From the IMG/VR virus record IMGVR_UViG_3300042484_001840, positions 81,043-145,042 of that record: 64,000 bases of DNA, one strand, 5' to 3'. Position numbers and translations under genes: made by a program. This document shows, one piece after another, positions 1 to 64,000 of the stretch. The notes beneath the pieces were generated by a model that worked only from the letters and a program-made list of their open reading frames with translations, did no database searches and was not told the DNA's origin. Numbering within the stretch: the stretch's first letter is position 1; every line of letters starts with the position of its first letter. This stretch comes from a virus.

Positions 1-266
1 GACTTGAATTTCTTACCGTCCACTTCAAGTTTGGTAACTTGCTTGAGAACGATAGGCGAGACAAGTTCGGTCAATGCCTTCAGGTTGTACTTGGGTCGCT
101 CACCATTGACGATGAGAACCTTTTGTCCGTCCACGACATTGAAGTTGAGTCCCTTTTCAGCGTAGGCAAGTTTCAAGTCTGCCTCTGCTTGGGCTTTAGC
201 CTTTTCAGCATTTTCCAATGCTTGCTTGGCATTCAAGTAGTTGAGAGTGATTTGTGTGAGATTCAT
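1..266 (-). CDS. partial small alpha-helical phage protein, 3' end cut by window edge
   Basis: An open frame starts with ATG at 266 and stays open to the left edge (88 codons seen). A purine-rich Shine-Dalgarno sequence (AAAGGGAC) and a promoter lie upstream. The first 40 residues are rich in Ala, Lys, Glu and Gln in a heptad-like pattern, which suggests a short coiled coil. A mixed segment with VDGQKVLIVNGE follows. I do not recognise a family. The frame does not terminate inside the window, so the length is unknown. Confidence 0.75.
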   Translation of the reverse strand, partial: MNLTQITLNYLNAKQALENAEKAKAQAEADLKLAYAEKGLNFNVVDGQKVLIVNGERPKYNLKALTELVSPIVLKQVTKLEVDGKKFK

Positions 267-297
267 AATTTGTCCCTTTCAGTAGTGGTGTGTATTC

Positions 298-326
298 ATT
301 ATACAGGTTGTGCGTAACAATTGCAA
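298..326 (-). promoter_or_regulatory. sigma70-type promoter of the left-edge gene
   Basis: Read on the minus strand, -35 TTGCAA (321-326), a 17-bp spacer and -10 TATAAT (298-303). The -35 lies in a degenerate copy of the TGTA-N5-TACA repeat. The leader carries CACTACTG before the ribosome binding site. Confidence 0.7.
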
Positions 327-345
327 CCTTATTTCTAAATTATTT

Positions 346-573
346 TCAGAATTCGTATTCGTCGCCTGTTGATACCCAACAGATTTCGCCATCTTGAAAA
401 CCTTGGCGGTAAAGTTTGCCAAGAACAACAAGTAAGCCGTTAGAGATACTCCCCAACTTGCTTGTGATGTATTCCTCGGCGGTAGCGTCGGTACTAAACA
501 ACTCGTAATTAGTGGCAATGTAATCGCCGTGCATTTCTCCATAAAGAACCGCTTGAAAGAAATTCGTACTCAT
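346..573 (-). CDS. hypothetical small phage protein, 75 aa
   Basis: ATG at 573 follows GAAGGGACACAAT, a good ribosome binding site, and a promoter of the TGTA-N5-TACA class lies upstream. The protein is mixed alpha/beta with an acidic end (TGDEYEF) and no recognisable domain or membrane segment. It is a single-gene unit read to the left, one of a long series of small genes with the same promoter type. The function is unknown; its promoter and position suggest an early host-takeover or accessory gene. Confidence 0.7.
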   Translation of the reverse strand: MSTNFFQAVLYGEMHGDYIATNYELFSTDATAEEYITSKLGSISNGLLVVLGKLYRQGFQDGEICWVSTGDEYEF

Positions 574-609
574 ATTGTGTCCCTTCGTTAGTAATTGCTT
601 GCGGAAATA

Positions 610-638
610 AGTATATCAGGTGGGTGTATGAATTACAA
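610..638 (-). promoter_or_regulatory. promoter with TGTA-N5-TACA operator
   Basis: Minus strand: -35 TTGTAA (633-638), 17-bp spacer, -10 TATACT (610-615). The inverted repeat TGTA-ATTCA-TACA overlaps the -35. It serves the 346-573 gene. Confidence 0.8.
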
Positions 639-656
639 CATTATTACTTAGATTTA

Positions 657-722
657 TCAGATATTTTTCAGAACCATAGATAATGTTCCGAGTAGGTATA
701 GACCAACGAATAAGAGTCCCAT
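657..722 (-). CDS. 21-residue hydrophobic peptide gene
   Basis: ATG at 722 opens a 21-codon frame (MGLLFVGLYLLGTL, then SMVLKNI) closed by TGA. It has a full expression unit of its own: -35 and -10 boxes 17 bp apart, the ACTAC leader motif and the ribosome binding site AGAAGGATTACT. Most of the peptide is one hydrophobic helix, so it should be a small membrane peptide. No family is recognised. Although it is tiny, the complete promoter and Shine-Dalgarno sequence make it a likely real gene. Confidence 0.65.
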   Translation of the reverse strand: MGLLFVGLYLLGTLSMVLKNI

Positions 723-751
723 AGTAATCCTTCTGTAGTAGGTGAAATATA

Positions 752-780
752 AGTATACAGGTTGGGTGTAAGAATTACAA
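752..780 (-). promoter_or_regulatory. promoter with TGTA-N5-TACA operator
   Basis: Minus strand: -35 TTGTAA (775-780), 17-bp spacer, -10 TATACT (752-757), with TGTA-ATTCT-TACA over the -35. It drives the 21-codon gene. Confidence 0.8.
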
Positions 781-838
781 CCTTATTTATGTTACAGAAT
801 GATTACAATAATTGTAACAGAAATGTTATATTAAAATG

Positions 839-867
839 TTGTATTTGTTACACAGAAGTGCTATACT
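839..867 (+). promoter_or_regulatory. promoter with TGTA-N5-TACA operator
   Basis: Plus strand: -35 TTGTAT (839-844), 17-bp spacer, -10 TATACT (862-867), with TGTA-TTTGT-TACA over the -35. It is divergent from the promoter at 752-780. The sequence between them holds GTTACAG and GTAACAG repeats. Confidence 0.8.
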
Positions 868-905
868 TATATTCGTAAGTTACTACTACCGAAAAGGACA
901 AAACT

Positions 906-1103
906 ATGGAAGCGAAATGTTGCGCCGATAAGCCGATGCTAGAAGTTTATGGTTACGAGGGTTGTGCGGATTGTTACGATAAATGGTGCGAGGGCGAACT
1001 TATCGCCTATGAAGATTTACGCCGTGCAGAGTTCGCAAACTCTTGGGTGATTGGTGGCGGTTACGCCTCAGACGCTGATCTCGCTTACGAACAGTTTGCG
1101 TGA
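906..1103 (+). CDS. cysteine-rich small protein, 65 aa
   Basis: ATG at 906 follows AAAAGGACAAAACT. The first 30 residues hold six cysteines (CC, then GCADC and WC), a spacing that suggests a small zinc site. The rest is acidic and aromatic. No known family is recognised. It is a monocistronic unit with its own promoter and a hairpin after its stop. It may be a small zinc-binding regulator or anti-host protein, but that is inference. Confidence 0.7.
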   Translation: MEAKCCADKPMLEVYGYEGCADCYDKWCEGELIAYEDLRRAEFANSWVIGGGYASDADLAYEQFA

Positions 1104-1109
1104 TGGCGA

Positions 1110-1135
1110 GTCCCACTGCTGAAAGGCGGTGGGAC
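1110..1135 (+). terminator. hairpin after the 65-aa gene
   Basis: GTCCCAC (1110-1116) pairs with GTGGGAC (1129-1135) just after the stop. No T-run follows, so its terminator role is tentative. Confidence 0.5.
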
Positions 1136-1298
1136 AACCACTTAGTCCCGCTTGGGCAGTCTCATCCGCCACCGTCATTCATTGGGAGCGCGCGTGCGGG
1201 GCTATCTCGGTATACCCCACCCCTAAAGCCCCGTATCCCCCAAAAATTTCTGGGGGTTATCCACAGGCTGGGGATAACCTGTGGATAACTTTGACCCG
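1136..1298. other. non-coding stretch with hairpin, two DnaA-type boxes and GGGGCTA motif
   Basis: No convincing gene is seen. CCCCCA (1237-1242) pairs with TGGGGG (1251-1256), a likely terminator for the minus-strand gene ending at 1299. TTATCCACA occurs at 1257-1265 and its complement at 1280-1288. A GCGGGGCTA copy is near 1196 and a CCGCCACCGTCA copy near 1170. Confidence 0.6.
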
Positions 1299-1475
1299 TC
1301 AGCAAGCCCCCTCACAATACTCGCAAGTGGTCTCGTCAACTTCGTGACAGCCATTCCAGCCTTCGTCAACTTTGTTGTTGTCGGCGCAATACTGTATGCG
1401 ACACCAGTCAGAACAGAAAACAATTCTGTCAACGATGTCGCCACTCTTATCTTCAATCAAAAGTAGGTGAGCCAT
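1299..1475 (-). CDS. cysteine-rich small protein, 58 aa
   Basis: ATG at 1475 has the upstream sequence GAAGGGACAAA and an operator-type promoter. The 58-residue product begins MAHLLLIEDKSGDIVDR and has seven cysteines (residues 21, 25, 30, 43, 51, 54 and 58). The last part reads CEYCEGAC. The spacing suggests one or two metal sites. No family is recognised. It resembles the neighbouring 65-aa protein only in being Cys-rich and acidic. Confidence 0.65.
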   Translation of the reverse strand: MAHLLLIEDKSGDIVDRIVFCSDWCRIQYCADNNKVDEGWNGCHEVDETTCEYCEGAC

Positions 1476-1512
1476 TATTTTGTCCCTTCGGTAGTAGTGC
1501 CTTACCTTATCT

Positions 1513-1541
1513 ATTATAGCAGGCGGGTGTAGAAATTACAA
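1513..1541 (-). promoter_or_regulatory. promoter with TGTA-N5-TACA operator
   Basis: Minus strand: -35 TTGTAA (1536-1541), 17-bp spacer, -10 TATAAT (1513-1518), TGTA-ATTTC-TACA over the -35. It serves the 1299-1475 gene. Confidence 0.8.
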
Positions 1542-1570
1542 CTCGATTTGTTAAATTTATTTAGAACTTT

Positions 1571-1594
1571 GGGGGCGGACTTTCGCCCGCCCCC
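1571..1594 (-). terminator. terminator hairpin
   Basis: GGGGGCGG (1571-1578) and CCGCCCCC (1587-1594) form a strong stem. It lies just downstream of the minus-strand gene ending at 1606 and about 30 bp upstream of the promoter at 1513-1541. Confidence 0.7.
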
Positions 1595-1605
1595 AACGCT
1601 CATGA

Positions 1606-1893
1606 TCAGGCTTCGCACTCGCAGTCGTAGTGGAGTTCTTCGCACCAACCGCAGTGGTCACGATCCCACTCTTCGTCTTCGTCTTCTTCGTCCTGAATGT
1701 CAAAAGACACCCAAGCCATGACGGTACGAAGCAAGTGGTCGTAATCGCCAGCAGTGGCGTTCTGAGTGAACTCAGCGATTACTTCCCGTGATACGCCGTG
1801 ATTACGGAGCGCACCACAAACTCTTGCGATAATGCTGAACGCATTACCGTCCTGCCCGACGAGCAGAACCGAAACTTCAGGATACTTAACCAT
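1606..1893 (-). CDS. acidic phage protein with C-terminal CxxC...CxC tail, 95 aa
   Basis: ATG at 1893 follows GAAGGGACAAATT. The N-terminal 65 residues look folded and hydrophobic (VSVLLVG start). They are followed by an Asp/Glu run of about 14 residues and a tail HCGWCEELHYDCECEA that could bind a metal. No family is recognised. It has its own promoter upstream and its own terminator downstream. Confidence 0.7.
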   Translation of the reverse strand: MVKYPEVSVLLVGQDGNAFSIIARVCGALRNHGVSREVIAEFTQNATAGDYDHLLRTVMAWVSFDIQDEEDEDEEWDRDHCGWCEELHYDCECEA

Positions 1894-1931
1894 AATTTGT
1901 CCCTTCGTTAGTAGTTTTTCCTTACCTGATA

Positions 1932-1960
1932 AGTATAGCAGATAGGTGTAACAACTACAC
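1932..1960 (-). promoter_or_regulatory. promoter with TGTA-N5-TACA operator
   Basis: Minus strand: -35 GTGTAG (1955-1960), 17-bp spacer, -10 TATACT (1932-1937). The repeat TGTA-N5-TACA lies at 1947-1959. It is divergent from the promoter at 2007. Confidence 0.75.
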
Positions 1961-1971
1961 CATTGTAGAGC

Positions 1972-1985
1972 GTGTCATTTGTCAC
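1972..1985. promoter_or_regulatory. 14-bp palindrome GTGTCATTTGTCAC between divergent promoters
   Basis: This matches GTGNCAWWTGNCAC and lies between two divergent operator-type promoters. Near-identical sites occur at 3504, 6228 and, with small changes, at 5535, 7816, 10419 and 11571. A binding site for an activator or repressor is inferred. Confidence 0.65.
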
Positions 1986-2006
1986 ATAAGATTTATTCGT
2001 AAAAGT

Positions 2007-2035
2007 GTGTAAATGCTACACCCACCTGCTATAAT
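2007..2035 (+). promoter_or_regulatory. promoter with TGTA-N5-TACA operator
   Basis: Plus strand: -35 GTGTAA (2007-2012), 17-bp spacer, -10 TATAAT (2030-2035), with TGTA-AATGC-TACA overlapping the -35. Confidence 0.85.
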
Positions 2036-2066
2036 ATATATATCACCTACTACGAAAGGAAAAAAT

Positions 2067-2399
2067 ATGATTTGGAAAGCAAAAGCCTCCGACATTATTG
2101 ACCACCTTGTTTACTCAGGGGCAGACACCTATGAGTGGTATCACGAACTCACCGAAACCAAAGACGGACAAATTGTCTGTACGATGGAAACGGGCGAGTA
2201 CGACGATGAGTCTGAACCGTTGACAGCGAGTGTTGCGTTCTCCCCCACTCACGCCTTGACAGTCGCCAATGCGATTATCAAGGGACAGGGAGCGGGTTGG
2301 CGCACCGTTCAGTCAGCAGTCGCTAATGACGACTTTGACTCCGATGCCGCGGACATCGTTCTCCAGCACATCGTGCTGAGCGACTTGGTGTTCGGCTGA
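2067..2399 (+). CDS. hypothetical phage protein, 110 aa
   Basis: The start is ATG at 2067 after ACGAAAGGAAAAAAT. An upstream in-frame ATG at 2013 lies inside the promoter and is rejected. The product has an N-terminal helix, a beta-rich acidic middle (ETGEYDDESEPLTASVAF) and a helical C-terminal half. No domain is recognised. A GC-rich terminator follows 11 bp after the stop. Confidence 0.75.
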   Translation: MIWKAKASDIIDHLVYSGADTYEWYHELTETKDGQIVCTMETGEYDDESEPLTASVAFSPTHALTVANAIIKGQGAGWRTVQSAVANDDFDSDAADIVLQHIVLSDLVFG

Positions 2400-2410
2400 G
2401 ACTTCAGGGC

Positions 2411-2430
2411 GGGGGAGGGAAACCTCCCCC
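2411..2430 (+). terminator. GC-rich terminator hairpin
   Basis: GGGGGAGG, GAAA tetraloop, CCTCCCCC: a perfect 8-bp stem after the 2067-2399 gene. There is no T-run. Confidence 0.75.
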
Positions 2431-2589
2431 AAGACCCTGTGGATAACCTTTTCCACAGCCTGTGGATAACCCTGTGGATAACTTTCCCGATAGCCCCGTA
2501 TACAAAGTGCGGGTGCGGGACTGTCACGATAAATAGTCGTGGAAATTCTTGAATTGAAAAAACGGGAAGCGGGGCTAACAAACTAAATA
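2431..2589. other. non-coding stretch with three DnaA-type boxes
   Basis: TGTGGATAA occurs at 2438-2446, 2461-2469 and 2473-2481, with a TTTTCCACA variant at 2449-2457. TAGCCCCGT (2491) and its complement near 2570 also occur. No gene is supported. Confidence 0.6.
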
Positions 2590-2608
2590 GCAGGGGTCAA
2601 GCCCCTGC
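2590..2608 (-). terminator. terminator overlapping a stop codon
   Basis: GCAGGGG (2590-2596) pairs with CCCCTGC (2602-2608). The TGA of the minus-strand gene (2597-2599) sits in the loop. Confidence 0.75.
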
Positions 2609-2764
2609 CACACTAGTCACTCGGTCCACGAGAACCCGCAAATCCAACAGAATGTCTGTCATTTTGCCCGCCTCGGCAATACTGACTCCCCGCAAATCAC
2701 GGAGAGTCTCGTCAATGAGGTTATATATTTCCTCGGTTGGCGTGAGTAAATTTAACTGACTCAT
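2597..2764 (-). CDS. small helical protein, 55 aa, coupled to upstream gene
   Basis: The ATG at 2764 overlaps the TGA of the preceding gene (ATGA), so the two are translationally coupled. The product begins MSQLNLLTPTEEIYNLIDE and is predicted to be all helical, with leucines in an amphipathic pattern. It is too short for standard ORF cutoffs, but the overlap and the terminator at its stop support it. The function is unknown. Confidence 0.65.
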   Translation of the reverse strand: MSQLNLLTPTEEIYNLIDETLRDLRGVSIAEAGKMTDILLDLRVLVDRVTSVAGA

Positions 2765-3153
2765 ACTGTCGCCCCTTCCTTGATCTTGGCTAGTTGTTCG
2801 GCACGAATTGCGTTTACTTCCTCGGCTGAGAATACCTTACCGAACACGCTCAACATGGTACGAATGTCGTCGTCCACGCCCGTAGTGTTACCTTCCTCGT
2901 CGTACCCTGCGATAACAGCAGGTCCGACAAGTCGGTAACCTTCGCCAGCCAAAGTAGAAGCGAACTCGTTTAAGGCGAAGTCAGAACGGAATAAACCTTC
3001 CTCGTTCAACCACAAGTCAAGACCGTTCACCAATTGAACGCTCTCAATGAGTCCCTGAACGAGACTCTGGAGAAACTCCAAAGACTTTTGACCTTCGGGC
3101 TTCTGAACAATGTACGGCGAACCGTCTAAATCGTTGATGTAAATGACTTGCAT
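2761..3153 (-). CDS. hypothetical phage protein, 130 aa
   Basis: ATG at 3153 follows GAAAGGGACTAATT. The product is acidic and mixed alpha/beta: a beta start (MQVIYINDLDGSPYIV), then helices, a beta segment near GYRLVGPAVI, and a helical end. No family is recognised. It is the first gene of a two-gene operon with the 55-aa gene and is expressed from a promoter embedded in the terminator of the gene before it. Confidence 0.7.
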   Translation of the reverse strand: MQVIYINDLDGSPYIVQKPEGQKSLEFLQSLVQGLIESVQLVNGLDLWLNEEGLFRSDFALNEFASTLAGEGYRLVGPAVIAGYDEEGNTTGVDDDIRTMLSVFGKVFSAEEVNAIRAEQLAKIKEGATV

Positions 3154-3183
3154 AATTAGTCCCTTTCGTAGTAGTGTTTATAT

Positions 3184-3226
3184 ATTATAGCCTTGTGGGG
3201 CAGGAAAGTCAAATCCTGCCCCACAA
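3184..3226 (-). promoter_or_regulatory. terminator hairpin carrying a promoter -35 in its loop
   Basis: A perfect 13-bp stem (3193-3205 with 3214-3226) follows the minus-strand gene ending at 3246. Its 8-nt loop contains TTGACT (3207-3212 read on the minus strand), exactly 17 bp from a TATAAT (3184-3189). The hairpin thus ends one gene while the same DNA starts the next (2761-3153). Confidence 0.8.
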
Positions 3227-3245
3227 TTATTTCATTTCTTTAGGC

Positions 3246-3434
3246 TCAGACCGTGACCTTGCGTGCCTTGCGTCGCGCGCGGACATTGCGGATCTCTGCG
3301 CGAAGTGATGCGGTGAGTCCAGCCTTGATCCAAATGGCGGTTATCAAAGAAGCGTTGATCATAACCAGCAAGCCTCTGATGACTTCCAAAGTGTAATCCG
3401 AGAGAGTGAAGTTGATAGTGTATTGAGCAATCAT
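3246..3434 (-). CDS. small membrane protein with basic C-terminus, 62 aa
   Basis: ATG at 3434 follows GAAAGGCACAAA. Residues 17-37 form one hydrophobic helix (LEVIRGLLVMINASLITAIW). The last 20 residues are strongly basic (RNVRARRKARK), giving a predicted N-out, C-in inner-membrane protein. It has its own operator-type promoter. It could be a small superinfection-exclusion or lysis-control protein, but nothing in the sequence decides this. Confidence 0.7.
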   Translation of the reverse strand: MIAQYTINFTLSDYTLEVIRGLLVMINASLITAIWIKAGLTASLRAEIRNVRARRKARKVTV

Positions 3435-3463
3435 TTTGTGCCTTTCGTAGTAGGTATGAGATA

Positions 3464-3492
3464 AGTATAGCGACTTTGTGTAACTTTTACAA
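3464..3492 (-). promoter_or_regulatory. promoter with TGTA-N5-TACA operator
   Basis: Minus strand: -35 TTGTAA (3487-3492), 17-bp spacer, -10 TATACT (3464-3469), TGTA-AAAGT-TACA over the -35. Confidence 0.8.
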
Positions 3493-3503
3493 CCTTCTAG
3501 TAA

Positions 3504-3517
3504 GTGTCATTTGTCAC
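3504..3517. promoter_or_regulatory. 14-bp palindrome GTGTCATTTGTCAC
   Basis: Identical to the copy at 1972 and again placed between two divergent operator-type promoters (3464 and 3557). Confidence 0.7.
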
Positions 3518-3528
3518 ACTACTCAATG

Positions 3529-3557
3529 TTGTAATTTCTACACAGACTCGCTATAAT
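3529..3557 (+). promoter_or_regulatory. promoter with TGTA-N5-TACA operator
   Basis: Plus strand: -35 TTGTAA (3529-3534), 17-bp spacer, -10 TATAAT (3552-3557), TGTA-ATTTC-TACA over the -35. Confidence 0.85.
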
Positions 3558-3588
3558 ATACTTGTACACAACTACTAAAGGAGAAAAT

Positions 3589-3822
3589 ATGCTCAGCACC
3601 AAAATTGGAAATAGTGACTGGTACTTCGTTCTCAACAACGGAGCGACTCGCAAGTTCTCAGTTCAGTTTCTCGGCAGACGACGAGGAGACGACAAGCGAG
3701 ACATCGTGACATTCCGTGAAGGTGCGCCACACTACGAGGCGTACACGACCGAGACGGGCAAAGCAATTCCGAAGTTTGTCGCAAAAGCAATTTGGGAAGC
3801 AATGGAAAAGTCCCCCGCCTGA
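3589..3822 (+). CDS. basic small phage protein, 77 aa
   Basis: The start is ATG at 3589 after AAAGGAGAAAAT. An in-frame ATG at 3562 precedes this ribosome binding site and is rejected. The protein has an antiparallel-beta look in its N-terminal half (DWYFVLNNGATRKFSVQF), a basic turn GRRRGDDKR and a helical end. The function is unknown. The terminator stem overlaps the stop codon. Confidence 0.75.
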   Translation: MLSTKIGNSDWYFVLNNGATRKFSVQFLGRRRGDDKRDIVTFREGAPHYEAYTTETGKAIPKFVAKAIWEAMEKSPA

Positions 3823-3833
3823 CAAGCGGGGGA
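3811..3833 (+). terminator. terminator overlapping a stop codon
   Basis: TCCCCCGC (3811-3818) pairs with GCGGGGGA (3826-3833). The TGA at 3820-3822 is in the loop. Confidence 0.8.
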
Positions 3834-3928
3834 AACCCTTTAGCCCCGTTGGATATATGCGTGCGTGGAAAGTTTTGACGCTTCTCTTCCGCCACCGTCA
3901 ATAGTAGGGAACACAGGGGCGGGGCTGT
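3834..3928. other. non-coding spacer with dispersed repeat
   Basis: It contains TAGCCCCGT (3841), a CTTCCGCCACCGTCA copy near 3885 and GCGGGGCTG near 3917. The same combination recurs at 7950-8050 and 9930-9970. No gene is seen. Confidence 0.5.
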
Positions 3929-3976
3929 CACCCCTAAATAGGGGTGTTCAGGGGGCGTACCTCACGATACGCCCCC
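3929..3976. terminator. two adjacent terminator hairpins
   Basis: CACCCC/GGGGTG (3929-3946) is followed by GGGGGCGTA/TACGCCCCC (3951-3976). They lie downstream of the minus-strand gene ending at 4004 and can act in either direction. Confidence 0.65.
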
Positions 3977-4003
3977 TTCGGGTGGCCAAACTCGCCACTC
4001 GCC

Positions 4004-4450
4004 TCACTCCTCGTTGAACAAGTCGTTCAGCATTTGCGTTTCTAAGTTCCGCATACTAGAACTTTCCACGATGTCACTAACCATCTTGCCTAGGTCAAAG
4101 CCCGCTTCTGCGAGTTCTGCTAGAAGTTCCTCAGACGGTTCTTCCTCAACTTCGGCGTAGTGTTGTTGCTTCTCGTCGTCGCTCATCGCTTGGATACTGC
4201 GGTCATAGCCAACCCAATTCCCAATGTTTGAGTACTCGTCTAGTTGCTCGTGAGTAAGATTGAACTCACGCATAACACGCTCGGTCATGACCGATGAAGG
4301 TATGCCTTCACCTAACTCCACGCTTCGCTTAGCGTTCTCTATGAGAAGGCTCGTACGGTAGTTACAAAGCCGTACGAAGTGGTCAGGGTAGTAGAACGAT
4401 ACTCCATTGGGGAATTCGCTATCAGGGAAAAAATCGGACTTGGTAATCAT
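4004..4450 (-). CDS. hypothetical acidic phage protein, 148 aa
   Basis: The start is ATG at 4450 after GAAAGGATTACTA. A longer frame would reach back into the previous gene and is rejected. The product has about 100 mostly hydrophilic residues, then an acidic helical C-terminus with EEEPSEELLAELAEAGFDLG. No known domain is recognised. It is the second gene of a pair with 4467-4694. Confidence 0.7.
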   Translation of the reverse strand: MITKSDFFPDSEFPNGVSFYYPDHFVRLCNYRTSLLIENAKRSVELGEGIPSSVMTERVMREFNLTHEQLDEYSNIGNWVGYDRSIQAMSDDEKQQHYAEVEEEPSEELLAELAEAGFDLGKMVSDIVESSSMRNLETQMLNDLFNEE

Positions 4451-4466
4451 TAGTAATCCTTTCGGG

Positions 4467-4694
4467 TCAGAGGTCTGGTAAGTAATCAAATTCTACGGTT
4501 GTCTCCCAAGAGATATCTTTCATTTCCCAACCGTAGTGGTAGCGAAGGTTCTTGGTTGCCATGTCAATGGCGACTTCTGTTAGTTGGTCATTATCCAAGT
4601 TGGTGAATGACGGCTCCTCTAAATCTATCTCAACAAAGTGAGTCAGAGAAAAGAAATCTCCAACAAAGGTGACATTACAACTTGCGTGCTTCAT
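4467..4694 (-). CDS. hypothetical phage protein, 75 aa
   Basis: ATG at 4694 follows CGAAAGGATTACT. The product has a beta-strand start (SCNVTFVGDFFSLTHFVEIDLE), a helix and an aromatic end (WETTVEFDYLPDL). Its small alpha/beta build is not assigned. No promoter box is obvious between it and the terminator at 4730-4750, so it may depend on readthrough or a weak promoter. Confidence 0.65.
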   Translation of the reverse strand: MKHASCNVTFVGDFFSLTHFVEIDLEEPSFTNLDNDQLTEVAIDMATKNLRYHYGWEMKDISWETTVEFDYLPDL

Positions 4695-4729
4695 AGTAAT
4701 CCTTTCGGTTGTAGTTGGTATGGGGTGAA

Positions 4730-4750
4730 GTTGGGGGTCAGACCCCCAAC
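4730..4750 (-). terminator. terminator overlapping a stop codon
   Basis: GTTGGGGGTC (4730-4739) pairs with GACCCCCAAC (4741-4750) around a single base. The stop of the 4738-5253 gene lies inside the stem. Confidence 0.8.
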
Positions 4751-5253
4751 TCCTCGGCTAGTTGCTTCTGAGTCTTACCTAGGTGCTTCTTAGCGCACAC
4801 AGGGCCGACTCCGACACGATGACCGTAGCCATCCTTGTCGTCTAGTTCGGCACTACAGAACAAACAAACGCCCGTACGCACGCCGTACTCCATAGCGACG
4901 AGTGCGGTGACCTTTTCGGTTGGCGAGAGCAGGGAGATCGCTCCACGCTCGTAAATCCAACCGCTTTCGCCACGACGCATTGCGTAGAGATTGCCACCTT
5001 CGGATTGCTTCACCTTGTAGATCAAGTGACCGACGAGGTAGAAACCGACTTCGGTAACCTTCTCGGCAGGCTTGACTTCCGTAGCAGGCTTAGCCATAAC
5101 CTTGGCGAACATTGAACGGATAGCCTTTTCTTGCGCTTCGCTCAATGCGCCCTTGTTCTCAAAAGTCTTAGCGATTGAGATTGCGAACGCACTCCACTGT
5201 TGGGCTTTCGCCCATTCAATGACGGAAGTAATCGGGGTCAATGTGGTAGTCAT
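4738..5253 (-). CDS. DUF6011-like zinc-motif phage protein, 171 aa
   Basis: ATG at 5253 follows TAAGGAGAAATT. Residues 1-60 are helical and residues 65-125 beta-rich. The C-terminus reads CLFCSAELDDKDGYGHRVGV, then GPVCAKKH. This CxxC, Gly-rich turn and GPxCA pattern is that of the DUF6011 domain found in actinophage and other phage proteins, thought to hold zinc. The role in infection is unknown. It is a single-gene unit with its own promoter. Confidence 0.7.
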   Translation of the reverse strand: MTTTLTPITSVIEWAKAQQWSAFAISIAKTFENKGALSEAQEKAIRSMFAKVMAKPATEVKPAEKVTEVGFYLVGHLIYKVKQSEGGNLYAMRRGESGWIYERGAISLLSPTEKVTALVAMEYGVRTGVCLFCSAELDDKDGYGHRVGVGPVCAKKHLGKTQKQLAEELGV

Positions 5254-5286
5254 AATTTCTCCTTAGTAGTAGTGGTGATAAATACA

Positions 5287-5315
5287 AGTATACAGCAGGG
5301 GTGTATGAATTACAA
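5287..5315 (-). promoter_or_regulatory. promoter with TGTA-N5-TACA operator
   Basis: Minus strand: -35 TTGTAA (5310-5315), 17-bp spacer, -10 TATACT (5287-5292), TGTA-ATTCA-TACA over the -35. Confidence 0.85.
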
Positions 5316-5328
5316 CCCCTGCCTCGGC

Positions 5329-5451
5329 TCACCAAGTTGGTGGCCGACCGATGAAGTTGCCATCGGAGTCGTAGCAACCATTGTCGGGGTCAAGGTAGCC
5401 CTGAGCGTCGTAGCGGTCAGGATCGTTGTAGTCGTCATGATCGTTATTCAT
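5329..5451 (-). CDS. 40-residue Asp/Tyr-rich peptide
   Basis: ATG at 5451 follows AAAGGGGAAATT. The 40-residue product is rich in Asp, Asn and Tyr (MNNDHDDYNDPDRYDAQGY) and has a D-D-D-G stretch that could loosely bind calcium. It ends GRPPTW. It has a complete promoter, so it is likely real. No family is known. Confidence 0.6.
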   Translation of the reverse strand: MNNDHDDYNDPDRYDAQGYLDPDNGCYDSDGNFIGRPPTW

Positions 5452-5483
5452 AATTTCCCCTTTGTAGTAGTTGGTATTTAATA

Positions 5484-5512
5484 AGTATACAGGCTTCGTG
5501 TAAGAATTACAA
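5484..5512 (-). promoter_or_regulatory. promoter with TGTA-N5-TACA operator
   Basis: Minus strand: -35 TTGTAA (5507-5512), 17-bp spacer, -10 TATACT (5484-5489), TGTA-ATTCT-TACA over the -35. Confidence 0.8.
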
Positions 5513-5534
5513 CCTTATTCGCAAGATTATTGGT

Positions 5535-5548
5535 GTGACATTGGTCAC
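5535..5548. promoter_or_regulatory. 14-bp palindrome variant GTGACATTGGTCAC
   Basis: One mismatch from GTGNCAWWTGNCAC, 22 bp upstream of the -35 of the 40-aa gene. Confidence 0.55.
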
Positions 5549-5737
5549 AGGCCAGTCGTCTGGGGGCTTGGGGGTCGTCGGCCGGGTTTGGGGAGTTTGG
5601 CCACCCTGCTTCGGAGGCATTTAGTCCCGCTTGGTTATGGCGAGTTTCCCGTGTTTGTCGCAAGCCCCGCAGGTGAAAACGGCAAAGCGGAGATGCGGGG
5701 CTAGTGGTGGTTTTCGGATTAGCAATTATATGTAAGG
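5549..5737. other. non-coding stretch
   Basis: A GC-rich spacer holding TTAGTCCCGCTTGG (near 5620, also near 1140), AAGCCCCGC (5672) and GATGCGGGGCTAG (5691). No promoter or start context supports a gene. Confidence 0.5.
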
Positions 5738-5765
5738 GGTGGGGCAGGGTTTCCCCCGCCCCACC
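5738..5765 (-). terminator. terminator hairpin
   Basis: GGTGGGGC (5738-5745) pairs with GCCCCACC (5758-5765), extended by GGG/CCC inside. It is downstream of the minus-strand gene ending at 5775. Confidence 0.8.
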
Positions 5766-5774
5766 ATGCCCCTG

Positions 5775-6143
5775 TCACCACACAGGAGTAAATCGTCGCT
5801 CGTCGGCGTTGTAAGCGTGTTCGTAGTGAGTGCCTTTATTCTCAAGGTTACGAACTTCAATTTCTTGAACGAGACGCTTGGCAATTGCGCTGAAGTTCAA
5901 GCCATCAGTGCCTGCCACCATTCGCTTGCGTCGGTGGGCGATAACCGAAGCGGTAACCAATTCCGAACGCTTGAGTGCGTTCTCGTCGGCGTACACCTTC
6001 GTTACTGCGTCGGCTACTTGTTGGTAATCCCAACAGGCGTTGTACATTCCGCCGAGCAGTGTAATTAAATCAAATCGTGACGGAAGTGAATAGTAATCGC
6101 CCTGTAATTTGGTGGGCTTATTCTTATGCCATTTGGTAAGCAT
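5775..6143 (-). CDS. hypothetical phage protein, 122 aa
   Basis: ATG at 6143 follows ACGAAAGGAAAAAAT. The protein is mainly helical, with a basic N-terminus (KWHKNKPTKLQ), the segment AHRRKRMVAGTDGLNFSAIAKRLVQEIEVRNLENKG and an aromatic end. The RRKRM and AIAKRLVQEIE parts could form a small DNA-binding helix pair, but no HTH is clear. Monocistronic, with promoter and terminator. Confidence 0.7.
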   Translation of the reverse strand: MLTKWHKNKPTKLQGDYYSLPSRFDLITLLGGMYNACWDYQQVADAVTKVYADENALKRSELVTASVIAHRRKRMVAGTDGLNFSAIAKRLVQEIEVRNLENKGTHYEHAYNADERRFTPVW

Positions 6144-6177
6144 ATTTTTTCCTTTCGTAGTAGTGGTTATGAATATA

Positions 6178-6206
6178 AGTATACACCTTCTGTGTAGGAA
6201 TTACAA
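6178..6206 (-). promoter_or_regulatory. promoter with TGTA-N5-TACA operator
   Basis: Minus strand: -35 TTGTAA (6201-6206), 17-bp spacer, -10 TATACT (6178-6183), TGTA-ATTCC-TACA. Confidence 0.85.
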
Positions 6207-6227
6207 CTTCTAGCGTCAAATAATTGT

Positions 6228-6241
6228 GTGACAAATGACAC
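6228..6241. promoter_or_regulatory. 14-bp palindrome GTGACAAATGACAC
   Basis: A match to GTGNCAWWTGNCAC, centred between two divergent operator-type promoters at 6178-6206 and 6253-6281. Confidence 0.7.
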
Positions 6242-6252
6242 TAGGCAGAACT

Positions 6253-6281
6253 GTGTAAATGCTACACCCACCTGCTATACT
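6253..6281 (+). promoter_or_regulatory. promoter with TGTA-N5-TACA operator
   Basis: Plus strand: -35 GTGTAA (6253-6258), 17-bp spacer, -10 TATACT (6276-6281). The repeat TGTA-AATGC-TACA is identical to that at 2008. Confidence 0.85.
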
Positions 6282-6316
6282 TGTATATGTAAGGAAAACC
6301 TACCGAAAGGAATACT

Positions 6317-6499
6317 ATGAATAACGCAGAATTGTTCGTGTGGAATGAAATTGAAGAGGGCTTCATTCGTGAGTATGGAATTGAAGACGGTATACGAGTG
6401 TGCGATTACGCACAGCGTGTATATTACAGGAGTGGCAAGATGACCCTAGCCGTCAAGGCGGCAACGGAATGGGCTAGCAGAATGAGAATGGGAGTCTGA
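6317..6499 (+). CDS. small IR-x-Y/H-G family protein, 60 aa, paralogue 1
   Basis: ATG at 6317 follows CGAAAGGAATACT. The protein is helical. It aligns over its length with the products of 8333-8512 and 11332-11499 through the shared pattern IRxxG, then R[IV], then A.R and a C-terminal Ala-rich helix. Its own core is FIREYGIEDGIRVCDYAQR. The three form a lineage-specific paralogous family, each with its own promoter. The function is unknown. Confidence 0.75.
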   Translation: MNNAELFVWNEIEEGFIREYGIEDGIRVCDYAQRVYYRSGKMTLAVKAATEWASRMRMGV

Positions 6500-6500
6500 T

Positions 6501-6701
6501 ATGGCAAGTGTTTCAGTAAGCGGTGTCGCCCTACTAGGTAAGACAACGGCAGTAGGTTCTCATATAGATTTACGAGAACGCCTAGCCTACCTAGAGGGCG
6601 TTCTCAGCGGGCTAGAGAACGCTGGAGTAGTTCTGCCTACGGGAGACTACGAGACGCTCTACAGGACGCTCAAAGATACCAAAGAATTTCTTTACGAATA
6701 A
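6501..6701 (+). CDS. small phage protein with P-loop-like N-terminus, 66 aa
   Basis: ATG at 6501 begins one base after the TGA of the preceding gene, so it is co-transcribed and likely coupled. Residues 8-15 read GVALLGKT, which fits the Walker A pattern, but the protein is far too short for a P-loop NTPase and the match may be chance. The rest is a Leu-rich helical region. No family is recognised. Confidence 0.6.
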   Translation: MASVSVSGVALLGKTTAVGSHIDLRERLAYLEGVLSGLENAGVVLPTGDYETLYRTLKDTKEFLYE

Positions 6702-6702
6702 C

Positions 6703-6731
6703 TTGACATTCCTACACCTAGGGTGTATAAT
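6703..6731 (+). promoter_or_regulatory. consensus TTGACA/TATAAT promoter
   Basis: TTGACA (6703-6708), 17-bp spacer, TATAAT (6726-6731): a perfect sigma70 promoter 2 bp after the previous stop. It lacks the TGTA-N5-TACA repeat. Confidence 0.9.
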
Positions 6732-6766
6732 ATACCTATAACGAAAACTAACCGAAAGGACTACTA

Positions 6767-6937
6767 ATGGCTACCGTTCCCAACTACGAAATTGAACGAC
6801 TAAATGAGTTTGTCGCAGAAATTGAAATTGCGATTAAGGAACACGGTTACGCATATGCGTACGGTGCGACAATGTTCAACTTGAAGTCTTTGCTCAACCA
6901 AATTACCCGTGAGCCAGCACCTTGGGAGAACCTATGA
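6767..6937 (+). CDS. small helical protein, 56 aa
   Basis: ATG at 6767 follows CCGAAAGGACTACTA. The product (MATVPNYEIERLNEFVAEIE start) is helical, with IAIKEHGYAYAYGATMFNLK in the middle. Its TGA overlaps the next ATG (ATGA), which couples it to the 40-residue gene. Too short for standard cutoffs, but it has a perfect promoter. Unknown function. Confidence 0.65.
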   Translation: MATVPNYEIERLNEFVAEIEIAIKEHGYAYAYGATMFNLKSLLNQITREPAPWENL

Positions 6938-7056
6938 AATACAAATGGAATGAACTAGAAAAGTTCGCCTTCGCCACGCAGAAGTTGCGGGCGAACCGAA
7001 TTCCTGACAAGAAAAAAGAGTCAAACCGAAAAGCGTGTAGGAAGCGAGACTACTGA
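6934..7056 (+). CDS. basic 40-residue peptide
   Basis: ATG at 6934 overlaps the previous stop by ATGA. The product (MKYKWNELEKFAFATQKLRA start) ends in a strongly basic stretch (PDKKKESNRKACRKRDY) that could bind nucleic acid. It converges with and overlaps by 7 bp the gene on the other strand. No family known. Confidence 0.6.
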   Translation: MKYKWNELEKFAFATQKLRANRIPDKKKESNRKACRKRDY

Positions 7057-7322
7057 GTCTCGCCAACTACTCCGCTAGCCCCGCCCTCATCTTGAGCGTG
7101 CGGGGCTTTTGCTTTCCATAAACCAATTGGACATTCTGCATTGGACAGGGTTGTCTTCAATGGCATGAAGCACCCGCAAATTCCGCAAGTGCTTAGACGC
7201 TTACTGAAGTGGTCACAGCCCCGACAGATGTCTAAGCGTTCTTTTCGTTCCAAGCGGGTCAAGCGGGGGATTGACGGGCGTAGTAAATCCGTGAATTGCG
7301 CAGGAGATTGTTCTTCGTTCAT
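7050..7322 (-). CDS. phage zinc-ribbon protein with CPxGLW signature, 90 aa
   Basis: ATG at 7322. Residues 32-72 hold CRGCDHF, CGICGCFM and ECPIGLW. This CxxC, CxxCxCxM and CPxGxW series is common in small phage proteins and should bind one or two zinc ions. The biochemical role of the family is not known to me. The N-terminal 30 residues are basic and the C-terminus Gly-rich. A plus-strand terminator is embedded in the 3' end of this gene. Confidence 0.75.
   Translation of the reverse strand: MNEEQSPAQFTDLLRPSIPRLTRLERKERLDICRGCDHFSKRLSTCGICGCFMPLKTTLSNAECPIGLWKAKAPHAQDEGGASGVVGETQ
7077..7110 (+). terminator. rho-independent terminator inside a convergent gene
   Basis: AGCCCCGC (7077-7084) pairs with GCGGGGCT (7100-7107), followed by TTTT. 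It ends the plus-strand 6767-7056 unit and lies within the coding 3' end of the opposing gene. Confidence 0.75.
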
Positions 7323-7342
7323 ACGCTAATTGTATCCACGGA

Positions 7343-7387
7343 AGTATACCTAAGGGGTATGACATAGTTGCCCATGCCATACCCCTT
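7343..7387 (-). promoter_or_regulatory. terminator hairpin overlapped by a promoter
   Basis: AAGGGGTATGACAT (7352-7365) pairs with ATGCCATACCCCTT (7374-7387) with one mismatch, ending the 7393-7746 gene. A TATACT (7343-7348) lies just beyond. Its spacing-correct -35 (GCAACT, 7366-7371) falls in the loop. This would drive the zinc-ribbon gene. Confidence 0.55.
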
Positions 7388-7392
7388 GATTA

Positions 7393-7746
7393 TCACAATT
7401 GGATAAACCTACCCAATTTGAATATCTGCTGGATAAGTGCGCCCCATGAGCAGTAGTAGTGCATGACTACCAATTTCTTGCTCGCTGGGTAATACTTGCC
7501 CGTACCCCAAGTATCTGTCTTAGTGGGGTTCTCGCCTTGATTAACAGCATACGGTTGATTGAGTGCCACTCCGCAACAGGAACAGGGTAGTGAACCAAAT
7601 TCGCCATCAAGGGCTAAGTGGATCATCTGCATGTTGCGCTTACGCTTCATGCCTTGGCGGAGTGCTTCAAGCGTGTCTGCTTCGGCGTATGCCTTAGCAC
7701 CGTGTTCCCACGGTTTACGGTAAGCGGGTTTAGTAATGGTAGTCAT
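7393..7746 (-). CDS. hypothetical phage protein with CSCC motif, 117 aa
   Basis: The start is ATG at 7746 after GAGAGGACTACTA. The longer in-frame start at 7812 lies upstream of the promoter and is rejected. The basic N-terminal half (EALRQGMKRKRNMQ) is followed by LPCSCCGVAL and a second Cys at HYYCSWG, together a possible zinc site. No assigned family. It has its own promoter and terminator. Confidence 0.65.
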   Translation of the reverse strand: MTTITKPAYRKPWEHGAKAYAEADTLEALRQGMKRKRNMQMIHLALDGEFGSLPCSCCGVALNQPYAVNQGENPTKTDTWGTGKYYPASKKLVVMHYYCSWGALIQQIFKLGRFIQL

Positions 7747-7775
7747 TAGTAGTCCTCTCAGTAGTTGTAAATATA

Positions 7776-7804
7776 AGTATACAGGAGAAGTGTAACAATT
7801 ACAA
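7776..7804 (-). promoter_or_regulatory. promoter with TGTA-N5-TACA operator
   Basis: Minus strand: -35 TTGTAA (7799-7804), 17-bp spacer, -10 TATACT (7776-7781), TGTA-ATTGT-TACA. Confidence 0.8.
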
Positions 7805-7815
7805 CATTGCATAGT

Positions 7816-7829
7816 ATGACAATTGTCAC
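7816..7829. promoter_or_regulatory. palindrome ATGACAATTGTCAC
   Basis: It contains the perfect 12-bp palindrome TGACAATTGTCA, a relative of GTGNCAWWTGNCAC, upstream of the -35 at 7799. Confidence 0.55.
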
Positions 7830-7861
7830 TATCGGTATTGCGCCTAATTACTTATGAGTAT

Positions 7862-7890
7862 ATTATACACGATAGGTGAATGAATGTCAA
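7862..7890 (-). promoter_or_regulatory. second consensus promoter, minus strand
   Basis: TTGACA (7885-7890), 17-bp spacer, TATAAT (7862-7867). It points at the 7393-7746 gene, forming a tandem arrangement with the operator-type promoter. Confidence 0.7.
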
Positions 7891-8145
7891 GTATTTACAC
7901 AAAATAATTTATTATATTTAGTTTTATAAATAATATCTATAATATATAAATGTCTTCCGCCACCGTCAATAGTAGAAGCGCTTAGCCCCGTTCATTTTTT
8001 GGCAAATTTATATCATTTCTACCAATTTCATATCAGTTCGGGTGCGGGGCTGTCAGCCTTCTGAAATACTTTGTAATACAAGGTGATACAGGGAATTACT
8101 GCGTGCGGGGCTAATAGTTTTCTTTCCCGCCAATCAAGTCGCCCC
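7891..8145. other. AT-rich non-coding stretch with dispersed repeats
   Basis: Bases 7890-7945 are almost pure A/T. A CTTCCGCCACCGTCA repeat near 7953 follows, then TAGCCCCGT (7981) and GTGCGGGGCT near 8040 and 8100. No gene is seen. It may be a replication or transcription control region, but only the composition suggests this. Confidence 0.5.
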
Positions 8146-8250
8146 TCATTCCATCAAATCTTTAAAATCATCCCAAAACAGAGCGACAATAATTCCCGCA
8201 ACCATTCCAAGCGCCCCAAGTCCAATCAAAAAGTCGTTTAGCAATTCCAT
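8146..8250 (-). CDS. 34-residue single-span membrane peptide
   Basis: ATG at 8250 follows AAAGGAGAAATT. The peptide (MELLNDFLIGLGALGMVAGI, then IVALFWDDFKDLME) is one hydrophobic helix with acidic ends. Longer in-frame starts run through the upstream gene and are rejected. A promoter lies in the terminator of the gene before it. It may act in the host membrane; function unknown. Confidence 0.65.
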   Translation of the reverse strand: MELLNDFLIGLGALGMVAGIIVALFWDDFKDLME

Positions 8251-8284
8251 AATTTCTCCTTTGTAGTAGTTGGTTACATAGACA

Positions 8285-8326
8285 ATTATACAGGAGGGGT
8301 GTGGCAGAGTTTCCCCTGCCACCCCC
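8285..8326 (-). promoter_or_regulatory. terminator hairpin carrying a promoter -35 in its loop
   Basis: GTGGCAG (8301-8307) pairs with CTGCCAC (8316-8322), extended by GGGG/CCCC (8296-8326). The loop and 3' arm hold GAAACT (8308-8313, minus strand), 17 bp from TATAAT (8285-8290). It ends the 8333 gene and starts the 34-aa gene. Confidence 0.75.
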
Positions 8327-8332
8327 AAGCGA

Positions 8333-8512
8333 TCAGTAGACCGCTCGCTCTCGGCGTTCCCACTCAATCGCATTGGCGACTGCCTTGGCAATCCCCTTGG
8401 CGGTTTGGCTATGAGTACGACTGGCTCGTTCACCAATTCGCAACCCTCGCTCTAACCCGTACTGGCGGATTAGGTTTTCGTGGATCTCATCCCATAAGAA
8501 TTTGGTATTCAT
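8333..8512 (-). CDS. small IR-x-Y/H-G family protein, 59 aa, paralogue 2
   Basis: ATG at 8512 follows AAGGGAGAAAAT. The product contains NLIRQYGLERGLRIGERASR, aligning residue by residue with FIREYGIEDGIRVCDYAQR of the 6317 protein. A C-terminal Ala-rich helix (AKAVANAIEWERR) matches as well. A 106-codon frame continues upstream but passes through the promoter and is rejected. Function unknown. Confidence 0.75.
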   Translation of the reverse strand: MNTKFLWDEIHENLIRQYGLERGLRIGERASRTHSQTAKGIAKAVANAIEWERRERAVY

Positions 8513-8551
8513 ATTTTCTCCCTTAGTAGTGGTGACTTCCTTACATATATA

Positions 8552-8594
8552 AGTATACACAAGGGGTGTGGCAGAGTTCCCTCCGCCACGCCCC
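8552..8594 (-). promoter_or_regulatory. terminator hairpin carrying a promoter -35 in its loop
   Basis: GGGGTGTGGC (8563-8572) pairs with GCCACGCCCC (8585-8594). The loop region carries GGAACT (8575-8580, minus strand), 17 bp from TATACT (8552-8557). It ends the 8601 gene and starts the 8333-8512 gene. Confidence 0.75.
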
Positions 8595-8600
8595 CAGCGA

Positions 8601-8966
8601 TCAGTAATCCTCATCCTCATCGTCCTCGTCCTCTTGGCTGAGAAACTCCTCATCGTCCATCCATTCGCCCTGCCCGATGAGACTCACGAAACCTGCGTTG
8701 GGGTTCTCGTGGTTGGTTGTGACTGCGTTGATGAACTTCAGACCACACGACTCGTCCCACCAAACTTTGAGCGTGGTGAGCATTTCCTCAGAAGTGCCCT
8801 CAAAAGTGCGGTCATCGCAGTGAACGCCGTTATAGTTCTCACGGAACCAGCCCGCCTGCTCCTCGTCCATTGCGAGGTAGATTTTGTGGCAACCGTCCCA
8901 AGCGATAAGGAGAGCGCCCTCAAGAGCGTCCTCAACTGGGTCAAATAAATTGTCTAAGGTTTTCAT
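8601..8966 (-). CDS. acidic phage protein, 121 aa
   Basis: ATG at 8966 follows GAAAGGGACAAACT. The folded part has the strands ALLIAWDGCHKIYLAM and GLKFINAVTTNHENPNAGFV, and the protein ends in a 15-residue Asp/Glu tail (SQEDEDDEDEDY). An acidic tail of this kind can mimic DNA or RNA, but no family supports that here. It sits in the chain of minus-strand genes joined by terminator-promoter modules. Confidence 0.7.
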   Translation of the reverse strand: MKTLDNLFDPVEDALEGALLIAWDGCHKIYLAMDEEQAGWFRENYNGVHCDDRTFEGTSEEMLTTLKVWWDESCGLKFINAVTTNHENPNAGFVSLIGQGEWMDDEEFLSQEDEDDEDEDY

Positions 8967-9002
8967 AGTTTGTCCCTTTCAGTAGTTGTTGCTTACTTAG
9001 TA

Positions 9003-9044
9003 ATTATACACAAGGGGTGTGGCAGAGTTTCCTCCGCCACCCCC
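9003..9044 (-). promoter_or_regulatory. terminator hairpin carrying a promoter -35 in its loop
   Basis: GGGG-T-GTGGC (9014-9023) pairs with GCCAC-CCCC (9036-9044). GAAACT (9026-9031, minus strand) is 17 bp from TATAAT (9003-9008). It ends the 9057 gene and starts the 8601-8966 gene. Confidence 0.75.
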
Positions 9045-9056
9045 TGACGCTTGAGA

Positions 9057-9272
9057 TCAGATCTCAGCCTCCCACATACGGCAGATCTCCTTGGTGATAT
9101 GGAGACCCTGAACAAGTGCCAAGCCAATGGCTCGCTTTAGTTCGTTGGGCGTTGCCAAGGGGAGGTAGTTGTCAATGTCCTCCCAAGCCTTGAGACCAGC
9201 AAGGATTTCCTCGTAGGTCTTGCTGGCATAAGCCTTGTCATTACTAGTTGGGAACTTGGTTTCGGTAGTCAT
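9057..9272 (-). CDS. small helical protein, 71 aa
   Basis: ATG at 9272 follows GAGAGGACAAATT. The product is helical throughout, including YEEILAGLKAWEDIDNYL and ELKRAIGLALVQGLHITKEI. No domain is recognised. It is the first gene of the chain that continues through the terminator-promoter modules to 8146. Confidence 0.7.
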   Translation of the reverse strand: MTTETKFPTSNDKAYASKTYEEILAGLKAWEDIDNYLPLATPNELKRAIGLALVQGLHITKEICRMWEAEI

Positions 9273-9309
9273 AATTTGTCCTCTCGGTAGTGGTTTTCCT
9301 TACCTAGTA

Positions 9310-9338
9310 AGTATACACCTTGGGTGTAGCACTTACAC
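9310..9338 (-). promoter_or_regulatory. promoter with TGTA-N5-TACA operator
   Basis: Minus strand: -35 GTGTAA (9333-9338), 17-bp spacer, -10 TATACT (9310-9315), TGTA-AGTGC-TACA over the -35. Confidence 0.8.
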
Positions 9339-9519
9339 CATTATTCGTGTTACAGAATGGTTACAGATTTATGACGGAAATGTAATGGAGAGCCAAAATG
9401 CCGATATGGGCAATGTGTCACCATTACACGCTAGAACGCCCCCTAAGCGCCTGACCCCCCTCTCCGCCCCTAGCACCCAATCCTGAGCCTGAAACGGCTG
9501 AGAGACGATTTCCACAGAT
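9339..9519. other. non-coding stretch
   Basis: GTTACAGAATGGTTACAG near 9349 resembles the repeats near 791. A 61-codon minus-strand frame exists but has no ribosome binding site or promoter and is not called. Nothing else is seen. Confidence 0.5.
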
Positions 9520-9908
9520 TTATACACAGCCTCTGAGCAGGGGAAATGTGGCAAAACCCCAGCGTGAGGGCACTTTTTGCATAACCCCTGCTAGTGGGCT
9601 TACACACGGTGGTTATCCACAGAAGTGACCACTTACCACCAGATTTCACCAGTAGTTATCCACAGGGGTGTGTATAAAGTTGGGGATAAGGTTATCCACA
9701 GGATATCCACAGGGTGTGGATAAAGTAGTTGTACTGTGCAAGTAAGTTATCCACAGGGGGTGTGGATAAAGGTGTGGATAAAGTTTTCCACAGGGTGTGG
9801 ATAAACCTGTGGAAAAGATAGTTGTAGTCTACAAGTAAGTTTTCCACAGGATGGGGATAAAGTTGTGGATAAAGTTATCAACAGGGCTGTGGATAAAGTT
9901 GTGGATAA
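9520..9908. other. DnaA-box array, candidate replication origin
   Basis: Eleven exact TTATCCACA boxes in both orientations: plus at 9613, 9656, 9692 and 9747; minus at 9715, 9761, 9773, 9796, 9864, 9888 and 9900. Two TTATACACA boxes (9520-9528 and, inverted, 9669-9677) and several one-base variants also occur. An imperfect 38-bp duplication (about 9727-9758 and 9819-9850) is included. TTATCCACA is the classic DnaA box. The density suggests an origin or a DnaA-titrating site. Confidence 0.65.
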
Positions 9909-10018
9909 CTTTTTGCTCTGTAAAAAATTCTCTTCCGCCACCGTCAAAGTTTTAGAAACGAGGGGGCGGGGCTAGTCCCCTACTAACAAGAATTGAAAAA
10001 TCTGAACTTATAAAAAAA

Positions 10019-10069
10019 AGCATTAGCCCCGTTTGTTTTTTCAAGAAGCATTAGCCCCGTTTGTTTTTT
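10019..10069. repeat. two tandem 28-bp copies around TAGCCCCGTTTG
   Basis: The segment AGCATTAGCCCCGTTTG plus a six-T run is present at 10019 and again at 10047. The flanking sequence (9909-10105) is non-coding, with a CTTCCGCCACCGTCA copy near 9932 and further TTTTCCACA boxes. Confidence 0.7.
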
Positions 10070-10105
10070 GAGTTTTCCACAGGTTTTTCCACAGGCTGTG
10101 GATAA

Positions 10106-10131
10106 GGGGGTAGGGTTTGACCCCCACCCCC
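10106..10131 (-). terminator. terminator hairpin
   Basis: GGGGGT (10106-10111) pairs with ACCCCC (10126-10131), extended by GGG/CCC. It is downstream of the minus-strand gene ending at 10138. Confidence 0.65.
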
Positions 10132-10137
10132 ACTCAA

Positions 10138-10335
10138 TCACCAAGGGCACTCGTTGTGTCCTTTTCTCATTATCCATCGCGATTTCATTTCGCTGACGAA
10201 TCGGTAGGCAACTTTGTGCGGACTCCATAAGTAAGCGAGTCGCCTGATGCCTGTCATGTCCTCAGCCTCGTCCAATTCGCAATTGGCGGGCATGTAAAGC
10301 GAACCGCTCCACTCTAGTCCTTTGAGCCATTTCAT
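10138..10335 (-). CDS. hypothetical phage protein, 65 aa
   Basis: The start is ATG at 10335 after AGAAGGAGAAAAT. An earlier in-frame ATG lies across the promoter. The product is aromatic and basic (MKWLKGLEWSGSLYMPANC start, RWIMRKGHNECPW end), with two cysteines far apart. No family recognised. Confidence 0.65.
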   Translation of the reverse strand: MKWLKGLEWSGSLYMPANCELDEAEDMTGIRRLAYLWSPHKVAYRFVSEMKSRWIMRKGHNECPW

Positions 10336-10368
10336 ATTTTCTCCTTCTAGTAGTTCCTTACATATACA

Positions 10369-10397
10369 AGTATAGCAGACTTGTGTAACCATTACAA
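10369..10397 (-). promoter_or_regulatory. promoter with TGTA-N5-TACA operator
   Basis: Minus strand: -35 TTGTAA (10392-10397), 17-bp spacer, -10 TATACT (10369-10374), TGTA-ATGGT-TACA. Confidence 0.8.
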
Positions 10398-10418
10398 CAT
10401 TTATCAACAAATATCTTT

Positions 10419-10432
10419 GTGACAAAAGACAC
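10419..10432. promoter_or_regulatory. 14-bp palindrome variant GTGACAAAAGACAC
   Basis: One mismatch from GTGNCAWWTGNCAC, placed between divergent promoters at 10369-10397 and 10444-10472. Confidence 0.55.
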
Positions 10433-10443
10433 GCCGTACAATG

Positions 10444-10472
10444 GTGTAAACTCTACACCCTCATGCTATACT
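10444..10472 (+). promoter_or_regulatory. promoter with TGTA-N5-TACA operator
   Basis: Plus strand: -35 GTGTAA (10444-10449), 17-bp spacer, -10 TATACT (10467-10472), TGTA-AACTC-TACA. Confidence 0.8.
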
Positions 10473-10513
10473 TATGGAGTACGGAAAACCTACTACTAAA
10501 CAAGGGAGACAGT

Positions 10514-10792
10514 ATGAAGTTCATGACCGAAACGCTAGTGACAGACACGCTCTGCTACGAAGTAATTGCCGAGACAGCCAAGACGCTGACAATCAGGTCA
10601 ATGGCACGAGGCGAGCAGGTGTACACCGATGGCGCACCATTGCCAGTAATCGGACTCCGAGCGATTTCTGATCCGAACGGAGACACCAAAGTGGTGAGAC
10701 TCCGTAAAGACGGAACTTACCGCAAGGCTCAGGGATACAACCCCCTGCGGTTCACCGAGACTCCGATCTTCTACACGGACTACAAGTACTGA
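10514..10792 (+). CDS. hypothetical phage protein, 92 aa
   Basis: The start is ATG at 10514 after AAGGGAGACAGT. An in-frame ATG at 10463 overlaps the -10 box and is rejected. The product is beta-rich and basic, with CYEVIAETAKTLTIRSMARG at its start and a basic C-terminal half (KVVRLRKDGTYRKAQGYNP). This layout is often seen in small phage proteins with an OB- or SH3-like fold, but I cannot name one. Confidence 0.7.
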   Translation: MKFMTETLVTDTLCYEVIAETAKTLTIRSMARGEQVYTDGAPLPVIGLRAISDPNGDTKVVRLRKDGTYRKAQGYNPLRFTETPIFYTDYKY

Positions 10793-10801
10793 GAGATGGG
10801 C

Positions 10802-10826
10802 GGGGGGCGAAAGCCCCCCCCCCCCC
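10802..10826 (+). terminator. terminator followed by a 13-base C tract
   Basis: GGGGGGC, GAAA loop, GCCCCCC, running into a homopolymer of 13 C (10814-10826). The tract length may be affected by sequencing error. Confidence 0.7.
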
Positions 10827-10966
10827 AGTTATCCACAGGGCTGTGGACAACTTTGCGCGGAAAATCCGTGCGGGGCTATGGGCTTCCCGACGCGCCCGCT
10901 AGCCCCGTTGCTTCAAAATCTGGAGACTCACGGTATGGGCAGAACCCCGCAGGGCTTAGCGCCCCC
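10827..10966. other. non-coding spacer
   Basis: It holds TTATCCACA (10829-10837), GCGGGGCTA near 10871, CTAGCCCCGT near 10900 and a weak CCCCTCAATCGGGG hairpin near the 3' end of the next minus-strand gene. No gene. Confidence 0.5.
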
Positions 10967-11254
10967 TCAATCGGGGACGCTTGCCCATGCTTCGGCTTCG
11001 GTACTGAACTCGCCAAACTCGGAGACGGTACGAACTTCGGTCAGGCTTACGGCTTGACGGACAGTAAAGCGACGCTCGCCGTCCCAAGCGAAGCCGTTAG
11101 GGTCTTGCTCAGAAGTGACAAAGTAGCCATCGCCGTAGATATCTCCGTGAACCCTTGACGCAAACCAGCGCATAGTGCTATCGGAGAAAAAGTGGTAGCC
11201 AGCGTCTTTACTAGCCTCCACGAACTCACTTAGTGTCATGGTTGAAATACTCAT
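10967..11254 (-). CDS. hypothetical phage protein, 95 aa
   Basis: The start is ATG at 11254 after TAAGGAGATAACT. The product starts with a helix (TLSEFVEASKDAG), has an aromatic beta-rich middle (GDGYFVTSEQDPNGFAWDGE) and ends FGEFSTEAEAWASVPD. The layout resembles small phage proteins of unknown function. Expressed from a promoter inside the terminator region upstream. Confidence 0.7.
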   Translation of the reverse strand: MSISTMTLSEFVEASKDAGYHFFSDSTMRWFASRVHGDIYGDGYFVTSEQDPNGFAWDGERRFTVRQAVSLTEVRTVSEFGEFSTEAEAWASVPD

Positions 11255-11282
11255 AGTTATCTCCTTAGTAGTTGATGGATAA

Positions 11283-11322
11283 ATTATACCGAGGGGGTGT
11301 GGCTCAGTTCCCCAAGCCACAC
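11283..11322 (-). promoter_or_regulatory. terminator hairpin carrying a promoter -35 in its loop
   Basis: GTGTGGCT (11297-11304) pairs with AGCCACAC (11315-11322). The loop holds GGAACT (11306-11311, minus strand), 17 bp from TATAAT (11283-11288). It ends the 11332 gene and starts the 10967 gene. Confidence 0.75.
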
Positions 11323-11331
11323 CGAAGCCCC

Positions 11332-11499
11332 TCAGAACCGAGGTAGTTGGCTTAGGACATAATCCTCGGCACGGGTGATGTACTTAGCCGTAACAGCGCC
11401 TCGTGCTTTTCTATAAGCGAGGTCATAGATACGGTCAGCAACTTCAAAGCCATGCTTACGGATAAGAGCCTCGTAAAGTTCATTTTCTGAGAATGTCAT
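11332..11499 (-). CDS. small IR-x-Y/H-G family protein, 55 aa, paralogue 3
   Basis: ATG at 11499 follows TAAGGAGAAAAT. The segment ALIRKHGFEVADRIYDLAYR aligns with the 6317 and 8333 proteins (IRxxG, then RI, then A.R), followed by a C-terminal helix. It is the most diverged member and lacks the first few residues of the other two. Function unknown. Confidence 0.7.
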   Translation of the reverse strand: MTFSENELYEALIRKHGFEVADRIYDLAYRKARGAVTAKYITRAEDYVLSQLPRF

Positions 11500-11530
11500 T
11501 ATTTTCTCCTTAGTAGTGGTGACAGATATA

Positions 11531-11561
11531 AGTATACACCCGCCGAGTGTAGAAACTACAA
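11531..11561 (-). promoter_or_regulatory. promoter with TGTA-N5-TACA operator, wider spacing
   Basis: Minus strand: -10 TATACT (11531-11536). The TGTA-GTTTC-TACA repeat lies 2 bp further upstream than usual, so the best -35 is TTGTAG with a 19-bp spacer or GTAGTT with 17 bp. Confidence 0.65.
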
Positions 11562-11570
11562 CCATACGGT

Positions 11571-11584
11571 GTGTCTCTTGTCAC
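11571..11584. promoter_or_regulatory. 14-bp palindrome variant GTGTCTCTTGTCAC
   Basis: A relative of GTGNCAWWTGNCAC, upstream of the 11332 gene promoter and next to the SOS-box array. Confidence 0.5.
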
Positions 11585-11594
11585 ACTACCTAAC

Positions 11595-11730
11595 CGAACA
11601 GGTGTTCGCACGGAGACACCGAACAAGTGTTCCCCGAACGGGTGTTCGTACCGAACAAGTGTTCGCTTGATAAAAATACGCACCGACGCATAAAAATACA
11701 CCGAACAGGTGTTCTACGAACAGGTGTTCG
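11595..11730. promoter_or_regulatory. six SOS/LexA-box-like palindromes
   Basis: Six 14-bp sites of the form CGAAC-N4-GTTCG or one base off: 11595-11608, 11620-11633, 11635-11648, 11652-11665, 11702-11715 and 11717-11730. They match the Gram-positive/actinobacterial SOS box CGAACRNRYGTTYC. Sites 4 and 6 are each followed by CTTGATA or CTTGACA, possible -35 boxes (11667 and 11732). The array sits directly in front of the helicase gene. Confidence 0.75.
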
Positions 11731-11816
11731 CTTGACAAATGTAGCCACATTACGGAGGGAATGTGGACACAATAAAAGCACAGAACTAGAACCGATAGCC
11801 CCGCTAGACTAAAGAT

Positions 11817-13724
11817 ATGAATGGGCAACTAATACTAGGAACGGACACGCTTGTTGCCGTGTTCCCGTACGATAAGGCGCAAGTTGCGCGGATCAGAACC
11901 ATACGCGGGGCTGTATGGGACAACGCATCTAAAACATGGCGGATACCCCTTACTCAATTCTCCAAGGCAACAGAATTGGCGTTGGAACTCGGCTGGTGGA
12001 TTAGCCCCGAAGTAGCAATGCTGAACATACCCAGTGAACCCGTGGACATGATGACGGTGAACAGCAAAACCGTGAGGCTTTCGTTCTCGTTTGACCCAGT
12101 AAAAGTGCGTGCGGTTAAGCGGATACCAGGCATAACTTGGGACAAAAAGACGGCATCGTGGGAAGCCCCGCTCTCGTCACTATCGGAATGTGCTGACTGG
12201 GCGAAGCAGTTTGACATGGAAGTAAGCGAAGATACGCAGACGCAAATATCAGAAATAACCGAAACCAGGTCAAAACTGATTGAGCAGTCAAGGCAAACCG
12301 ATGCTGACCTTGAAGTGGCGGGACTACCACTGCTTCCGTACCAAAGAGCGGGCGTGAAGTACGCTGCTGAGGCACGCAGATGCTTCATTGCTGACGACAT
12401 GGGACTTGGTAAAACACTCCAAGCAATCGCAACTCTTGAGTATGTTATGGATAGTTACCCCGCAGTTGTTGTCTGCCCACCCACGCTGGTACTGAACTGG
12501 AAGAACGAGTACAACAAGTGGCTACCAGGTAGAAATGTTGTCACGGTGAAGAACCGAAGCGAATTCCCAGACGGGGCTTATGATGTTGTCGTTGTTGGTT
12601 ACTCAAACATCAACGCATGGGCGAACAAACTCCAAAAGCACCGAAGTTATGTGTTTGACGAGTCGCATTACTGCAAAAGTGCTGATGCGCAGCGCACGAA
12701 GGCTGCCATCAAGATGGCGAAGTCGGCACCGAAAGAAGGAATTGTTCTTTGTTTGACTGGTACGCCCGTAACCAACCGCCCCGCTGAATACGCCCCGCAG
12801 TTGGACATGCTTGGAAAACTTTCTGATTTTGGTGGCAAATGGGGCTTTTACCGACGATATTGCGCGGCTTTCCGAGACAGATTTGGGCAATGGAACATCT
12901 CAGGCAACTCCAACTTGGAAGAACTCAACGACAGACTCCGAGGAAACTGTTATATCCGAAGAACTAAGGACCAGGTACTGGAAGAACTCCCACCCGTGCG
13001 TCACAACACGATCCTGATTGAAGGAACTGATGCGGGGCTGAAGGAGTATCGCAAGGCGGAAAACGACATCGTAAAATATCTAATGGAGCGTGCACGGCAA
13101 ATCGCTGAAGAACTTGGTGAATCACCGAACTCCGCTGCTGTGCGAGCAAAAATGAGGGCAGAACGGAACGAACATTTGATTCGCATCGGCGTTCTTCGGA
13201 AGTTAGCCGCTAAAGCGAAGATGCCCGCTGTTATTGAATGGGTTGATGGGCGCATTGAAGCGGGGCAAAAGGTGGTTATCGCCGCTCACCACCGTGAAAT
13301 CGTTGATGAACTTGCTCAGAAGTATGGGAACATAAAGATTCAGGGAGGCATGGATGTCAATGATGTGGAAGCAAACAAGAAGATGTTTCAAGAGAAAAGT
13401 GTCACAGAAAGCCCCGTTATCGTTCTTTCCATCCAAGCAGCGAAAACAGGTCACACGCTGACCGCTTCTCAAGATGTTCTCTTCGTGGAACTTCCATGGA
13501 CACCGAGCGATGTGGATCAAACTTACTCAAGATGCCACCGACTGGGACAAAAGGGCAGTGTAACAGCAACTTATCTGCTTTGTCAAGGAACTGTTGATGA
13601 AAAAATCTACGATGTCATTGAGCAGAAGCGTGGAGTTGTGAACGCTGCGACTGAAGGAACCGAAGTGAGCGGGGCTGGTGGAGAATTGTTTGACCATTAC
13701 CTCCAACTGTCAATGAAATACTGA
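11817..13724 (+). CDS. SNF2-family DNA helicase/translocase with duplicated N-terminal HARP-like repeats
   Basis: A 635-residue superfamily 2 ATPase. Walker A motif DDMGLGKT is at about 193-200, the DESH box at 281-284 and TGTP at 314-317. The C-terminal lobe ends with SRCHRLGQKG (motif VI) and GTVDEKIYDVIEQKR. These are SNF2/SMARCAL1-type motifs for ATP-driven double-stranded DNA translocation, used in replication-fork remodelling or branch migration. Residues about 12-46 and 86-119 are two copies of an ipG-x-W-d...W module, like the HARP repeats in annealing helicases. The upstream SOS-box array suggests damage-linked control. ATG at 11817 has only a weak ribosome binding site. Confidence 0.9.
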   Translation: MNGQLILGTDTLVAVFPYDKAQVARIRTIRGAVWDNASKTWRIPLTQFSKATELALELGWWISPEVAMLNIPSEPVDMMTVNSKTVRLSFSFDPVKVRAVKRIPGITWDKKTASWEAPLSSLSECADWAKQFDMEVSEDTQTQISEITETRSKLIEQSRQTDADLEVAGLPLLPYQRAGVKYAAEARRCFIADDMGLGKTLQAIATLEYVMDSYPAVVVCPPTLVLNWKNEYNKWLPGRNVVTVKNRSEFPDGAYDVVVVGYSNINAWANKLQKHRSYVFDESHYCKSADAQRTKAAIKMAKSAPKEGIVLCLTGTPVTNRPAEYAPQLDMLGKLSDFGGKWGFYRRYCAAFRDRFGQWNISGNSNLEELNDRLRGNCYIRRTKDQVLEELPPVRHNTILIEGTDAGLKEYRKAENDIVKYLMERARQIAEELGESPNSAAVRAKMRAERNEHLIRIGVLRKLAAKAKMPAVIEWVDGRIEAGQKVVIAAHHREIVDELAQKYGNIKIQGGMDVNDVEANKKMFQEKSVTESPVIVLSIQAAKTGHTLTASQDVLFVELPWTPSDVDQTYSRCHRLGQKGSVTATYLLCQGTVDEKIYDVIEQKRGVVNAATEGTEVSGAGGELFDHYLQLSMKY

Positions 13725-13832
13725 AATCACCCCACCCGTAGTATTCATTTGATAAACTATAGGGGCACAGAAAAACTACTACTTGCTATCGGCGTATGCG
13801 CCTGACCTTATCCACCGAACAACGGAGCAAAA
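13725..13832. other. short non-coding spacer
   Basis: TTGATAAACTATAG near 13749 may be part of a promoter for the following lysozyme-like genes, but no clear pair of boxes is seen. Confidence 0.35.
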
Positions 13833-14384
13833 TTGAAACCATCAACTGTAGCGAAGCATTATCTAATACCAATTTCTATCATCGCAAGTGCCATCATATT
13901 CATCTCAAGTACATTTGGAAGTAATCCAAGTAATCAAACATCGGTCTCTATAACCCCAACAGAAACACCAACAACTACTAGCGTTTTGACAACCGAAGCC
14001 CCGTCAACTACTACGACAACGCTTCTTCCCCCGAACTGGACTCCACCGACATTGCCGTCTGATGTTCCATGTCAAGAGTGGACTCAAACAGCACTTGATG
14101 CTGGCTGGCATTGGGCGCTCCTACCCGACCTGCTCCGTATTGTATGGCGTGAATCTCGCTGTCAGAATGTGATTGAAGGTCACCCTCAATGGAATGGACA
14201 TGACCGAGGACCGCTTCAGATCAATCAGGTGTGGCTTGACGAGATTGAGGCGAAGTATGGCACTTGGGAAGTGGTTGACGATCCCCACTACAACTTTGCT
14301 TGGGCGTGGGAAATGTACATCTGGTTTGAGGCTAATCGTGGGTGTGGATTTGACCCGTGGTACAAAACACATTCGTGTAAGTGA
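13833..14384 (+). CDS. secreted or anchored lysozyme-like (SLT) cell-wall hydrolase, 183 aa
   Basis: The start is TTG at 13833 after ACGGAGCAAAA. Residues 10-30 form a signal or anchor helix. Residues 37-72 are a Thr/Ser/Pro stalk typical of actinobacterial surface proteins. The C-terminal domain has the lytic-transglycosylase pattern: VWRESRC, with the likely catalytic Glu, then GHDRGPLQINQVW. The protein should cut peptidoglycan outside the membrane, as endolysin or entry/exit hydrolase. It is the first of a tandem pair with a related gene. Confidence 0.8.
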   Translation: MKPSTVAKHYLIPISIIASAIIFISSTFGSNPSNQTSVSITPTETPTTTSVLTTEAPSTTTTTLLPPNWTPPTLPSDVPCQEWTQTALDAGWHWALLPDLLRIVWRESRCQNVIEGHPQWNGHDRGPLQINQVWLDEIEAKYGTWEVVDDPHYNFAWAWEMYIWFEANRGCGFDPWYKTHSCK

Positions 14385-14393
14385 GGAGCAAAA

Positions 14394-14906
14394 ATGAACA
14401 TATTCAACAAATGGATCATCGGAGTCACCCTCTCCTTCGCAGTCATCGGCGTTTCCTTATGCGGGACTGCGGACAACAAGGCAAATGCTGAAAAAATAGT
14501 TCCAGCAACAGCACCGATTGACCTTTCGGGAGTGAATTGGACTGAACTCGCTCGTTTTATGTATGGAAGATGCGGGGAATACCATGACCTCGCCATCGCA
14601 GTCGGCTGGACTGAAGCGCATTGGAAGAAGTTGAGTTTCGTCATGTACCGCGAGTCCCGCTGTAACACGATGTCGTTCAACAAGAAGGACCCAAACGGTG
14701 GAAGTCGTGGACTTATCCAGATCAACGGTTTCTGGTGTAAACCAAGCAAGTACAACAAATCTGGCTGGTTACAGGCGCAAGGAATACTTAACACTTGCGA
14801 GGATCTGTTCATTCCCGAAGTAAACCTCCGTGCGGGGCTAGCGATGTGGAACTACAGCCAACAGCGCAACAAGTGCGGCTGGCAGCCATGGGCAACACGG
14901 TGCTGA
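14394..14906 (+). CDS. secreted lysozyme-like (SLT) cell-wall hydrolase, 170 aa
   Basis: ATG at 14394 follows GAGGAGCAAAA, 9 bp after the previous stop. A signal peptide covers residues 1-33 (ends ANA-E). The domain has VMYRESRCNTMSF with the catalytic Glu, GGSRGLIQINGFW, and a Cys-rich end NKCGWQPWATRC that matches the preceding protein. It is a paralogue of the gene before it but lacks the Thr-rich stalk. The pair may differ in place or time of action. Confidence 0.8.
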   Translation: MNIFNKWIIGVTLSFAVIGVSLCGTADNKANAEKIVPATAPIDLSGVNWTELARFMYGRCGEYHDLAIAVGWTEAHWKKLSFVMYRESRCNTMSFNKKDPNGGSRGLIQINGFWCKPSKYNKSGWLQAQGILNTCEDLFIPEVNLRAGLAMWNYSQQRNKCGWQPWATRC

Positions 14907-14972
14907 CCCCATTGTTCTGATAAATCTAACGGAACACAAAAGTGCTGGTCAGAGGCTTTTTTGTCGTATGAC

Positions 14973-15001
14973 TTGCTTTAGATAAATCCATACGCTAGTA
15001 T
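14973..15001 (+). promoter_or_regulatory. promoter of the DUF932 gene
   Basis: TTGCTT (14973-14978), 17-bp spacer, TAGTAT (14996-15001). A T-run (near 14957) and a GGTCAG/CTGACC pair just upstream may form the terminator of the lysozyme genes. Confidence 0.6.
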
Positions 15002-15036
15002 TTCATATAAATCCAAACAGATACTAAGGAGAAATA

Positions 15037-16065
15037 ATGGCACATGAACTAGAAATGAAGGCAGACGGAACAGCGAAGTTCGCTTATTCGCTCAAGGGCG
15101 GTATCCCGTGGCATCGCCTCGGAGTCCCGCTTGAAGGTTTACAGACAGTAGACGCAATGCTCAAAGCATCGGAAGCCGACTACGAAGTAAAACTCACCAA
15201 AGTGGCGGCAGTTGATGATGATGGCAACTTCATTCTTGATGGCAATGGAAAGCCGATCATTATTGAAGATACCCGTGCCACTATCCGAGACAACGGAGAT
15301 GGAACGCTTGACGCACTTTCTTCAGTTGGAACTCGCTATGTGGTCAAACAGAACAGGGAAGTAGCAGAACGCGCGCTCGCAGTAGTCGGGGCTTCTGAGG
15401 GAGAGGCAGTTGTTGACACCGCTGGCGTTCTTCAGAACGGAAAGCGTTTCTTCATGACGCTTGACTTAGGATCACTCATCATTGATCCGATGGGTGTGAA
15501 TGACAAGATCGCTCGCTATCTCGTTGTATCCACGGGACATGACGGAGTGTGGCCAGTTCGCTACGCAAATACCGACATTCGTGCTGTTTGTAACAATACT
15601 GTTCGCCTTGGAATCAAGGAAGCAGAACGAGTGTTCGTGGCACGACATACAAAGAACATGGACTCAGCGTTTGACGATGCGAAGGAAGTCTTGCGCATCA
15701 GCGTTGACTGGGCGAAGAACTTCAAGGTCATGGCAGAAGAGATGCTGTCTATCGCAGTCCCGAAAGATTCAGGCAAGGTGGACAAGGTTCTCAACCGAGT
15801 CTTCCCCATCAAGAAAGATGAGACGGATCGCCAACGAACGAATCGTGAACGCACCAACATGATTATCCGTTCACTCTACGAATCGGACAAGAACGCTGGT
15901 GGTTTCGGACATAACGGCTGGAGTATGTACAACGCCATTGGCGAATACCTTGACCATCACCGAGACGCAGAGTTAGATGAGCGAGCATTTGCTTCACTTG
16001 ACGACAACTCATGGGTGACACGCATCAAGTTGGAAACCCAGCAGGCTGTTCTTTCACTAGTCTGA
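15037..16065 (+). CDS. DUF932 (TIGR03299) phage/plasmid-like protein, 342 aa
   Basis: ATG at 15037 follows CTAAGGAGAAATA. The N-terminal FAYSLKGGIPWHRLGVPLEG and the segment VWPVRYANTDIRAVCNNTVR mark the DUF932/TIGR03299 family. These proteins occur on phages and plasmids, and their exact reaction is not established to my knowledge. The length fits the family. The gene is alone between a promoter and a strong terminator and is well expressed by appearance. A role in DNA metabolism is plausible from neighbours but not shown. Confidence 0.85.
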   Translation: MAHELEMKADGTAKFAYSLKGGIPWHRLGVPLEGLQTVDAMLKASEADYEVKLTKVAAVDDDGNFILDGNGKPIIIEDTRATIRDNGDGTLDALSSVGTRYVVKQNREVAERALAVVGASEGEAVVDTAGVLQNGKRFFMTLDLGSLIIDPMGVNDKIARYLVVSTGHDGVWPVRYANTDIRAVCNNTVRLGIKEAERVFVARHTKNMDSAFDDAKEVLRISVDWAKNFKVMAEEMLSIAVPKDSGKVDKVLNRVFPIKKDETDRQRTNRERTNMIIRSLYESDKNAGGFGHNGWSMYNAIGEYLDHHRDAELDERAFASLDDNSWVTRIKLETQQAVLSLV

Positions 16066-16087
16066 CAAACATCAAAAATAGAGTCAT

Positions 16088-16119
16088 AATGGGGTGGGAC
16101 AAAATAGTCCCGCCCCATT
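16088..16119 (+). terminator. strong terminator hairpin
   Basis: AATGGGGTGGGAC (16088-16100), AAAATA loop, GTCCCGCCCCATT (16107-16119): a 13-bp stem with one G-T pair, followed by a T-rich stretch. Confidence 0.8.
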
Positions 16120-16134
16120 CTATTTGGAGAAAAA

Positions 16135-16500
16135 ATGAACTACGAAGGTATGGACCCTGACAAACTTCATAAAATAGTTCAATCCGCAATCAACCCGCTT
16201 GAGGTTTTTCGGAGGGCTTTCTGCCAACGAGTAGTTGAATCGGTGAACAGCCAATTCGGTGACGAAGGTTTGTACGACTTACTTCTTGGAATAGATGCAG
16301 TGGGCAACTTTGGTTCAGTAGTTGTTATCAACCGAGATGAAATAGATAACTATATGTTTTCAACATTCGGGACTTTTGACGAGTACATGTACGACAAAAT
16401 CGTCATGTCAGAAGAATGGGCGGACTTCTTGGGTCATGTTATGGCGGAAGCGGGCGCAACCTTAGGTAAAATCATTGACGACGCAATGGATAACGACTAA
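16135..16500 (+). CDS. hypothetical acidic phage protein, 121 aa
   Basis: ATG at 16135 follows TTGGAGAAAAA. The protein is helical and acidic (segments NPLEVFRRAFCQRVVESVNS and GTFDEYMYDKIVMSEEWADF). No domain is recognised. It sits directly after the DUF932 terminator and converges with the next minus-strand gene, the two stops overlapping by 4 bp. Confidence 0.65.
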   Translation: MNYEGMDPDKLHKIVQSAINPLEVFRRAFCQRVVESVNSQFGDEGLYDLLLGIDAVGNFGSVVVINRDEIDNYMFSTFGTFDEYMYDKIVMSEEWADFLGHVMAEAGATLGKIIDDAMDND

Positions 16501-16730
16501 CTCCAGCCGTTGATGGGGTGGAACTCAGCGTAAGCAGTGTTATCTGAGAACGCAGTAACTACTAATCCAAGTTCCGTAACGAGAAGGTCTGCGACTTGAC
16601 CGAAATGGTCCCGCATCACTTCTAAGTCAACATCTTCTCCGCCGTCATTCGCCAAATCAACGAGCAAATCACGAATGTAGTTTGTGATGAAAAGTTGAGC
16701 AGTATGAGTTTCTGAAATTTCTGAATTCAT
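16497..16730 (-). CDS. hypothetical phage protein, 77 aa
   Basis: ATG at 16730. The product is helical with acidic patches (TNYIRDLLVDLANDGGEDVD, then GQVADLLVTELGLVVTAF). There is no strong ribosome binding site. A TTGACA on the other strand (16732-16737) abuts the start, so expression control is shared with or opposed to ssb. Unknown function. Confidence 0.6.
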   Translation of the reverse strand: MNSEISETHTAQLFITNYIRDLLVDLANDGGEDVDLEVMRDHFGQVADLLVTELGLVVTAFSDNTAYAEFHPINGWS

Positions 16731-16731
16731 G

Positions 16732-16760
16732 TTGACAATCTAGCATGATGCTGGTAACCT
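16732..16760 (+). promoter_or_regulatory. probable ssb promoter
   Basis: TTGACA (16732-16737), 17-bp spacer, TAACCT (16755-16760). The -10 fits only TANNNT. Confidence 0.5.
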
Positions 16761-16801
16761 TGTCGGTAACAACCCCACAGGGGAACACGAGGAGAATACG
16801 A

Positions 16802-17263
16802 ATGTCAGCATCACCGACAACACTTACAGGAAACCTTGTTTCAGATCCCGAACTCAAGTTCTTGGATAATGGAACAGCGAAACTATCAGGCTCAATTGCC
16901 GTTGGTCACTATTGGACTGACGCATCGGGCGAAAAGCAAGAAAAGACTTCATTCATTGACTTCGTTGCTTGGCGTTACCTTGCCGACGACGCAGCACGAG
17001 TGTTGGAAAAGGGCGTTCGTATCATTGTTACGGGTCGCCTTGAACAGCGTTCGTGGGAACAAGACGGGGCTAAGCGAAGCAAGGTTGAACTTATCGCTGA
17101 CGACATCGCAGTCGCAGTGAAGTCAATTGAGTCGTTTGACCGTCGCCGTGCTGGTGAAAAGGGTGCTGTTGCGCCGAAGCCAGCCGCTGCTAGGCAGGCA
17201 CAACGCCCTGTACTTAAGGCGACACCAACGCAATCCGTAATGGAAGATGCCGAGCCATTCTGA
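16802..17263 (+). CDS. ssb: single-stranded DNA-binding protein
   Basis: The start is ATG at 16802 after CGAGGAGAATACGA. A longer frame from 16745 runs through the promoter. The OB-fold core begins LTGNLVSDPELKFLDNG and continues with TSFIDFVAWRYLADDAARVL and KGVRIIVTGRLEQRSWEQDG, the normal SSB sequence. A flexible Ala/Pro linker and the acidic tip DAEPF, which recruits partner proteins, follow. The length (153 aa) is usual. It coats single strands during phage replication and probably works with the primase-helicase and the SNF2 helicase. Confidence 0.95.
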   Translation: MSASPTTLTGNLVSDPELKFLDNGTAKLSGSIAVGHYWTDASGEKQEKTSFIDFVAWRYLADDAARVLEKGVRIIVTGRLEQRSWEQDGAKRSKVELIADDIAVAVKSIESFDRRRAGEKGAVAPKPAAARQAQRPVLKATPTQSVMEDAEPF

Positions 17264-17323
17264 GCGAATTCTCGTTCTTCATAGTGTGTCTACTAGGGAC
17301 ATACGCAGTAGTGAAATTGGTTG

Positions 17324-17353
17324 ATGGTCGGGGCAAGAAATAGCCCCGACCAT
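17324..17353. terminator. bidirectional terminator
   Basis: ATGGTCGGGGC (17324-17334) pairs with GCCCCGACCAT (17343-17353), between the 3' ends of ssb and the minus-strand 17353 gene. It overlaps the stop of the latter. Confidence 0.8.
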
Positions 17354-17571
17354 TACCATTTCTGATGTATGAATTCCCACACTTCAACTGGCACAGAGTC
17401 CTCGTAGTACGGATCAAGGATTGTACCGATGAGTTCCGAAGCAATGTCGGGTCTGACCATCGCAAGGAAGTTTGATATCGCCTGCCCTAGTCGTTGACTC
17501 TCCCTATTGCGTTCAAAGTAATCGGTTGAGTTACTAAGGAACTCTATGTAGTTCACTCTGTCCACTCCCAA
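17353..17571 (-). CDS. hypothetical phage protein, 72 aa
   Basis: ATG at 17571 lies 19 bp inside the 3' end of the upstream gene, so the two are likely translated together. The product is helical (EFLSNSTDYFERNRESQRLG, then SNFLAMVRPDIASELIGTIL) with an acidic, aromatic end. No family is recognised. Confidence 0.65.
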   Translation of the reverse strand: MGVDRVNYIEFLSNSTDYFERNRESQRLGQAISNFLAMVRPDIASELIGTILDPYYEDSVPVEVWEFIHQKW

Positions 17572-17816
17572 GTTCCGTTTTGGTGAAGCGTAGCATTTGA
17601 CGGAGCGTCACAGTTCTTGATGTCCACGAACATTTGCCCGTCGTTCTCCCAAGTAAAGTTAGCGTTGAGCACTACTGGGCAGGGATTGTCATTATCGGGG
17701 TCTACGATGTCTGCTAGGCGTGTTATACCAAGCATAGAGAATATTCCTAGTCCACCCCAAAAAGTGAAGCGGACTGCTGTGCGGATAGAGTAGTAGAGTG
17801 ATGTTTTAGTAGTCAT
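17553..17816 (-). CDS. membrane protein with extracytoplasmic domain, 87 aa
   Basis: The start is ATG at 17816, which lies 7 nt after the -10 box, so the transcript should be leaderless. A start further upstream would fall in the -10 and is rejected. Residues 18-38 form one transmembrane helix (FTFWGGLGIFSMLGITRLAD). The remaining part has two cysteines and reads as a small exposed domain. Function unknown; membrane-based exclusion is a guess. Confidence 0.7.
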   Translation of the reverse strand: MTTKTSLYYSIRTAVRFTFWGGLGIFSMLGITRLADIVDPDNDNPCPVVLNANFTWENDGQMFVDIKNCDAPSNATLHQNGTWEWTE

Positions 17817-17822
17817 AGTTAC

Positions 17823-17851
17823 ATTATACAAAACCTATCCATGAATGTCAA
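17823..17851 (-). promoter_or_regulatory. consensus promoter giving a leaderless mRNA
   Basis: TTGACA (17846-17851), 17-bp spacer, TATAAT (17823-17828), then GTAACT and the ATG. Transcription should begin at or next to the A of the start codon. Confidence 0.8.
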
Positions 17852-17859
17852 GGATTGTT

Positions 17860-18312
17860 ATGGCAGATAAGATAAACAAAAAATCAGCACCAAGACAGAA
17901 AATCTTAGGGATAGAACGGGAAGGCGCATGGGGAAGGGTTGAGTATCTCCATCGGTTGGCGTGCGGGCATACCGAGCGACGGAAGCGACCAGCGAAAACT
18001 GAGATTATCTCTTGTTCGTGGTGCGTGGTTGCGGAAGAGCAAACGGAAGTTCTACAGAGTTTCGCCACGAAGAGACCACAAAGCCCCGCTGAAGATGATG
18101 TTTTTGACAGAATGGGATCGCTGATTGCTGTTTCGGAAAGAGAAGTTTCCAAACTGAAGGCAGAAATTGCGTCTAAGTTTGATGTTCCTGTGGACTATGT
18201 TGATGTTGTCGTGGAAGACGATGACGGGACTCTTTCGGTTTCGTACGCAATTATCTTCTTGTCAGCGCAAGACATCAAGAACATTCTCGTGGACTCTAAA
18301 GAAAATACTTGA
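17860..18312 (+). CDS. phage protein with CGH...CxxC zinc motif, 150 aa
   Basis: ATG at 17860 follows AAGGATTGTT; an in-frame ATG at 17845 has no ribosome binding site. Residues 23-55 include a WGRVEYLHRLACGHTERRKR segment and SCSWC, a likely zinc site (Cys-His...Cys-Cys) seen in several phage proteins of unknown role. A helical linker and a beta-rich C-terminal domain (DVVVEDDDGTLSVSYAIIFL) follow. Its last bases overlap the -35 box of the next promoter. Confidence 0.7.
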   Translation: MADKINKKSAPRQKILGIEREGAWGRVEYLHRLACGHTERRKRPAKTEIISCSWCVVAEEQTEVLQSFATKRPQSPAEDDVFDRMGSLIAVSEREVSKLKAEIASKFDVPVDYVDVVVEDDDGTLSVSYAIIFLSAQDIKNILVDSKENT

Positions 18313-18337
18313 CATTCACCCACTCACTCAGTAGACT
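18309..18337 (+). promoter_or_regulatory. promoter overlapping the previous stop
   Basis: TTGACA (18309-18314), 17-bp spacer, TAGACT (18332-18337). It drives the lipoprotein operon. Confidence 0.75.
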
Positions 18338-18378
18338 ATGGCTAAAGTTACTACTAACAACAACAGAAAGATACAATC

Positions 18379-18795
18379 ATGAAGCGACTTATCCCAATTA
18401 TCATCGCCACCCTCGCACTTACTGCGTGTGGAACTAAAACCGTGTATGTCACCAGCACCGAAGCACCCGACACAACTGTAGAAGTTACCGAGACGACTGA
18501 TGCGCCAATTGCGACTCCTGCGCCTACAGTCCCGTCTTACACTTCAGAAGATGAATTCATCGCAGACATCTACAACGAAAACACTGGTCCCATCTACCTT
18601 GAAGACCAAGACCTGATTGACACAGGATATGCGGTTTGTGATGGTTTGCGTAGTGGTATGACTGGCTACGATGCACTTGATGCAATTGTCTCATCATCTG
18701 AAGGTGATACCGCTGTAGAGGAACTGCTTATCAATGTTACAGCATCGGCGGTTGTGAACTTCTGCCCTGAGCAGGCATACAAGTTCGGAGAATGA
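18379..18795 (+). CDS. lipoprotein with DUF732-like domain, 138 aa
   Basis: ATG at 18379. The signal peptide ends in the lipobox LTAC, so Cys17 should be lipid-modified and the protein anchored outside the membrane. A Thr/Pro linker is followed by a domain with CDGLRSGMTGYDAL, then AVVNFCPEQ. This two-Cys pattern is that of the DUF732 fold of mycobacterial exported proteins. Phage lipoproteins often block superinfection at the cell surface; that role is inferred. A related lipoprotein lies two genes on. Confidence 0.8.
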   Translation: MKRLIPIIIATLALTACGTKTVYVTSTEAPDTTVEVTETTDAPIATPAPTVPSYTSEDEFIADIYNENTGPIYLEDQDLIDTGYAVCDGLRSGMTGYDALDAIVSSSEGDTAVEELLINVTASAVVNFCPEQAYKFGE

Positions 18796-18796
18796 T

Positions 18797-18982
18797 ATGA
18801 CCAATAGAGACACTTACGACATTTTGTCATACGAAGAAGAACAGAAGCAATCAAAAAGCGGGACTAACATTCAGATCAACACCCTGATTGACGCAATGAT
18901 TGATGCGGAGAAGTGTTTATTCCGTAACAAAGACGAAAACCTAATGCCTGTCAGTGAACAAGAATACAAATTAGGAGAATGA
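18797..18982 (+). CDS. small hydrophilic protein between two lipoproteins, 61 aa
   Basis: ATG at 18797, one base after the previous stop, following GGAGAATGAT. It is highly charged (EEEQKQSKSG, EKCLFRNKDENL), probably helical, and ends YKLGE. It is co-transcribed with both lipoproteins. The C-terminal YKLGE resembles the YKFGE end of the first lipoprotein, which may be a duplication trace. Function unknown. Confidence 0.65.
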   Translation: MTNRDTYDILSYEEEQKQSKSGTNIQINTLIDAMIDAEKCLFRNKDENLMPVSEQEYKLGE

Positions 18983-18983
18983 A

Positions 18984-19415
18984 ATGAAGCGACTCGCCTT
19001 AATCGCACTACTAGTCCCGTTACTCGTTTCATGTAGCGCAGCCATGAGCAACGAGACAACAACTCTTCAGCCGCTACCAACAACGATCAACATTCCCGTT
19101 TTTGACACAATTCCCGCACTAGATGGCAAGCCATACACCGACGAAGAGTTCGCGTTTTTTGATGATGTAACTTTCTTCTACGGGGCTAGTACCGACTTGA
19201 GCGATGAGAAACTTCTTGAGTTGGGAGTTACATGGTGTCAGTTAATGATCGGAGGCATGAGTGCCGAAGATGTTATCGGGCGGATCAACGAAGGATCAAG
19301 CGATAACGCCGATGCTCTTCTTCACTTCTCTGTTGTAAATGCAGGGATTGAGAACTTATGCCCCTCGCAGTGGGATAAAGCGGAGTATATTGCTCTCAAT
19401 TCGTTCTTGCCGTGA
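18984..19415 (+). CDS. lipoprotein with DUF732-like domain, 143 aa
   Basis: ATG at 18984 follows TAGGAGAATGAA. The lipobox is LVSC. After a Thr-rich linker the domain has DEEFAFFDDVTFFYG, a Cys at VTWCQLMIGGMSAEDV and a second Cys at IENLCPSQW, the same order as in the first lipoprotein. Both should be exposed on the host surface. It completes the three-gene operon. Confidence 0.8.
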   Translation: MKRLALIALLVPLLVSCSAAMSNETTTLQPLPTTINIPVFDTIPALDGKPYTDEEFAFFDDVTFFYGASTDLSDEKLLELGVTWCQLMIGGMSAEDVIGRINEGSSDNADALLHFSVVNAGIENLCPSQWDKAEYIALNSFLP

Positions 19416-19466
19416 TGTCATACGGGACTATCTGAAAGTGTGAGAAACTTTGTGATGGGGAAAAAA

Positions 19467-19643
19467 ATGAAATTAGCCTCAGTTGGCATCGCCACAATTA
19501 CTGTTTCGTATGTTTTTTCAGCACTTCTGTTCATGCTTATTGCCATGACTCTCATGAACCCTACGCCTCGTGTTCGGGAGATATTCCTACAGCCCCGCAC
19601 TACGGGTCGTCGGCGTGGTTCGTTGTCTGACTTCACTTCATAG
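19467..19643 (+). CDS. small membrane protein, 58 aa
   Basis: The start is ATG at 19467 after ATGGGGAAAAAA. Residues 8-30 form a transmembrane helix (ATITVSYVFSALLFMLIAMT). The rest is basic (PRVREIF, TTGRRRGS). No family is known. It converges with a minus-strand gene that overlaps its 3' end. Confidence 0.55.
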   Translation: MKLASVGIATITVSYVFSALLFMLIAMTLMNPTPRVREIFLQPRTTGRRRGSLSDFTS

Positions 19644-19803
19644 GTTTTTCGGTGAGTCTGATGTACGGACTTGCCATCGCCTTCGCATAGGCGCGCGAGT
19701 GGCTTAGTCCTTCTTGGTGGCGCTGTAGGACATACTCCATAGAGAACGCCCTACTCCACCTATTCGCCTTCATCGTTCTGAGTGTTAGTAGTTGGTAGTT
19801 CAT
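19633..19803 (-). CDS. basic small protein, 56 aa
   Basis: ATG at 19803 follows CGGAGGGCAACA. The product (MNYQLLTLRTMKANRWSRAF start) is helical and basic, and ends RLTEKPMK. It is below the usual length cutoff, but the Shine-Dalgarno sequence is strong. The hairpin of the preceding gene lies immediately upstream, so expression may need readthrough. Confidence 0.5.
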   Translation of the reverse strand: MNYQLLTLRTMKANRWSRAFSMEYVLQRHQEGLSHSRAYAKAMASPYIRLTEKPMK

Positions 19804-19824
19804 TGTTGCCCTCCGTTCTAGGGG

Positions 19825-19857
19825 AACAGTACAGCGGTCACCACCCGCTGTACTGTT
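19825..19857 (-). terminator. terminator overlapping a stop codon
   Basis: A perfect 13-bp stem: AACAGTACAGCGG (19825-19837) and CCGCTGTACTGTT (19845-19857). The stop of the 19838 gene lies at the base of the loop. Confidence 0.8.
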
Positions 19858-20101
19858 CGTATTCTTCCCGTGTTGGTACTTCGTTCAGCATACGCTGGTA
19901 GGACTCAACGCAACTCTCAAAGTCGCTGGTCTCGTGCCAATCTTCTTCGGACTTGCCTTCGTTGGTCTCTAGCCAAAAGCCGTATGACTCGTGGTAGGAG
20001 TCGGTTCCGATGAAACTCTCTGATGCCTCATCGTAAGCGTCTTGCGCTTCGTGCCTGTCTTGGTATGGCTGTTGTAGCCAAGTGTCGTAGTCAACGCCCA
20101 T
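19838..20101 (-). CDS. acidic aromatic phage protein, 87 aa
   Basis: The start is ATG at 20101 after CAAAGGAGCAAGACA. A longer in-frame start lies across the promoter. The product is rich in Asp, Glu, Tyr and Ser (DYDTWLQQPYQDRHEAQDAY) and ends in EYEQYSGW. Small very acidic phage proteins may act as DNA mimics, but no fold supports it here. Confidence 0.65.
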   Translation of the reverse strand: MGVDYDTWLQQPYQDRHEAQDAYDEASESFIGTDSYHESYGFWLETNEGKSEEDWHETSDFESCVESYQRMLNEVPTREEYEQYSGW

Positions 20102-20141
20102 TGTCTTGCTCCTTTGTAGTAGTTGCTTCCTTATGAATACA

Positions 20142-20170
20142 AGTATAGCGAGAATGTGTAAGGTTGTCAA
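20142..20170 (-). promoter_or_regulatory. promoter, TTGACA type with partial operator
   Basis: Minus strand: TTGACA (20165-20170), 17-bp spacer, TATACT (20142-20147). A degenerate TGTA-N5-TACA half remains. Confidence 0.8.
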
Positions 20171-20213
20171 CCTTTTGTTGGAAAATATTTAGAAATATAT
20201 TTTTGGGAAATAG

Positions 20214-20242
20214 TTGACATTCTCTCACTTATCCCGTATAAT
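20214..20242 (+). promoter_or_regulatory. consensus TTGACA/TATAAT promoter
   Basis: TTGACA (20214-20219), 17-bp spacer, TATAAT (20237-20242). It is preceded by an A/T-rich stretch and is divergent from the promoter at 20142. Confidence 0.9.
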
Positions 20243-20275
20243 GTATCTATACACAAATCTACTAAAAGGAAAAAT

Positions 20276-20464
20276 ATGAAAATCTTAGAAATCCCCGAAA
20301 ACGAAACTATTGAAATCATCTCGGCTAATGTCATAGAGTTTTGGCGAGACGGGCAACTGATGGGCGATACCCACAAGGGTCTAGCCGATACCATTCGCCT
20401 GACGGGTATCAAGGGGCTGACAGTAGTCCTGACCGACAGACTCCCCAACGAGAGCGAGCGGTGA
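20276..20464 (+). CDS. hypothetical phage protein, 62 aa
   Basis: ATG at 20276 follows CTAAAAGGAAAAAT. The product is beta-rich, with hydrophobic strands at both ends (MKILEIPENETIEIISANVI and IKGLTVVLTDRL). No family is known. The promoter is nearly perfect and the terminator overlaps the stop. Confidence 0.7.
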   Translation: MKILEIPENETIEIISANVIEFWRDGQLMGDTHKGLADTIRLTGIKGLTVVLTDRLPNESER

Positions 20465-20474
20465 CAGCCGCTCG
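20455..20474 (+). terminator. terminator overlapping a stop codon
   Basis: CGAGCGG (20455-20461), loop TGACAG with the stop TGA, CCGCTCG (20468-20474). Confidence 0.75.
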
Positions 20475-20739
20475 GCAAGCGGGGCTAGTTGAGATACTGG
20501 GGTAAAACCCGAACGACCTGAGTATGTCGTAAAACTACTCTTCTTTGCTATCTCCCGATAGCCCCGTACTCGCCACGAACTCGGATTTTTTTGTGACGGA
20601 CTTTTTGCTACTGCCGTTTTTTCATTTCGTGCTTCGGATTTTTTTGTGAAAACTTTTCGCTACTGCTATTTTTTCAGTACGGGCTTTTATGCAAAAAAAA
20701 AAGTTATCCACAGGCTGTTGATAAACCTGTGGATAACTC
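20475..20739. other. non-coding stretch with T-rich tandem repeat and DnaA-type boxes
   Basis: A 43-44 bp unit starting TCGGATTTTTTTGTGA occurs at 20581-20624 and 20634-20676 (period 53 bp). An A-tract of ten (about 20693-20702), TTATCCACA (20704-20712) and TGTGGATAA (20728-20736) follow. GCGGGGCTA and TAGCCCCGT flank it. No gene. Confidence 0.6.
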
Positions 20740-21048
20740 TCATTGCTGACTCGTGGAAACTTTTGTTCTGTTCCGTAACCCAATCATTGCGGACAAATAA
20801 AATCCTGCCGCGTGACGCTCCATCTCTGTTTCTCCGCCCCACACGCCGTACTCGTGGTTTTTCCTGCCGTACTCTCGGCACTCTGCGGATACAGGGCATT
20901 GCCGACATATAGCGACCGCTTGTGCTTCACGCTTTACCCGTCTCTCAGGTCGCTCGGCAACCTTAGGGAAGAATAGGTCTAACTTGCCACTACAAATTCC
21001 CAACTTCTGCCATTCGGTATCTAGAGTTTGAGTGTCGTTGTCGGTCAT
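20740..21048 (-). CDS. WhiB-family iron-sulfur transcription regulator, 102 aa
   Basis: Four cysteines in the WhiB layout: GICSGKLDLFF, then ICRQCPVSAEC. The family turn YGVWGGETEMER follows. WhiB proteins bind a 4Fe-4S cluster and the host principal sigma factor, tuning transcription; mycobacteriophage WhiB proteins can shut down host genes. The family is confined to actinobacteria and their phages, so this fixes the host group. Its ATG overlaps the preceding stop (ATGA). A second WhiB gene lies at 33040. Confidence 0.9.
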   Translation of the reverse strand: MTDNDTQTLDTEWQKLGICSGKLDLFFPKVAERPERRVKREAQAVAICRQCPVSAECREYGRKNHEYGVWGGETEMERHAAGFYLSAMIGLRNRTKVSTSQQ

Positions 21049-21740
21049 ACAAACTCCATAATCAGAACTGAGTCGTCTTCCATTGTGTCTCTGCCAAGCA
21101 CATGAACTTCCGTGCCTTCGCTATTCCATATTGCTCGCACATGATGATGACCGCAAATGTGAAAGCGAGGCTTCACCTTCTGCTGGATCTCAAGTACTAA
21201 CTCTCGCTGGTACACAGATACGGGAATGTCGTCCTTGTATGTGAGTTCAACTCCGTAGGGTGCGTCATGAGTAATGAGCACATCTACTTCCTCGTCGCTG
21301 AGTGTGTCAATATGGTAGGGGCTGATGAGTTCTTGCTTCCACCAAGTACGACCTAGTTCCCTATCTTTCCAATCCACGCTATACGCTCCGCCATACCCCA
21401 TAAAGGTATAGCCGTTCATATCAAAGCGACAGCCACGAGGTATCCACTTCACCCATTCGTTGGGCGTAGGGATAGGTCTAGTGTCTCCGTGCTGAGTGCG
21501 TAGGTCGTCTAGTAGGTCGTGGTTCTCGTGGTTGCCATCTATCCACATGAGTGGAATATTGTTGGCTTCTGCGAGTGCCACACAGCGTGCTAGGAACTTC
21601 TTACCAAAGGGCAAATGTACCCAGTAGCCAAAGTCACCGCAAGCGATAATCGTATTCACTTCGTTCTTGTGTGCGTGGGCGTATAGCCATTCAAGGTGCT
21701 GAATGTTTCCGTGAATGTCGCCTGCGAATAGTACTTTCAT
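21045..21740 (-). CDS. calcineurin-like metallophosphoesterase, 231 aa
   Basis: The start is ATG at 21740 after GGAGGTGAACATA; a GTG three codons earlier is less well placed. The motifs are GDIHGN (near the N-terminus), CGDFGYW, DGNHENHD, and GHHHVRAI at the C-terminal end. They give the two-metal site of phosphodiesterases and phosphatases. The substrate is unknown; phage members may act on nucleotides, RNA ends or signalling nucleotides. It is in an operon with WhiB. Confidence 0.9.
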   Translation of the reverse strand: MKVLFAGDIHGNIQHLEWLYAHAHKNEVNTIIACGDFGYWVHLPFGKKFLARCVALAEANNIPLMWIDGNHENHDLLDDLRTQHGDTRPIPTPNEWVKWIPRGCRFDMNGYTFMGYGGAYSVDWKDRELGRTWWKQELISPYHIDTLSDEEVDVLITHDAPYGVELTYKDDIPVSVYQRELVLEIQQKVKPRFHICGHHHVRAIWNSEGTEVHVLGRDTMEDDSVLIMEFV

Positions 21741-21777
21741 TATGTTCACCTCCAGGGTGATTAGTAGTTATGTGTAT

Positions 21778-21806
21778 AGTATATCAGAATTGTATATAGA
21801 TTACAA
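21778..21806 (-). promoter_or_regulatory. promoter of the phosphoesterase-WhiB operon
   Basis: Minus strand: TTGTAA (21801-21806), 17-bp spacer, TATACT (21778-21783). The inverted repeat here has N7 instead of N5. Confidence 0.75.
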
Positions 21807-21817
21807 CCCCGATGAGC

Positions 21818-21835
21818 GTGTGATTAGTCACACGA
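21818..21835. promoter_or_regulatory. perfect inverted repeat CGTGTGA-N4-TCACACG
   Basis: 7-bp arms around TTAG, just upstream of the phosphoesterase promoter. It is related to the GTGNCAWWTGNCAC family and overlaps the 3' end of the next minus-strand gene. Confidence 0.65.
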
Positions 21836-22141
21836 TTACTTGACATCTCCCCAACCTCGCCAAGCCTTACCCCAACGAGGCGAGGTAGTGCGTAGGTAGC
21901 ACGCCCACAAGGGGTGGCGCTCTACGACCATCTCGGGCAAGATGACATGAACGAATAGGTCTAGTCGCCGTATGAACCTACAAGGCGAACCTAACCTATA
22001 GCGAGACACAGGGGCGCTCTCATGAGCCTCCACGAACGCTCTAAGGCTCGTAGGGTCTATATCCCAAGGGTCAAGCCCTACTCTGTCTGCGAGTGTGCGT
22101 ATCAAACTAGTTCGTACCACTTCATGATATGCGGACCACAA
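21836..22141 (-). CDS. hypothetical basic phage protein, 101 aa
   Basis: The longest frame starts with ATG at 22141, 40 bp inside the preceding gene. Later starts (GTG at 22120, TTG at 22105 overlapping the TGA) are also possible. The product is rich in Arg, Trp and Pro (YRLGSPCRFIRRLDLF, SPRWGKAWRGWGDV). No domain is recognised. Confidence 0.55.
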   Translation of the reverse strand: MWSAYHEVVRTSLIRTLADRVGLDPWDIDPTSLRAFVEAHESAPVSRYRLGSPCRFIRRLDLFVHVILPEMVVERHPLWACYLRTTSPRWGKAWRGWGDVK

Positions 22142-22368
22142 CCCCCATAGTGGATAGCCATGATCTCGGCAAGCACTAACTCAAACTCTTTGCCTTGTGA
22201 GTAGGTCAAGGTAGGGTCGTTGCCTAGCACTTGCTTGACTCCCTTGTATGTGTCTGCGATGAGTTGAGCCTGCCTAAGTGACTCAAGGCGAGGCGTTGTA
22301 TTCTTTGATACTGCCTTGCTTCTGACGATCTCTCGTACTTGCTCTATGTTGCTGAGTAGGTCGTTCAT
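22102..22368 (-). CDS. hypothetical helical phage protein, 88 aa
   Basis: ATG at 22368 comes one base after the stop of the upstream gene. The product is all helical (MNDLLSNIEQVREIVRSKAV, then RQAQLIADTYKGVKQVLG). No family recognised. Middle gene of a three-gene operon (22370, 22102, 21836). Confidence 0.65.
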   Translation of the reverse strand: MNDLLSNIEQVREIVRSKAVSKNTTPRLESLRQAQLIADTYKGVKQVLGNDPTLTYSQGKEFELVLAEIMAIHYGGCGPHIMKWYELV

Positions 22369-22369
22369 C

Positions 22370-22600
22370 TCATTTCCCCTTCGTTGTTTGTAGTCGTACT
22401 CGTGTGCTCGTGACTTTCTTTTGCTCTGTTGCCTTGCGTGTCAAGCGACCCCAACCCCAACTAGTAGGTGACTTCACTTCGCTTTGCTTTGCCTTGCGTG
22501 TCAAGTAAAAGTGTGCGACAAGTGTGTCATTGGGATTGAACTCTGACAGTTCATCTATGAGCATTTGTACTGTCATTTTTGATAATGTATTGCGTGTCAT
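22370..22600 (-). CDS. hypothetical basic phage protein, 76 aa
   Basis: The start is ATG at 22600 after TAAAGGACAAAGC. The N-terminal part (TVQMLIDELSEFNPNDTLV) resembles small phage proteins that begin with an MTxxELIxxL motif. The C-terminal 35 residues are strongly basic (KAKQSEVK, RLTRKATEQKKV). Function unknown; nucleic-acid contact is plausible. Confidence 0.65.
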   Translation of the reverse strand: MTRNTLSKMTVQMLIDELSEFNPNDTLVAHFYLTRKAKQSEVKSPTSWGWGRLTRKATEQKKVTSTRVRLQTTKGK

Positions 22601-22630
22601 GCTTTGTCCTTTAGTAGTAGTGACAAGGTA

Positions 22631-22659
22631 ATCATACACAACTATCAAACAAAAAGCAA
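22631..22659 (-). promoter_or_regulatory. promoter TTGCTT/TATGAT
   Basis: Minus strand: TTGCTT (22654-22659), 17-bp spacer, TATGAT (22631-22636). The same -35 hexamer occurs in front of the 25314 gene. Confidence 0.65.
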
Positions 22660-22669
22660 CCTTTATCAA

Positions 22670-22926
22670 AAGAAATATTTATTATAGTTATGTGACATAA
22701 TCAACAACTATCATAACAATAATGATTACATATATAGCAATTACATATCAGTTATACACAACCTGTGGATAAGGTGTGGATAACTTTGTACACAGGCTGT
22801 GGGTAACGCTGTGGATAACGATGAGTGCTGTGGATAATGCTGTGTATAACCTGTGTATAACCTGTGGATAAAGCGAGGCATCAACTGTGGATAACTAGCA
22901 CCATCTGTGGACAAAGATGTGGATAA
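22670..22926. other. second DnaA-box array next to AT-rich DNA, candidate origin
   Basis: Bases about 22665-22750 are A/T-rich. Seven exact TGTGGATAA boxes follow, all in the same orientation, at 22764, 22775, 22810, 22829, 22863, 22886 and 22918. There are also TGTGTATAA at 22841 and 22852 and an inverted TTATACACA at 22752. An AT-rich block beside head-to-tail DnaA boxes is the usual layout of a bacterial-type origin. Confidence 0.6.
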
Positions 22927-23037
22927 CTGTTGCGAAAATGAGGATGCGGGGCTATTTTTCAGACGACCTCAGAACAGGGGGGTAGAGACACACACACCAT
23001 ATTGCATTGTTTCCATATAGATTTATCCAAAGTCGTC
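22927..23037. other. non-coding spacer
   Basis: It contains GATGCGGGGCTATTTTT (near 22943), the last clear copy of the GGGGCTA motif, a run of CA repeats near 22991 and AGATTTATCC near 23019. No gene. Confidence 0.45.
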
Positions 23038-23075
23038 GTAGTGCACTACCCTTTAATCTCGGTGTAGTGCACTAC
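23038..23075. promoter_or_regulatory. two copies of palindrome GTAGTGCACTAC
   Basis: Perfect 12-bp palindromes at 23038-23049 and 23064-23075, 26 bp apart. They lie beyond the 3' end of the 23091 gene and beside the DnaA-box array. Probably protein-binding sites; which protein is unknown. Confidence 0.65.
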
Positions 23076-23090
23076 TTCAACTTTTCGTGA

Positions 23091-23318
23091 TTACAGCGAC
23101 GCGATGAATTCGCGTGATGCGCTGTCGTACGCTACGAGTGACAAGCCTGCATAACCCAGTGCGTCCAGTAGGAGGCTAGGTGTGAGTTCGCCACCGTCAT
23201 CTTCATACGGCATGAATTGCGCGAGTTCTTTGAGGAGGGCTTCTGCATAAGCAGTTTGCTTACCATCCGCAAGTTTTTGTAGTGTTTTTTCTTCTGTTGA
23301 GTTAAGTATGATTTCCAT
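23091..23318 (-). CDS. hypothetical phage protein, 75 aa
   Basis: The start is ATG at 23318, 8 nt after the -10 box, so the message is probably leaderless. The longer frame overlaps another gene and the promoter. The product is helical (STEEKTLQKLADGKQTAYAE, then PSLLLDALGYAGLSLVAY). No family recognised. Confidence 0.6.
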   Translation of the reverse strand: MEIILNSTEEKTLQKLADGKQTAYAEALLKELAQFMPYEDDGGELTPSLLLDALGYAGLSLVAYDSASREFIASL

Positions 23319-23325
23319 AGTTGAT

Positions 23326-23354
23326 ATTCTACCTTCCAGTTTCAGTATTGTCAA
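23326..23354 (-). promoter_or_regulatory. promoter giving a leaderless mRNA
   Basis: TTGACA (23349-23354), 17-bp spacer, TAGAAT (23326-23331), then ATCAACT and the ATG. It lies within the 3' end of the upstream gene. Confidence 0.7.
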
Positions 23355-23535
23355 GTGTTTGTTTGATTTGTTTTCTTTTACCATTTTTGCTCGTGGATAG
23401 TCCGTTGATGCACTTGTGGTTTTTATGCCAGTCTTCAACATGTTTCCATTCGCCCCATCTGAATGATTTTCTATTACAGAGGGTGCATTGACCCCTGTGA
23501 TTTTTACCAGTTGTTATGTTCTTTAGGGTCAACAT
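23329..23535 (-). CDS. small zinc-finger-like protein, 68 aa
   Basis: ATG at 23535 overlaps the previous gene by 32 bp. Residues 17-43 read CTLCNRKSFRWGEWKHVEDW followed by HKNHKC, a C-C-H-C pattern likely to bind zinc. The remainder is basic (KNGKRKQIKQ). It may bind nucleic acid. There is no strong ribosome binding site, so it may depend on coupling. Confidence 0.6.
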   Translation of the reverse strand: MLTLKNITTGKNHRGQCTLCNRKSFRWGEWKHVEDWHKNHKCINGLSTSKNGKRKQIKQTLDNTETGR

Positions 23536-23740
23536 TTTTATTTACTCTGCGTTGTTTCTGTTTAGATTTATCTAACTTTTTCTCATACTCGCGCCGATCT
23601 TGCTCGTAATATTTTTGCATCTCTTCTTCGTAATATTTTTGCAATTTACGATGAGCGAGTTGCGTTTTGATGGCATCTCTCGCGTAGTCAAAAAACATAA
23701 GTGCGTGTACTGTCAGACTGATTGTCAAGATTGTTTTCAC
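23504..23740 (-). CDS. small protein with hydrophobic N-terminus and basic coiled coil, 78 aa
   Basis: ATG at 23740 overlaps the previous stop (ATGA). Residues 3-18 are hydrophobic (TILTISLTVHALMFF) and may insert in or touch the membrane. The rest is a highly charged coiled coil (KYYEEEMQKYYEQDRREYEK). No family recognised. Confidence 0.65.
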   Translation of the reverse strand: MKTILTISLTVHALMFFDYARDAIKTQLAHRKLQKYYEEEMQKYYEQDRREYEKKLDKSKQKQRRVNKNVDPKEHNNW

Positions 23741-23931
23741 TTGAATATCTCCTCTAATTTTTGCATGATGTCTTCAGGTAAGTTTTTTTGCGTTGTGTAA
23801 ATTTGCTTCAGCACTTCGTAGTAATACTCTCGTTCTTCTACTTCACAATGATGACAACCTTTTACAGAGCATCGTACAAGTGCAAGATTTTTTACTATCG
23901 GTTCTTTGTCTGTTTTTTGGTAATAGTTCAT
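23737..23931 (-). CDS. small protein with RCxxxxCHHC motif, 64 aa
   Basis: The start is ATG at 23931 after GAGAGGCACCCC. A frame reaching to 24090 lacks a ribosome binding site. The motif RCSVKGCHHCEVEE suggests a zinc knuckle; the C-terminal half is helical. It heads a minus-strand series whose long leader contains alternative hairpins. Confidence 0.6.
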   Translation of the reverse strand: MNYYQKTDKEPIVKNLALVRCSVKGCHHCEVEEREYYYEVLKQIYTTQKNLPEDIMQKLEEIFK

Positions 23932-24199
23932 GGGGTGCCTCTCAAAAAAAAAATCGGTTTTGTTCTGTGCGTTTAGATTTATCTGATATTGCATGTGGGC
24001 TGTTTCTAAATACGAGGGGGTTTTGTTTCTAAACACGAGGGTAAAAAAGTTATACCCTCTACCATCATTTTCAGATCGCAGAGGGTACAACCCCGTAGTT
24101 GGTTTAAGTTGTCAATGGCAATTTTTGCCACCGTCAGATTTCTCTGCACCAACATATTATCTGCGCCCGCTATTTTTGTCAACCTAAGCAACAAAATTT
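23932..24199 (-). promoter_or_regulatory. promoter and about 215-nt leader with alternative hairpins
   Basis: Minus strand: TTGACA (24177-24182), 17-bp spacer, TAATAT (24154-24159). The leader holds three arms ACCCTC (24086-24081), GAGGGT (24059-24054) and ACCCTC (24042-24037). The middle arm can pair with either neighbour, and the second hairpin has a U-rich loop. TTTCTAAATACGAGGG and TTTCTAAACACGAGGG form a direct repeat near 24004 and 24027. An attenuation-type control is possible. Confidence 0.5.
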
Positions 24200-24496
24200 T
24201 CAGTCCATTAAGGATTCAAATTCTTCATAAATCTTGCCTGTGATATCTGCGATCTGATTGTTCCACCAGTGTTCGGGTGGGCAGGTTGGCGAGATGAGAA
24301 CTTCAATTGACTTGGAAACTTTTTTTGCTTCGGGATGGCTCTTGAAGAACTTGTCAACTTCTGTCATGTTCTTGAATGGACCGAAGAACACTCGGTCAGT
24401 TGCTCGGACATGATGAAGGATGAGTGAATAGTTGGGCGTTTCGGGCTTCTCGGGTTCGTTATTCTCCACGAAAAGCATTTCTCCTCGGTAAATCAT
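24200..24496 (-). CDS. hypothetical phage protein, 98 aa
   Basis: ATG at 24496 directly follows the TAA of the upstream gene (TAAATG), so it is co-translated. The product has a Pro/Glu-rich start (NNEPEKPETPNYS), then FFGPFKNMTEVDKFFKSHPEAKK and a helical end. The GPF...V..FF..HP pattern resembles short phage proteins with a sporulation-repeat-like alpha/beta build, but no family is certain. Confidence 0.65.
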   Translation of the reverse strand: MIYRGEMLFVENNEPEKPETPNYSLILHHVRATDRVFFGPFKNMTEVDKFFKSHPEAKKVSKSIEVLISPTCPPEHWWNNQIADITGKIYEEFESLMD

Positions 24497-25096
24497 TTAT
24501 GCGCTCCTTATAGCAGTTTTGATGTATGTGATTGCTTTGCCAATGTCTCGGGCGTAGTTGAATATCCAGTCATTGGCATTCTTGTATGAATTGTCTTTGA
24601 TTGGGTGCCAAAAGAAATGACCCTCATCTATGGGTGTGTGTAAAAAATCTTTGAGTTCAGAGACAGCCAAAAAGTTCTTATTGAAGTCAGTCAATTTTCT
24701 AACGATTGACTTGCCTGTATCTATATTGTATGCGTGTCGGTCAAATTGACTTGAAGATAAATCAACAAAATGAGTTCGTGTTACCGTCACTAGATGGGCA
24801 TTGAAATCGCCTGTAGTGCTTTTGATTTCTCCGACCCAGTTCGGTCCAACACCAACACTCCAAGCAGTCTTAGACCATTTATCCCGTGGTACAGAGGTGC
24901 TGATGCTCTCTACCATCTCCTCATTGCAAACAAACGCAGACACAGGTATCACTTTGTTCTGAATATTGAAGTAGTTGAATACTTCTGATGTGATCCGTGC
25001 TGAAAGTATGCAACAATTCTTTTTGACATTTGGGGCTACTTCTGCTTGCCAAAATTCGTTGAGTTTCTCGGTTACAAATGCTTGTTTAGTAGTCAT
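24497..25096 (-). CDS. papain/transglutaminase-like Cys-His-Asp protein, 199 aa
   Basis: The start is ATG at 25096, overlapping the previous stop (ATGA). Three segments fit a thiol-enzyme core: NCCILSARITSEVFNYF (Cys at the head of a helix), GDFNAHLVTVTRTHFVDLSS (His, then Asp) and SQFDRHAYN. The order Cys-helix, His-strand, Asp-strand and HLV...VDL...QF is typical of transglutaminase-like or papain-like folds. Possible roles are peptide cleavage, deamidation or acyl transfer; the substrate is unknown. It is in an operon with small unknown genes. Confidence 0.55.
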   Translation of the reverse strand: MTTKQAFVTEKLNEFWQAEVAPNVKKNCCILSARITSEVFNYFNIQNKVIPVSAFVCNEEMVESISTSVPRDKWSKTAWSVGVGPNWVGEIKSTTGDFNAHLVTVTRTHFVDLSSSQFDRHAYNIDTGKSIVRKLTDFNKNFLAVSELKDFLHTPIDEGHFFWHPIKDNSYKNANDWIFNYARDIGKAITYIKTAIRSA

Positions 25097-25317
25097 GAAA
25101 TTTTGATTTTCTTGATTTTGATTTCGTCTAGCGGAAGCCAACCGAACCATTTGTTATTGATGCTTTTCAATAGAACCTGATTGACTCTATTTGGATTGGG
25201 CATCATAAAGAATTCAGGTCCGTGTTCTTTGACTCGGTTGCGTGTTCTCTTTGATGCAGTTTGACCGTTGATTGTAATAAATACTTCTTCGGTAATTTGA
25301 GGGTCAGGCGCTGTCAC
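25093..25317 (-). CDS. hypothetical basic phage protein, 74 aa
   Basis: ATG at 25317 overlaps the previous stop by 4 bp. The product has EVFITINGQTASKRTRNRVK, then a short basic and hydrophobic end (LPLDEIKIKKIKIS). It reads as a small beta domain. Unknown function. Confidence 0.65.
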   Translation of the reverse strand: MTAPDPQITEEVFITINGQTASKRTRNRVKEHGPEFFMMPNPNRVNQVLLKSINNKWFGWLPLDEIKIKKIKIS

Positions 25318-25769
25318 TTCTCTGCCTTTCTCTCTTCTTTCGGATTACGAACTTGGTAAAGACCTTTTTTGATCTTTCTAAAGTACTGAGGGTTTGATTC
25401 AATAAACTTAAGAATTGTCGGATATGACATTTCGGATAAGTCTGTCAAAAATTGAGTAGTGACGGTTGCTTCAGCGTTGTCATCTAGCCACTTGTAGATT
25501 TCGTCATACTTGTCAACACGCTTAACTTTTGGTTCTAGACCATCAAACTCGGGATTGACCTTGGCAATAATGCTCGGTGGGAACATATATTTACTGAGTG
25601 TTTCAGCGGTGACTTTGCCTTCGTATTTTTGCATGGTGTAGCGAAGGCGAATAATCTCTGACGGCTCCCGCATTTCTTCGGGTGGAACGCTTGTGGCATT
25701 ACCATACTTAGCAATGAGATTTTGAATTGCGATGCGGTATTCGTTTTCGGCGGTTTCAATAGTTGTCAT
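25314..25769 (-). CDS. helical phage protein with winged-helix-like C-terminus, 151 aa
   Basis: ATG at 25769 follows AAAGGACAATT. The N-terminal part is helical. Residues about 88-145 (DEIYKWLDDNAEATVTTQFL, then SYPTILKFIESNPQYFRKIK and GLYQVRNP) look like a winged-helix repeat of the kind that reads DNA or binds proteins. First gene of an operon that runs to 24200. Confidence 0.6.
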   Translation of the reverse strand: MTTIETAENEYRIAIQNLIAKYGNATSVPPEEMREPSEIIRLRYTMQKYEGKVTAETLSKYMFPPSIIAKVNPEFDGLEPKVKRVDKYDEIYKWLDDNAEATVTTQFLTDLSEMSYPTILKFIESNPQYFRKIKKGLYQVRNPKEERKAEK

Positions 25770-25800
25770 AATTGTCCTTTGCTAGTAATCGGTTATGTAT

Positions 25801-25829
25801 ATTATGGCATGTCTAAAAGCAAAAAGCAA
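25801..25829 (-). promoter_or_regulatory. promoter TTGCTT/CATAAT
   Basis: Minus strand: TTGCTT (25824-25829), 17-bp spacer, CATAAT (25801-25806), in front of the 25314-25769 gene. Confidence 0.6.
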
Positions 25830-25862
25830 ATAATTATTAAAAATAGCCTCTGACCAGCGGTT

Positions 25863-26195
25863 TTAGTCAACTATGTTTTTGGTGAATTTGCTTTCTTTTA
25901 CCTTTTTGACAATTCTTGAGATGTCATCTTCCGAAGCATCGTCAACAATGAAGAGTTCTGCCGTGGATGTTGACCCAAGGTTCATCTTGTAACAATCCTT
26001 GATAAATTCATATGAATCACTAGCCATACTTTGTTCGCCATTTTTTGTGTAGCGAACAGCAGTTTTCTTATCTTCTAGGAGAACGGCGAACGGAATGTTC
26101 CCATTTTTGTTTTCATAGTAGAAAATTGCTGGATATGTGAATTTTTCTTTCAGATTCTTCTTTGCTCGCTCTGTTACATCAATATCTTGCTTCAT
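25863..26195 (-). CDS. hypothetical phage protein, 110 aa
   Basis: ATG at 26195 overlaps the TGA of the kinase-like gene by one base (TGATG). The product is alpha/beta with PAIFYYENKNGNIPFAVLLE and a C-terminal helix-strand-helix (AELFIVDDASEDDISRIVKK). The direct coupling to the kinase-like protein suggests a partner, for example an inhibitor or substrate, but this is inference. Confidence 0.65.
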   Translation of the reverse strand: MKQDIDVTERAKKNLKEKFTYPAIFYYENKNGNIPFAVLLEDKKTAVRYTKNGEQSMASDSYEFIKDCYKMNLGSTSTAELFIVDDASEDDISRIVKKVKESKFTKNIVD

Positions 26196-28234
26196 CAGAG
26201 TCCGCCAGTGGAATTGCTTGCGCCGAAGCCCAAGTCACTAAATGTCTCCGTAAGAGCGCCGGGGTTGTCTTCTAGATATTTAAGTCGTGTCATAGCAAGT
26301 GTCCTCATCGCATTCATATGCGCTTTCTCAGTAGGTGTCAATTCTATACCACGACCACTAAGCCTGTCAAGTGAAAAAATCTGGTCAAGTTGGGCACGAA
26401 TTCTTTCTACGGCAATTTTTTGCCCATTATTAAATCGTTCCATTGCTTCATCATCACTAAAAACCCTAGTTCCAAAATCGCCCAAATAATTAAAAAATAT
26501 GTTTCCCCCACTACTTGAATAGTTTGTCGGAGTCATATCTTTGCGATATAGGGCATGTTCGTCAAATTCGGTGCCTAAGACTTCTACATCGTAACCTATT
26601 GACATAAGTTCTGACGCTCGCCCTCCGAACATTAAACCATTGTCAATCACGCCGAGTCGCTGGTCGCCCTTTTCGTCATATGCAACTTTTACATTAAACT
26701 CATGGCGGTCAAGATTGTCAAAAATATAATCAAGCGCAAGAATTTGGGCAACATCTTCAGGACTTACATTGTCTGCGTCAATTCCACCAGCATCGCCAGA
26801 GTCACGCCAAAGTACAGTCTCACCCTCATCGTCCATTTGAGTTTTTAGGGGCACTGTCGTTTCCCATGACTCAATACTCCTCATTGCTGTCCAGCGAACA
26901 CTTCTTCCCTGTGTGTTATTCCAGTCTGGTGATTGAGGGTTAACAACTGGAACCCTTGTCCCTGTACGAATTTCCTTGGAATCATTCCTAGCAGCGAGGT
27001 CAAGAACGGCGGATGCTTCCATCCCGATATTTTCAAGAAGTCCATCGTTAGCGCCAAATGTTGAAGCCTTCATGTACCAGACTTCGCCAGTTTCTTTATC
27101 TTCTACCTTAAATACAGTCCAGAGTCCGCCATACTCATGACCACCATTTGACTCTTTACCTTGATTACCCTTGAGCGCCTTGAATTTAAAACGCTTATTT
27201 TCAAATGTTGTGTCCTTGTCTATCGTGTCTGGTTCAAAGTTCCCAGTCATGATGTCCTCAAATGTGATGTCAACACCCTGAGGATTTAGTAGACCTAGCC
27301 CACTATTTTCATCAATAATAATATTTTCGTCAAAGACTGCGGCTGCAAAAATATCATCATCAAGGTCAGCGACATCGCCACCTCCATAGTGAATATCGGC
27401 TACAGCATTGCGATACTTCTCGTCATCAATTGTACTAATGCGGGTTGGACCAATAAGTTCAGCCTTTGCTTCTTCTGCTCCAGCAAATTGGACCTTGGGC
27501 TTTCCGTATCGCATGACTTCTACGCCATCGGGTACATTTCCAGATCCGCCAATTCTGTTAATAAAATCGTCGTAGTCTCGCTTTGAAAGAACTAATATTT
27601 CCTTATCCGTCTCAACAACATAATGGTCGCCCGAAGTAAATGCGAGTTCTTGTGCTTTTTCGTCAGCACGCTTAAATGCGCGATTTCTATTGATACGAAT
27701 AGGGACACGCTGGTCCTGAGGTAGACCTCGCGCGAGGGCACTAAATGCATCTTCAAAATCTTCTGCTGGCTCTTCTGGAGCACTGGTATCTGCAATGCTC
27801 GCATCAAAACCAAGACGATCTTGTGAAATTTCACTAGATGGCTGTGGAGGGTCAAGAATGTTCTCAACCGATGGAACCCGAGTTTCAAGACCGGGGTATC
27901 CAATTTCCTCAAGCGATGAAGATCCCAGCGATAGCCCACGCTCTGAAAGTGATGGGTATCCAAGTTTTCCTAATTGAGAAGGTTTCCCGCGCTTTTTTGC
28001 AGACGCAGCCGACCCATAGGAAGGCTTGTAGGAAATATCCGCACCGTCAGAACCGACCACCCTCATTGAGGGACGGTTCATTGAGGTTAATCCCCGCTGA
28101 ACCTCATTGCCAATTTCGTCAAGTAAGCGACTCCCAGCAGGGCGTTCCCATGCTGTACCTTCTTGGACAATGCCGTCATTGTCAGCATCTATGGCATCTG
28201 GGTCATAGGGTTCTACGCGGAGTTTTAGTGCCAT
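26195..28234 (-). CDS. large phage protein with HipA/PI3-4-kinase-like domain, 679 aa
   Basis: ATG at 28234. Residues 10-34 (DPDAIDADNDGIVQEGTAWE) form an EF-hand-like Asp-rich head seen on several actinophage proteins. Residues 60-180 are a low-complexity linker with a GYPSL/GYPGL repeat. From about 350 the order of motifs fits a protein/lipid-kinase fold: VWYMKAST (Lys389, ATP contact), GMEAS (Glu406), NLDRHEFN (catalytic Asp509, Asn514) and VIDNGLMFGG (metal Asp531). HipA, PI3/4-kinase and actin-fragmin-type kinases share DRHxxN and IDxG. It may phosphorylate a host or virion protein; delivery with the virion is possible. Confidence 0.6.
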   Translation of the reverse strand: MALKLRVEPYDPDAIDADNDGIVQEGTAWERPAGSRLLDEIGNEVQRGLTSMNRPSMRVVGSDGADISYKPSYGSAASAKKRGKPSQLGKLGYPSLSERGLSLGSSSLEEIGYPGLETRVPSVENILDPPQPSSEISQDRLGFDASIADTSAPEEPAEDFEDAFSALARGLPQDQRVPIRINRNRAFKRADEKAQELAFTSGDHYVVETDKEILVLSKRDYDDFINRIGGSGNVPDGVEVMRYGKPKVQFAGAEEAKAELIGPTRISTIDDEKYRNAVADIHYGGGDVADLDDDIFAAAVFDENIIIDENSGLGLLNPQGVDITFEDIMTGNFEPDTIDKDTTFENKRFKFKALKGNQGKESNGGHEYGGLWTVFKVEDKETGEVWYMKASTFGANDGLLENIGMEASAVLDLAARNDSKEIRTGTRVPVVNPQSPDWNNTQGRSVRWTAMRSIESWETTVPLKTQMDDEGETVLWRDSGDAGGIDADNVSPEDVAQILALDYIFDNLDRHEFNVKVAYDEKGDQRLGVIDNGLMFGGRASELMSIGYDVEVLGTEFDEHALYRKDMTPTNYSSSGGNIFFNYLGDFGTRVFSDDEAMERFNNGQKIAVERIRAQLDQIFSLDRLSGRGIELTPTEKAHMNAMRTLAMTRLKYLEDNPGALTETFSDLGFGASNSTGGL

Positions 28235-28246
28235 AGGTTAACTATT

Positions 28247-28612
28247 TTACTCTTTTTTCTGTTGACTGACAGGTTCCCAACCTTGTTCACAAAAAGAATG
28301 ATGAAGCGTTTTGAAATGACCGTGTTTACCCTTGCGCATAAGTTCGCCAGGTTTCCCTGTTACTTCACAAGTTAAAAGGGAGATCCGTTCTGCATTTCGT
28401 ATTAAGCCATCAATTCGTTCGCTGAATTCAGGATTTGAAGGTGCGTAGTAAAATCGTAAACCACCAAATTTTTCTTTAATTTGGTAGATCTTATAATCTG
28501 GGTCTATTTTGAGAATATCATTATGTAGTCGCTCAATCAGCGGGAACCAACCCTCATCACAACTAACTGTTGCGGGAAATGTTGGGTGGAATCTTAGTAA
28601 AATATCTTCCAT
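28247..28612 (-). CDS. widespread phage protein of unknown function (QIKEKFGGLRFY type), 121 aa
   Basis: ATG at 28612. The product has CDEGWFPLIERLHNDI, then QIKEKFGGLRFYYA, AERISLLTCEVTGKPGE and a C-terminal LHHSFCEQG. This order of motifs is found in many phage hypothetical proteins, usually with a Cys/His set that may hold zinc. In most relatives the second Cys pair is intact; here only single cysteines remain. Unknown role. Confidence 0.7.
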   Translation of the reverse strand: MEDILLRFHPTFPATVSCDEGWFPLIERLHNDILKIDPDYKIYQIKEKFGGLRFYYAPSNPEFSERIDGLIRNAERISLLTCEVTGKPGELMRKGKHGHFKTLHHSFCEQGWEPVSQQKKE

Positions 28613-28635
28613 AAAATCCTTATCGTTTATTTTGC

Positions 28636-29256
28636 TTAAAAATCATATTGCAAAAAATACCCTGCTGTCTCGTGTAAGCCAACAGAAATTGCTAGATGAA
28701 ATGTATCTATGTCTTCTGGAATTATACCAGTTTCCATATTTAAAATTTCTTGCGCTTCGCTAATATATTCATTATTTCTAAGTACAGTAGGGTCTTCCGA
28801 ATGGACCAAAGCGCCCCATGTAACCTTTTTACCTAATTTTATCTTAAATGGTATAGCGCATAAATCTATAGTGTCTACATCAACATAATTTATTGTTAAG
28901 CATTCATTAACTCCGCTTTTTGGATCAAGAAATGCCTCTACTAGGTTTTTGTCGCGGGTTAGTTCGGGGTTTTTAGACATATACCCCTCTGCTAGGACGG
29001 TGAATGAATCACAATGCCACCCTCGCCTGAGTGCATTATATGCATCGTGCGTGCGCTCAATCTTTTCATCGTCATCGCTCATAAAAGATGTGTCCATTTG
29101 CGCCACGCAAACAAGTTCATCATCGCGCCATCCAAAAATATTCATGGCTAGTTCTTCACCGATACCGTGGTCTTTGACAACTTGCGTTTTAGCAGCCTGA
29201 CCAACAGCGAGTGTCAAACTAATCTTTGAAATAGAATCTGGATATTTTCCCTGCAT
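28636..29256 (-). CDS. hypothetical phage protein, 206 aa
   Basis: ATG at 29256. An alpha/beta protein with GIGEELAMNIFGWRDDELVC, then CDSFTVLAEGYMSKNPELTR and an acidic C-terminal half. The layout (short hydrophobic strands, YM and E-rich loops) gives no clear family. Two genes from the kinase-like gene and probably co-transcribed with it. Confidence 0.65.
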   Translation of the reverse strand: MQGKYPDSISKISLTLAVGQAAKTQVVKDHGIGEELAMNIFGWRDDELVCVAQMDTSFMSDDDEKIERTHDAYNALRRGWHCDSFTVLAEGYMSKNPELTRDKNLVEAFLDPKSGVNECLTINYVDVDTIDLCAIPFKIKLGKKVTWGALVHSEDPTVLRNNEYISEAQEILNMETGIIPEDIDTFHLAISVGLHETAGYFLQYDF

Positions 29257-29336
29257 ATAGACAACTTAGTAGGAAAATAGTATGGGTGGGGGGAACCTTC
29301 CACTAGCGGTCAAAGTAATCCACTAATGTTTCGTTT

Positions 29337-29660
29337 ATGACACAGAGCAATAATCCCAAAAAGAAGGCAGTAGCCAAAAAAACTACTGTCCCCAAAAAAG
29401 CAACAGCAAAGAAAACCAGTCCTTCACTAGCCCCAGCAAAGCGTGGTCGCCCACCGAAGAAGAAGGCAGAAGAAGTTGTTGAGGAAATCAACAATGCAGT
29501 AGATTCAGCACAAGATACTGTTACTGAAATTGTTGAAGAAAAAATTGATCAGGCTTTTGCCTTGATTGATGATTTGGTTGAATATGTTGTTACACCAGAA
29601 AACATCAAAAAGGCAAATCGGGTACAACGATTTTTCCGTTCACTTTTTAAGCGTAAGTAA
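29337..29660 (+). CDS. Lys/Ala-rich AT-hook protein, histone-H1-like, 107 aa
   Basis: ATG at 29337. Residues 7-48 are Lys/Ala/Pro repeats (KKAVAKKTTVPKKATAKKT) ending in the AT-hook KRGRPPKKK. An acidic helix (EEVVEEINNAVDSAQD) and a basic end (FRSLFKRK) follow. The combination resembles bacterial Hc1-like and phage nucleoid proteins that bind A/T-rich DNA. It lies alone on the plus strand within a long minus-strand block, so it has its own, unseen promoter. Confidence 0.7.
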   Translation: MTQSNNPKKKAVAKKTTVPKKATAKKTSPSLAPAKRGRPPKKKAEEVVEEINNAVDSAQDTVTEIVEEKIDQAFALIDDLVEYVVTPENIKKANRVQRFFRSLFKRK

Positions 29661-29662
29661 AA

Positions 29663-29980
29663 CTATTTAATATTTTTCCCGCACTTCATACAGCGCGTTC
29701 CCCACGGAAACCATTTTAGTGTTTCCGCTGGGTGACCACACTCAAGGATGCCTATTGCCATCTTGTTTGCTGCGTTGCGTAAAAATTCACTGAGAGTAAT
29801 GTTTTCTTTGTCTGCAGCGCGCTTCCAGTAAGCGTGATCTTCGTCTGTTGTCCTAATTAAAACTTGTTTTGTAGCAGTAGAACCATCTTCTGCTCCAGTA
29901 TTAGGCTTGCGAGTGGGCGTAATTGTTTCAGCAACTTTAGCCATGGCTGCTTCTACATTGTCAATATTTTCGTCATTCAT
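29663..29980 (-). CDS. ribbon-helix-helix-like protein with zinc-ribbon end, 105 aa
   Basis: The start is ATG at 29980 after GAGGAAACAGTTT, 8 bp inside the terminase small-subunit gene. Residues about 44-76 (KQVLIRTTDEDHAYWKRAAD, then LSEFLRNAANKMA) match the strand-helix-helix of Arc/CopG regulators. The last 25 residues hold ECGHP and CMKCGK, a zinc-ribbon pattern. It may control the packaging/replication operon or assist terminase. Confidence 0.7.
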   Translation of the reverse strand: MNDENIDNVEAAMAKVAETITPTRKPNTGAEDGSTATKQVLIRTTDEDHAYWKRAADKENITLSEFLRNAANKMAIGILECGHPAETLKWFPWGTRCMKCGKNIK

Positions 29981-30611
29981 AAACTGTTTCCTCATCGTCG
30001 TCTATATCTGCTGTCTGCGCTTCAATTTCCGCAAGGGAAGGCAAAGCCCTAACATTTTCTCCTAGAATTTGCTTAACCGTATCAGATGGAAGTACTCCAG
30101 ATAATCCCATAAGTTCAAGAAGTGCTCGCGCCTCTGTCTCGGGGTTAAATTTATTGATTTCTGCTGGTCCAGCATTGGAAGTACCAGCAAGAATAGCCCG
30201 TGGCAAACTATCTATTGTCTCCACTGTCAGGTTGACGGTCTGTTGCTCCATGCCTAGTAGTTTTGCTCGCCTGTCCATAATTCCAAGTACCTGTTGTATT
30301 GCCTTCAAATCTGGCTCTACGGTAATTTCAGTACCATCATCTAGCGTGGTTTTACGGTGCTGGGTTAGCGGCCAGATTGCTTGTTGCAATGCGTCTAGTC
30401 GCTCTAATTCCATGCGAAGCACTTCGGGATATGCCATTAGTGCTTCTTTATTCATTTTTTCCAGTTGACGCTTAATAGCAGCATTAACTGATTGGGTCGT
30501 AATATTGAAACGCCGACCAATTTCCTGCGGAGAAACACCTGCTTGACGCATCTTGAAAATACGCAAATCGCGTTCAGCCAAAAATTCTTTTGTCAAGCCT
30601 TTGCTACTCAT
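29973..30611 (-). CDS. terminase small subunit-like protein, 212 aa
   Basis: ATG at 30611 overlaps the TGA of the primase gene (TGATG). Residues 16-48 form a helix-turn-helix (FKMRQAGVSPQEIGRRFNIT). Then come MELERLDALQQAIWPL and MDRRAKLLGME, the usual helical body of phage terminase small subunits, which select the packaging site on DNA. The acidic tail (DIDDDEETVYE) may meet the large subunit. The large subunit is not in the window. Confidence 0.7.
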   Translation of the reverse strand: MSSKGLTKEFLAERDLRIFKMRQAGVSPQEIGRRFNITTQSVNAAIKRQLEKMNKEALMAYPEVLRMELERLDALQQAIWPLTQHRKTTLDDGTEITVEPDLKAIQQVLGIMDRRAKLLGMEQQTVNLTVETIDSLPRAILAGTSNAGPAEINKFNPETEARALLELMGLSGVLPSDTVKQILGENVRALPSLAEIEAQTADIDDDEETVYE

Positions 30612-32323
30612 CAGTCACCTTCTAGGAATTCTAGCACTTCAAACGGAAATACCTTCCCACGCTTCATTTTAGTCGGCCATCTACGCTGGTCACGGGCACC
30701 TCGGAAGTGTCTGACCTCGTAAACATAGCCATCAACTGATGTTGGATCTGGCTGTAAGGACAAGCCAAATTCAGGCCAGCGTGACCATACGGCGGAACCA
30801 AATGGTCGTAGATCTCTTGATGCCATGGCGCTACCAAGCGGAGCATGATGCTCAAACCAAAAGGCGCACTTAAAATACTCACGAAGAGTGTCAAAGTATT
30901 TAGCAATCTCAATTGCTACCGATTCGCTTGTTCTTCCGCCTGGGTCAATAAATGACTTATAAATAGGACCAAGGAATACAATGTCAGGCTTAACTATTTC
31001 AAGTTTTTCCTCAATCATCATCCTGTCCTGCATTCTCATCAAGTCAATACCGTCAGGCTTGATAAGTAGATGGGCATCAGGAACATGCTTATTGCCGTAA
31101 TGCAATGTCGCATTATAGATATTTCGCGATGTTCGCCTAATGATTCTTTCTGGGTTTTCCAAGTCAATCATGAGAGTACGCATAGGTGGAATTGCCTCAA
31201 AGGTAAAAGGATGCAGACCAGAGGAAACGCAAAGTGCCACCTGTCGTGCAAGCATTGTTTTTCCAACACCCTCGGCAGCAACAACCATAACTCGCTCGCC
31301 ACGCTCTAGGAGACCAGGTATAACCCAATCGTATGTATCCGTCTCTGACTCATTAACGAATTCTCCCCACTCAACTAATCGTCCCTCGTTCTTTACTGCC
31401 ACCACCTGAGGGTCTAATTCAAGAAGAATTCTTTCAGCACGCTGGATTTTTGCTTGATGGGATAAATTATCTTTCTCAAATAATTTGTGAAGTTTGTCTA
31501 AGACTGGCGCATATGGATCGTGAGCCTCAGGCTCATCTACCATTTGATCAAAATCACGCAAGTCCTCAAGTTTCCCGCCACCCTTAAGAAGATCAGTTAC
31601 ATCTTTTACCTTGTCGGCAATTTTAACTGAGACTTGACACTCTGCTTGGATTAATCTATTTGAAACATCAATAGCGTGCTTTTTACCAACTTCATCGTTG
31701 TCAGCAACTATGACGATCTTTGCACCAGCAAGTGTCTCGGTGTGAATGTCTAGCCATTTACCAGCACCGCCCGGCATTGTTGTTGCAGGTATTCCCATTT
31801 TAATAAGGGTATTTGAGTCCTTTTCACCCTCAACTACCCAAATTGTTTCGTCTGCATCACGAGCAGCACAAATCATTGGCAAGTTATATAGGACTTTTTC
31901 AATCCCATCAAGATTCATTACCCATTCGCCACTTACTGGGTCTACACGGCGTTGACGGAATGTTTTTTTACCATCCTCATCAACAAATCTTTGTTTTTGA
32001 AATAGTAATTCACCCAAAGCATCACGATAATCGTAAGTTTCTACGAGGGTTAATCTTTGTTTCTTTTTTGGAATATCTTTCGGTGGCATTAGATCAGAAA
32101 CTGTCATTCCAACCGACCCACAAATAGTTTCCACATCACACGGAATTCCGCGGTGACATGTAACTAGGACGCGACCATCAGTACCTTGACCAATTGAAAG
32201 GGATGGGTTTTTATCATCATTTCTACACGGGCATTGTGCTGACCAATTTTGACCGTTTTGTTTTACGCCATTAAGTTTTGATAGAAATTTCTCTACCTCT
32301 GATGAAGTATTTTCCCTTGCCAT
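30611..32323 (-). CDS. DNA primase-helicase (Toprim plus RepA/RecA-like ATPase), 570 aa
   Basis: ATG at 32323. The N-terminus holds a CHC2-like zinc site (QCPCRNDDKNPSL, then VTCHRGIPC). A Toprim domain follows (WVVEGEKDSNTL, later IVIVADNDEVGKKHA). The C-terminal half has the ATPase motif VAAEGVGKTMLARQVA with MIDLENP and FEHHAPLGSA, as in RepA/AAA_25 helicases. A primase-plus-helicase fusion can unwind and prime the fork. It is translationally coupled to the terminase small-subunit gene. Confidence 0.85.
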   Translation of the reverse strand: MARENTSSEVEKFLSKLNGVKQNGQNWSAQCPCRNDDKNPSLSIGQGTDGRVLVTCHRGIPCDVETICGSVGMTVSDLMPPKDIPKKKQRLTLVETYDYRDALGELLFQKQRFVDEDGKKTFRQRRVDPVSGEWVMNLDGIEKVLYNLPMICAARDADETIWVVEGEKDSNTLIKMGIPATTMPGGAGKWLDIHTETLAGAKIVIVADNDEVGKKHAIDVSNRLIQAECQVSVKIADKVKDVTDLLKGGGKLEDLRDFDQMVDEPEAHDPYAPVLDKLHKLFEKDNLSHQAKIQRAERILLELDPQVVAVKNEGRLVEWGEFVNESETDTYDWVIPGLLERGERVMVVAAEGVGKTMLARQVALCVSSGLHPFTFEAIPPMRTLMIDLENPERIIRRTSRNIYNATLHYGNKHVPDAHLLIKPDGIDLMRMQDRMMIEEKLEIVKPDIVFLGPIYKSFIDPGGRTSESVAIEIAKYFDTLREYFKCAFWFEHHAPLGSAMASRDLRPFGSAVWSRWPEFGLSLQPDPTSVDGYVYEVRHFRGARDQRRWPTKMKRGKVFPFEVLEFLEGD

Positions 32324-32365
32324 AATGTCCTCTTGTTTAGCATAGAACTACTAGAAGGACGCAGA

Positions 32366-33043
32366 TTACGGCGCTTTTCTTCCATTAGCAATAAATGAAT
32401 TATATGTCGCTGGCATTTGTTCGGCAAGGATTTGCTCTAATGCATTGGCATAGTCACGAATTTCTTTTTGTGCATGCGAGTCTGCCCTTAGTTCAATGAA
32501 GTTCATCAAAGAACGAGCATTACATGTTGCGTAGAACTGAGTAAATGTCCCTACAGGAAGAACAACACGAGCAAGTTCCTTAGCAACACCAAGTTCTAAA
32601 AGTAAACGATACGAATCATAAGCATGAAGCATGAGTCCGTTCATTATCTCTGACGCATCAACCGCAATATCCTCATTTAGTGGTTCAAAAGAGTAGCGAC
32701 CAGGTACGCCAACTTGCGTACGAAAATCTTCAATTTCTGGGATAAAAAACTCATCGGTCATTTCTGCATACCGCGCTGAAAATTCGTTATACGACCAGCC
32801 GATTCTGTGACGGAACCATTCTCTTGTTACAAAAATAGGTGCCTTGATATGAAGTCTAAAAAAGTTATGTTCAAATGGCGTGCCGTGCTGATTTTTTAAA
32901 AGATAGTTAATGAGTCCAATGTCTCCATCGGAAATTTCCTCTACGCGCTTTCCAAAAGACACTCGCGCACTATTCACAACACTTCTGTCATCAGCCATTA
33001 CTGCGTCTAGGCGTACAAAACCGCCACCTGCTATTTCAATCAT
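32366..33043 (-). CDS. thyX: flavin-dependent thymidylate synthase ThyX
   Basis: The start is ATG at 33043, overlapping the WhiB stop (ATGA). The ThyX signature RHRIGWSYNEFSARY is present, with REWFRHR before it and NFIELRADSHAQKEIR after it. The enzyme makes dTMP from dUMP with FAD and methylene-tetrahydrofolate, supplying thymidylate for phage DNA. The length (225 aa) is usual. It pairs functionally with the ribonucleotide reductase at 36121. Confidence 0.95.
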   Translation of the reverse strand: MIEIAGGGFVRLDAVMADDRSVVNSARVSFGKRVEEISDGDIGLINYLLKNQHGTPFEHNFFRLHIKAPIFVTREWFRHRIGWSYNEFSARYAEMTDEFFIPEIEDFRTQVGVPGRYSFEPLNEDIAVDASEIMNGLMLHAYDSYRLLLELGVAKELARVVLPVGTFTQFYATCNARSLMNFIELRADSHAQKEIRDYANALEQILAEQMPATYNSFIANGRKAP

Positions 33044-33297
33044 TTTGATATTGCACTCACTCTCCGTGAAACACCTCGTTCTATCGGTGTTTTTCCTCCC
33101 CAAATACCAAAAATTTCTTTATTCTCTAAAGCGGACAACAAGCATTGTTCCCTGACTTTACATATACCGCAAAGTGTTTTTGCCTGAACCATCAACTTAC
33201 GACTTTCGCGACTGTTCATTTCTTTTGGGTACCACCATTCTTGTGGTTGCCCCTTGCACATGGCATCTTTAGCCCAATCGTTATTTTTGAATTCCAT
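33040..33297 (-). CDS. WhiB-family iron-sulfur regulator, 85 aa
   Basis: The start is ATG at 33297 after AAGGAGGCAAA. Cysteines are spaced AMCKG, then LCGICKVREQC, with IFGIWGGKTPIER after them: the WhiB cluster site and the Gly-Trp turn. It should bind 4Fe-4S and the host sigma factor. It differs from the 20740 protein (shorter, basic end), so the phage carries two distinct WhiB regulators. Confidence 0.9.
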   Translation of the reverse strand: MEFKNNDWAKDAMCKGQPQEWWYPKEMNSRESRKLMVQAKTLCGICKVREQCLLSALENKEIFGIWGGKTPIERGVSRRVSAISK

Positions 33298-33463
33298 TTT
33301 GCCTCCTTGGAAATGAAGAATTGATCTTACGCACAATGTTTTTCAATGTCAAGTATTTGCGATTTAAATATTTACTTTTACTCCGAGAAGGCGCAATCCA
33401 ATTTTTGTATTCAGGATTATTCGTAAAATCTTTGTACCTGAAATACTGATTGCTATCGTTCAC
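33281..33463 (-). CDS. basic small phage protein, 60 aa
   Basis: ATG at 33463 overlaps the methyltransferase stop (ATGA), and the end overlaps the start region of WhiB. The product is basic and aromatic (YFRYKDFTNNPEYKNW, then SRSKSKYLNRKYLTLK). It may bind nucleic acid. No family recognised. Confidence 0.65.
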   Translation of the reverse strand: MNDSNQYFRYKDFTNNPEYKNWIAPSRSKSKYLNRKYLTLKNIVRKINSSFPRRQNGIQK

Positions 33464-34572
33464 AGTTCCCCAAATAAAGATAACTGTTCTTGCTTTTCGG
33501 AATGAGCCTTTACTGCTTCGTTGACTCGCTTATCAATAAGCGTTAAGTATTCAGGGTTTAACTCTATGGCAACGCCTTTTCTGTCATTCAAAATTGCAAC
33601 AGCAACAGTTGTTCCAGATCCACCAAAAGGATCAATTACAGTTCCGTCTGGCGGACAACCAGCAAGAATGCAAGGTTCAATAAGGTCTGGTGGGAAAGCG
33701 GCAAAGTGTGCGCCCTTGTATGGTCGCGTTGCTACTGTCCACACTGATCTTTTATTCTTGAATTCTCCCGTAGCGCCTGACATGTTATTCATTGCTGTAC
33801 CACGGCGTGAGTCTTTTCGTGCACCCCTATTATCGCCTGCATAAACTGCTGGCTCTTTGATTGCGTCAGCATCAAAGTAGTAGTGAGGATTCTTGGATAG
33901 TAAGAAAATATACTCGTGCGCTTTTGTGCACCTATCTTTTACAGACTCAGGCATTGGGTTCGGCTTGTGCCAAATAATGTCTTGGCGTAAATACCAACCA
34001 TCAGCCTGCAATGCAAGTGCTACTCGCCAAGGAATTCCTACAAGGTCTTTTGGCTTTAGACCATCGGAAATTCTGTTAGTTATCGTTTCTCGTGGATTGC
34101 CAAATCCAGCCCTGCCTCCATTGCTGGCGCGCGAATTATTCCCTGCGTATGAATCACCAAGATTCAACCAAAGCGTTCCATCATCTTTAAGCACTCGTCG
34201 TAGTTCTCTAAATACCAAGACCATTTGCTCAACGAATTCATCGGGGGATTGCTCTAAGCCAATTTGTTGATCAATTCTAGTTGCTCCGCACAAATGGCAG
34301 TTGTCTGATGCTCCGCCCCTATTCGCCACCTCTGGTCGTAGTACTTGAGTCCCACGCTTTGGGTCGTTCCATTTGGTTGGCATGGAAATTGTATGTTCAC
34401 AGTCGGGTTCGCCACCTTCCCACTCTGCTGTGCCATAGTCGCGAAGCCCCCAATAGGGTGGAGAAGTTACACAGCAATTAATGCTTTTTTCTGGCAACAG
34501 CGACAATACTTCTCGGCAGTCGCCATTATAAATGCGATATTTCTCGCCCTCTAATGCGGGTAAAATGTCCAA
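33460..34572 (-). CDS. DNA methyltransferase (beta class, N4-cytosine or N6-adenine), 370 aa
   Basis: The probable start is TTG at 34572 after GGAGACCAAA; a TTG at 34584 lacks a ribosome binding site. The catalytic motif TSPPYWGLRDYG precedes the S-adenosylmethionine motif DPFGGSGTT, the beta-class order. Between them lie a CEH...CHLCG zinc-like insertion and IIWHKPNPMPESV. The protein should methylate phage DNA at a short site, probably to escape host restriction. No partner nuclease is next to it. Base specificity cannot be told. Confidence 0.9.
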   Translation of the reverse strand: MDILPALEGEKYRIYNGDCREVLSLLPEKSINCCVTSPPYWGLRDYGTAEWEGGEPDCEHTISMPTKWNDPKRGTQVLRPEVANRGGASDNCHLCGATRIDQQIGLEQSPDEFVEQMVLVFRELRRVLKDDGTLWLNLGDSYAGNNSRASNGGRAGFGNPRETITNRISDGLKPKDLVGIPWRVALALQADGWYLRQDIIWHKPNPMPESVKDRCTKAHEYIFLLSKNPHYYFDADAIKEPAVYAGDNRGARKDSRRGTAMNNMSGATGEFKNKRSVWTVATRPYKGAHFAAFPPDLIEPCILAGCPPDGTVIDPFGGSGTTVAVAILNDRKGVAIELNPEYLTLIDKRVNEAVKAHSEKQEQLSLFGEL

Positions 34573-34587
34573 TTTGGTCTCCAATAG

Positions 34588-34665
34588 TTAAGATAAATGT
34601 GAAAATACATACAAAAGCAAATATGCTGACGCTACCAAGGCAGTAATTTCTTGCCAGTCTCGCAT
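34588..34665 (-). CDS. 25-residue membrane peptide
   Basis: ATG at 34665 follows AAGGATTCTAAA, just after the stop of the upstream gene. The peptide (MRDWQEITALVASAYLLLYV, then FSHLS) is mostly one hydrophobic helix. It lies in the operon between the 34667 gene and the methyltransferase. Small but with a proper ribosome binding site. Confidence 0.55.
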   Translation of the reverse strand: MRDWQEITALVASAYLLLYVFSHLS

Positions 34666-34666
34666 T

Positions 34667-35044
34667 TTAGAATCCTTGTGATTTTGCTTCATCAGTTAAC
34701 GCCTTCCTATAGTCCTGCCACTCTGTAATTGGCGAGATATCAATTTCTGACATCAGACTAGGGTCAGTGAATACTAGGCGGTCATAGAGCGCCTGAGATA
34801 GGTCTGCAAGCGATTGCGCATGGTCTGTCTCTGTTGAGTACAAAGAAAATCCACTCACCGCCATTGCCATCAATACCAAGAGTGAACGGGATGCCGTAGA
34901 AATGACCTGAGCGTCTTCTTCAGACATGTTTTCATACTTGCCAATTTTGCCCAGTAGTGTAGATGTTGCTAGAATATAGTCAACCATGTCTTCATCTGGC
35001 GGACGGAATTCAGTATTAAATAAATTCTCTGGAGTATCAGGCAT
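34667..35044 (-). CDS. hypothetical phage protein, 125 aa
   Basis: ATG at 35044 overlaps the TAA of the upstream gene by one base (TAATG). An acidic helical protein with a hydrophobic central helix (RSLLVLMAMAVSGFSLYS). The hydrophobic part may be buried or may span a membrane. No family recognised. Confidence 0.65.
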   Translation of the reverse strand: MPDTPENLFNTEFRPPDEDMVDYILATSTLLGKIGKYENMSEEDAQVISTASRSLLVLMAMAVSGFSLYSTETDHAQSLADLSQALYDRLVFTDPSLMSEIDISPITEWQDYRKALTDEAKSQGF

Positions 35045-35223
35045 TACTTGCTCCTCGTTTGTAGGGTTGAATCTCTAAATGAACCTATTGCCCTCTGAAC
35101 TAACGAATTAGAAGCCAAGTCTGGGTATATTTTTACACAATTAAAGAGTGCATCAACTAGTTCTTTATTAATACTAGCAAGATGATCTTGTTCGGTTAGT
35201 TTTTTTCTTTTTGCGTAAAACAT
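35044..35223 (-). CDS. small basic helical protein, 59 aa
   Basis: The start is taken as ATG at 35223, 7 nt after a TACTGT -10 box, which would give a leaderless mRNA. A longer frame starts at 35262 within that promoter. The product has KRKKLTEQDHLASINKELVD and ends STLQTRSK. Unknown function. It is probably the first gene of the long minus-strand operon that includes the methyltransferase, WhiB and ThyX. Confidence 0.55.
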   Translation of the reverse strand: MFYAKRKKLTEQDHLASINKELVDALFNCVKIYPDLASNSLVQRAIGSFRDSTLQTRSK

Positions 35224-35229
35224 TCGGCA

Positions 35230-35258
35230 ACAGTAATCAGGGAAGATGCGCTTGTCAA
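35230..35258 (-). promoter_or_regulatory. candidate promoter for the 35-kb to 28-kb operon
   Basis: Minus strand: TTGACA (35253-35258), 17-bp spacer, TACTGT (35230-35235), ATG 7 nt later. The -10 fits TANNNT only. Confidence 0.5.
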
Positions 35259-35306
35259 GCATTTGAATGACTGTAAAAATAAAATTGAAAAATATTCTTA
35301 CAGAAG

Positions 35307-35335
35307 TTGCATAATTATTTGACTGTAGGTACTAT
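35307..35335 (+). promoter_or_regulatory. promoter TTGCAT/TACTAT
   Basis: Plus strand: TTGCAT (35307-35312), 17-bp spacer, TACTAT (35330-35335), in front of the 35386 gene. Confidence 0.6.
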
Positions 35336-35385
35336 GTACTCGTGGTTAGAACCACAACAACTACAAACATTTAGGAGAAACTATT

Positions 35386-35637
35386 ATGGCAACAGAGTTT
35401 GAAAAACTTGCGAGCAGTCCAACTGGGATGCGCCGTGGACGCATTAGTCGTCTTACGGCGGAACAGAAGGCTGAAAAACTTGTTGAGACAAAGGCAAAGA
35501 ATCGTCTTCGCAACGAAGCGCGTCGCCGTGCTCACATCGTCTTACAGTATCGCTACCAGAGCGAATTTGAACAATTGATTGAATCAGAAATGAAGAATTT
35601 GATTGCTAACGATCCTCGTTACGCAACAATTTCCTGA
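35386..35637 (+). CDS. basic helical phage protein, 83 aa
   Basis: ATG at 35386 follows TTAGGAGAAACTATT. The N-terminal half is very basic (RRGRISRLTAEQKAEKLVET, then RLRNEARRRAH), the C-terminal half helical and acidic. It could bind DNA or RNA. It is a single-gene unit with promoter and a textbook terminator, so expression may be high. Confidence 0.7.
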   Translation: MATEFEKLASSPTGMRRGRISRLTAEQKAEKLVETKAKNRLRNEARRRAHIVLQYRYQSEFEQLIESEMKNLIANDPRYATIS

Positions 35638-35659
35638 AAATAAAAAATATGTGGCGGGA

Positions 35660-35683
35660 GGCACCCTTCGGGGTGTCTTTTTG
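35660..35683 (+). terminator. rho-independent terminator
   Basis: GGCACCC, TTCG tetraloop, GGGTGTC, then TTTTT: a canonical terminator after the 35386 gene. Confidence 0.9.
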
Positions 35684-35731
35684 CTTTATAAGGTCTAACG
35701 GCAAAACCCCGTTGTGATGTACCATCTTTAG

Positions 35732-36037
35732 ATGAGTTATGAAGCCGACAAAAACACAGAATATGTTCTCGGCAACATAAAAGTCCTCAGGCAAAGTCAT
35801 GAACCGTGCATTGTTTGTGGACACCCAACAGGAGACTGCTCAACTAGCACATCTCAGCCTCATCATATTTGGGGGATGACGGAAGTGCCGTCGCTACAAG
35901 ATACAAACATGATGCTTGTAGAGCATGATGTTATTGAATGGAGACAAATAACGCCATTCACAAAAGCGAAAGTGATTATTGTTCGTGCTGGACAACAGAT
36001 ACCAGTCTCACGAGCAATAGAACTCGGAATCATCTAG
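35732..36037 (+). CDS. phage protein with CxxC...H zinc motif, 101 aa
   Basis: ATG at 35732 has no clear ribosome binding site. Residues 26-46 include CIVCGHPTGDC and PHHIWG, a likely zinc-binding set. A beta-rich C-terminal part (FTKAKVIIVRAGQQIPVSRA) ends the protein. The CxxCGHPTGDC pattern occurs in phage proteins of unknown role. It precedes the reductase gene. Confidence 0.65.
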   Translation: MSYEADKNTEYVLGNIKVLRQSHEPCIVCGHPTGDCSTSTSQPHHIWGMTEVPSLQDTNMMLVEHDVIEWRQITPFTKAKVIIVRAGQQIPVSRAIELGII

Positions 36038-36120
36038 TCTGTCCGTTAAACCAACGAGCAGACGAAAGATTTTTTGACTCTGCTTTATAACATCAACCAA
36101 AAACATAGAAAGAAAAAAAA

Positions 36121-38049
36121 GTGGCTCACATTAGCGACCAATTTGTATCAAAGTACGCAGCACAGCAAGCACCTTGGGGATTCGGTGGACTTGGAGAAAT
36201 TGTTTATCTCCGAACCTACAGTCGTCGTATTGAAGAAATTGATCGTAATGAAATGTGGCATGAAACAATTCAGCGCGTCATCAATGGTGCCATTGAAATT
36301 GGAGTTCCATATACGCAAGAAGAAGCAGAAGTTTTATTTGACCACATGTTCAATCTTCGTTGCTCATTTTCTGGTCGCGCATTGTGGCAACTAGGAACGC
36401 CATTAGTCAAGCAATTCAACGCCGCTTCGCTTAACAATTGTTACTTTGTAAACATTGAATCTGTTAACGATTTTGAATTTCTTTTTGATCACTTGATGCT
36501 TGGCGGTGGAGTTGGTTTCTCTGTTGAACGAGCAAAAATTCACGAATTGCCAAAAGTTAAAAGCAATGTGAAGATTTCGCATGAGCGAACAAACGATGCC
36601 GACATCATTGTTCCAGACTCGCGTCAAGGATGGAGCAGACTTCTTCATTCCGTATTGAAGTCATACTTTGAAACAGGAAAATCTTTTACTTATTCAACAA
36701 TTCTTGTTCGTGAATTTGGCGCTCCACTAAAGAAGTTTGGTGGCACAGCATCAGGACCGGGCGCTCTTATTGATGGCGTTACCGACATCTGTAAGGTCAT
36801 GGAAAATCGCGCTGGCAAGAAGTTGCGTTCAGTTGATGTGTTGGATATTTGTAACATCATTGGTCGTATTGTTGTTTCAGGTTCATCGCGCCGTTCAGCG
36901 CAAATTGCAATCGGAGACCCCGACGATGTTTTGTTCCTTCGTGCAAAGAACTGGTCATCAGGAACTGTTCCAGCATGGCGAGCAAATAGCAACAACAGTA
37001 TTTATGCCGATGCGTGGGACGAAATTCTTCCCGAAGTATGGAAAGGCTATGACGGTTCTGGTGAGCCGTATGGTCTCGTAAATCGCAAGTTGGCTCGTAC
37101 CGTTGGTCGTTTGGGCGAGAAGCACGCAGACCCATCAATTGAGGGATACAACCCTTGTGCAGAAATCGCACTTGGCGATGGTGAGTCGTGCAACCTTGCA
37201 ACACTTTTCTTGCCCAATGTTGAATCACTTGAGCAGATGAAAGAAATCTCTCGCTTGCTTTACATGTGCCAAAAGCAAATTACTCGTCTTGAGTACCCAT
37301 ACGAAAAGACCAATAAGATTGTTGCAAAGAATGCTCGCCTAGGTCAGTCAATCACTGGAATTCTTCAGTGTGATGAAGAGCACCTTTCATGGTTGTCGCC
37401 AACATACGACTATCTGCGTTCAGTAGATAAAGAGTACTCAAAAGAGCACGGCTTCCCCGAGAGTATTCGCTTAACGACTGTTCAGCCATCAGGAACATTG
37501 GCACTCTTGCCTGGTAATACGCCTGGTATTCACCCCGCTTATGCCCGTTACTACATTCGCCGTGTTCGTTTCGGTGCATCAGATCCACTAGTTGATGCCT
37601 GTCGTCGCCGTGGATATGCCGTGAAGTGGGATGTCGGTCTTGATGGACGCGAAGACCACACTCGTTATGTGGTTGAGTTCCCAGCAGAGTCGCCAGAGAA
37701 CGCTGTCCTCGCTAAGGACATGACTGCCGTTGAGCAGTTGGAATGGGTAAAGAAGATGCAGACCGAATGGGCGGACAACGCCGTATCAGTAACGGTCTAT
37801 TACCGCAAGGAAGAACTTCCGTCCATTAAAGAATGGCTTGCATCTAACTACACGAATTCAGTGAAGTCAGTTTCATTCCTTCTCCACAGTGACCACAACT
37901 TCCCACTTCCCCCTTATGAGGAAATCACCAAGGATGTTTACGACAAGATGCTTTCAAAGGTTGATTATTCATTACCCTTGGTTTTGATCGCTTCGGGAAC
38001 CGAGTTGGACGATACTGACTGCGCTACTGGCGCTTGTCCAATCCGCTGA
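36121..38049 (+). CDS. nrdJ: class II (adenosylcobalamin-dependent) ribonucleoside-triphosphate reductase, 642 aa
   Basis: The start is GTG at 36121 after an A-rich stretch. The sequence has NNCYFVNIESVNDF and GGGVGFSVERAKIHEL, the finger-loop region NPCAEIALGDGESCNLATLF and QPSGTLALLPGNTPGIHPAY, and ends DDTDCATGACPIR, the C-terminal redox cysteines. This is the monomeric class II type. It reduces NTPs to dNTPs using coenzyme B12, which the host must supply. With ThyX it builds the dNTP pool for phage DNA. Confidence 0.9.
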   Translation: MAHISDQFVSKYAAQQAPWGFGGLGEIVYLRTYSRRIEEIDRNEMWHETIQRVINGAIEIGVPYTQEEAEVLFDHMFNLRCSFSGRALWQLGTPLVKQFNAASLNNCYFVNIESVNDFEFLFDHLMLGGGVGFSVERAKIHELPKVKSNVKISHERTNDADIIVPDSRQGWSRLLHSVLKSYFETGKSFTYSTILVREFGAPLKKFGGTASGPGALIDGVTDICKVMENRAGKKLRSVDVLDICNIIGRIVVSGSSRRSAQIAIGDPDDVLFLRAKNWSSGTVPAWRANSNNSIYADAWDEILPEVWKGYDGSGEPYGLVNRKLARTVGRLGEKHADPSIEGYNPCAEIALGDGESCNLATLFLPNVESLEQMKEISRLLYMCQKQITRLEYPYEKTNKIVAKNARLGQSITGILQCDEEHLSWLSPTYDYLRSVDKEYSKEHGFPESIRLTTVQPSGTLALLPGNTPGIHPAYARYYIRRVRFGASDPLVDACRRRGYAVKWDVGLDGREDHTRYVVEFPAESPENAVLAKDMTAVEQLEWVKKMQTEWADNAVSVTVYYRKEELPSIKEWLASNYTNSVKSVSFLLHSDHNFPLPPYEEITKDVYDKMLSKVDYSLPLVLIASGTELDDTDCATGACPIR

Positions 38050-38758
38050 TAACAGTTTCAATAAATGTGTTGACCACTTGCTCAATTGCTTGTTCTAGCG
38101 GTTGAAGCAAGTGGGATACACCTTTTATTTGCGTAACTGGCTTTCCCCAGACATGATTGTCTGCCGTAATAAGAGAAACTTCTAGTTCTTTGGGGAATTC
38201 TTCGGTATCTAAAACAAATGCCGTTGAGTTTGAGTAGCAGATACCAAAAAGGACAGTTCTTTGCGACATTAGTTTCTTAAATTTGTCATCTCTAATATCG
38301 CATTTGTTGTGCGTTTTCCAGTGCGTTTTCAGATCAGTAACTAATTCAAGATTTCTTATAAATTTATTAAATCCAAATGTAAAGTCTGCACTTGAACTAA
38401 CACTTGCACCTTTTAGAAAAACACGATTTTTATCTGCTCCATGCGTTCTTAGTGGAAGCCCTGCGTCCTTGAATTGTATGGCTATTGCATCCTCGCAGAG
38501 CCAACCAAGAGCAATGTCCGTTGCGTACTCCACTGGCGTACGAGTATCCCTATTATGAGAAAGACTTTGCGATCCAAGTATTGAATCTATATAAGCCTGT
38601 GTTTTTTCGCTAACTTGGCTATTGACAAGTTCATAAAATACTTCAGACTTGATAATGTCGCTATTTGGAAATGTTTCATTTTCGTATTCAGATAATAATG
38701 AAGACATATCTATTTGAGAACGCTCAAGAAATTGTGTAAAAATTTTAGTACTGTTCAT
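38024..38758 (-). CDS. probable PD-(D/E)XK nuclease, 244 aa
   Basis: ATG at 38758. The segment SADFTFGFNKFIRNLELVTD continues as LKTHW and fits the core of PD-(D/E)XK nucleases: an Asp before a strand, then E/D-x-K at the end of the next strand (DLK). An upstream helix with EYATDIALGWLCEDAIAIQF is usual. No full family name can be given. Its 3' end overlaps the reductase by 26 bp in convergent fashion. It may degrade host DNA or process phage ends. Confidence 0.5.
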   Translation of the reverse strand: MNSTKIFTQFLERSQIDMSSLLSEYENETFPNSDIIKSEVFYELVNSQVSEKTQAYIDSILGSQSLSHNRDTRTPVEYATDIALGWLCEDAIAIQFKDAGLPLRTHGADKNRVFLKGASVSSSADFTFGFNKFIRNLELVTDLKTHWKTHNKCDIRDDKFKKLMSQRTVLFGICYSNSTAFVLDTEEFPKELEVSLITADNHVWGKPVTQIKGVSHLLQPLEQAIEQVVNTFIETVISGLDKRQ

Positions 38759-38777
38759 TTTCTACTCTCGTTCGCCC

Positions 38778-39464
38778 TTAAATCCAGTCATCCTTAAGAT
38801 ACCCAATAGCAATAGGAGTATCCTCGGTCATATCAAGGATTGTTCGCCCAACGGTCAAGGTTAGCACATGTCTTAGTTGCCCAATCCAGTGTTCGGCAAA
38901 ATATCTATTTATATATCCAAGTGGAGAGTTTAGTCGGACCGCATCACATCGTGCCCACCAATATGTTCCACCATAAAACATATTTTCATCTGGCGTTCCT
39001 CTGGCTACCTCTAGCCAATGACATCCTGCAAGGTACATACCATTAACTAGTGCCTGCCTCGGTATTTCCCAATTTACAAAGTTGTGGTATTCCATACTTC
39101 GTCGCCACGATGTATTAATTTCTGACGGATGAGCGGAACCTTTTGAATGGGAGTAAATTACTATCCCATCGTTTTCTTTACTAAATTTATGTAAATGCTC
39201 TAGCGTCACTTGTTCCCAGCCAGATTCTTGCTCCGCTATGACGGTATAGGTTAAATTTTGGTCATTTAAAAATTGTTTTACTGCTTGAGTATTTTCTACT
39301 GAACCAACAAGCCCAATATTTATTGATGACAATTGTTGGTCAAATGAATTCCTTCTTAGTGCTGTGATATGCTCGGATACAGGTTCATGCCAACTCCCAT
39401 CGGCATAAATATGGTAAAAATGATGTAACTCCAACTTGTGAGGTCCTTTTGTCAATTGAAACAT
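38778..39464 (-). CDS. glycosyltransferase-like phage protein with YSHSKGS motif, 228 aa
   Basis: The probable start is ATG at 39464; no strong ribosome binding site is seen. The sequence has HHFYHIYADGSWHEPVSEHI, then GIVIYSHSKGSAHPSEINTS and TYWWARCDAVRLN. The HSKG/HTKG motif followed by a Trp-rich loop is found in rhamnan-type and other GT-A proteins that modify surface glycans. It overlaps the divergent 39449 gene at the 5' ends. The two probably belong to one glycan pathway. Confidence 0.6.
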   Translation of the reverse strand: MFQLTKGPHKLELHHFYHIYADGSWHEPVSEHITALRRNSFDQQLSSINIGLVGSVENTQAVKQFLNDQNLTYTVIAEQESGWEQVTLEHLHKFSKENDGIVIYSHSKGSAHPSEINTSWRRSMEYHNFVNWEIPRQALVNGMYLAGCHWLEVARGTPDENMFYGGTYWWARCDAVRLNSPLGYINRYFAEHWIGQLRHVLTLTVGRTILDMTEDTPIAIGYLKDDWI

Positions 39465-40183
39465 ACATAACAGTTCACGATTCAACAATAGTTGCTGAAT
39501 GCGAGAATTCGGGGAGGTTCAATTCGGTTAGCCATACATATTTATTTGTTGGACCGAGGACTGTTGATGTTGCGGATGATATTAAAATAATTGTTTGTAA
39601 AGACATACAGCCAAACTATGAACACCTACCGCATTTTTATGATTTCACTGGATGGTTTGTCCTTGGAAAATACGAATTATTTTCAACAGACAACGCCATA
39701 TTTTTACAGTATGACCACCTCATTAACTCCGAAAACTTAGAGTCTCAGACTGAATCAGCATTGGCTGATAATCACATGATTGGGTATGCGCCAGCAGGAC
39801 CAGAGTTATGGACATTGCAATTGCCAAACTTCTACGAACGACAATTAGATGGCATTAGGGCGTGTGGCAACGACTGGGAAAAACTGCTGACTGAAGTTCC
39901 CTTTACAATTTGGCCAACGACTCAAGGTACGGCTTGGCGAACAAATGAATTTTGCCAGTTTATGAAGTGGTTTGAACCAGCCTTTGAATCCTTTAAAGAC
40001 CACACATTTGCTGGACATCTTGCTGAACGAATGATTCAGCCATTTTTGATGGCAAACGGCATGACTGCTGGTTATTTACCAGGCTTAATTTCTCATGAAT
40101 CACTTGACTGCCATGGAACTAAGGATTTAATTTTGGGGAATATTGATTCCTACAATAAAAAAACATCAACCTTCGGATTATAG
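39449..40183 (+). CDS. glycosyltransferase-like phage protein, 244 aa
   Basis: The start is TTG at 39449 after GAGGTCCTT. The protein has IFLQYDHLINSENLESQTES and NTLQ-type Trp-rich loops, then GTAWRTNEFCQFMKWFEPAF and FAGHLAERMIQPFLM. Acceptor or metal residues cannot be set without alignment. The overall make-up resembles the 38778 protein and enzymes that decorate surface glycans. It lies between two minus-strand genes of the same pathway and overlaps the start of one of them. Confidence 0.55.
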   Translation: MSIETYITVHDSTIVAECENSGRFNSVSHTYLFVGPRTVDVADDIKIIVCKDIQPNYEHLPHFYDFTGWFVLGKYELFSTDNAIFLQYDHLINSENLESQTESALADNHMIGYAPAGPELWTLQLPNFYERQLDGIRACGNDWEKLLTEVPFTIWPTTQGTAWRTNEFCQFMKWFEPAFESFKDHTFAGHLAERMIQPFLMANGMTAGYLPGLISHESLDCHGTKDLILGNIDSYNKKTSTFGL

Positions 40184-40789
40184 AATTTTTTTATTGACAT
40201 ACCAGTCTTCGTAGGGCTTCATGTAATACAGGGGATTCGTGTCAAGACATGGCGCATCTTCAACAACTCGCTCAAATCCATTATTTGACATAATTTGGAA
40301 TATTAAGTTTTTATTTACTGGACCATCCATGTATAGATTATGCTCAATTGTTGCTGAGTTAATTTGATATTTAGAAAAATCAAAAGACAGCAATACATCT
40401 GGTTCCATGCCCTCAATGTCCATTGACATGTAATCAATCTCATATGGGGCGTTTGCCAACTCAAGAATTGTCTCAAGTTTTGAACAAGGAACTAATGGGG
40501 CATTTTTATCTGATGTTGATGAAAATCCAGAAAAGTTTATTTCTCCTTCAAATGAAGCAGCGGCTACATTTAAATTTTTACAGTTAGGGCGATTAACAAT
40601 AAGCGACTGAAATACCTCTGGGCTTGCTTCAACGCATACCCCAGTCCATCCTTGTTCTTCCAATGCCCATGTATTGCTCGTATTGATGCCATCGTATGCG
40701 CCAATATCCACAAAAAATTTAGGAGATTGCTTGTACTGCATTATTTCTAAAACCCACTTATCCTGACCTGCTTGGGAATAGAAGTTCAT
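40178..40789 (-). CDS. FkbM-family methyltransferase, 203 aa
   Basis: ATG at 40789 overlaps the previous stop (ATGA). The FkbM pattern is clear: FYSQAGQDKWVLEIM, FFVDIGAYDGINTSNT, then GWTGVCVEASPEVFQSL and YMSMDIEGMEPDVLLSF. The enzymes move a methyl group from S-adenosylmethionine to sugars or polyketides. It probably O-methylates a glycan, with the coupled glycosyltransferase and C-methyltransferase. Confidence 0.9.
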   Translation of the reverse strand: MNFYSQAGQDKWVLEIMQYKQSPKFFVDIGAYDGINTSNTWALEEQGWTGVCVEASPEVFQSLIVNRPNCKNLNVAAASFEGEINFSGFSSTSDKNAPLVPCSKLETILELANAPYEIDYMSMDIEGMEPDVLLSFDFSKYQINSATIEHNLYMDGPVNKNLIFQIMSNNGFERVVEDAPCLDTNPLYYMKPYEDWYVNKKIL

Positions 40790-41736
40790 AAAATCTCCTT
40801 AATCATTTTTTCAATATCATTAATAAATAAGTTTGCATATTTATTCTTCAAGTCAATAGCATTATTGCTAAATGTATCGTAACTATTAACAATATCTGCA
40901 AAGTTTACATTTGGATATCTTGGGACACTTTCATCAATGTGCCTAAAAAGTGCACAGTCGCTCAATAACATTGGTTTTCCAGATGCAATCAAATAGTCAG
41001 CAGAAGAAGATATCCCAGCATTGCTTGGTGGGAGTTCATAAAATAGTGCATTGATATCATTTGAGGCAAGCATTTCAACAATTTCTTCTTCACTTACATA
41101 ATCACTAGTGTGGTTAAAGCGAATATTGGGTTTTGTAATTTCCCTAAGGATTGATTGAATAATCTCATCTGTATAATCCCCAGTAAAAGTACCAACTGTC
41201 ATGTGTAGGTTAAAAACGGCATTATCAAAATGTTTGTTTATTTCTCGCATAATGATATGAAAATTCTTATGGGGTAAACCAAAGCCAAAACTGCCTATTC
41301 GTATTTCGCCATCACTTAGTTGGGTGTCTACGCTTTTACCCGCGTGAATTGTTCTACCAACTGGGAATATACGATTATCCGATGTTTTTAGTGTTGGATC
41401 ATTGCATATCATGTAGTCAAACAAGCCAGAATAACCATTCATTATTGCGGTGATGCTTGTTGGATCAAATAGGTGCTGTACTACGACTCTCTTGGCGGGG
41501 AAACCAGATATTGAGTCTTTTGATACCCATGGCATAACAAGTTGCATATAATTAAAGAAAACAATAGACGGCTGATGTATTGCGTAGATAGAGGCGTACT
41601 CGTCTGCTGAATTACACTCAGCGTAAACAGCATCCAAGAGTGAACTCTTCGCTAACTGATTAAACTGCCGTTTTCCAAAGTCATAAACACCACAGCGAGA
41701 ACCGAGACCGTGGTTTATATAAAGGACTTTTATCAT
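40786..41736 (-). CDS. glycosyltransferase (GT-B fold), 316 aa
   Basis: ATG at 41736 overlaps the previous stop. The N-terminus reads VLYINHGLGSRCGVYDFGK, typical of GT4 enzymes. The C-terminal donor-side region includes ALFYELPPSNAGISSSADYL and ASGKPMLLSDCALFRH. It is expected to add a sugar from a nucleotide donor to a growing glycan. Middle gene of the three-gene methyltransferase/glycosyltransferase set. Confidence 0.8.
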   Translation of the reverse strand: MIKVLYINHGLGSRCGVYDFGKRQFNQLAKSSLLDAVYAECNSADEYASIYAIHQPSIVFFNYMQLVMPWVSKDSISGFPAKRVVVQHLFDPTSITAIMNGYSGLFDYMICNDPTLKTSDNRIFPVGRTIHAGKSVDTQLSDGEIRIGSFGFGLPHKNFHIIMREINKHFDNAVFNLHMTVGTFTGDYTDEIIQSILREITKPNIRFNHTSDYVSEEEIVEMLASNDINALFYELPPSNAGISSSADYLIASGKPMLLSDCALFRHIDESVPRYPNVNFADIVNSYDTFSNNAIDLKNKYANLFINDIEKMIKEIL

Positions 41737-42941
41737 GAACCAACTATATCAAACACTGGACAAGGGAAAACAAACTTTCCGCCACCATCAAGGTATGACT
41801 TTTCGCGGGTAATGAATTCAGCGCGGAAGTGCCAAGGGAGTACAAGGAGATAGTCTGGTTTTGCTTCTCGCATTTCATCTTCTGATTTGATCGGGATATT
41901 TGTGCCGATAGTGCGGAGACCAAACTTATACGGAGAGCGTTCTGCAATTGCGTCTACCATTGTTTCGTCAATGCCAAAGTATTGCAACAATGTATTGCCC
42001 TTAGTTGAGGCACCGTAACCCCAAACAGTCTTACCTTCTTCTTTTGCCTTCTTAAGAAAAGCCAAAGTTTGCGCTTTAAGGTTTTCAATCTTTACAAAGA
42101 AATCATTCCATACTTCTGGAGTATTAACTTTTGTTTCGCGCTCATGAGCAAGAATAGAATCAACTCTAAATTTACATACATCACGATGAGGCTGTGTGCC
42201 AAATTTTGTCTTATCAGCAACATCTTTCATCGCGTAAATTCGGAAACTTCCGCCGTTTACATCATTGAGTTGACAGTCCATAATTTTAAAACCGCATGAT
42301 TCAAATAGTGTTTTGATTGATTCAAGGCTGTAATAATAAACATGTTCGTGGCAAATATTATCAAATGCGACTTGAGCCAACATTAATGGCGTATAACTCA
42401 TCTGAAGAATAAAAATTCCATCATCGTCCAAGACTGAATATGCATCATTCAAGAATGGACGCGGATTGTCTAAATCATAGAACATAGCAATACATGTAAT
42501 AATGTCCGCTTTTGGAGCATTTGAAGGGTATGACTTGGCAGAAAAATAATCACGGATAACTACATCGCCGTGCTTTTTTGCTTCTTCCGTAAAAGACTCA
42601 TCAGCAGGGTCAATGCCGATTTTGTAGATATTCTGTGGGATTTTTTCAAGAAGTGTTCCGTCATTACAGGCAATATCAAGCCATGTTGAAATATTCTTTT
42701 GCCCCTTAACTTGAAGTGCAGAAGCAACAATTCCAGCAAGTTCATCTTTCATAGTTTGGTTAGTGCCAGACCGATACCAATAACGACCATACATAAATGA
42801 AGGATCAGCAGTTTGCTTAAGGCGGGCACAGTTGAGTTCTGAGTCCCACTCCAACTGAAGATCAACTGGCTCGCATCGCGGTTCTTCACCATTGGCAAGA
42901 AAGTCAGACAGAAATAGATTTCCAAGATTGAACAAATCCAC
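41733..42941 (-). CDS. sugar C-methyltransferase (Methyltransf_13/14 type), 402 aa
   Basis: The likely start is GTG at 42941 after TTGGAGTTTATT; TTG at 42959 is an alternative. The N-terminal part resembles the Methyltransf_13 module with NGEEPRCEPVDL but keeps few of its cysteines. The S-adenosylmethionine site follows (WLDIACNDGTLLEKI), then CHEHVYYYSLES and the C-terminal Methyltransf_14 module (KTVWGYGASTKGNTLLQYFG). This family C-methylates dTDP- or GDP-deoxysugars. It probably makes a branched sugar for the phage glycan. Confidence 0.8.
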   Translation of the reverse strand: MDLFNLGNLFLSDFLANGEEPRCEPVDLQLEWDSELNCARLKQTADPSFMYGRYWYRSGTNQTMKDELAGIVASALQVKGQKNISTWLDIACNDGTLLEKIPQNIYKIGIDPADESFTEEAKKHGDVVIRDYFSAKSYPSNAPKADIITCIAMFYDLDNPRPFLNDAYSVLDDDGIFILQMSYTPLMLAQVAFDNICHEHVYYYSLESIKTLFESCGFKIMDCQLNDVNGGSFRIYAMKDVADKTKFGTQPHRDVCKFRVDSILAHERETKVNTPEVWNDFFVKIENLKAQTLAFLKKAKEEGKTVWGYGASTKGNTLLQYFGIDETMVDAIAERSPYKFGLRTIGTNIPIKSEDEMREAKPDYLLVLPWHFRAEFITREKSYLDGGGKFVFPCPVFDIVGS

Positions 42942-43012
42942 AATAAACTCCAAAGTCAAAACATTGTTTATTTTTGTTTATTATAGATCAATATTTTTTT
43001 ACAAGGTATAAG

Positions 43013-43798
43013 TCAATTTATTGTCTTTAATTCTTTGAACCTAGCCGTCATATCATCGCGATATAAATTTGCAATATCAGCAACTAATGTTTGAATTTGT
43101 TCGTTGCGTACTCGTTGTGCAGTAGATGGTCCAATATGTTGTTTATATAATAACTTACCAATATGAAACATCTTAGTTATAAGAAAAGTTCTAACAATTA
43201 ATTCATAGTCATCAGCAACAGGATATTTGGGATCGTGACCATTTAGTGCTCTATAAACATCAGCGCGCCAAGCACGAACATGATTAGGTGCAGAAACGAT
43301 ATGACGGATAGTTGCATCATTAATTTCAGGTGCGCTCATTACACTCACACCATACTCCTCGGACCAATACTCTGAACCAAAACCAAAAGCCCAACCCATA
43401 GGGTAAACGCCTGATTGACCGTTTGGTAACAGTTCACACCAGTCCGAGTAAACAAATCCAACTTCGGGGTCTTGAAAGGCGTTATGGATTTCCTGCAAAC
43501 AGTCAGGGGTTAACTCATCATCGTGGTCTAACTCAACAAGAATGTCGCCCTCAGCAACCATAAAGCCTTGACGCTTTAGACGACCAATGTTGCCTGAGTG
43601 AACATGTGAACGATGCATGGAAATCTTGTAGCGTTCATCAGAACAGAATCCGTATAGTTGACTCCAAGTTTCAGTATTAGTAGAGTCATCCCAAATAACC
43701 CATTCCCAGTCTGTGAAAGTTTGTGCTTTTAGCGATGCCCAAGTGCGAGCAAGAATGTCTGGGTCTGTGTTATAGGTTGGCGTAATAACTGAGATCAT
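43013..43798 (-). CDS. family 2 glycosyltransferase (GT-A), 261 aa
   Basis: ATG at 43798. The N-terminus MISVITPTYNTDPDILARTW and the metal motif ELDHDDELTPDCLQE mark a GT2 enzyme. A later ADDYELIVR fits the acceptor region. It transfers a sugar from a nucleotide donor. It lies upstream of the methyltransferase set and completes the glycan locus (38.8-43.8 kb). Confidence 0.9.
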   Translation of the reverse strand: MISVITPTYNTDPDILARTWASLKAQTFTDWEWVIWDDSTNTETWSQLYGFCSDERYKISMHRSHVHSGNIGRLKRQGFMVAEGDILVELDHDDELTPDCLQEIHNAFQDPEVGFVYSDWCELLPNGQSGVYPMGWAFGFGSEYWSEEYGVSVMSAPEINDATIRHIVSAPNHVRAWRADVYRALNGHDPKYPVADDYELIVRTFLITKMFHIGKLLYKQHIGPSTAQRVRNEQIQTLVADIANLYRDDMTARFKELKTIN

Positions 43799-43867
43799 TG
43801 AAAAACATTAACACGCATCAACATCTAGTTGTACATTGGACATTGGTTATTTTCCTATGGCGTTTTA

Positions 43868-44128
43868 TTAAATGACAGAATTATTATATGATGGAACTAC
43901 AAAAGTATCTGTTTCGGGATCGTATGTGTAACCAATTCCTGGATAACATCCACGGAAGTTAGCATTATATGATGCCTGAATCCATGTCCCTCCCCCGAAG
44001 AGGTTAGTGCAGAAAGCAATACCAATCTCTTCTGATTCATTACCATCTTCATCAAAAATATCAAAGTTGTTAACAACAATAATCTGTACTACCTGGTTAA
44101 GTTCGTCTAACTGAGCAAAATGTGCCAT
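43868..44128 (-). CDS. phage virion-associated protein of the MAHFAxLD type, 86 aa
   Basis: The start is ATG at 44128 after GGGAGGCATA, overlapping the TAA of the previous gene. The sequence AHFAQLDELNQVVQIIVVNN, then TNLFGGGTWIQASYNANFRG and IGYTYDPETDTFVVP is a conserved phage protein seen with tail-fibre genes of cyanophages and other aquatic phages. It is thought structural, but its exact place is unknown. Confidence 0.75.
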   Translation of the reverse strand: MAHFAQLDELNQVVQIIVVNNFDIFDEDGNESEEIGIAFCTNLFGGGTWIQASYNANFRGCYPGIGYTYDPETDTFVVPSYNNSVI

Positions 44129-45126
44129 TATGCCTCCCATCCGATAAACACTACGCCACTTCCGCCTGAGCCACCAGACCCCGAGTTACCAGCACCGCCT
44201 CCGCCACCACCATGATTTGCTAATCCAGCACTTGCAGCAAATACACTTCCATAAGTTCCACCACTACCACCATTACCACCACTACCTGTTGCAAGTCCTC
44301 TACCATAAGTTAAACCATTGTTTGCTTCATCTTGTGCGCCGCCGCCACCACCCGAACTACATGCGGTACTTGTTACAAATCCTGCAAAACCAGGACTTAT
44401 TCCAATACCACCGTTACCACCAGTTCCTGTTCCAGTTGATACTGTGGCGTTTGAACCAGCGGTTAGGGCACCACCTCCACCACCACCACCAAAAGTACCT
44501 GTACCAGAACCACTGTTGTATCCTGTTCCTCCACCGTATCCTTGAGAACCTATCCAAGTAATTGCTGGGGCTGGTGGAAATGCGTGACTACCGCCACCAC
44601 CGCAACCACCCGCTGCACCAGAAGTGCTTGGATGCCAACCTTGACCACCACCACCACCAATAGCAACCGTTAAAGGATCAAGAAGGCTGTTACAAATAGA
44701 AGTAGTAATTCCCATGCTTCCACCTGTACTTGAACCAGATGAACCACCAGCACCCCCCGCACCAACAACAATAGTGTAAGTTCCGACGGGTACATTTGTT
44801 ATATATTGTTGAAGATATCCGCCACCGCCACCGCCACCACCTGCTCTTAGTACACCAGAATCAGCACCTGCGCCACCTCCACCACCACCACACGCAAACA
44901 CTCTCAATACACCACCACCATTAACTACAGTAAAAGTACCTGAACCATTCCATTTTGCAATGTTGTAGTTAACACCAGATACAGCGACAGTAGTTACTGA
45001 TGCTGCACCAGTAGTGGTAATTGTATAGTTTGCCTGCTTTGATGGGACAGAAATAGTTCCATTGTTTTGACCAAACCATGTAGACACCTGACTAGACGCT
45101 AAAGATTTATTAACTCTGAAAGTCAT
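44128..45126 (-). CDS. glycine-rich tail fibre/adhesin protein, 332 aa
   Basis: ATG at 45126 overlaps the previous stop (ATGA). The N-terminal 65 residues may attach to the fibre (NGTISVPSKQ, VSGVNYNIAKWNGSGTF). The rest has long Gly stretches (up to eight), with GAGGAGGSSG and similar loops, ending GVVFIGWEA. The pattern resembles the polyglycine sandwich of T4-like tip adhesins (gp38). It probably binds a host receptor. Gly codons here leave GGN-rich DNA. Confidence 0.8.
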   Translation of the reverse strand: MTFRVNKSLASSQVSTWFGQNNGTISVPSKQANYTITTTGAASVTTVAVSGVNYNIAKWNGSGTFTVVNGGGVLRVFACGGGGGGAGADSGVLRAGGGGGGGGYLQQYITNVPVGTYTIVVGAGGAGGSSGSSTGGSMGITTSICNSLLDPLTVAIGGGGGQGWHPSTSGAAGGCGGGGSHAFPPAPAITWIGSQGYGGGTGYNSGSGTGTFGGGGGGGALTAGSNATVSTGTGTGGNGGIGISPGFAGFVTSTACSSGGGGGAQDEANNGLTYGRGLATGSGGNGGSGGTYGSVFAASAGLANHGGGGGGAGNSGSGGSGGSGVVFIGWEA

Positions 45127-45488
45127 GGAGTAATCCTATTCACATATCCAGAGATAGTAATAACATTGGCAGTTCCCGCAAAAGCGGTAATTGTTGATGC
45201 CGCCGACCCAGTACCAGTAAGAATTAGCCCGGGAGTAATTAATGTTAGCCCTGATGTTGCTGGAATAGATAGTTTGATTTGGTTATCTGGTGCGGTAACG
45301 CCACCATATTCAATGGTCAAGACAACGGCACTGCCGCTTGAGTTATACGCGTACAGCCATGCTTCGTCAATTGTTGTTGCTGATGTGCCTGTACTATGTA
45401 TGGTTGTTCCAAGGGTTGCTGTTGCAACAACTTTAATTGCTTTACCTTGAGATGATGCTGATAAGAGTGTTTTTGCGAATATAGTCAT
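45123..45488 (-). CDS. phage virion protein with DEAWLYAYN motif, 121 aa
   Basis: ATG at 45488. The pattern KAIKVVATATLGTTIHSTG, then TIDEAWLYAYNSSGSAVVLT and ISGYVNRI is a common structural protein family of aquatic phages, often beside fibre genes. It is all beta by look. Its exact role (tail or head decoration) is not known. Confidence 0.75.
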   Translation of the reverse strand: MTIFAKTLLSASSQGKAIKVVATATLGTTIHSTGTSATTIDEAWLYAYNSSGSAVVLTIEYGGVTAPDNQIKLSIPATSGLTLITPGLILTGTGSAASTITAFAGTANVITISGYVNRITP

Positions 45489-45498
45489 TATCTACCTC

Positions 45499-45708
45499 CT
45501 AAGAAAAAACTTGCATTGCAAGTATAATTTGGTCGTCAACAACTGTTGTAAAGTACTCAAGAACAGACCATGCTGTGGAGCCATTACCAATCTTTAACTT
45601 GCCTGTATCTGTTTCAAAGCCCATTTCACCTGAGGCAAGAGTTGGGTTTTTGTCAGTCCATTCAGCGGCGGTATCACGCCGTACTTGGATTAGGTCGTTA
45701 CGAGGCAT
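45499..45708 (-). CDS. tail-fibre module with hyaluronidase-type start, 69 aa
   Basis: ATG at 45708. The sequence IQVRRDTAAEWTDKNPTLAS, then GEMGFETDTGKLKIGNGSTA and WSVLEYF is the short module that opens many phage fibre and hyaluronidase-like proteins. Here it stands alone, and a separate gene follows it. It may join the fibre to the baseplate or be a remnant of a longer fibre. Confidence 0.8.
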   Translation of the reverse strand: MPRNDLIQVRRDTAAEWTDKNPTLASGEMGFETDTGKLKIGNGSTAWSVLEYFTTVVDDQIILAMQVFS

Positions 45709-45716
45709 TGGTACTC

Positions 45717-46016
45717 CTAAATAAAGTGTTTAATAATTGAGGCACTAGCCAGGATAGTCCATAGAACATTAAATAAAATGATGGTCGGCAGGGTTTTCTT
45801 AGTAGATGACCAAATCAGGGAAACGCTTGAGATAATGGCAAAAATGTACAGCCACCACCATTGTTTCCCTAAGAGCAGACCAGGGAAGATAATTGCGATT
45901 TTTGTTGCAAATCCCCATGCCTCAACAGTATTAGGACGATCCCAGTACTGCTTTTTGGACATCGTTTTAACGGCATGAACTATCTTTTGAGTAAAATCCA
46001 CTAAGTGACTAATCAT
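45717..46016 (-). CDS. small integral membrane protein, 99 aa
   Basis: ATG at 46016 overlaps the previous stop. Three hydrophobic spans are visible at about 36-52 (ATKIAIIFPGLLLGK), 53-68 (WWWLYIFAIISSVSLIW) and 77-97 (TIILFNVLWTILASASI). Topology and position among tail genes suggest a holin or other lysis membrane protein, but no family motif confirms it. Confidence 0.65.
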   Translation of the reverse strand: MISHLVDFTQKIVHAVKTMSKKQYWDRPNTVEAWGFATKIAIIFPGLLLGKQWWWLYIFAIISSVSLIWSSTKKTLPTIILFNVLWTILASASIIKHFI

Positions 46017-46246
46017 TCTGACGAGCCTAGAAGTTCAGAAAATGATAGGAGACTAGTTAAATCAAAAACTGCTTGAGATACTTCCTCGGGGGGTAGTGAA
46101 TAATGAAGGCGACCTCTAACTTCAAGGTAATTCTCATTAGTAACGACCTGAGGCTCCATGCCCGCACGAATGGTGAGTTTATGTGATTCTTTTGTGCAGT
46201 AATCTCTCAAAACTTGATGCAGTTCTTTATGCGTTACTTCAGTCAT
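46013..46246 (-). CDS. hypothetical phage protein, 77 aa
   Basis: The start is ATG at 46246 after TGGAAGGAAAAGCAA; it overlaps the oxygenase stop by 8 bp. Product: HKELHQVLRDYCTKESHKLT, then GRLHYSLPPEEVSQAVFDLT. Alpha/beta; no family recognised. Confidence 0.65.
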   Translation of the reverse strand: MTEVTHKELHQVLRDYCTKESHKLTIRAGMEPQVVTNENYLEVRGRLHYSLPPEEVSQAVFDLTSLLSFSELLGSSE

Positions 46247-46979
46247 TTGCTTTTCCTTCCAATACTGTCTCTGGCGGGGGAGGGCATGTGCATGGGGCGT
46301 TTGGGGGAATGCATCTAATGAAAGATGAAACAATCCACTTATCTGAAGAAAGTGGCATCAAGCCTTCATGAGGGTGAGTCCAATATGAAGGGAATAGTGC
46401 AACTCGCCCAGCAACAGCATCTACCGTTGTTTGGTGGAATGGGAAATTCGTCCCCCCACCTTCGCTTACGGTGTTGAGATAAAGAATCAGACCCAAAGTC
46501 CTCGTCTCAGAACCACCGAGCCAAGGCGCTCCATCAATATGCTCATTATAGAAACCGCTATTTTGTTTATATTTCTGAACTTGATAACCAGTATCTGAAA
46601 CCATGCAATAATCAAAACTATCAGCATGGCGCAATGTTGGAAAAGTTTCTTTATATAAATTAACTACTTTCCATATTTGTTCAAAAATTCTTTTGTCAAA
46701 TTCTAATTCTTTTTCTGAAGGAGAATTCGCTTCAACATTTAAGTTCCAGTCAGTAGAAACTTTTACGCGGAAATCCGTACCACCCATAGTTCTACCAATT
46801 TTGGAATAATGCGAATTTTCTTCACAGTGTTTAATTAAATTTGTACAAAAACCTTCGTCAAATACGCCATCAACATAAGCAATGGCAGATTGCCTTCCAA
46901 CTGGAAAGGTGAGAGGTGAGTTAAAGAACTTTTCTGCGCTTCCAGCAAAGTTAATCACTTCCTGAATATTGTCAGTCAT
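46239..46979 (-). CDS. 2-oxoglutarate/Fe(II)-dependent oxygenase (P4H-like), 246 aa
   Basis: The start is ATG at 46979, overlapping the previous stop by 8 bp. The double-stranded beta-helix has the iron triad: YNEHIDG (HxD), then SYWTHPHEG (His), with a later basic residue (SSDKWIV) for 2-oxoglutarate. The family hydroxylates proteins or small molecules. It sits in a block with a halogenase and a methyltransferase-like gene in the tail-fibre operon, so it may modify a virion or host-surface part. Confidence 0.85.
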   Translation of the reverse strand: MTDNIQEVINFAGSAEKFFNSPLTFPVGRQSAIAYVDGVFDEGFCTNLIKHCEENSHYSKIGRTMGGTDFRVKVSTDWNLNVEANSPSEKELEFDKRIFEQIWKVVNLYKETFPTLRHADSFDYCMVSDTGYQVQKYKQNSGFYNEHIDGAPWLGGSETRTLGLILYLNTVSEGGGTNFPFHQTTVDAVAGRVALFPSYWTHPHEGLMPLSSDKWIVSSFIRCIPPNAPCTCPPPPETVLEGKAND

Positions 46980-47730
46980 CGGAGTTTTTTCTATTTTTGC
47001 GATAACGCTGTCCAACGGAACCATCTAATGAAATGGTTGGTCCATCCGACATTCCGCGGGCGTAAACATATTTGTAGTTTTCCTCGTCAGCAAATTTAAT
47101 TTCTTGAATATCACCAGAGCGTTTGAAAGGAATGACATGAGCAAGAGGTGTTCCGTAGCGAATAACAAAAGGCTCATCACCCTTTAAGTTCAAAACAACA
47201 TTCATGTGGTGGTAATAATCCGTATGAACAATCGCTGGGACTACATCGTAATTATTGTTTGGTTCGTAGGGAATCCCACTAATAATTGATGACCAACCCT
47301 TGGCGGTAATGAATGAATAAGGATTCACCAATTTTGGATACGGTGACTCTTCCTGCTTCCTATTACGAGTCATTGGACATTCGCCAGTTGTTGACATTGG
47401 GAATGGTTGACTTTCAAAAGGGACTAAAGAAAAAGGCATTTGCCCAATCTCTACTTCCCAACCACCAAGGTCAGGTCGTGGGTTGAAGGAAAAGTCTGAC
47501 CACGCAGGGATAATATATCCAAGATTTAAATAGTCTTGAACCCCAGCGCACTTGCGAATTCCATCTTTTGGAGAAATCTTGAACCATGTAGGTAGCGTTT
47601 TGGCGCTAGTGGCATATGGCTTTGCGTCCTCAAGCAGACGATTATCCATTGGGATAATTAGAGTCTGTCCTTCTTTTACGCTTTTGCGCATAGATGAATA
47701 AACATTTCGTGGCTTAGTTGTAAATTTCAT
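46972..47730 (-). CDS. conserved phage protein next to the halogenase, DUF6065-like, 252 aa
   Basis: ATG at 47730 overlaps the halogenase gene end by 17 bp. The sequence has TLPTWFKISPKDGIRKCAGV, then NLGYIIPAWSDFSF and ISGIPYEPNNNYDVVPAIVH. It resembles a family (DUF6065-like, from memory) that accompanies oxygenase and halogenase genes in aquatic phages. The several Trp/His/Asp residues may form a cupin-like site. Function unknown. Confidence 0.6.
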   Translation of the reverse strand: MKFTTKPRNVYSSMRKSVKEGQTLIIPMDNRLLEDAKPYATSAKTLPTWFKISPKDGIRKCAGVQDYLNLGYIIPAWSDFSFNPRPDLGGWEVEIGQMPFSLVPFESQPFPMSTTGECPMTRNRKQEESPYPKLVNPYSFITAKGWSSIISGIPYEPNNNYDVVPAIVHTDYYHHMNVVLNLKGDEPFVIRYGTPLAHVIPFKRSGDIQEIKFADEENYKYVYARGMSDGPTISLDGSVGQRYRKNRKNSDD

Positions 47731-49189
47731 TGAGTGCCTCCGCGTGGTCTACTAGTTCTTCTGTGAGTCTAGTATTTCTTACATTAGAAATTTCTTTAAG
47801 CGCCGAGTCAATTTTGTCAAAGTTCTGCATCATTCTACCAATAGGCTCGGTACTAATAACATTTTGTCCTTGTGCAACATGAAGTAAATGCGCTATTTGG
47901 AACATTTCACCGTGATTATTTGATATATGGTCACGAGGTAGTGTCGTTTCTTGCCATAAATCTAAAAGTTCTTGAAGTGAGTCGTTGACTGGCATTTCTG
48001 CTGTGGCGCGCCAGAATTCTGTATCTCGCCTGTCTGACATATAGTGAAGCCTAATCATAATAAGGATGTTGTCCATCATTATATTGAAATTCTTGTTTAC
48101 TGTTTTTTGGGATGCCCAATGACCATGTTTATATGAACCTAAAAATGGCATTATTTGGTCCATCTGTTGAATTGTTGAGCCGATTGATGTTGCTTCCAGT
48201 GGTTCAACAAATGAACTTGCCAGACCGACCGTAAGGCAGTTCTTGACCCATGGTGTTTTAAGATGACCAGGGTCAAACTTGAATGTTCGTGCAGGACTAA
48301 TATTTATCCCTAATGTTTCCGAGGCTTCTTTGATGGCATCTTCTTCGCTAAGGAAGGCGGATGAATACACATAGCCATTTCCCCGTCGTTCCTGTGTAGG
48401 AATTTCCCACATCCAGCCTGACGAAAGTGCACGCGCCCGTGTGTATGCTCTAATTTTGCCATTTTCATCTTTTTCTGTTGGAAAAGCAAAAGCAGAATCT
48501 GCTAACAAATACTTACTAAATGATTCCCATTCCGTATTCCCTAATGCTTTGCTGAGAATTCTTTGAAATCCAGTAGCATCTATCCAAAAATTAGCAATTA
48601 CTTTTTTCCCTGACTTTAGGTCAACTGATTCAATATGACCCTGTTCGGGGTTTAGGTTTACTTTTTCAATAAAACCCTCAATGAAACCAATATGCCTGCG
48701 ACCAGCAACATTTCTGAAATACTCGTTTAATTTAAATGTATCAAAGTGATATTGGTTAGTTGCATTATGCATATGCTTTTTACTAATTTTATCTGTAAAT
48801 AAACCAACACTTCCAGTATTATTTGTTAACAATTTACCGTCAGCAATAAGTTTGCTATACACGGCATAAAGTCTCCACATAAAAATTTCTTCATCACCAG
48901 AAACGCTATGAATATAATCAGGGAATACCGTTGACCAATTCTCAAACCTGATTCCGTATTTGTGAGTTGCTTTTGTTTCTGCCATCATCTCAAGAAGCGG
49001 AATATCACATCGGCTCATCATTGTTCGCCAATGCTCAGTACTGCCTTCTCCAACGCCTACAATGCCCACTTCGCTTGAGGAAATAATAGTTATTTTTGCT
49101 TGCGGGAAAGCAGAGCGCAACATTATTGAAGATATTAGACCTGCTGTACCAGAACCACAAATACCAAATGACAAAGGTGTTTCATTCAT
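47714..49189 (-). CDS. flavin-dependent halogenase (tryptophan-halogenase family), 491 aa
   Basis: ATG at 49189. FAD site GICGSGTAGLISSIML at the N-terminus; VGVGEGST at 45-51; Lys77 in ETKATHKYGIRFENW aligns with the catalytic Lys79 of PrnA; DATGFQR at 204-210; the GWMWEIP motif (258-264) that separates halogenases from monooxygenases; and VGLASSFVEPLEATSI near 321-336. The enzyme should make hypohalous acid from FADH2, oxygen and halide and halogenate an aromatic or other electron-rich group. A viral halogenase from a cyanophage is known. The substrate here is unknown. Confidence 0.9.
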   Translation of the reverse strand: MNETPLSFGICGSGTAGLISSIMLRSAFPQAKITIISSSEVGIVGVGEGSTEHWRTMMSRCDIPLLEMMAETKATHKYGIRFENWSTVFPDYIHSVSGDEEIFMWRLYAVYSKLIADGKLLTNNTGSVGLFTDKISKKHMHNATNQYHFDTFKLNEYFRNVAGRRHIGFIEGFIEKVNLNPEQGHIESVDLKSGKKVIANFWIDATGFQRILSKALGNTEWESFSKYLLADSAFAFPTEKDENGKIRAYTRARALSSGWMWEIPTQERRGNGYVYSSAFLSEEDAIKEASETLGINISPARTFKFDPGHLKTPWVKNCLTVGLASSFVEPLEATSIGSTIQQMDQIMPFLGSYKHGHWASQKTVNKNFNIMMDNILIMIRLHYMSDRRDTEFWRATAEMPVNDSLQELLDLWQETTLPRDHISNNHGEMFQIAHLLHVAQGQNVISTEPIGRMMQNFDKIDSALKEISNVRNTRLTEELVDHAEALNEIYN

Positions 49190-49203
49190 AACTAGATACT
49201 ACA

Positions 49204-49908
49204 TCAATCAACCTTACGGACGCAAAGGGTGTAGGAAATATATCCTTGCATGTGCATTATGTCAAATTTTTGTGTGTCTTTTAATCTTGCGTGCACTTGA
49301 TGAGCAAAACCTGTTTCACCAGACTCTTGGTAAAGTTCACCACCATTTGAAGAGTTTGACACTATGAGTAATCCACCAGGCTTGATGGCATTGACTACGG
49401 CATCAAAAATATCATTGTCAGCAAAGTAATTAACTACAACTTGAGCAAAATCAATTTGAGGCATGGAAGTTTTTATAGTTTCCCAAGGCAGTGTTGTCAC
49501 ATTATTGATGGATGTCGTATCCATCGCTTCATTGAGCAAGAACAAAGAACTGTGGTTTGCTGTATAAACTGTTTCTAGAACATCGGATGCCAATAATAAT
49601 TCCGTTGCTGAACCAATAACTAATCCTGTTGAGGCTTTTATTGCTGTAGCAAAGAACTTTGGGAAGTGACTAATAGACCAAAGCATAGGAGCAAGAATCT
49701 CACCGTTGGGTGCCCCAGTTACTCCGAAGTAGTGGAACTCCGTTGATTTTGATGCCAAGTCAACACTGCCACCACCACTTGTTTTGACATTTTCATAAAT
49801 AAGTTTACAAAAATTAATATAATCATCAATTGATGTTAATTTACTATTTTGTGATGATGATAAAGCAAAAAATGTCTCTTCGCCCATTTTGATAAATTGG
49901 CTAGGCAT
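49204..49908 (-). CDS. methyltransferase-like protein, 234 aa
   Basis: ATG at 49908. The central part has the Rossmann-type segment GLVIGSATELLLASDVLETV, then QIDFAQVVVNYFADNDIFDA and the motif IKPGGLLIVSNSS. These fit a class I S-adenosylmethionine methyltransferase, although the first glycine motif is loose. It is one gene away from the halogenase and may act on the same molecule. Confidence 0.6.
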   Translation of the reverse strand: MPSQFIKMGEETFFALSSSQNSKLTSIDDYINFCKLIYENVKTSGGGSVDLASKSTEFHYFGVTGAPNGEILAPMLWSISHFPKFFATAIKASTGLVIGSATELLLASDVLETVYTANHSSLFLLNEAMDTTSINNVTTLPWETIKTSMPQIDFAQVVVNYFADNDIFDAVVNAIKPGGLLIVSNSSNGGELYQESGETGFAHQVHARLKDTQKFDIMHMQGYISYTLCVRKVD

Positions 49909-49909
49909 A

Positions 49910-50134
49910 TCAGAAGGTCTCTTCTTTAGTTACTACAGAAAAAAACAAAATACTTCTCAATTCATTTAACACTTTGATGTTGTCTCCGCCAGATAAAGAA
50001 ATTACAAGTGCTTGCCTAATCATTTCATAGTTTGATTCGTCTACAAAACATGGTTCAATACCTATCAAAGAACAAATATAAAAAGACCTCTCAGCAAGGT
50101 AACTATAATGGTCATTTTTATCGTAATTAATCAT
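49910..50134 (-). CDS. small phage protein, 74 aa
   Basis: The start is ATG at 50134, overlapping the previous stop by 8 bp; ATG at 50146 is an alternative. The product is helical (YSYLAERSFYICSLIGIEPC, then NYEMIRQALVISLSGGDNIK) with two cysteines. No family is recognised. It belongs to the tail-region operon and precedes the methyltransferase-like gene. Confidence 0.55.
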   Translation of the reverse strand: MINYDKNDHYSYLAERSFYICSLIGIEPCFVDESNYEMIRQALVISLSGGDNIKVLNELRSILFFSVVTKEETF

Positions 50135-50306
50135 TAGTGGAGCCATCTATAAAAAAAGGGGTATCCAATAAGGGGCACCCGGTATTCGTTGTTTCTTGGT
50201 TAATCATCCAATTTTGCAAATGAAGACCTTCTTCAATCGGAATACAATACTTATCTTTTAACTTTTGTTTTTCTATCCGTTGAATAAGTTCTTCTGGTGT
50301 TGCCAT
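50127..50306 (-). CDS. small phage protein, 59 aa
   Basis: ATG at 50306, three bases after the stop of the upstream gene. The product (MATPEELIQRIEKQKLKDKY start) has a helical first half, then IEEGLHLQNWMINQ and a GCPLLDTPFFIDG end. It is just under the usual length cutoff, but its place and overlaps support it. Function unknown. Confidence 0.55.
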   Translation of the reverse strand: MATPEELIQRIEKQKLKDKYCIPIEEGLHLQNWMINQETTNTGCPLLDTPFFIDGSTND

Positions 50307-50309
50307 GAG

Positions 50310-50552
50310 TTAAACCCCAAGGGCAACCAATTTTGTTGCAATAATTTTCAAACCGTCACAAACTTGCTCAACGCGATAAACATCACCATCAAAGGCGTAA
50401 TTTTCCATCGCTACTTCGTCTTCAATATCAAATAACGAAGGGTCAATTGCATGACGAAGCAGGATGCTCGTCAATTCTGTTGAGAGTTGTATGCGCGCTT
50501 GTTCAAGAAGGTTAACTTTTGTAGAAAGTGGCATATCATCAAAAAAAGACAT
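50310..50552 (-). CDS. small helical phage protein, 80 aa
   Basis: ATG at 50552 follows TAGGAGAAATA. The product is helical and acidic (STKVNLLEQARIQLSTELTS, then MENYAFDGDVYRVEQVCDGL). It may be a chaperone or linker for the fibre encoded before it, judged only by position. Confidence 0.65.
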   Translation of the reverse strand: MSFFDDMPLSTKVNLLEQARIQLSTELTSILLRHAIDPSLFDIEDEVAMENYAFDGDVYRVEQVCDGLKIIATKLVALGV

Positions 50553-50573
50553 TATTTCTCCTATTTTTTAACT

Positions 50574-52436
50574 TTATTTATTGAGTATAACATAGACATT
50601 TCCAGCACCACCAGTTCCAGTGCCACCAGTTCCTGCGCCAACAGAGGTGGTAATTTGAGAAAGTGTGGATGTTGATGGTGTAATGAATATTTTACCACCA
50701 GCGGGACCAGTATCTCCAATAGCGTATGTCGCCGTACTTGAAAAGGAACGCACGGGACGCACATAGTACGCGGTGGACTTGGCAAAGTCAAAAGTAAGGC
50801 TGCCGTCAAAATTCCAAAACGCCGCTTGGCTGGCGGAAAGTTCAGAAGAACTCCAATAGGGGCCAGACGAAAAACTTGTGTTTAAAGCAACTCTGTTGAT
50901 ATGCATCTGTTCTAGTTCATTATAGGACGGCAAAAACCAGTCCGATTGTCCGCCAGAAACTAATTCGCTACAATAAACAGCAGCCGATGATGATGCCAGA
51001 TTTCCTGACTGGGCAACAATATCTGCGGTGTTCTGTTCGCCTGTACCAATTGCTGTACCGTCAGCGCCACTAACTGACGCAATCTGGTTGCCTCCAGTAG
51101 CCCAAGTTCTACCAACTTGAACGCTAACAGGGGCAACCTCAAAATATTTAAATGGCTCTGTGACGACAATAATGGCACCGCCACCGCCATTATATCCAGC
51201 CTGACCAGTGCCCCCAGTTACCGCTGGGGCAGCCGCTCCACCCGCTCCGCCTGCTCCGCCTGCATATGAGGAATTTGTGTTGCAGATATGATTGGCGTGA
51301 GTGCTGTTGTGGGCGTTGCAGACACTATGGTGGGCATGATTTTGTTGGTGGAAGTGATGGTTGCTTTGTTGGTGGAAGTGATGGTTGCTTCGTTGGTGGA
51401 AGTGATGGTTGCTTTGTTGGTGAGCATGATTGACGCAGTGACTAGCATGTCCATGCTGGGTACAGTAAGAGTGATGGTGCCCGTCTCTTACATTCTCGTG
51501 GGCGTTGGTCCGAACCTCCTCGTGGGCGTTGGTCCGAACATTCTCGTGGGAGTTGGTCCGAACATGACCGTGAGTAACGCAGTTGGCAGTATTGGCAGGG
51601 GATGTGTGGTTATTGCACCCAGCAATAGTGCTAGTGCTGTTTGTTCCAGCATTGACAGTTAGGGTTGGGGCTGTTGCTCCCGTATTTCCAGCAGTACCAG
51701 GACTTCCCGTACTTCCCGCACTTCCAGAAGAGCCACTAAATCCAACTGCCGAAATCGTTCCAGTACCTGTGATGGTTTTAGCAATAATAACCGCTAATGC
51801 GCCACCATTACCACCTGTTCCGCCAGCCCCTCCAACTCCTGCTGTTGCGCCCGTTGCCGTACCAGAGTTGCCTGTATAGCCTTTTCCACCAGAAGCGCCC
51901 TCGGTATTGGCGTTGGGTGAGTATGCGCCTGCGCTTCCTGCTGTGCCTGCCTTGCCAGACCAAGTGTCAGCGTTGGTTAATGCCGCTGTTGTATTTCCAG
52001 TGCTTCCTGCTATACCAGCAGAGCCTCCACGAACCGACGCTAGTCCACCCACCTGAACAGGAGACGAATCTAAAACCAATCCATAGATATTTTCTGTGAC
52101 CCACGATGGGGCGGAGTTTGCTGATGACCCCGCGCCAATGCCACCTAAAACATTAGAAACATTTGACGATGTTGTTACCGCAAATATTGTTCCCGTGGTC
52201 GTCCCCGTATTTACGGAAATAGTCCCATTTAGGGTGAGGGTATTTTTGACAAATATTTTATATCCACTACAAGTTAATGTTACCCCGACATTAACTGTCA
52301 GGTTATTGTAATACTTATCCGATGTCAGGGTTGTATTTCCAGTAATAGTTACATCACCATCAGTGCCCTGACCATAAATAGCGTCATTGCCTGTTCGTTG
52401 AGTTGTTGATGAGCCGTAACTAAATAATCCACTCAT
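50574..52436 (-). CDS. His-rich, Gly-rich tail fibre with DUF1566-like tip, 620 aa
   Basis: ATG at 52436. The N-terminal module (YGQGTDGDVTITGNTTLTSD, then NLTVNVGVTLTCSGYKIFVK) is shared with the next gene. A Gly/Ala/Thr-rich shaft follows. About 100 residues (roughly 287-390) are His-rich: three VRTN[SA]HE[NE] repeats and four SNHHFHQ repeats. The HxH motifs resemble the iron-binding needle of T4 gp37. A DUF1566/lectin-like domain comes next (GGQSDWFLPSYNELEQM, then YWSSSE), then a Gly-rich end. It is a likely receptor-binding fibre. Confidence 0.85.
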   Translation of the reverse strand: MSGLFSYGSSTTQRTGNDAIYGQGTDGDVTITGNTTLTSDKYYNNLTVNVGVTLTCSGYKIFVKNTLTLNGTISVNTGTTTGTIFAVTTSSNVSNVLGGIGAGSSANSAPSWVTENIYGLVLDSSPVQVGGLASVRGGSAGIAGSTGNTTAALTNADTWSGKAGTAGSAGAYSPNANTEGASGGKGYTGNSGTATGATAGVGGAGGTGGNGGALAVIIAKTITGTGTISAVGFSGSSGSAGSTGSPGTAGNTGATAPTLTVNAGTNSTSTIAGCNNHTSPANTANCVTHGHVRTNSHENVRTNAHEEVRTNAHENVRDGHHHSYCTQHGHASHCVNHAHQQSNHHFHQRSNHHFHQQSNHHFHQQNHAHHSVCNAHNSTHANHICNTNSSYAGGAGGAGGAAAPAVTGGTGQAGYNGGGGAIIVVTEPFKYFEVAPVSVQVGRTWATGGNQIASVSGADGTAIGTGEQNTADIVAQSGNLASSSAAVYCSELVSGGQSDWFLPSYNELEQMHINRVALNTSFSSGPYWSSSELSASQAAFWNFDGSLTFDFAKSTAYYVRPVRSFSSTATYAIGDTGPAGGKIFITPSTSTLSQITTSVGAGTGGTGTGGAGNVYVILNK

Positions 52437-52438
52437 GG

Positions 52439-53155
52439 TTATACCAACTGAATATAGTTATATGTGCCAGGGTAAGCGCCATTAACGGAAGTGTAGACAT
52501 TTGCTGGCAAGGATGCTCCAGAGGAAATGACGATAATAACGCCTCCGCCACCCCCCCCTCCGCCTTCCGCAATAAAATTTGCTTTAGTTAAAGTATCAGC
52601 AGTACAGGCAATGTAACGAGCAGCACAAATAATCACTCCACCACCAAGTCCACCAGTTCCTCCAGCGCCACCTCGTAAATATGTGGGTCCACCACTGGCA
52701 GTTATTGAAAAACCACGAACAGCCTGATGAGGTTGTTTATAGTAATTAGCGCCACCTAGAGCACTTGTTGGTGCGGTTGCTGTTGCCGTGGAGCCGTTTC
52801 CACCAAGACTATGCGTAACAGAAACTGTCGCCGTGCCACCCTGTTGGATTGTTCCTGCCGTAGACCACCCCGTGCCATCAGCCCATCCAATACGCGATGC
52901 ATTACCAAGGGTTAATAGGTTTTGAACAAATATACGATAACCGTTAGGTTGGATTCTTACACTGTCACTAACAGACATGTTGTAACAATAAATGTCTCTA
53001 GTCAATGAGTACACACTAGAAGAAGGTGCCATACTTAAAATCGTCGTAGTGCCGTCAAAAACAACAGAACCATCGTCGCCAGTTCCATAAACAACATCTG
53101 GCGCGTCAAGGAATTGCGCCAATCCGTTTGAACCATATTTGACTACAGCAGGCAT
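52439..53155 (-). CDS. tail fibre protein, 238 aa
   Basis: ATG at 53155 overlaps the previous stop (TGATG). The N-terminal module (VVYGTGDDGSVVFDGTTTIL, then YNMSVSDSVRIQPNGYRIFV) matches that of the 50574 protein. The C-terminal part is Gly-rich (GGAGGTGGLGGGVI, then EGGGGGGGGVIIVIS). The two are probably duplicated fibre proteins that diverged at the tip. Confidence 0.75.
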   Translation of the reverse strand: MPAVVKYGSNGLAQFLDAPDVVYGTGDDGSVVFDGTTTILSMAPSSSVYSLTRDIYCYNMSVSDSVRIQPNGYRIFVQNLLTLGNASRIGWADGTGWSTAGTIQQGGTATVSVTHSLGGNGSTATATAPTSALGGANYYKQPHQAVRGFSITASGGPTYLRGGAGGTGGLGGGVIICAARYIACTADTLTKANFIAEGGGGGGGGVIIVISSGASLPANVYTSVNGAYPGTYNYIQLV

Positions 53156-53514
53156 CAGGTCTCCTCAATACCGACCACTGTCATATTAACAGATGTTGCA
53201 GAAGAACATAATGCCGTCAATTGGTCACTGTTTGTAGCGTTTGCTGTAGAGCCGTTGTTTGTCATAACCAAGGAACAGTTAAAGGAAATTGTCTCATTAG
53301 CCGCAATTGTCATTGCACTTAAAATATCGTGCGTAGCGGCTTCCGTGACATTTAATGGCTTGAGGCGAACTGTCACCGTCTTTGCTGCTGCCGTGGTATT
53401 TGTCAAAATAATTTGCTTGACGACTGTCGTTGTACTGATGGGGACAGTGTAGTACACGGCAGTTGAAGCCGTAAGTTGCGATGGTCCGACAAGTCTTTTC
53501 TGTGTTAAGGGCAT
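53155..53514 (-). CDS. phage virion-associated beta protein, 119 aa
   Basis: ATG at 53514 overlaps the fibre stop (TAATG). Sequence VKQIILTNTTAAAKTVTVRL, then TIAANETISFNCSLVMTNNG. This is a common small structural protein of aquatic phages that is beta-sandwich-like. Position between fibre genes suggests a fibre or baseplate part. Confidence 0.65.
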   Translation of the reverse strand: MPLTQKRLVGPSQLTASTAVYYTVPISTTTVVKQIILTNTTAAAKTVTVRLKPLNVTEAATHDILSAMTIAANETISFNCSLVMTNNGSTANATNSDQLTALCSSATSVNMTVVGIEET

Positions 53515-56500
53515 TACATAACCTCCATTATAAATCTCATTTCAGCATCACGCACATTCGTTGTCAAAGCAACAGTACCAGTAGCATTGGGTAAAGTAAT
53601 TGTTCTATCGGCAGTTGGGTCAGTAACGCTTAGGGTTGTTTCGTAAGTATTCGCAGTTGCGCCTTCAAAAATAACTGAACCTGTTAAGGCAATATTGCCG
53701 TCAACATCTAGTTTTTCAGCAGGGTCGTATTTGCCAATACCCACACGATGGTTAGTAGCATCAACTTTTAATGTTGTGGAACTTATCCCAGCCCCATCAA
53801 CTCTTAGGTCTCCTTCTAATACAAGACCAGTTGAGGTGTCATATAAAAGGTTTGCACTGCCTGCGGGATTGTTTGAACTATCTTTGTAAACGACCTGATA
53901 CGCATCACCAGCAACAGGACCTGTTGCACCTGAGGGTCCCTGCGCTCCAATTGCTCCCTGCGGACCCGTATCACCTTGAGGTCCAGTATTACCATTTGTG
54001 CCATTCATGCCAGGATAGCCCTCTGGACCTTGTGGTCCAGTTGCACCCGTTGGTCCTGCTGGGCCTTGCGCTCCCGTTGCTCCCTGAGGTCCAGTATCTC
54101 CCGTTGGACCAGCATCCCCCGTGGCACCTGTTGGTCCTACTGGACCCTGCGCTCCCGTTGCTCCCTGAGGTCCAGTATCTCCCGTAGCACCCGTAGGACC
54201 CGAAGGACCCTGCGCTCCCGTTGCCCCCTGAGGACCTTGCGCTCCAACATCGCCAGTACGAGCAAAAGTAATAATGATGCTCTCACTATTACTAAACGCC
54301 GTAGCAGAACCTGAAACATACGAACAGTCAACATCAAAGAAGCCTGTTTCTTCCGTGACAGCAGAAATGGTAAACAAAGCAAAATCTGATGAATCAGCCT
54401 TATTAGAAATACGGAAGTGACCCTTTATCGTACTTGTTGAGTCGTCAATAGTTCTTAGATATGACTGAATGTCAGTTGCGTTGACATCAACATCGTCAAT
54501 TTTTAGTTCTGAAGCAAGACTGATGTTTGCGTTGCTGAATTTAAGTTTTCCTGTACCAGGATCGGTATGTGCTGTATCGGTATCAAATACATATTCAAAT
54601 GTGATTCCGCCAAAGTTGCCTTGGGCACCTTGTGGTCCTGTTGCGCCTTGGCTTCCTGTCGCGCCTTGAGCGCCCACATCACCTTGCGGACCCTGAGGAC
54701 CCGTAGAACCTTGTGCGCCAGTGGCTCCTTGCGAGCCAGTTGCACCTTGGCTTCCAGTTGCGCCTTGCGGTCCGACATCACCTTGTGGACCAGTCGCGCC
54801 CTGAGCGCCTGTAGCACCTTGTGGTCCAGTCGCCCCCTGTGCGCCTTGAGGTCCAGCATCACCTTGCGGTCCTGTCGCTCCCTGACTTCCAGTAGCACCC
54901 TGCGCTCCCGTAGCGCCCTGTGGACCTTGCACGCCCTGTGGACCCGTCGCCCCCTGAGCACCAGTGGCTCCTTGCGAACCAGTCGCACCCTGAGGACCAG
55001 ACTCCCCCTGAGGTCCTTGTGAGCCAGTTGCGCCCTGAGGTCCAGTTGAACCTTGCGCACCTGTAGCCCCCTGAGCGCCAGTTGCACCCTGAGGTCCTTC
55101 AGGTCCCTGACTGCCAGTAGCGCCCTGTGCTCCAGTACTACCCTGAGGTCCTGTCGCTCCTTGGGCACCCTGACTACCCGTTGAACCCTGTGGTCCAGTA
55201 CTGCCTTGCGGACCTTGGGCACCCTGTGCGCCCATTTCTGCAATAAGAGTCCAGAATGTTCCTTCTACGGGCGTATCGCCAGTGTTGCCCCCATTTGCAT
55301 TAATGCGGTACCAAGTCTCGCCGTTATATGTGGCAACATCACCAATCGCATAAGAAGATCCAATATTGTACGCACCAGTAAAATTCCATAAGGCGTTAGC
55401 CCCCTGTGGTCCCTGAGCGCCCTGCGGACCAGTACTGCCCTGTGGACCCGTACTTCCTTGAGGACCCTGCGAACCCGTAGCACCCTGACTACCAGTTACT
55501 CCTTGAGCGCCCGTACTACCCTGCGGACCAACATCACCTTGAGGACCAGTCGCACCCTGACTACCCGTCGCACCTTGCGCTCCAGTTGCTCCCTGAGGAC
55601 CTTGCGCTCCTTGAGCGCCTTGAGGACCGACAGCAGTGGTAGGAACAAACTTGGTGCCATTAAAAACTAGGGCTTGAGCACTTGTTGCGCCAGTCGGGTC
55701 AATCTCAATACTGTCAACGGTCAAGGTACTTGAAGACAATGCTCCAGTAACTGTAAGTGATGTTGCATTTCGTGAGCCGTCTGCAAGAAGGTACTGAGTA
55801 TGGTCGTCGTCGCTAAGACCAGTGAGAGAACCGTGGTCAGATACTGGCTCTGTTGGTACGCCACCACCAGAAACAATAGAGCGCACATCCGTTACAGCAA
55901 CAAACGCTGCACTTGGCGTATTTTCAAATGAATTTTTACACTCATAAATAATTTTATAAAGAGGTCTAAATTCAACAATAGGGAACCCAGCCAAGTCTAG
56001 GTCACTATAAATAGCCGCTTCAGCAGCGCTCTTTTGACCATAACTATTTTGACCAAGAATTGAAATTACTGGATAGTTAAGATTGTTAGTAGCAATGATG
56101 AATGACACACCAAAATAGTTGTTTTGAACATCAACGGTAGACCATGTACCAGCAGTATTTAAGTTATACCGAGGGCGAGATGTACCCTGCTTTAACGGGA
56201 ATTGTGTTGGCGCATCATGTTTCCAATGCGCATTAGTGCGATAAAAAACAGGGATTTCAGCAATACCTTGAAGAACTTGTTCCCAAGTATTTGCTGTAGG
56301 TGTATTTGAATGTGTGATGTCAACTTGTAAATCTTCATCAAAGAAAGTTCCGTCAGCGATATCTAGTTGAGCGTGAGAATCTAGCGAACCATTACCATCA
56401 AGAATATAGTTGTTCGCGCCAAATCCGTTGGCGATAGCCGCGCCACGAGTTCTGTGAAGATACTCGTGTGTTTGCCAGTCAAGAACAATGCCGTGGCGTT

Positions 56501-57131
56501 CATCAGCAAAGAAGTATGCTTTGTTGTCTACTTCATTCCAGTAAATATATGCGGTAGGGGTGTCGTTTTCCCAATCAAAATATGATGTGCGATACGAAAG
56601 AACACCAGTATTGCTGTAATAAATATAGTAAAGACCACTCGTGTCAGGAATGTCAACAGTTTCCGTAGTTGTTTTCGTATATTTGACACCCTTGCACCAG
56701 ACTTCAAATGATGCTGAAACTGGGGAGATTGAGAATCGTCGGTTGCCTTCATCAAAAGCAATAGTGCTTTGCGACTTATCAGTATGACCAATTGGTTCTC
56801 CACCAGGAAGATTGACTGGGGCAGTACCTGGAGCGAACTTAGTACCGTTATAAACAAGCGTGTTGCCTGTAGCCGCACCAGTTGTATCTACTTCAATACT
56901 GTCAACATAAAGCGTAGGAACTTTAAGGGTGTCGTCAGTCTTTAAAACATTGGCAGAGTCACGATAAATGTTGGTATCAACAGCATCAGTTCCATTACCC
57001 CACGAAATTTTTCCGCCAGCATCAATACTGAGGCGAGGATTAGCATCACCATTAACGCCAACATCTATGGCGGTGTCTGCTGCTGTACTAAAAAATCGTG
57101 CGCGGATAGCCGCGAAAAACTTGTTTGCCAT
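53514..57131 (-). CDS. collagen-like tail fibre, 1205 aa
   Basis: ATG at 57131. The N-terminal 480 residues are a baseplate-binding and shaft region with a fibre-type repeat ([20 protein letters not shown] and a near copy at the start). Three blocks of Gly-X-Y collagen repeats (mainly GPQG, GAQG and GATG) follow, separated by two short folded domains. The C-terminal part ends with a [20 protein letters not shown] module. Such fibres form trimers. The collagen blocks give long near-identical DNA repeats (about 53930-55630). Confidence 0.9.
53930..55630. repeat. collagen-like coding repeats
   Basis: Iterated 9-bp units encoding Gly-X-Y in three blocks (about 53930-54250, 54610-55240 and 55400-55630). 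They are liable to recombination and assembly error. Confidence 0.8.
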
Positions 57132-57174
57132 TGAGCCTCAACTCAAAATAGGTGACCCCGCAAGGTCTATAATT

Positions 57175-58512
57175 TTAGCCTGTTACTACTACTCGGTAAG
57201 AAGAAGCACCAGGCGCGACACTGAAAGTAACTTGAACTCTGTTGACCGAGGACCGAACAACATCTGTAAAAACAGTGTCGTACGAGGCTGAGTCAAAAAC
57301 TTGAACTGTGACATCGCGCGTATTGAAGTTGTGGTCAATATCAAATGTTGTCGCAACGCCAGTTACTGTTTGCGAAGCAACACGAGCCAATGCTGGGGTG
57401 TTGGTTGTGCCTCCAGTGATGTCGCCAGCAAGGTTAGTTCGTGCGCCACCAGCAGTACCTGAGCCAGTACCACCATCTGCGACAGCAATATCAGTGCCGT
57501 TCCATGTACCAGTTGTGATGGTTCCAAGGGTTGTAATTGTTGCTTGACCAACATAGTTAGTTGAAATGTCAATTGCGTCAGACGAAACAGAAATACGGTT
57601 TTCTGTTCCGACGGCATCAATTTTGTTACCGTCTTTAGTTAAACCGTTTCCAGCAATACTTTGACCAGCAGATGAGAACTGAACGAAAGTGAGGTTGGTC
57701 GTATTGAGGGTGATAGTGCCGTCTGTTGTAAGAACCCAACCCGAGTCAGACCATGCTGTTCCTTGCTCAATAAAAACAAACAAGCCCGGCGTAACTTCAG
57801 ATGATGCGTTAGCGTCTGATGCTCGTGTTAAGACCCAAGGGTTTGAACCGTCACCAGCGTCAGTGACAGTGTAAATACCGTTATAGGGGGCATTGCTGGA
57901 AGTCTCATTTTTGACAAGGATACGAACACCCTCATCAACACCACGAGTCAATGTCGTTCCGTCAACAACTAGAGCGGCGTTTGCCGATGCTGTCAAAACA
58001 TTAGATAAGAATGTGTATCCAGACAAAACAGCGTTAGTTGCCAATTTTGCTGATTGCTTGACATCTAGACCCGAGCGAGCAGCATCAACATATGCTTTGT
58101 TGGCTGCGTCAAGATCATTTTCTGGTGCCGTTACCTGTAGGCGACCATTAGCATCTCGCACTGCCAAGGTTCCGTTTGTATTGGATGCTGTGGCATTATT
58201 TAATAGGGTGTAAAAAGCACTCGTTAAAAGACCAGCGTTGCTTCCGTCAGCAAGGTTGAGAGTGAGGGTGATTTCCCCCGCGTTGCTTTCGCCAACCGTC
58301 AGGGCGCTAGCGTAAGTTCCAGCGGATGTAACGCCATTGATAAGCGTTTCCCAAGCCGCACCTGTGTAGTATTTTACAGCATCGTCGCCCGTATGGTAAA
58401 ACATACGACCTTCAAATAGGTTGCTATCAGGATTAGCGCCAAGTTTTTCAAATGTACCATTTAGAATCTGATTGCTATTCAGATCTAAATTTGTAAGAAA
58501 TTTTGTTGCCAT
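57175..58512 (-). CDS. phage tail fibre protein, 445 aa
   Basis: ATG at 58512. The start ATKFLTNLDLNSNQILNGTF, then FEGRMFYHTGDDAVKYYTGA and WETL, is a standard phage tail-fibre N-terminus. The middle has DGVRILVKNE-type blocks (EGVRILVKNETSSNAPYNGI). The C-terminal end is RDVTVQVFDSASYDTVFTDV. Probably the proximal fibre that docks to the baseplate. Confidence 0.85.
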   Translation of the reverse strand: MATKFLTNLDLNSNQILNGTFEKLGANPDSNLFEGRMFYHTGDDAVKYYTGAAWETLINGVTSAGTYASALTVGESNAGEITLTLNLADGSNAGLLTSAFYTLLNNATASNTNGTLAVRDANGRLQVTAPENDLDAANKAYVDAARSGLDVKQSAKLATNAVLSGYTFLSNVLTASANAALVVDGTTLTRGVDEGVRILVKNETSSNAPYNGIYTVTDAGDGSNPWVLTRASDANASSEVTPGLFVFIEQGTAWSDSGWVLTTDGTITLNTTNLTFVQFSSAGQSIAGNGLTKDGNKIDAVGTENRISVSSDAIDISTNYVGQATITTLGTITTGTWNGTDIAVADGGTGSGTAGGARTNLAGDITGGTTNTPALARVASQTVTGVATTFDIDHNFNTRDVTVQVFDSASYDTVFTDVVRSSVNRVQVTFSVAPGASSYRVVVTG

Positions 58513-58524
58513 TGAATTTATCCT

Positions 58525-59010
58525 TTAGGTCAAATACGCATAGCCCGAAAAAGGCGCAGTAAAAGATACACGCACCTGAGATGTACTTATATATGATACT
58601 TCCCCAATAACCGTTGTAGATGCAGTATCAACCACAGTTACGCTTGGATACCCACCTAGGGTGTGATTAATGGTCCATGTGGAAGATGCTGATGCCTGAG
58701 TATGAACATGACGAGTTGTTGCACCGGGGATAAAAAATGGAGATGCAGGCCATCCTGACGATGTTTTTGGTCCCCATAATGAACTATTTGTAGTATTTAC
58801 ATATATTTCACCAACTCTGCCAATGTTGGAGGTCGGGTTTGTGGTTCCAGTGACAATTCCAAGACCCTTTGACCCCGAAATGCCAACTAACGAAACAAGG
58901 ACATTAGTAGTTTCCTCATTTACGGAAACAAGGTTGCGTAACTGGTCGGGGGCATTCTCAATATTTAGTTTTGTTACTTCTTGGACTACCGAGACATTGA
59001 CATCGGTCAT
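58525..59010 (-). CDS. tail fibre/adaptor protein, 161 aa
   Basis: ATG at 59010 overlaps the previous stop (ATGA). Sequence: helical start, GRVGEIYVNTTNSSLWGPKT, then a C-terminal beta domain (WTINHTLGGYPSVTVVDTAS, VRVSFTAPFSGYAYLT). The C-terminal domain recurs in phage fibres. It probably links to the neighbouring fibres. Confidence 0.75.
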   Translation of the reverse strand: MTDVNVSVVQEVTKLNIENAPDQLRNLVSVNEETTNVLVSLVGISGSKGLGIVTGTTNPTSNIGRVGEIYVNTTNSSLWGPKTSSGWPASPFFIPGATTRHVHTQASASSTWTINHTLGGYPSVTVVDTASTTVIGEVSYISTSQVRVSFTAPFSGYAYLT

Positions 59011-59354
59011 CTAGTGACCTCTAATTCAAGTTTTATTTTACCTTTTAAGATGCGAAACACTCTACTTTGTGCGTCAACGATCTCAATGTCGTACACGCCA
59101 TCCGAAGTCATCAGGGCAGTATCCGCGGCAAGGATAACTAAAGTAACTGTACCTTCATCGCCACCGAGTGTAATTCCACCATTTGCGGTGGTTAGTGATT
59201 TGACGATAGTAGAAGAGTCAATTTCTGTTCTAATTTGCATACGAGCGGTAAAGCCCGTCAAATCATATATTGAATCATCGGAATTAGTTATAGTTACAAC
59301 ACGCTCAAAATGAGCGCCCTGGTCAATTGTAAAGTTATAATTGCCAGCAAGCAC
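59007..59354 (-). CDS. phage baseplate/fibre-associated protein (DLTGFTARMQIR type), 115 aa
   Basis: The start is GTG at 59354 after TTTGGAGGTTTAGT. Sequence: FTIDQGAHFERVVTITN, IYDLTGFTARMQIR, then GDEGTVTLVILAADTALM and FRILKGKIKLELEVTR. This order is a widespread phage beta-sandwich protein that sits between baseplate and fibre genes. Confidence 0.8.
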   Translation of the reverse strand: MLAGNYNFTIDQGAHFERVVTITNSDDSIYDLTGFTARMQIRTEIDSSTIVKSLTTANGGITLGGDEGTVTLVILAADTALMTSDGVYDIEIVDAQSRVFRILKGKIKLELEVTR

Positions 59355-59426
59355 ACTAAACCTCCAAAACAATGGCTACAACTAATTCTAGCCCTAAATG
59401 TGACAGTTTTACAGCATATAAGCAAA

Positions 59427-59453
59427 CGGAGCGGTCAGGAGGGTACCGCTCCG
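59427..59453 (-). terminator. hairpin downstream of the 59477 gene
   Basis: CGGAGCGGT (59427-59435) pairs with ACCGCTCCG (59445-59453). It lies between the 59477 gene and the 59007 gene, so a new promoter or readthrough is needed for the downstream fibres. Confidence 0.7.
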
Positions 59454-59476
59454 TTGCTCTCCTTGTCGGGAGGACC

Positions 59477-59743
59477 TTATTCTTCGTCGGTATCTTCGTC
59501 TAGGTCATCATTATCGCTATAAAAGAATGATGCATCTAATTCTCTAGTCATCATAATTTCTCTGGCACAATCAAGCATTCCCGTACCAAGCCAAGTAGTC
59601 ATCCCATCGGATGTCCCAAGGTGAAGGTCGCGAGAATCATTATCAAGTACTTCGGCAATAATGATCCAGTTTGTGATCATTTGCTCTGGGAACGCCTCGG
59701 ATATTAGACCCTGTAGATCTTTATCATCGTAAGGATTTCCCAT
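59477..59743 (-). CDS. acidic phage protein, 88 aa
   Basis: ATG at 59743. A TAAAAT box lies 6 nt upstream, so the mRNA might be leaderless, but the -35 is weak. The product has LISEAFPEQMITNWIIIAEV, then GTSDGMTTWLGTGMLDCARE and an acidic end (NDDLDEDTDEE). Small acidic proteins of this type occur in actinophage structural regions; role unknown. Confidence 0.65.
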   Translation of the reverse strand: MGNPYDDKDLQGLISEAFPEQMITNWIIIAEVLDNDSRDLHLGTSDGMTTWLGTGMLDCAREIMMTRELDASFFYSDNDDLDEDTDEE

Positions 59744-59788
59744 TTATATATTTTAGCAGTCAAATGAGACTAAAGAATTAAACTAAAA

Positions 59789-62596
59789 TCATGCCTGTAC
59801 AATGAAAATCTTTCCACCACTAGGTCCAGTATCCCCAACGGTGTATGACCGATAAGCCAAAAATGAGCGTACAGGGCGTACAAAAGCATTTGTTGTTTTT
59901 GTTTGACCATTTAGACTACCAGTATCTATTCTTTGCGTCCATGCCAAGGATGAACTGTTGAGGTACTCAGTTGAAGTCCAGTATGCGCCAGTCTGAAGGT
60001 CACCAATAGCCTCCCTCTGAATACGCAATTGAGCAAATTCATCCTTTGATGGCAAAAACCAGTCAGAATAACCGCCATAAACTAAATCTGCACAATACGC
60101 AGAGGCGTTAGTTGACGCAACACCACCAGTATCAGCAATGATATCTATTGTATTTTGCGCTCCAGTACCAATAGCAACGCCATCAGCGGCAGTCAGTCCC
60201 CCAGTATTCGCAACAATAAATGCCTCATCTAATGAGCCATCACTATTTAGGCGAGCAATAAAGTCAGTTATGGTAGTGCCAATTGTTACAAAAGTACCAC
60301 CAATAATAATTTTTCCACTAGACTGAATTTCCACACCTTGGACACCCGCACTAGGAGTGCCATTGCCAATGAATGATGTGTCCAATGAGCCATTGCTATT
60401 CAGACGAACAAGATTGTTTGCTGTCGTGTCATTGAATGCAGTAAAATTTCCACCTACAACTATTTTACCGTCAGACTGAATTCCCATATCATAAACACCA
60501 AGAGTTGCAGTAAATCCAGTACCAGCATTTGTAGTAAATGCGGTATCTAATGAGCCATCGCTATTCAGTCTTGCAATTCTATTTACGGTAGTCCCATTGA
60601 ATGAAGTTATACCGCCACCTACTAATATTTTACCATCAGACTGAATTTGTATTACAAAAACAGTGTTAATAAATCCAGTACCAGCAGCGGCAACGAAATC
60701 GGTGTCTAATGAACCACCACTATTTAGACGAGTTAAATACCTTGTAGTAGTTCCATCAAATGTAGTAAAATATCCACCTACAACTATTTTACCGTCAGAC
60801 TGAATTTTAATTGCTGAAACAATGTAATTAAATCCAGCACCAGTAGCAGTATCAAAATCAGTATCTAATGAACCATTACTATTTAGGCGAGTTAAATAAT
60901 TTACGGTAGTTCCGTTGAATGTAGTAAATTGACCACCTACAACTATTTTGCCGTCAGACTGAATTTCAATTGCTTCAACAACGCCATTAAATCCAGTACC
61001 AGTGTTAGTTGTAAAAGTTGTATCTAAAGTGCCATCAGAATTTAAGCGAACAATACGACCTACGGTAGTTCCATTGAATGTCGTGAAAGAACCACCTACA
61101 AGTATTTTTCCGTCAGACTGAATTGCTATATAACTAACGGAGTGACTAAATCCAGTACCAGTAGTAAACGAGTTATCTAATGAGCCATCGCTATTCAGGC
61201 GAATTAAACAATTTACAATTATATTATTGAATGAAGTAAAACCACCACCAACAAGTATTCTTCCGTCAGACTGCGTTTTAGTTATATAAACGACCAGATT
61301 GGCACCCGCCTCAACCACACCAGAAGATGGTGCCCAAAGTCTAGTTACTTCTTGAGAGGCTGGCGCAACTTCAAAACATGTTATTGGAGTAAAAAATTCC
61401 TTACAGATGTGTTGAATCGTAAAACCCATTGGGCGTGATTTTTCTACAGCATTAATCACTGTCTCGGAGTCTTCTAAGACAACCCCACCTGGAGTTTCCG
61501 ATGTATATGTTTCAAGGGTAATAGTCCACGGGTTGACAATTGGATCTACTATATAATTTACGGTTTTCGTGCCAGTAAGAACAGTTTGAGCAGATTCAAT
61601 GATTGCAGTCTTTGTTCCAGCGTTGTGACCTATTCTTGCTGTCGTAATCTGATCTCGTCGCCCTTGGACAAAGTTGTTGTCAGAAGTATCGTATGACTCA
61701 ATTTCATCCCAATCCGCCGTAGCGTTACCGTCAGCAGGATCGTCTATTAATGATACAAAAGAAGCCCATGTAGTTGGCAAGTTACCCCACGGAGTAGAGC
61801 CACCAGCAGATTGACTGAGTTTTGTGCCAACAATCTGGGCAAGCCAAGGAAGGAATTCCTTGTTCGCTACTTGTGGTTCAACTAAAGAACTTTTTGTTGA
61901 GTTGTCCGTTGCGTCATATCCGCCATCAATATCCAAATAGGGGAATGAGTCAAGTTCGTCAACTGCCTTACCTGCATAAGCCAAACCAACATCCATGAGC
62001 CTTAGCATGGGGAAATTGGGCGCTGTTTGCTCCGAGTCTTTTTCTATAAAAAATACTGGCATCCGTTCCATGCACATACGCAAAAAGAGGTTATTTCTAA
62101 TTGCATAGGTGTTAGTCAAAACTGGGTGGGCTAAATAAATTGCTGAGTTATTGTGATTTACAATTTGGATTGTTGTGGTGAAACCAGTATTTCCCTCAGT
62201 TGGGGGGACTACGATCTCTGGTCCACGAACAATTCCCCATGTGAGGGCGTTTAATACTGTTGTGACTGAACTGCTATCGCCATACGAAGAAGTGACAGTT
62301 ACGGTTGCGGTTACTTTAGACTCACAATAGATGCGACCATAAAATGTAATGAAGTCATTCTTGTACGAAGATGGTAATTGAATCTGTTCGTGTTGTAATG
62401 TTACTTGACTAGAGGACGATGGGGTCACCTTTAGCGTATGGTATTGATTTTTAAATCTAAATGAAAAATCAACACTTGATGTTCCATTTGTGGTTTGCCA
62501 AGTTCCAGTAGATGTATTGAAATAAAAATCTTCTGGATCAAGTAAATTTCTACAACTACCACTTAGGCTTTCCGCAGCATCAGAACTAGTAGCCAT
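59789..62596 (-). CDS. baseplate wedge protein (P2 gpI-like) fused to delta-60 propeller and DUF1566-like tip, 935 aa
   Basis: ATG at 62596. The first 400 residues fit a phage tail protein of P2 gpI type (AYAGKAVDELDSFPYLDIDG, NKEFLPWLAQIVGTKLSQ, VEKSRPMGFTIQHI). Then about seven repeats of IQSDGKI[LV]VGG.FT.FN.TT with RLNSDGSLD form a delta-60-type beta-propeller (residues about 430-800). The last 110 residues (GGYSDWFLPSKDEFAQLRIQ, YWTSTEY, VRPVRSF) are a DUF1566/lectin-like domain, nearly the same as in the 50574 fibre. The protein joins baseplate and host-binding roles in one chain. Confidence 0.85.
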   Translation of the reverse strand: MATSSDAAESLSGSCRNLLDPEDFYFNTSTGTWQTTNGTSSVDFSFRFKNQYHTLKVTPSSSSQVTLQHEQIQLPSSYKNDFITFYGRIYCESKVTATVTVTSSYGDSSSVTTVLNALTWGIVRGPEIVVPPTEGNTGFTTTIQIVNHNNSAIYLAHPVLTNTYAIRNNLFLRMCMERMPVFFIEKDSEQTAPNFPMLRLMDVGLAYAGKAVDELDSFPYLDIDGGYDATDNSTKSSLVEPQVANKEFLPWLAQIVGTKLSQSAGGSTPWGNLPTTWASFVSLIDDPADGNATADWDEIESYDTSDNNFVQGRRDQITTARIGHNAGTKTAIIESAQTVLTGTKTVNYIVDPIVNPWTITLETYTSETPGGVVLEDSETVINAVEKSRPMGFTIQHICKEFFTPITCFEVAPASQEVTRLWAPSSGVVEAGANLVVYITKTQSDGRILVGGGFTSFNNIIVNCLIRLNSDGSLDNSFTTGTGFSHSVSYIAIQSDGKILVGGSFTTFNGTTVGRIVRLNSDGTLDTTFTTNTGTGFNGVVEAIEIQSDGKIVVGGQFTTFNGTTVNYLTRLNSNGSLDTDFDTATGAGFNYIVSAIKIQSDGKIVVGGYFTTFDGTTTRYLTRLNSGGSLDTDFVAAAGTGFINTVFVIQIQSDGKILVGGGITSFNGTTVNRIARLNSDGSLDTAFTTNAGTGFTATLGVYDMGIQSDGKIVVGGNFTAFNDTTANNLVRLNSNGSLDTSFIGNGTPSAGVQGVEIQSSGKIIIGGTFVTIGTTITDFIARLNSDGSLDEAFIVANTGGLTAADGVAIGTGAQNTIDIIADTGGVASTNASAYCADLVYGGYSDWFLPSKDEFAQLRIQREAIGDLQTGAYWTSTEYLNSSSLAWTQRIDTGSLNGQTKTTNAFVRPVRSFLAYRSYTVGDTGPSGGKIFIVQA

Positions 62597-62597
62597 A

Positions 62598-64000
62598 TTA
62601 AATGCTTTCTGTGGTTACGGAAGAGACGGGGAGCGTGCCTTTGAAGTTGAAAACAACATTGCCAGAAACATCTACTGATGCAAGTTCACTACTATTTGCA
62701 TTGACACTCATTGTGAATGAGTCAACATAGTCAACGCCAGAAATTTGAGAAACATCGGCAATCATCTGATTTTTACGAATTTGTGTTGTAAAAGGATATT
62801 CAGATGGAGATAAATAATTAGTTAAATATGAATCTATTTCTGTTCTAACATCAAGTGATGAATAGCCTTCAATGACGGCAACTGAAACCGTAACTGAAAT
62901 GTAAGCAAGAATAACATCGGTAATAGACACATCAAGACCACCAATGCATCTTGAAGCGATATCGTCAGCAATTACGCCCTTTTGTTCTGCCGTTAGACTA
63001 GCGCCAGTTGAATCTGATAAGAAAATTGTAATAGCGCCAGTCTGTTCAGCAGCATCAAATCGTACTGTGTCCAAGATCTCCACCTGAGGTGACTGCCCAC
63101 CTACGGTGGTTAGAACGGTAGTTGCCGCTCCAGTATAAGAATATTCAGCAACTACGCTTCCACTAGCAACTACACTTGCATTAGTGCCTGAGATGCCCCA
63201 AATGGTTTCATAATCATTAATCCCAGTATTTGTAACTCGGACCGTTGAGGCTGCGCTCATAATGGGAAATGAGGCTGTTGGTAAGGTATAAAAACTTTCG
63301 CCAGTTGAAGTATATTTAATGGCATCATAGCCAGTTCCAGTATTGGCGAAGACTGCCCGTACTACGCCTGCCGAGTACCTACCAAGTGAATCTGCCTCTA
63401 ATTTAACCAAACGAGTCAAGTCATATGTTTCTACACGGTAGGTGTCAGAGTAATTCGTCAAAATATAGTCTGTTGTCTGCGATGCCGTAGCCAATGAACG
63501 ACTAAGACTTCCGAGGTATGTCCGTGTACGGCTAAAGAATTCAGCGTCTGTTTCCGTTGCCTCACCTTGAACTAAGGTTCCATCAAATTGTGCGTCAATT
63601 AATTTGACAATTGGACTCAAAATTGTCAAAACTGTTCCATCAGCAATAACTGGTTTTGCGCCAGAAGTAATTGCCTTTACCTGCGTTGAAGCCGACTCCG
63701 TATCCCCGCTGGCAATAGTTACTGATGCCGTGGTCTCAAAGATATGAAGGACCACTTGGTCGTCAGTAGTCTCGTAGTATCCAACTTGAGTTCCAGCAGG
63801 AATCGTCAAGCCAGAATCATCAATTGCCGAAAAGATAACAGCACCAGAAGCAAATGTTGACTCAAGGCGATACATGCCCATGACGCGGAGCATTCCCTCA
63901 ATGAGGCTATTTGGAAGCCTATTGATCGCCCCTGTGACGAGACCTGAGACATACGCCATTGCCTGAAGCATGGCATCTTCCACGGTTCCTGTTCGTGGGT
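62598..64000 (-). CDS. baseplate J-like protein, 5' end cut by window edge
   Basis: The frame is open to the right edge; a GTG at 63983 is the first start codon seen but is probably internal. The sequence has GVTIPAG-type start (SAIDDSGLTIPAGTQVGYYE), FFSRTRTYLGSLSRSLATAS and the C-terminal RTEIDSYLTNYLSPSEYPFT with GVDYVDSFTM, typical of Mu gp47/baseplate J proteins of the wedge. It precedes the gpI-like gene in the usual order. Suggests a complex baseplate, possibly with a contractile tail. Confidence 0.85.
   Translation of the reverse strand, partial: PRTGTVEDAMLQAMAYVSGLVTGAINRLPNSLIEGMLRVMGMYRLESTFASGAVIFSAIDDSGLTIPAGTQVGYYETTDDQVVLHIFETTASVTIASGDTESASTQVKAITSGAKPVIADGTVLTILSPIVKLIDAQFDGTLVQGEATETDAEFFSRTRTYLGSLSRSLATASQTTDYILTNYSDTYRVETYDLTRLVKLEADSLGRYSAGVVRAVFANTGTGYDAIKYTSTGESFYTLPTASFPIMSAASTVRVTNTGINDYETIWGISGTNASVVASGSVVAEYSYTGAATTVLTTVGGQSPQVEILDTVRFDAAEQTGAITIFLSDSTGASLTAEQKGVIADDIASRCIGGLDVSITDVILAYISVTVSVAVIEGYSSLDVRTEIDSYLTNYLSPSEYPFTTQIRKNQMIADVSQISGVDYVDSFTMSVNANSSELASVDVSGNVVFNFKGTLPVSSVTTESI

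Follow-up and report, generated by a model that had tools for sequence, protein, structure and literature searches.

Linked phage genes for a halogenase, a prolyl-4-hydroxylase-type oxygenase and a dUTPase-fold protein behind a histidine-rich fibre tip suggest chemical tailoring of the attachment tip

Among the flavin-dependent halogenases (FDHs) described so far, BrvH and Xcc4156 (PDB 6frl and 6y1w) share their catalytic motifs with the phage enzyme considered here (HAL, P0001), but they are host-encoded and have no known natural substrate. The active site of BrvH is open to solvent, from which larger substrates have been suggested, and the enzyme has been likened to the peptide-acting MibH (PMC5945002). 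MibH and SrpI are FDHs that act on ribosomal peptides, and SrpI was reported to brominate a peptide, but their targets are Trp residues in small peptides from bacterial clusters (PMC5945002, PMC10858898). In phages, VirX1 and other cyanophage halogenases (Syn10, P-SSM2, and S-H38; PHROG 2928) belong to the Pfam family of P0001 and are ~23-40% identical to it. Some of their genes adjoin 2OG/PhyH oxygenase genes, and in HTVC008M the halogenase and 2OG/PhyH genes overlap. A cyanophage cluster comprising a halogenase, 2OGFeDO, and methylase was also reported, and was read as a system for secondary metabolites or capsule decoration (Iyer et al. 2021, PMC7824862). This cluster resembles the present cassette in its phage-linked halogenase, several 2OG oxygenases, and methyltransferases, but it contains carbamoyltransferases, cupins, and HAD phosphatases, and no tie to a fibre was described; of the window's cassette genes that could be assigned to families, none was a carbamoyltransferase or a gene for sugar or amino-acid synthesis. 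Searching P-SSM2, HTVC008M, and two SAG viruses turned up neither the dUTPase-fold partner, nor the pair of glycine-rich fibre genes (FIB1 and FIB2), nor a protein strongly enriched in His, and the halogenases of the cultured phages P-SSM2 and AG-345 (38% identical) stand without the fibre context. A sequence-only reading of the same DNA had held that one cyanophage halogenase is known, which is not supported, given homologues in 82 phage records of INPHARED, and that a linked modifying set is not, which was too strong in view of HTVC008M and the Iyer cluster.

With regard to virion proteins, the glycosylation of mycobacteriophages is an example of actinophages modifying their own (Freeman et al. 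2023, cited in PMC12619734); there the marks are sugars on capsid and tail tube, whereas halogens on an adhesin are proposed here. The polyglycine-sandwich adhesin S16 gp38 (PMC6851490) is similar to FIB2 in having a receptor-binding tip, Gly-rich blocks, and hypervariable segments, but these segments are short and no modifying enzymes have been described for it; no sequence match between the two proteins was found.

The window (the whole stretch of 64,000 nucleotides that was analysed) is part of a 145-kb uncultured-phage record, whose three WhiB genes indicate that the source is probably an actinophage. The four genes noticed in the sequence-only reading are present where it placed them, all on the minus strand in the tail operon, and form a compact unit downstream of a glycine-rich fibre gene (Table 1). 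The methyltransferase-like gene and HAL are separated by a 14-nt gap, whereas the HAL and dUTPase-fold ORFs overlap by 17 nt and the dUTPase-fold and 2OG oxygenase ORFs by 53 nt. Of the small proteins nearby, that of cluster c16 mostly co-occurs with the methyltransferase-like gene, that of cluster c1 is present in 55/70 HAL loci, and the holin-like protein, for which no Pfam or PHROG match was found, is a frequent end of the cassette (38/70). Scans for promoters and terminators yielded chance-level hits only, no flavin reductase was found in the phage record, and no nucleotide-level relative was found among cultured phages.

Table 1. Coordinates of the cassette and its neighbours in the window
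Feature	Position	Strand	Evidence
Holin-like small membrane protein, 99 aa	45717..46016	-	label from look only
P0002, 2OG/Fe(II) oxygenase, prolyl-4-hydroxylase type, 261 aa	46239..47024	-	PF13640, PHROG 61
P0003, dUTPase-fold (DUF6065/PHROG 7084 relative), 252 aa	46972..47730	-	profile and structure matches
P0001, flavin-dependent halogenase (HAL), 491 aa	47714..49189	-	PF04820, conserved catalytic residues
P0004, methyltransferase-fold, optional, 234 aa	49204..49908	-	AF2 model and Foldseek
Small protein, 78 aa, cluster c16	49910..50146	-	ORF and cluster analysis
Small helical-looking protein, 80 aa, cluster c1	50310..50552	-	cluster analysis
FIB2, glycine-rich fibre/adhesin, 620 aa, probable substrate	50574..52436	-	homologous head and Gly-rich blocks
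FIB2 His-rich tip insert, residues 259-392	51261..51662	-	composition, in-frame repeats
FIB1, companion glycine-rich fibre, 238 aa, His-poor	52439..53155	-	conserved partner gene
Collagen-like fibre, 1,205 aa	53514-57131		Pfam Collagen PF01391, 6.8e-58

The claim of a full halogenase with intact motifs is borne out. P0001 matches Trp_halogenase (PF04820) over its full length (4e-99; 332.9 bits against a cut-off of 21) and contains GxGxxG (G12, G14, and G17), K77, GWMWEIP (258-264), and E332. In 80 non-redundant relatives, G12, G14, G17, K77, W259, E262, P264, and E332 are conserved at 98% or more, position 261 is occupied by W in 74 enzymes and by F in the other 6, and GxGxxG is kept, so that the loss of FAD binding envisaged earlier is not seen. 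Judged by these residues, P0001 is an intact FDH with predicted halogenating activity. Its closest solved relatives are Xcc4156 and BrvH (E ~1e-54). The lid-loop residues that bind the amino and carboxyl groups of Trp have been described (PMC5945002); the phmmer alignment of P0001 with RebH stops at residue 458, short of the lid residues E461/F465, while that with Xcc4156 runs to residue 468, through the RebH lid region, with a 4-residue insertion in P0001. P0001 may still be a free-tryptophan halogenase of the PrnA/RebH type, although this role is not favoured.

The assignment of P0002 as a 2OG/Fe(II) oxygenase also stands (PF13640, 1.3e-9; PHROG 61, 6e-31). Prolyl 4-hydroxylases (P4Hs) have a Lys 10 residues past the distal His, and the cassette oxygenases show the same P4H-like arrangement of iron triad and Lys at H+10; in P0002 these are H162/D164/H219 and K229, kept in at least 147/162 relatives. 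Its best PDB matches are P4Hs, although weak (E 7e-4). P0002 is thus of the P4H type as far as its residues tell, and hydroxylation of peptidyl proline is predicted. P0004, for which no Pfam or PHROG match and no sequence family was found, was only partly well named: its AF2 model (pLDDT 82) matches O-methyltransferases in Foldseek (E 5e-8), which points to a Rossmann methyltransferase fold, but the gene is not part of the core (21/70 loci), and G190 and Y193 are the only invariant residues among 14 diverse family members.

The label "DUF6065-like" for P0003 holds only in part. P0003 itself has no significant match to DUF6065 (PF19541), while 9/40 family members match it weakly and a relative from a locus without halogenase (L190:14155-14970) exceeds the cut-off (27.2 vs 26.6 bits). 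The family adopts a dUTPase fold both by profile, PF00692 being matched by 18/40 members (best 1.1e-6), and by AlphaFold2 and Foldseek, in which the best 50 matches of the P0003 model are all dUTPases (best E 2.7e-5); DUF6065 was therefore rejected as a sufficient label. An active dUTPase was rejected as well, because the catalytic Asp of motif III is lost: P0003 reads IVHTDYYH, with His in its place. The position is His or Asn in 72/73 scored members from halogenase-bearing (HAL+) loci and Glu in 33/34 scored members from halogenase-free (HAL-) loci.

The linkage was surveyed in a non-redundant set of 70 loci from uncultured phages, each with sufficient flanking sequence. HAL lies adjacent to or near the dUTPase-fold gene on one strand in 70/70 loci and the 2OG oxygenase gene in 68/70; the linked set thus survives the survey, and its recurrence rejects a chance neighbourhood. 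In nearly all loci the cassette is directly downstream of the FIB1-FIB2 pair, and it still adjoins the pair in lineages whose FIB1 proteins share ~40% identity. When the His-poor FIB1 rather than HAL served as the search seed, every recovered locus on a sufficiently long contig was HAL+, and a dUTPase-fold profile search of genome contigs found three contigs, one from an Actinomycetota MAG and two from marine MAGs, each carrying the cassette. However, HAL is not always tied to His-rich fibres, an idea rejected by the cultured phages and by one HAL clade (L064, L329, and L330), which carries HAL and a 2OG gene and in whose contigs no dUTPase-fold gene or His-rich ORF was found.

FIB2, the fibre directly upstream of the cassette, has a head and Gly-rich blocks with homologues in nearly all HAL loci, an Lcl_C domain (PF07603, residues 476-562), and a hypervariable, sharply bounded, His-rich insert. 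This tip contains 29 of the protein's 30 His, 2 Tyr, and no Trp; it was missed in the sequence-only reading and is the most informative feature. A reading-frame artefact is unlikely, as the insert is flanked in frame by conserved Gly-rich blocks and contains repeats with an in-frame 24-nt period. In HAL+ fibres, tip His has a median of 19.6% (5.7-35.7) against 0.6% in the rest of the fibre, five fibres that could not be divided into tip and rest being omitted, and the fibres of L163, L172, and L207 have 8-11 His only. In related HAL- fibres the tips are Tyr-rich (12.6%) and His-poor (median 4.7%, 0-6.2), so that a His-rich tip is not a feature of the whole fibre family; the FIB1 tree shows a single change in HAL presence, and the link between HAL and tip His, however many fibres it spans, therefore counts as one evolutionary contrast.

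HAL- cassettes retain the dUTPase-fold and 2OG genes in 26/26 cases and carry a PF11397-type GlcNAc-transferase in 13/26 (match confirmed at 1.9e-26), and no HAL was found elsewhere in 20 records of such phages, which may be fragments, while positive controls were detected. The PF11397 family acts on hydroxyproline that a P4H has formed in Skp1. The Skp1 pathway of P4H and GlcNAc-transferase (PMC3515798) is thus similar to the sister cassettes L187 and L203, which combine a P4H-type oxygenase with a PF11397-type GlcNAc-transferase, but it is eukaryotic with a regulatory target, and the window cassette has no recognised PF11397 gene.

On balance, though narrowly, the cassette probably serves to tailor the adhesin FIB2 of the same phage post-translationally, its enzymes being made together with the tail proteins. 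Of the three substrates named earlier (a fibre residue, a host glycan, or an antibiotic-like molecule), a fibre residue is now the best supported, because the cassette tracks an extreme aromatic fibre tip whose composition changes without HAL. Briefly, HAL would use host FADH2, O2, and halide to halogenate His, Tyr, and Trp side chains of the exposed tip, nearly all of them His in the source phage; hydroxylation of FIB2 at prolines or nearby residues would fall to the P4H-type oxygenase; the dUTPase-fold protein may serve as a partner, probably trimeric and without hydrolytic activity, in binding or presenting the fibre; and the optional methyltransferase could contribute one more mark. Such modification might alter how the tip binds receptors or metals, or how well it resists wear. 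We know of no FDH that acts on free His. A halogenated His/Gly-rich protein was reported from the jaws of Nereis (PMC13120676), and 5-bromohistidine exists (PMC8659048).

It is unlikely that the product of the cassette is instead a halogenated small molecule or a decorated host capsule or glycan (as antibiotic, toxin, or superinfection barrier), its adjacency to the fibre reflecting a habit of insertion before the lysis gene. A similar cyanophage gene mix was read in this way (PMC7824862), glycosyltransferase, C-methyltransferase, and FkbM genes lie just downstream in the window, and L329 and L330 carry, besides HAL, an Asp/Asn hydroxylase and a weak match to sulfotransferases; on the other hand, no NRPS, PKS, or RiPP scaffold genes were recognised among recurrent neighbours, the enzyme content shifts together with fibre tip composition, and the cassette keeps its place beside the divergent fibre pairs. 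Modification of another virion protein, either FIB1 or the collagen-like fibre, with the tip serving as an unmodified metal-binding receptor domain, is rather improbable: a P4H-type enzyme near a collagen-repeat fibre and five CxxH motifs in the tip (1.3 expected, p 0.003), typical of metal binding, would fit it, but collagen-like fibres accompany only 47/80 cassettes (tblastn 1e-5; some contigs are short), whereas FIB2 is nearly always the adjoining fibre and its tip changes when HAL is absent. That the enzyme is a flavin monooxygenase or a source of HOX (oxidizing or cross-linking His/Tyr, for example) that forms no stable carbon-halogen bond is very improbable, since, although fresh water has little bromide and modest chloride and HOX might escape from an open site such as that of BrvH, 80 enzymes share a conserved K77, E332, and WxWxIP region, as expected if halogenation is under selection.

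The set of HAL, P4H-type oxygenase, and dUTPase-fold protein behind a His-rich tip, carried by many uncultured aquatic phages, suggests that these phages chemically tailor their own attachment tip, for which there is no earlier description. A fuller picture is tentative and somewhat doubtful: widespread phages would edit their tip with halogenated imidazoles on a ~20%-His adhesin and hydroxyprolines, giving a hardened or metal-tuned surface with altered recognition, sister lineages would use a Tyr-rich tip with hydroxylation and GlcNAc, and this would be the first viral protein halogenation. Halogenases from phages have long lacked a known natural substrate; the present loci encode a candidate close beside the enzyme, and its composition is not the same in relatives with and without the halogenase. 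In addition, a dUTPase-fold family without the catalytic Asp has been recruited to fibre genes. If the tailoring reading is true, the cassette would provide a matched enzyme/substrate pair for protein halogenation, and the tailoring of adhesins by tailed phages would matter, in both marine and freshwater settings, to adsorption and host range as well as to metal chemistry and evasion.

The stretch between the baseplate-like and holin-like genes of the window is, to judge by its PHROG tail-fibre, collagen-like and baseplate matches, a tail operon, and the genes of the cassette are listed in its reading order in the table below. The clustering of halogenase, 2OG oxygenase, DUF-like and methyltransferase-like genes proposed in the sequence-only reading was confirmed as a four-gene core (P0004-P0001-P0003-P0002) with spacings of -53 to +14 nt. 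P0001 belongs to the flavin-dependent halogenases and is intact, its key residues being conserved over 80 non-redundant relatives. P0002 retains the iron triad and the Lys of the prolyl-4-hydroxylase (P4H) type, P0003 has a dUTPase fold whose catalytic Asp is replaced by His or Asn in loci with the halogenase (HAL+) and by Glu in loci lacking it (HAL-less), and P0004 has a methyltransferase fold with putative activity.

Cassette and neighbouring genes of the window in minus-strand reading order
Feature	Coordinates	Strand	Position in order
Collagen-like fibre, 1,205 aa		-	first
119-aa protein		-	between collagen-like fibre and FIB1
FIB1, Gly-rich fibre, 238 aa		-	after 119-aa protein
FIB2, Gly-rich fibre, 620 aa	50574-52436	-	after FIB1
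c1, small protein, 80 aa		-	after FIB2
c16, small protein, 78 aa		-	after c1
P0004, methyltransferase-like		-	after c16
P0001, halogenase	47714-49189	-	after P0004
P0003, dUTPase-fold		-	after P0001
P0002, 2OG oxygenase		-	after P0003
Small ORF, then small membrane protein		-	after P0002

P0002 matches PHROG 274 and 2297, both named DNA endonuclease (compare L160:4383-7916), and genes named DNA endonuclease V lie near the halogenase of S-H38; because of this, the name may be a misannotation that has spread among 2OG oxygenases. Genes for a glycosyltransferase 2 (GT2), a C-methyltransferase (PF08484) and an FkbM methyltransferase are grouped downstream of the cassette (40178-43798, minus strand) and could possibly form a glycan arm of the same tailoring; a GT2 homologue also follows the holin-like gene in several halogenase loci. 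The Lcl_C domain (PF07603) occurs in two window tail proteins (59789-62596 and 50574-52436, both minus strand), the former of which also has seven DUF5122 beta-propeller stretches.

An IMG/VR scan seeded with the halogenase yielded 118 relatives, and the loci of 80 were compared by gene clustering and HMM annotation. They share a single stereotyped order: FIB1, FIB2, c1, c5, 2OG oxygenase, (c16, methyltransferase), halogenase, dUTPase-fold gene, (c1, c6 or second 2OG oxygenase), holin-like gene. Counts were made on 70 HAL+ loci, kept after 90% redundancy removal and with at least 3 kb on each side of the halogenase, for partners at most 5 kb from it on the same strand. All 70 carry the dUTPase-fold gene (directly adjacent in 67), whereas the 2OG gene occurs in 68, c5 in 58, c1 in 55 and the methyltransferase in 21. 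Variants include inversion onto the other strand (L060-L063), a halogenase upstream of the fibres (L194, L197, L236) and two tandem cassettes (L356, L358).

FIB2 comprises a conserved head and Gly-rich blocks, between which lies a hypervariable insert, the tip. In the window, the insert (residues 259-392) holds 29 of the protein's 30 His, two Tyr, zero Trp and five CxxH motifs, where shuffled sequences would give 1.3 (p 0.003). Over the HAL+ set its median length is 191 aa, with 19.6% His (range 5.7-35.7) vs 0.6% in the remaining FIB2, and 8.6 vs 3.8% Pro. Of the 4,392 other ORFs that are 120 aa or longer, 99% contain at most 11 His in any 120-residue stretch. The most extreme fibres seen have 108 (L331, 6.1-8.2 kb) and 100 His (L333, 6.3-8.2 kb); three HAL+ fibres have just 8-11.

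Fibre relatives without the halogenase were sought by scans seeded with FIB1 instead. The first returned solely HAL+ loci and contigs ending too early; deeper scans recovered a HAL-less clade with intact surroundings, and a search of 20 HAL-less records for a halogenase at any other position came back negative with working positive controls. As read from sequence, the enzyme set and tip chemistry change together, because this clade has an altered cassette and Tyr-rich, His-poor tips (12.6% Tyr and 4.7% His; HAL+, 3.9% and 19.6%). The dUTPase-fold and 2OG genes are retained in 26/26 HAL-less loci, with an FkbM methyltransferase in 18 and a PF11397-like glycosyltransferase in 13. Since the halogenase state changes exactly once on the FIB1 tree (support 100/99), the row statistics, comparing 80 HAL+ with 26 HAL-less non-redundant loci, describe one evolutionary contrast.

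The glycosyltransferase of L187 was confirmed as PF11397 (1.9e-26), which we take to be the family of the Skp1 hydroxyproline GlcNAc-transferase. For Skp1, a pathway of P4H action followed by GlcNAc addition has been described (PMC3515798). It is resembled by the HAL-less cassettes in which a PF11397 GlcNAc-transferase lies beside 2OG oxygenases and a Tyr/Pro-rich adhesin (L187:10715-11941, L203:10646-11860, L285-L291). A second HAL-less architecture (L190:9977-17018, relatives L241-L277) has a pullulanase-associated-domain-like protein, two to three 2OG oxygenases, an FkbM methyltransferase, two dUTPase-fold genes and an unmatched 274-aa protein, then a ferredoxin-like gene.

By gene context, a halogenase and 2OG oxygenase beside a Gly-rich tail protein are more general than a halogenase with a His-rich tip, because of the His-poor HAL+ fibres and of one small halogenase clade (L064, L329, L330). 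There, the halogenase directly follows a 2OG gene and a Gly-rich tail protein, and the dUTPase-fold gene and His-rich ORF are both absent. The 2OG oxygenase differs and the tail protein is of the Gly_rich_2 type in L329:6434-9927 and L330:9369-12583; L329 also encodes an Asp/Asn beta-hydroxylase (8e-16) and a protein that weakly matches sulfotransferases.

With regard to known systems, the claim that no linked phage set was known is too strong, because a cyanophage cluster of halogenase, 2OGFeDO and methylase has been described and attributed to metabolite or capsule chemistry (PMC7824862). Neither the fibre nor the dUTPase-fold context occurs in cultured phages whose halogenases are at most 38% identical (P-SSM2, HTVC008M and two SAG viruses). 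Among the open-licence PMC papers searched, none was found to describe a cassette that is linked to fibre genes and includes a dUTPase-fold partner and a His-rich adhesin, its occurrence across uncultured phages from fresh and marine waters, or the sister system in which Tyr-rich tips go with a hydroxylase and a GlcNAc-transferase. S16 gp38, with a Gly-rich tip and hypervariable segments, is a structural analogue of FIB2 (PMC6851490); a sequence link between them was looked for and none was found.

The window covers bases 81,043-145,042 of the 145,042-base virus record. The host is likely actinobacterial, because the whole record has three WhiB genes over the cut-off (Corynebacterium alone was positive among 14 control genomes) and, in a contig assigned to an Actinomycetota MAG, the same cassette surrounds a relative that is 91% identical to another member of the dUTPase-fold family. 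The window also encodes a B12-dependent-type ribonucleotide reductase (RNR_Alpha, RNR-II insertion domain; 36121-38049, plus strand).

The sequence-only reading had offered a fibre residue, a host glycan or an antibiotic-like molecule as substrate; this reading is now partly supported, and sharpened towards the first of these. The sequence itself shows that the halogenase is intact, that the oxygenase is of P4H type, that the dUTPase fold has lost its catalytic Asp and that the set keeps its position after the adhesin gene. Small-molecule or host-glycan chemistry and modification of another virion protein are the main rivals, and tailoring of the phage's own adhesin, which we judge about evenly balanced between right and wrong, is the best-supported reading. 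Several precedents support it: the active site of BrvH, a close relative of P0001, is open to solvent, and this enzyme, which does not act on Trp, has been likened to the peptide-acting MibH (PMC5945002), and SrpI brominates Trp of a ribosomal peptide (PMC10858898). It was also reported that a Nereis jaw protein rich in His and Gly is probably halogenated (PMC13120676) and that 5-bromohistidine is natural (PMC8659048). In tailoring the adhesin, the cassette enzymes would act on FIB2 inside the infected cell, before assembly, and the halogenase would draw on host FADH2; no flavin reductase was found in the whole virus record. The modification may affect binding to the receptor, affinity for metals, hardness or evasion. 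The targets would be aromatic residues of the FIB2 tip and, given its scarce Tyr and missing Trp in the window phage, mostly His.
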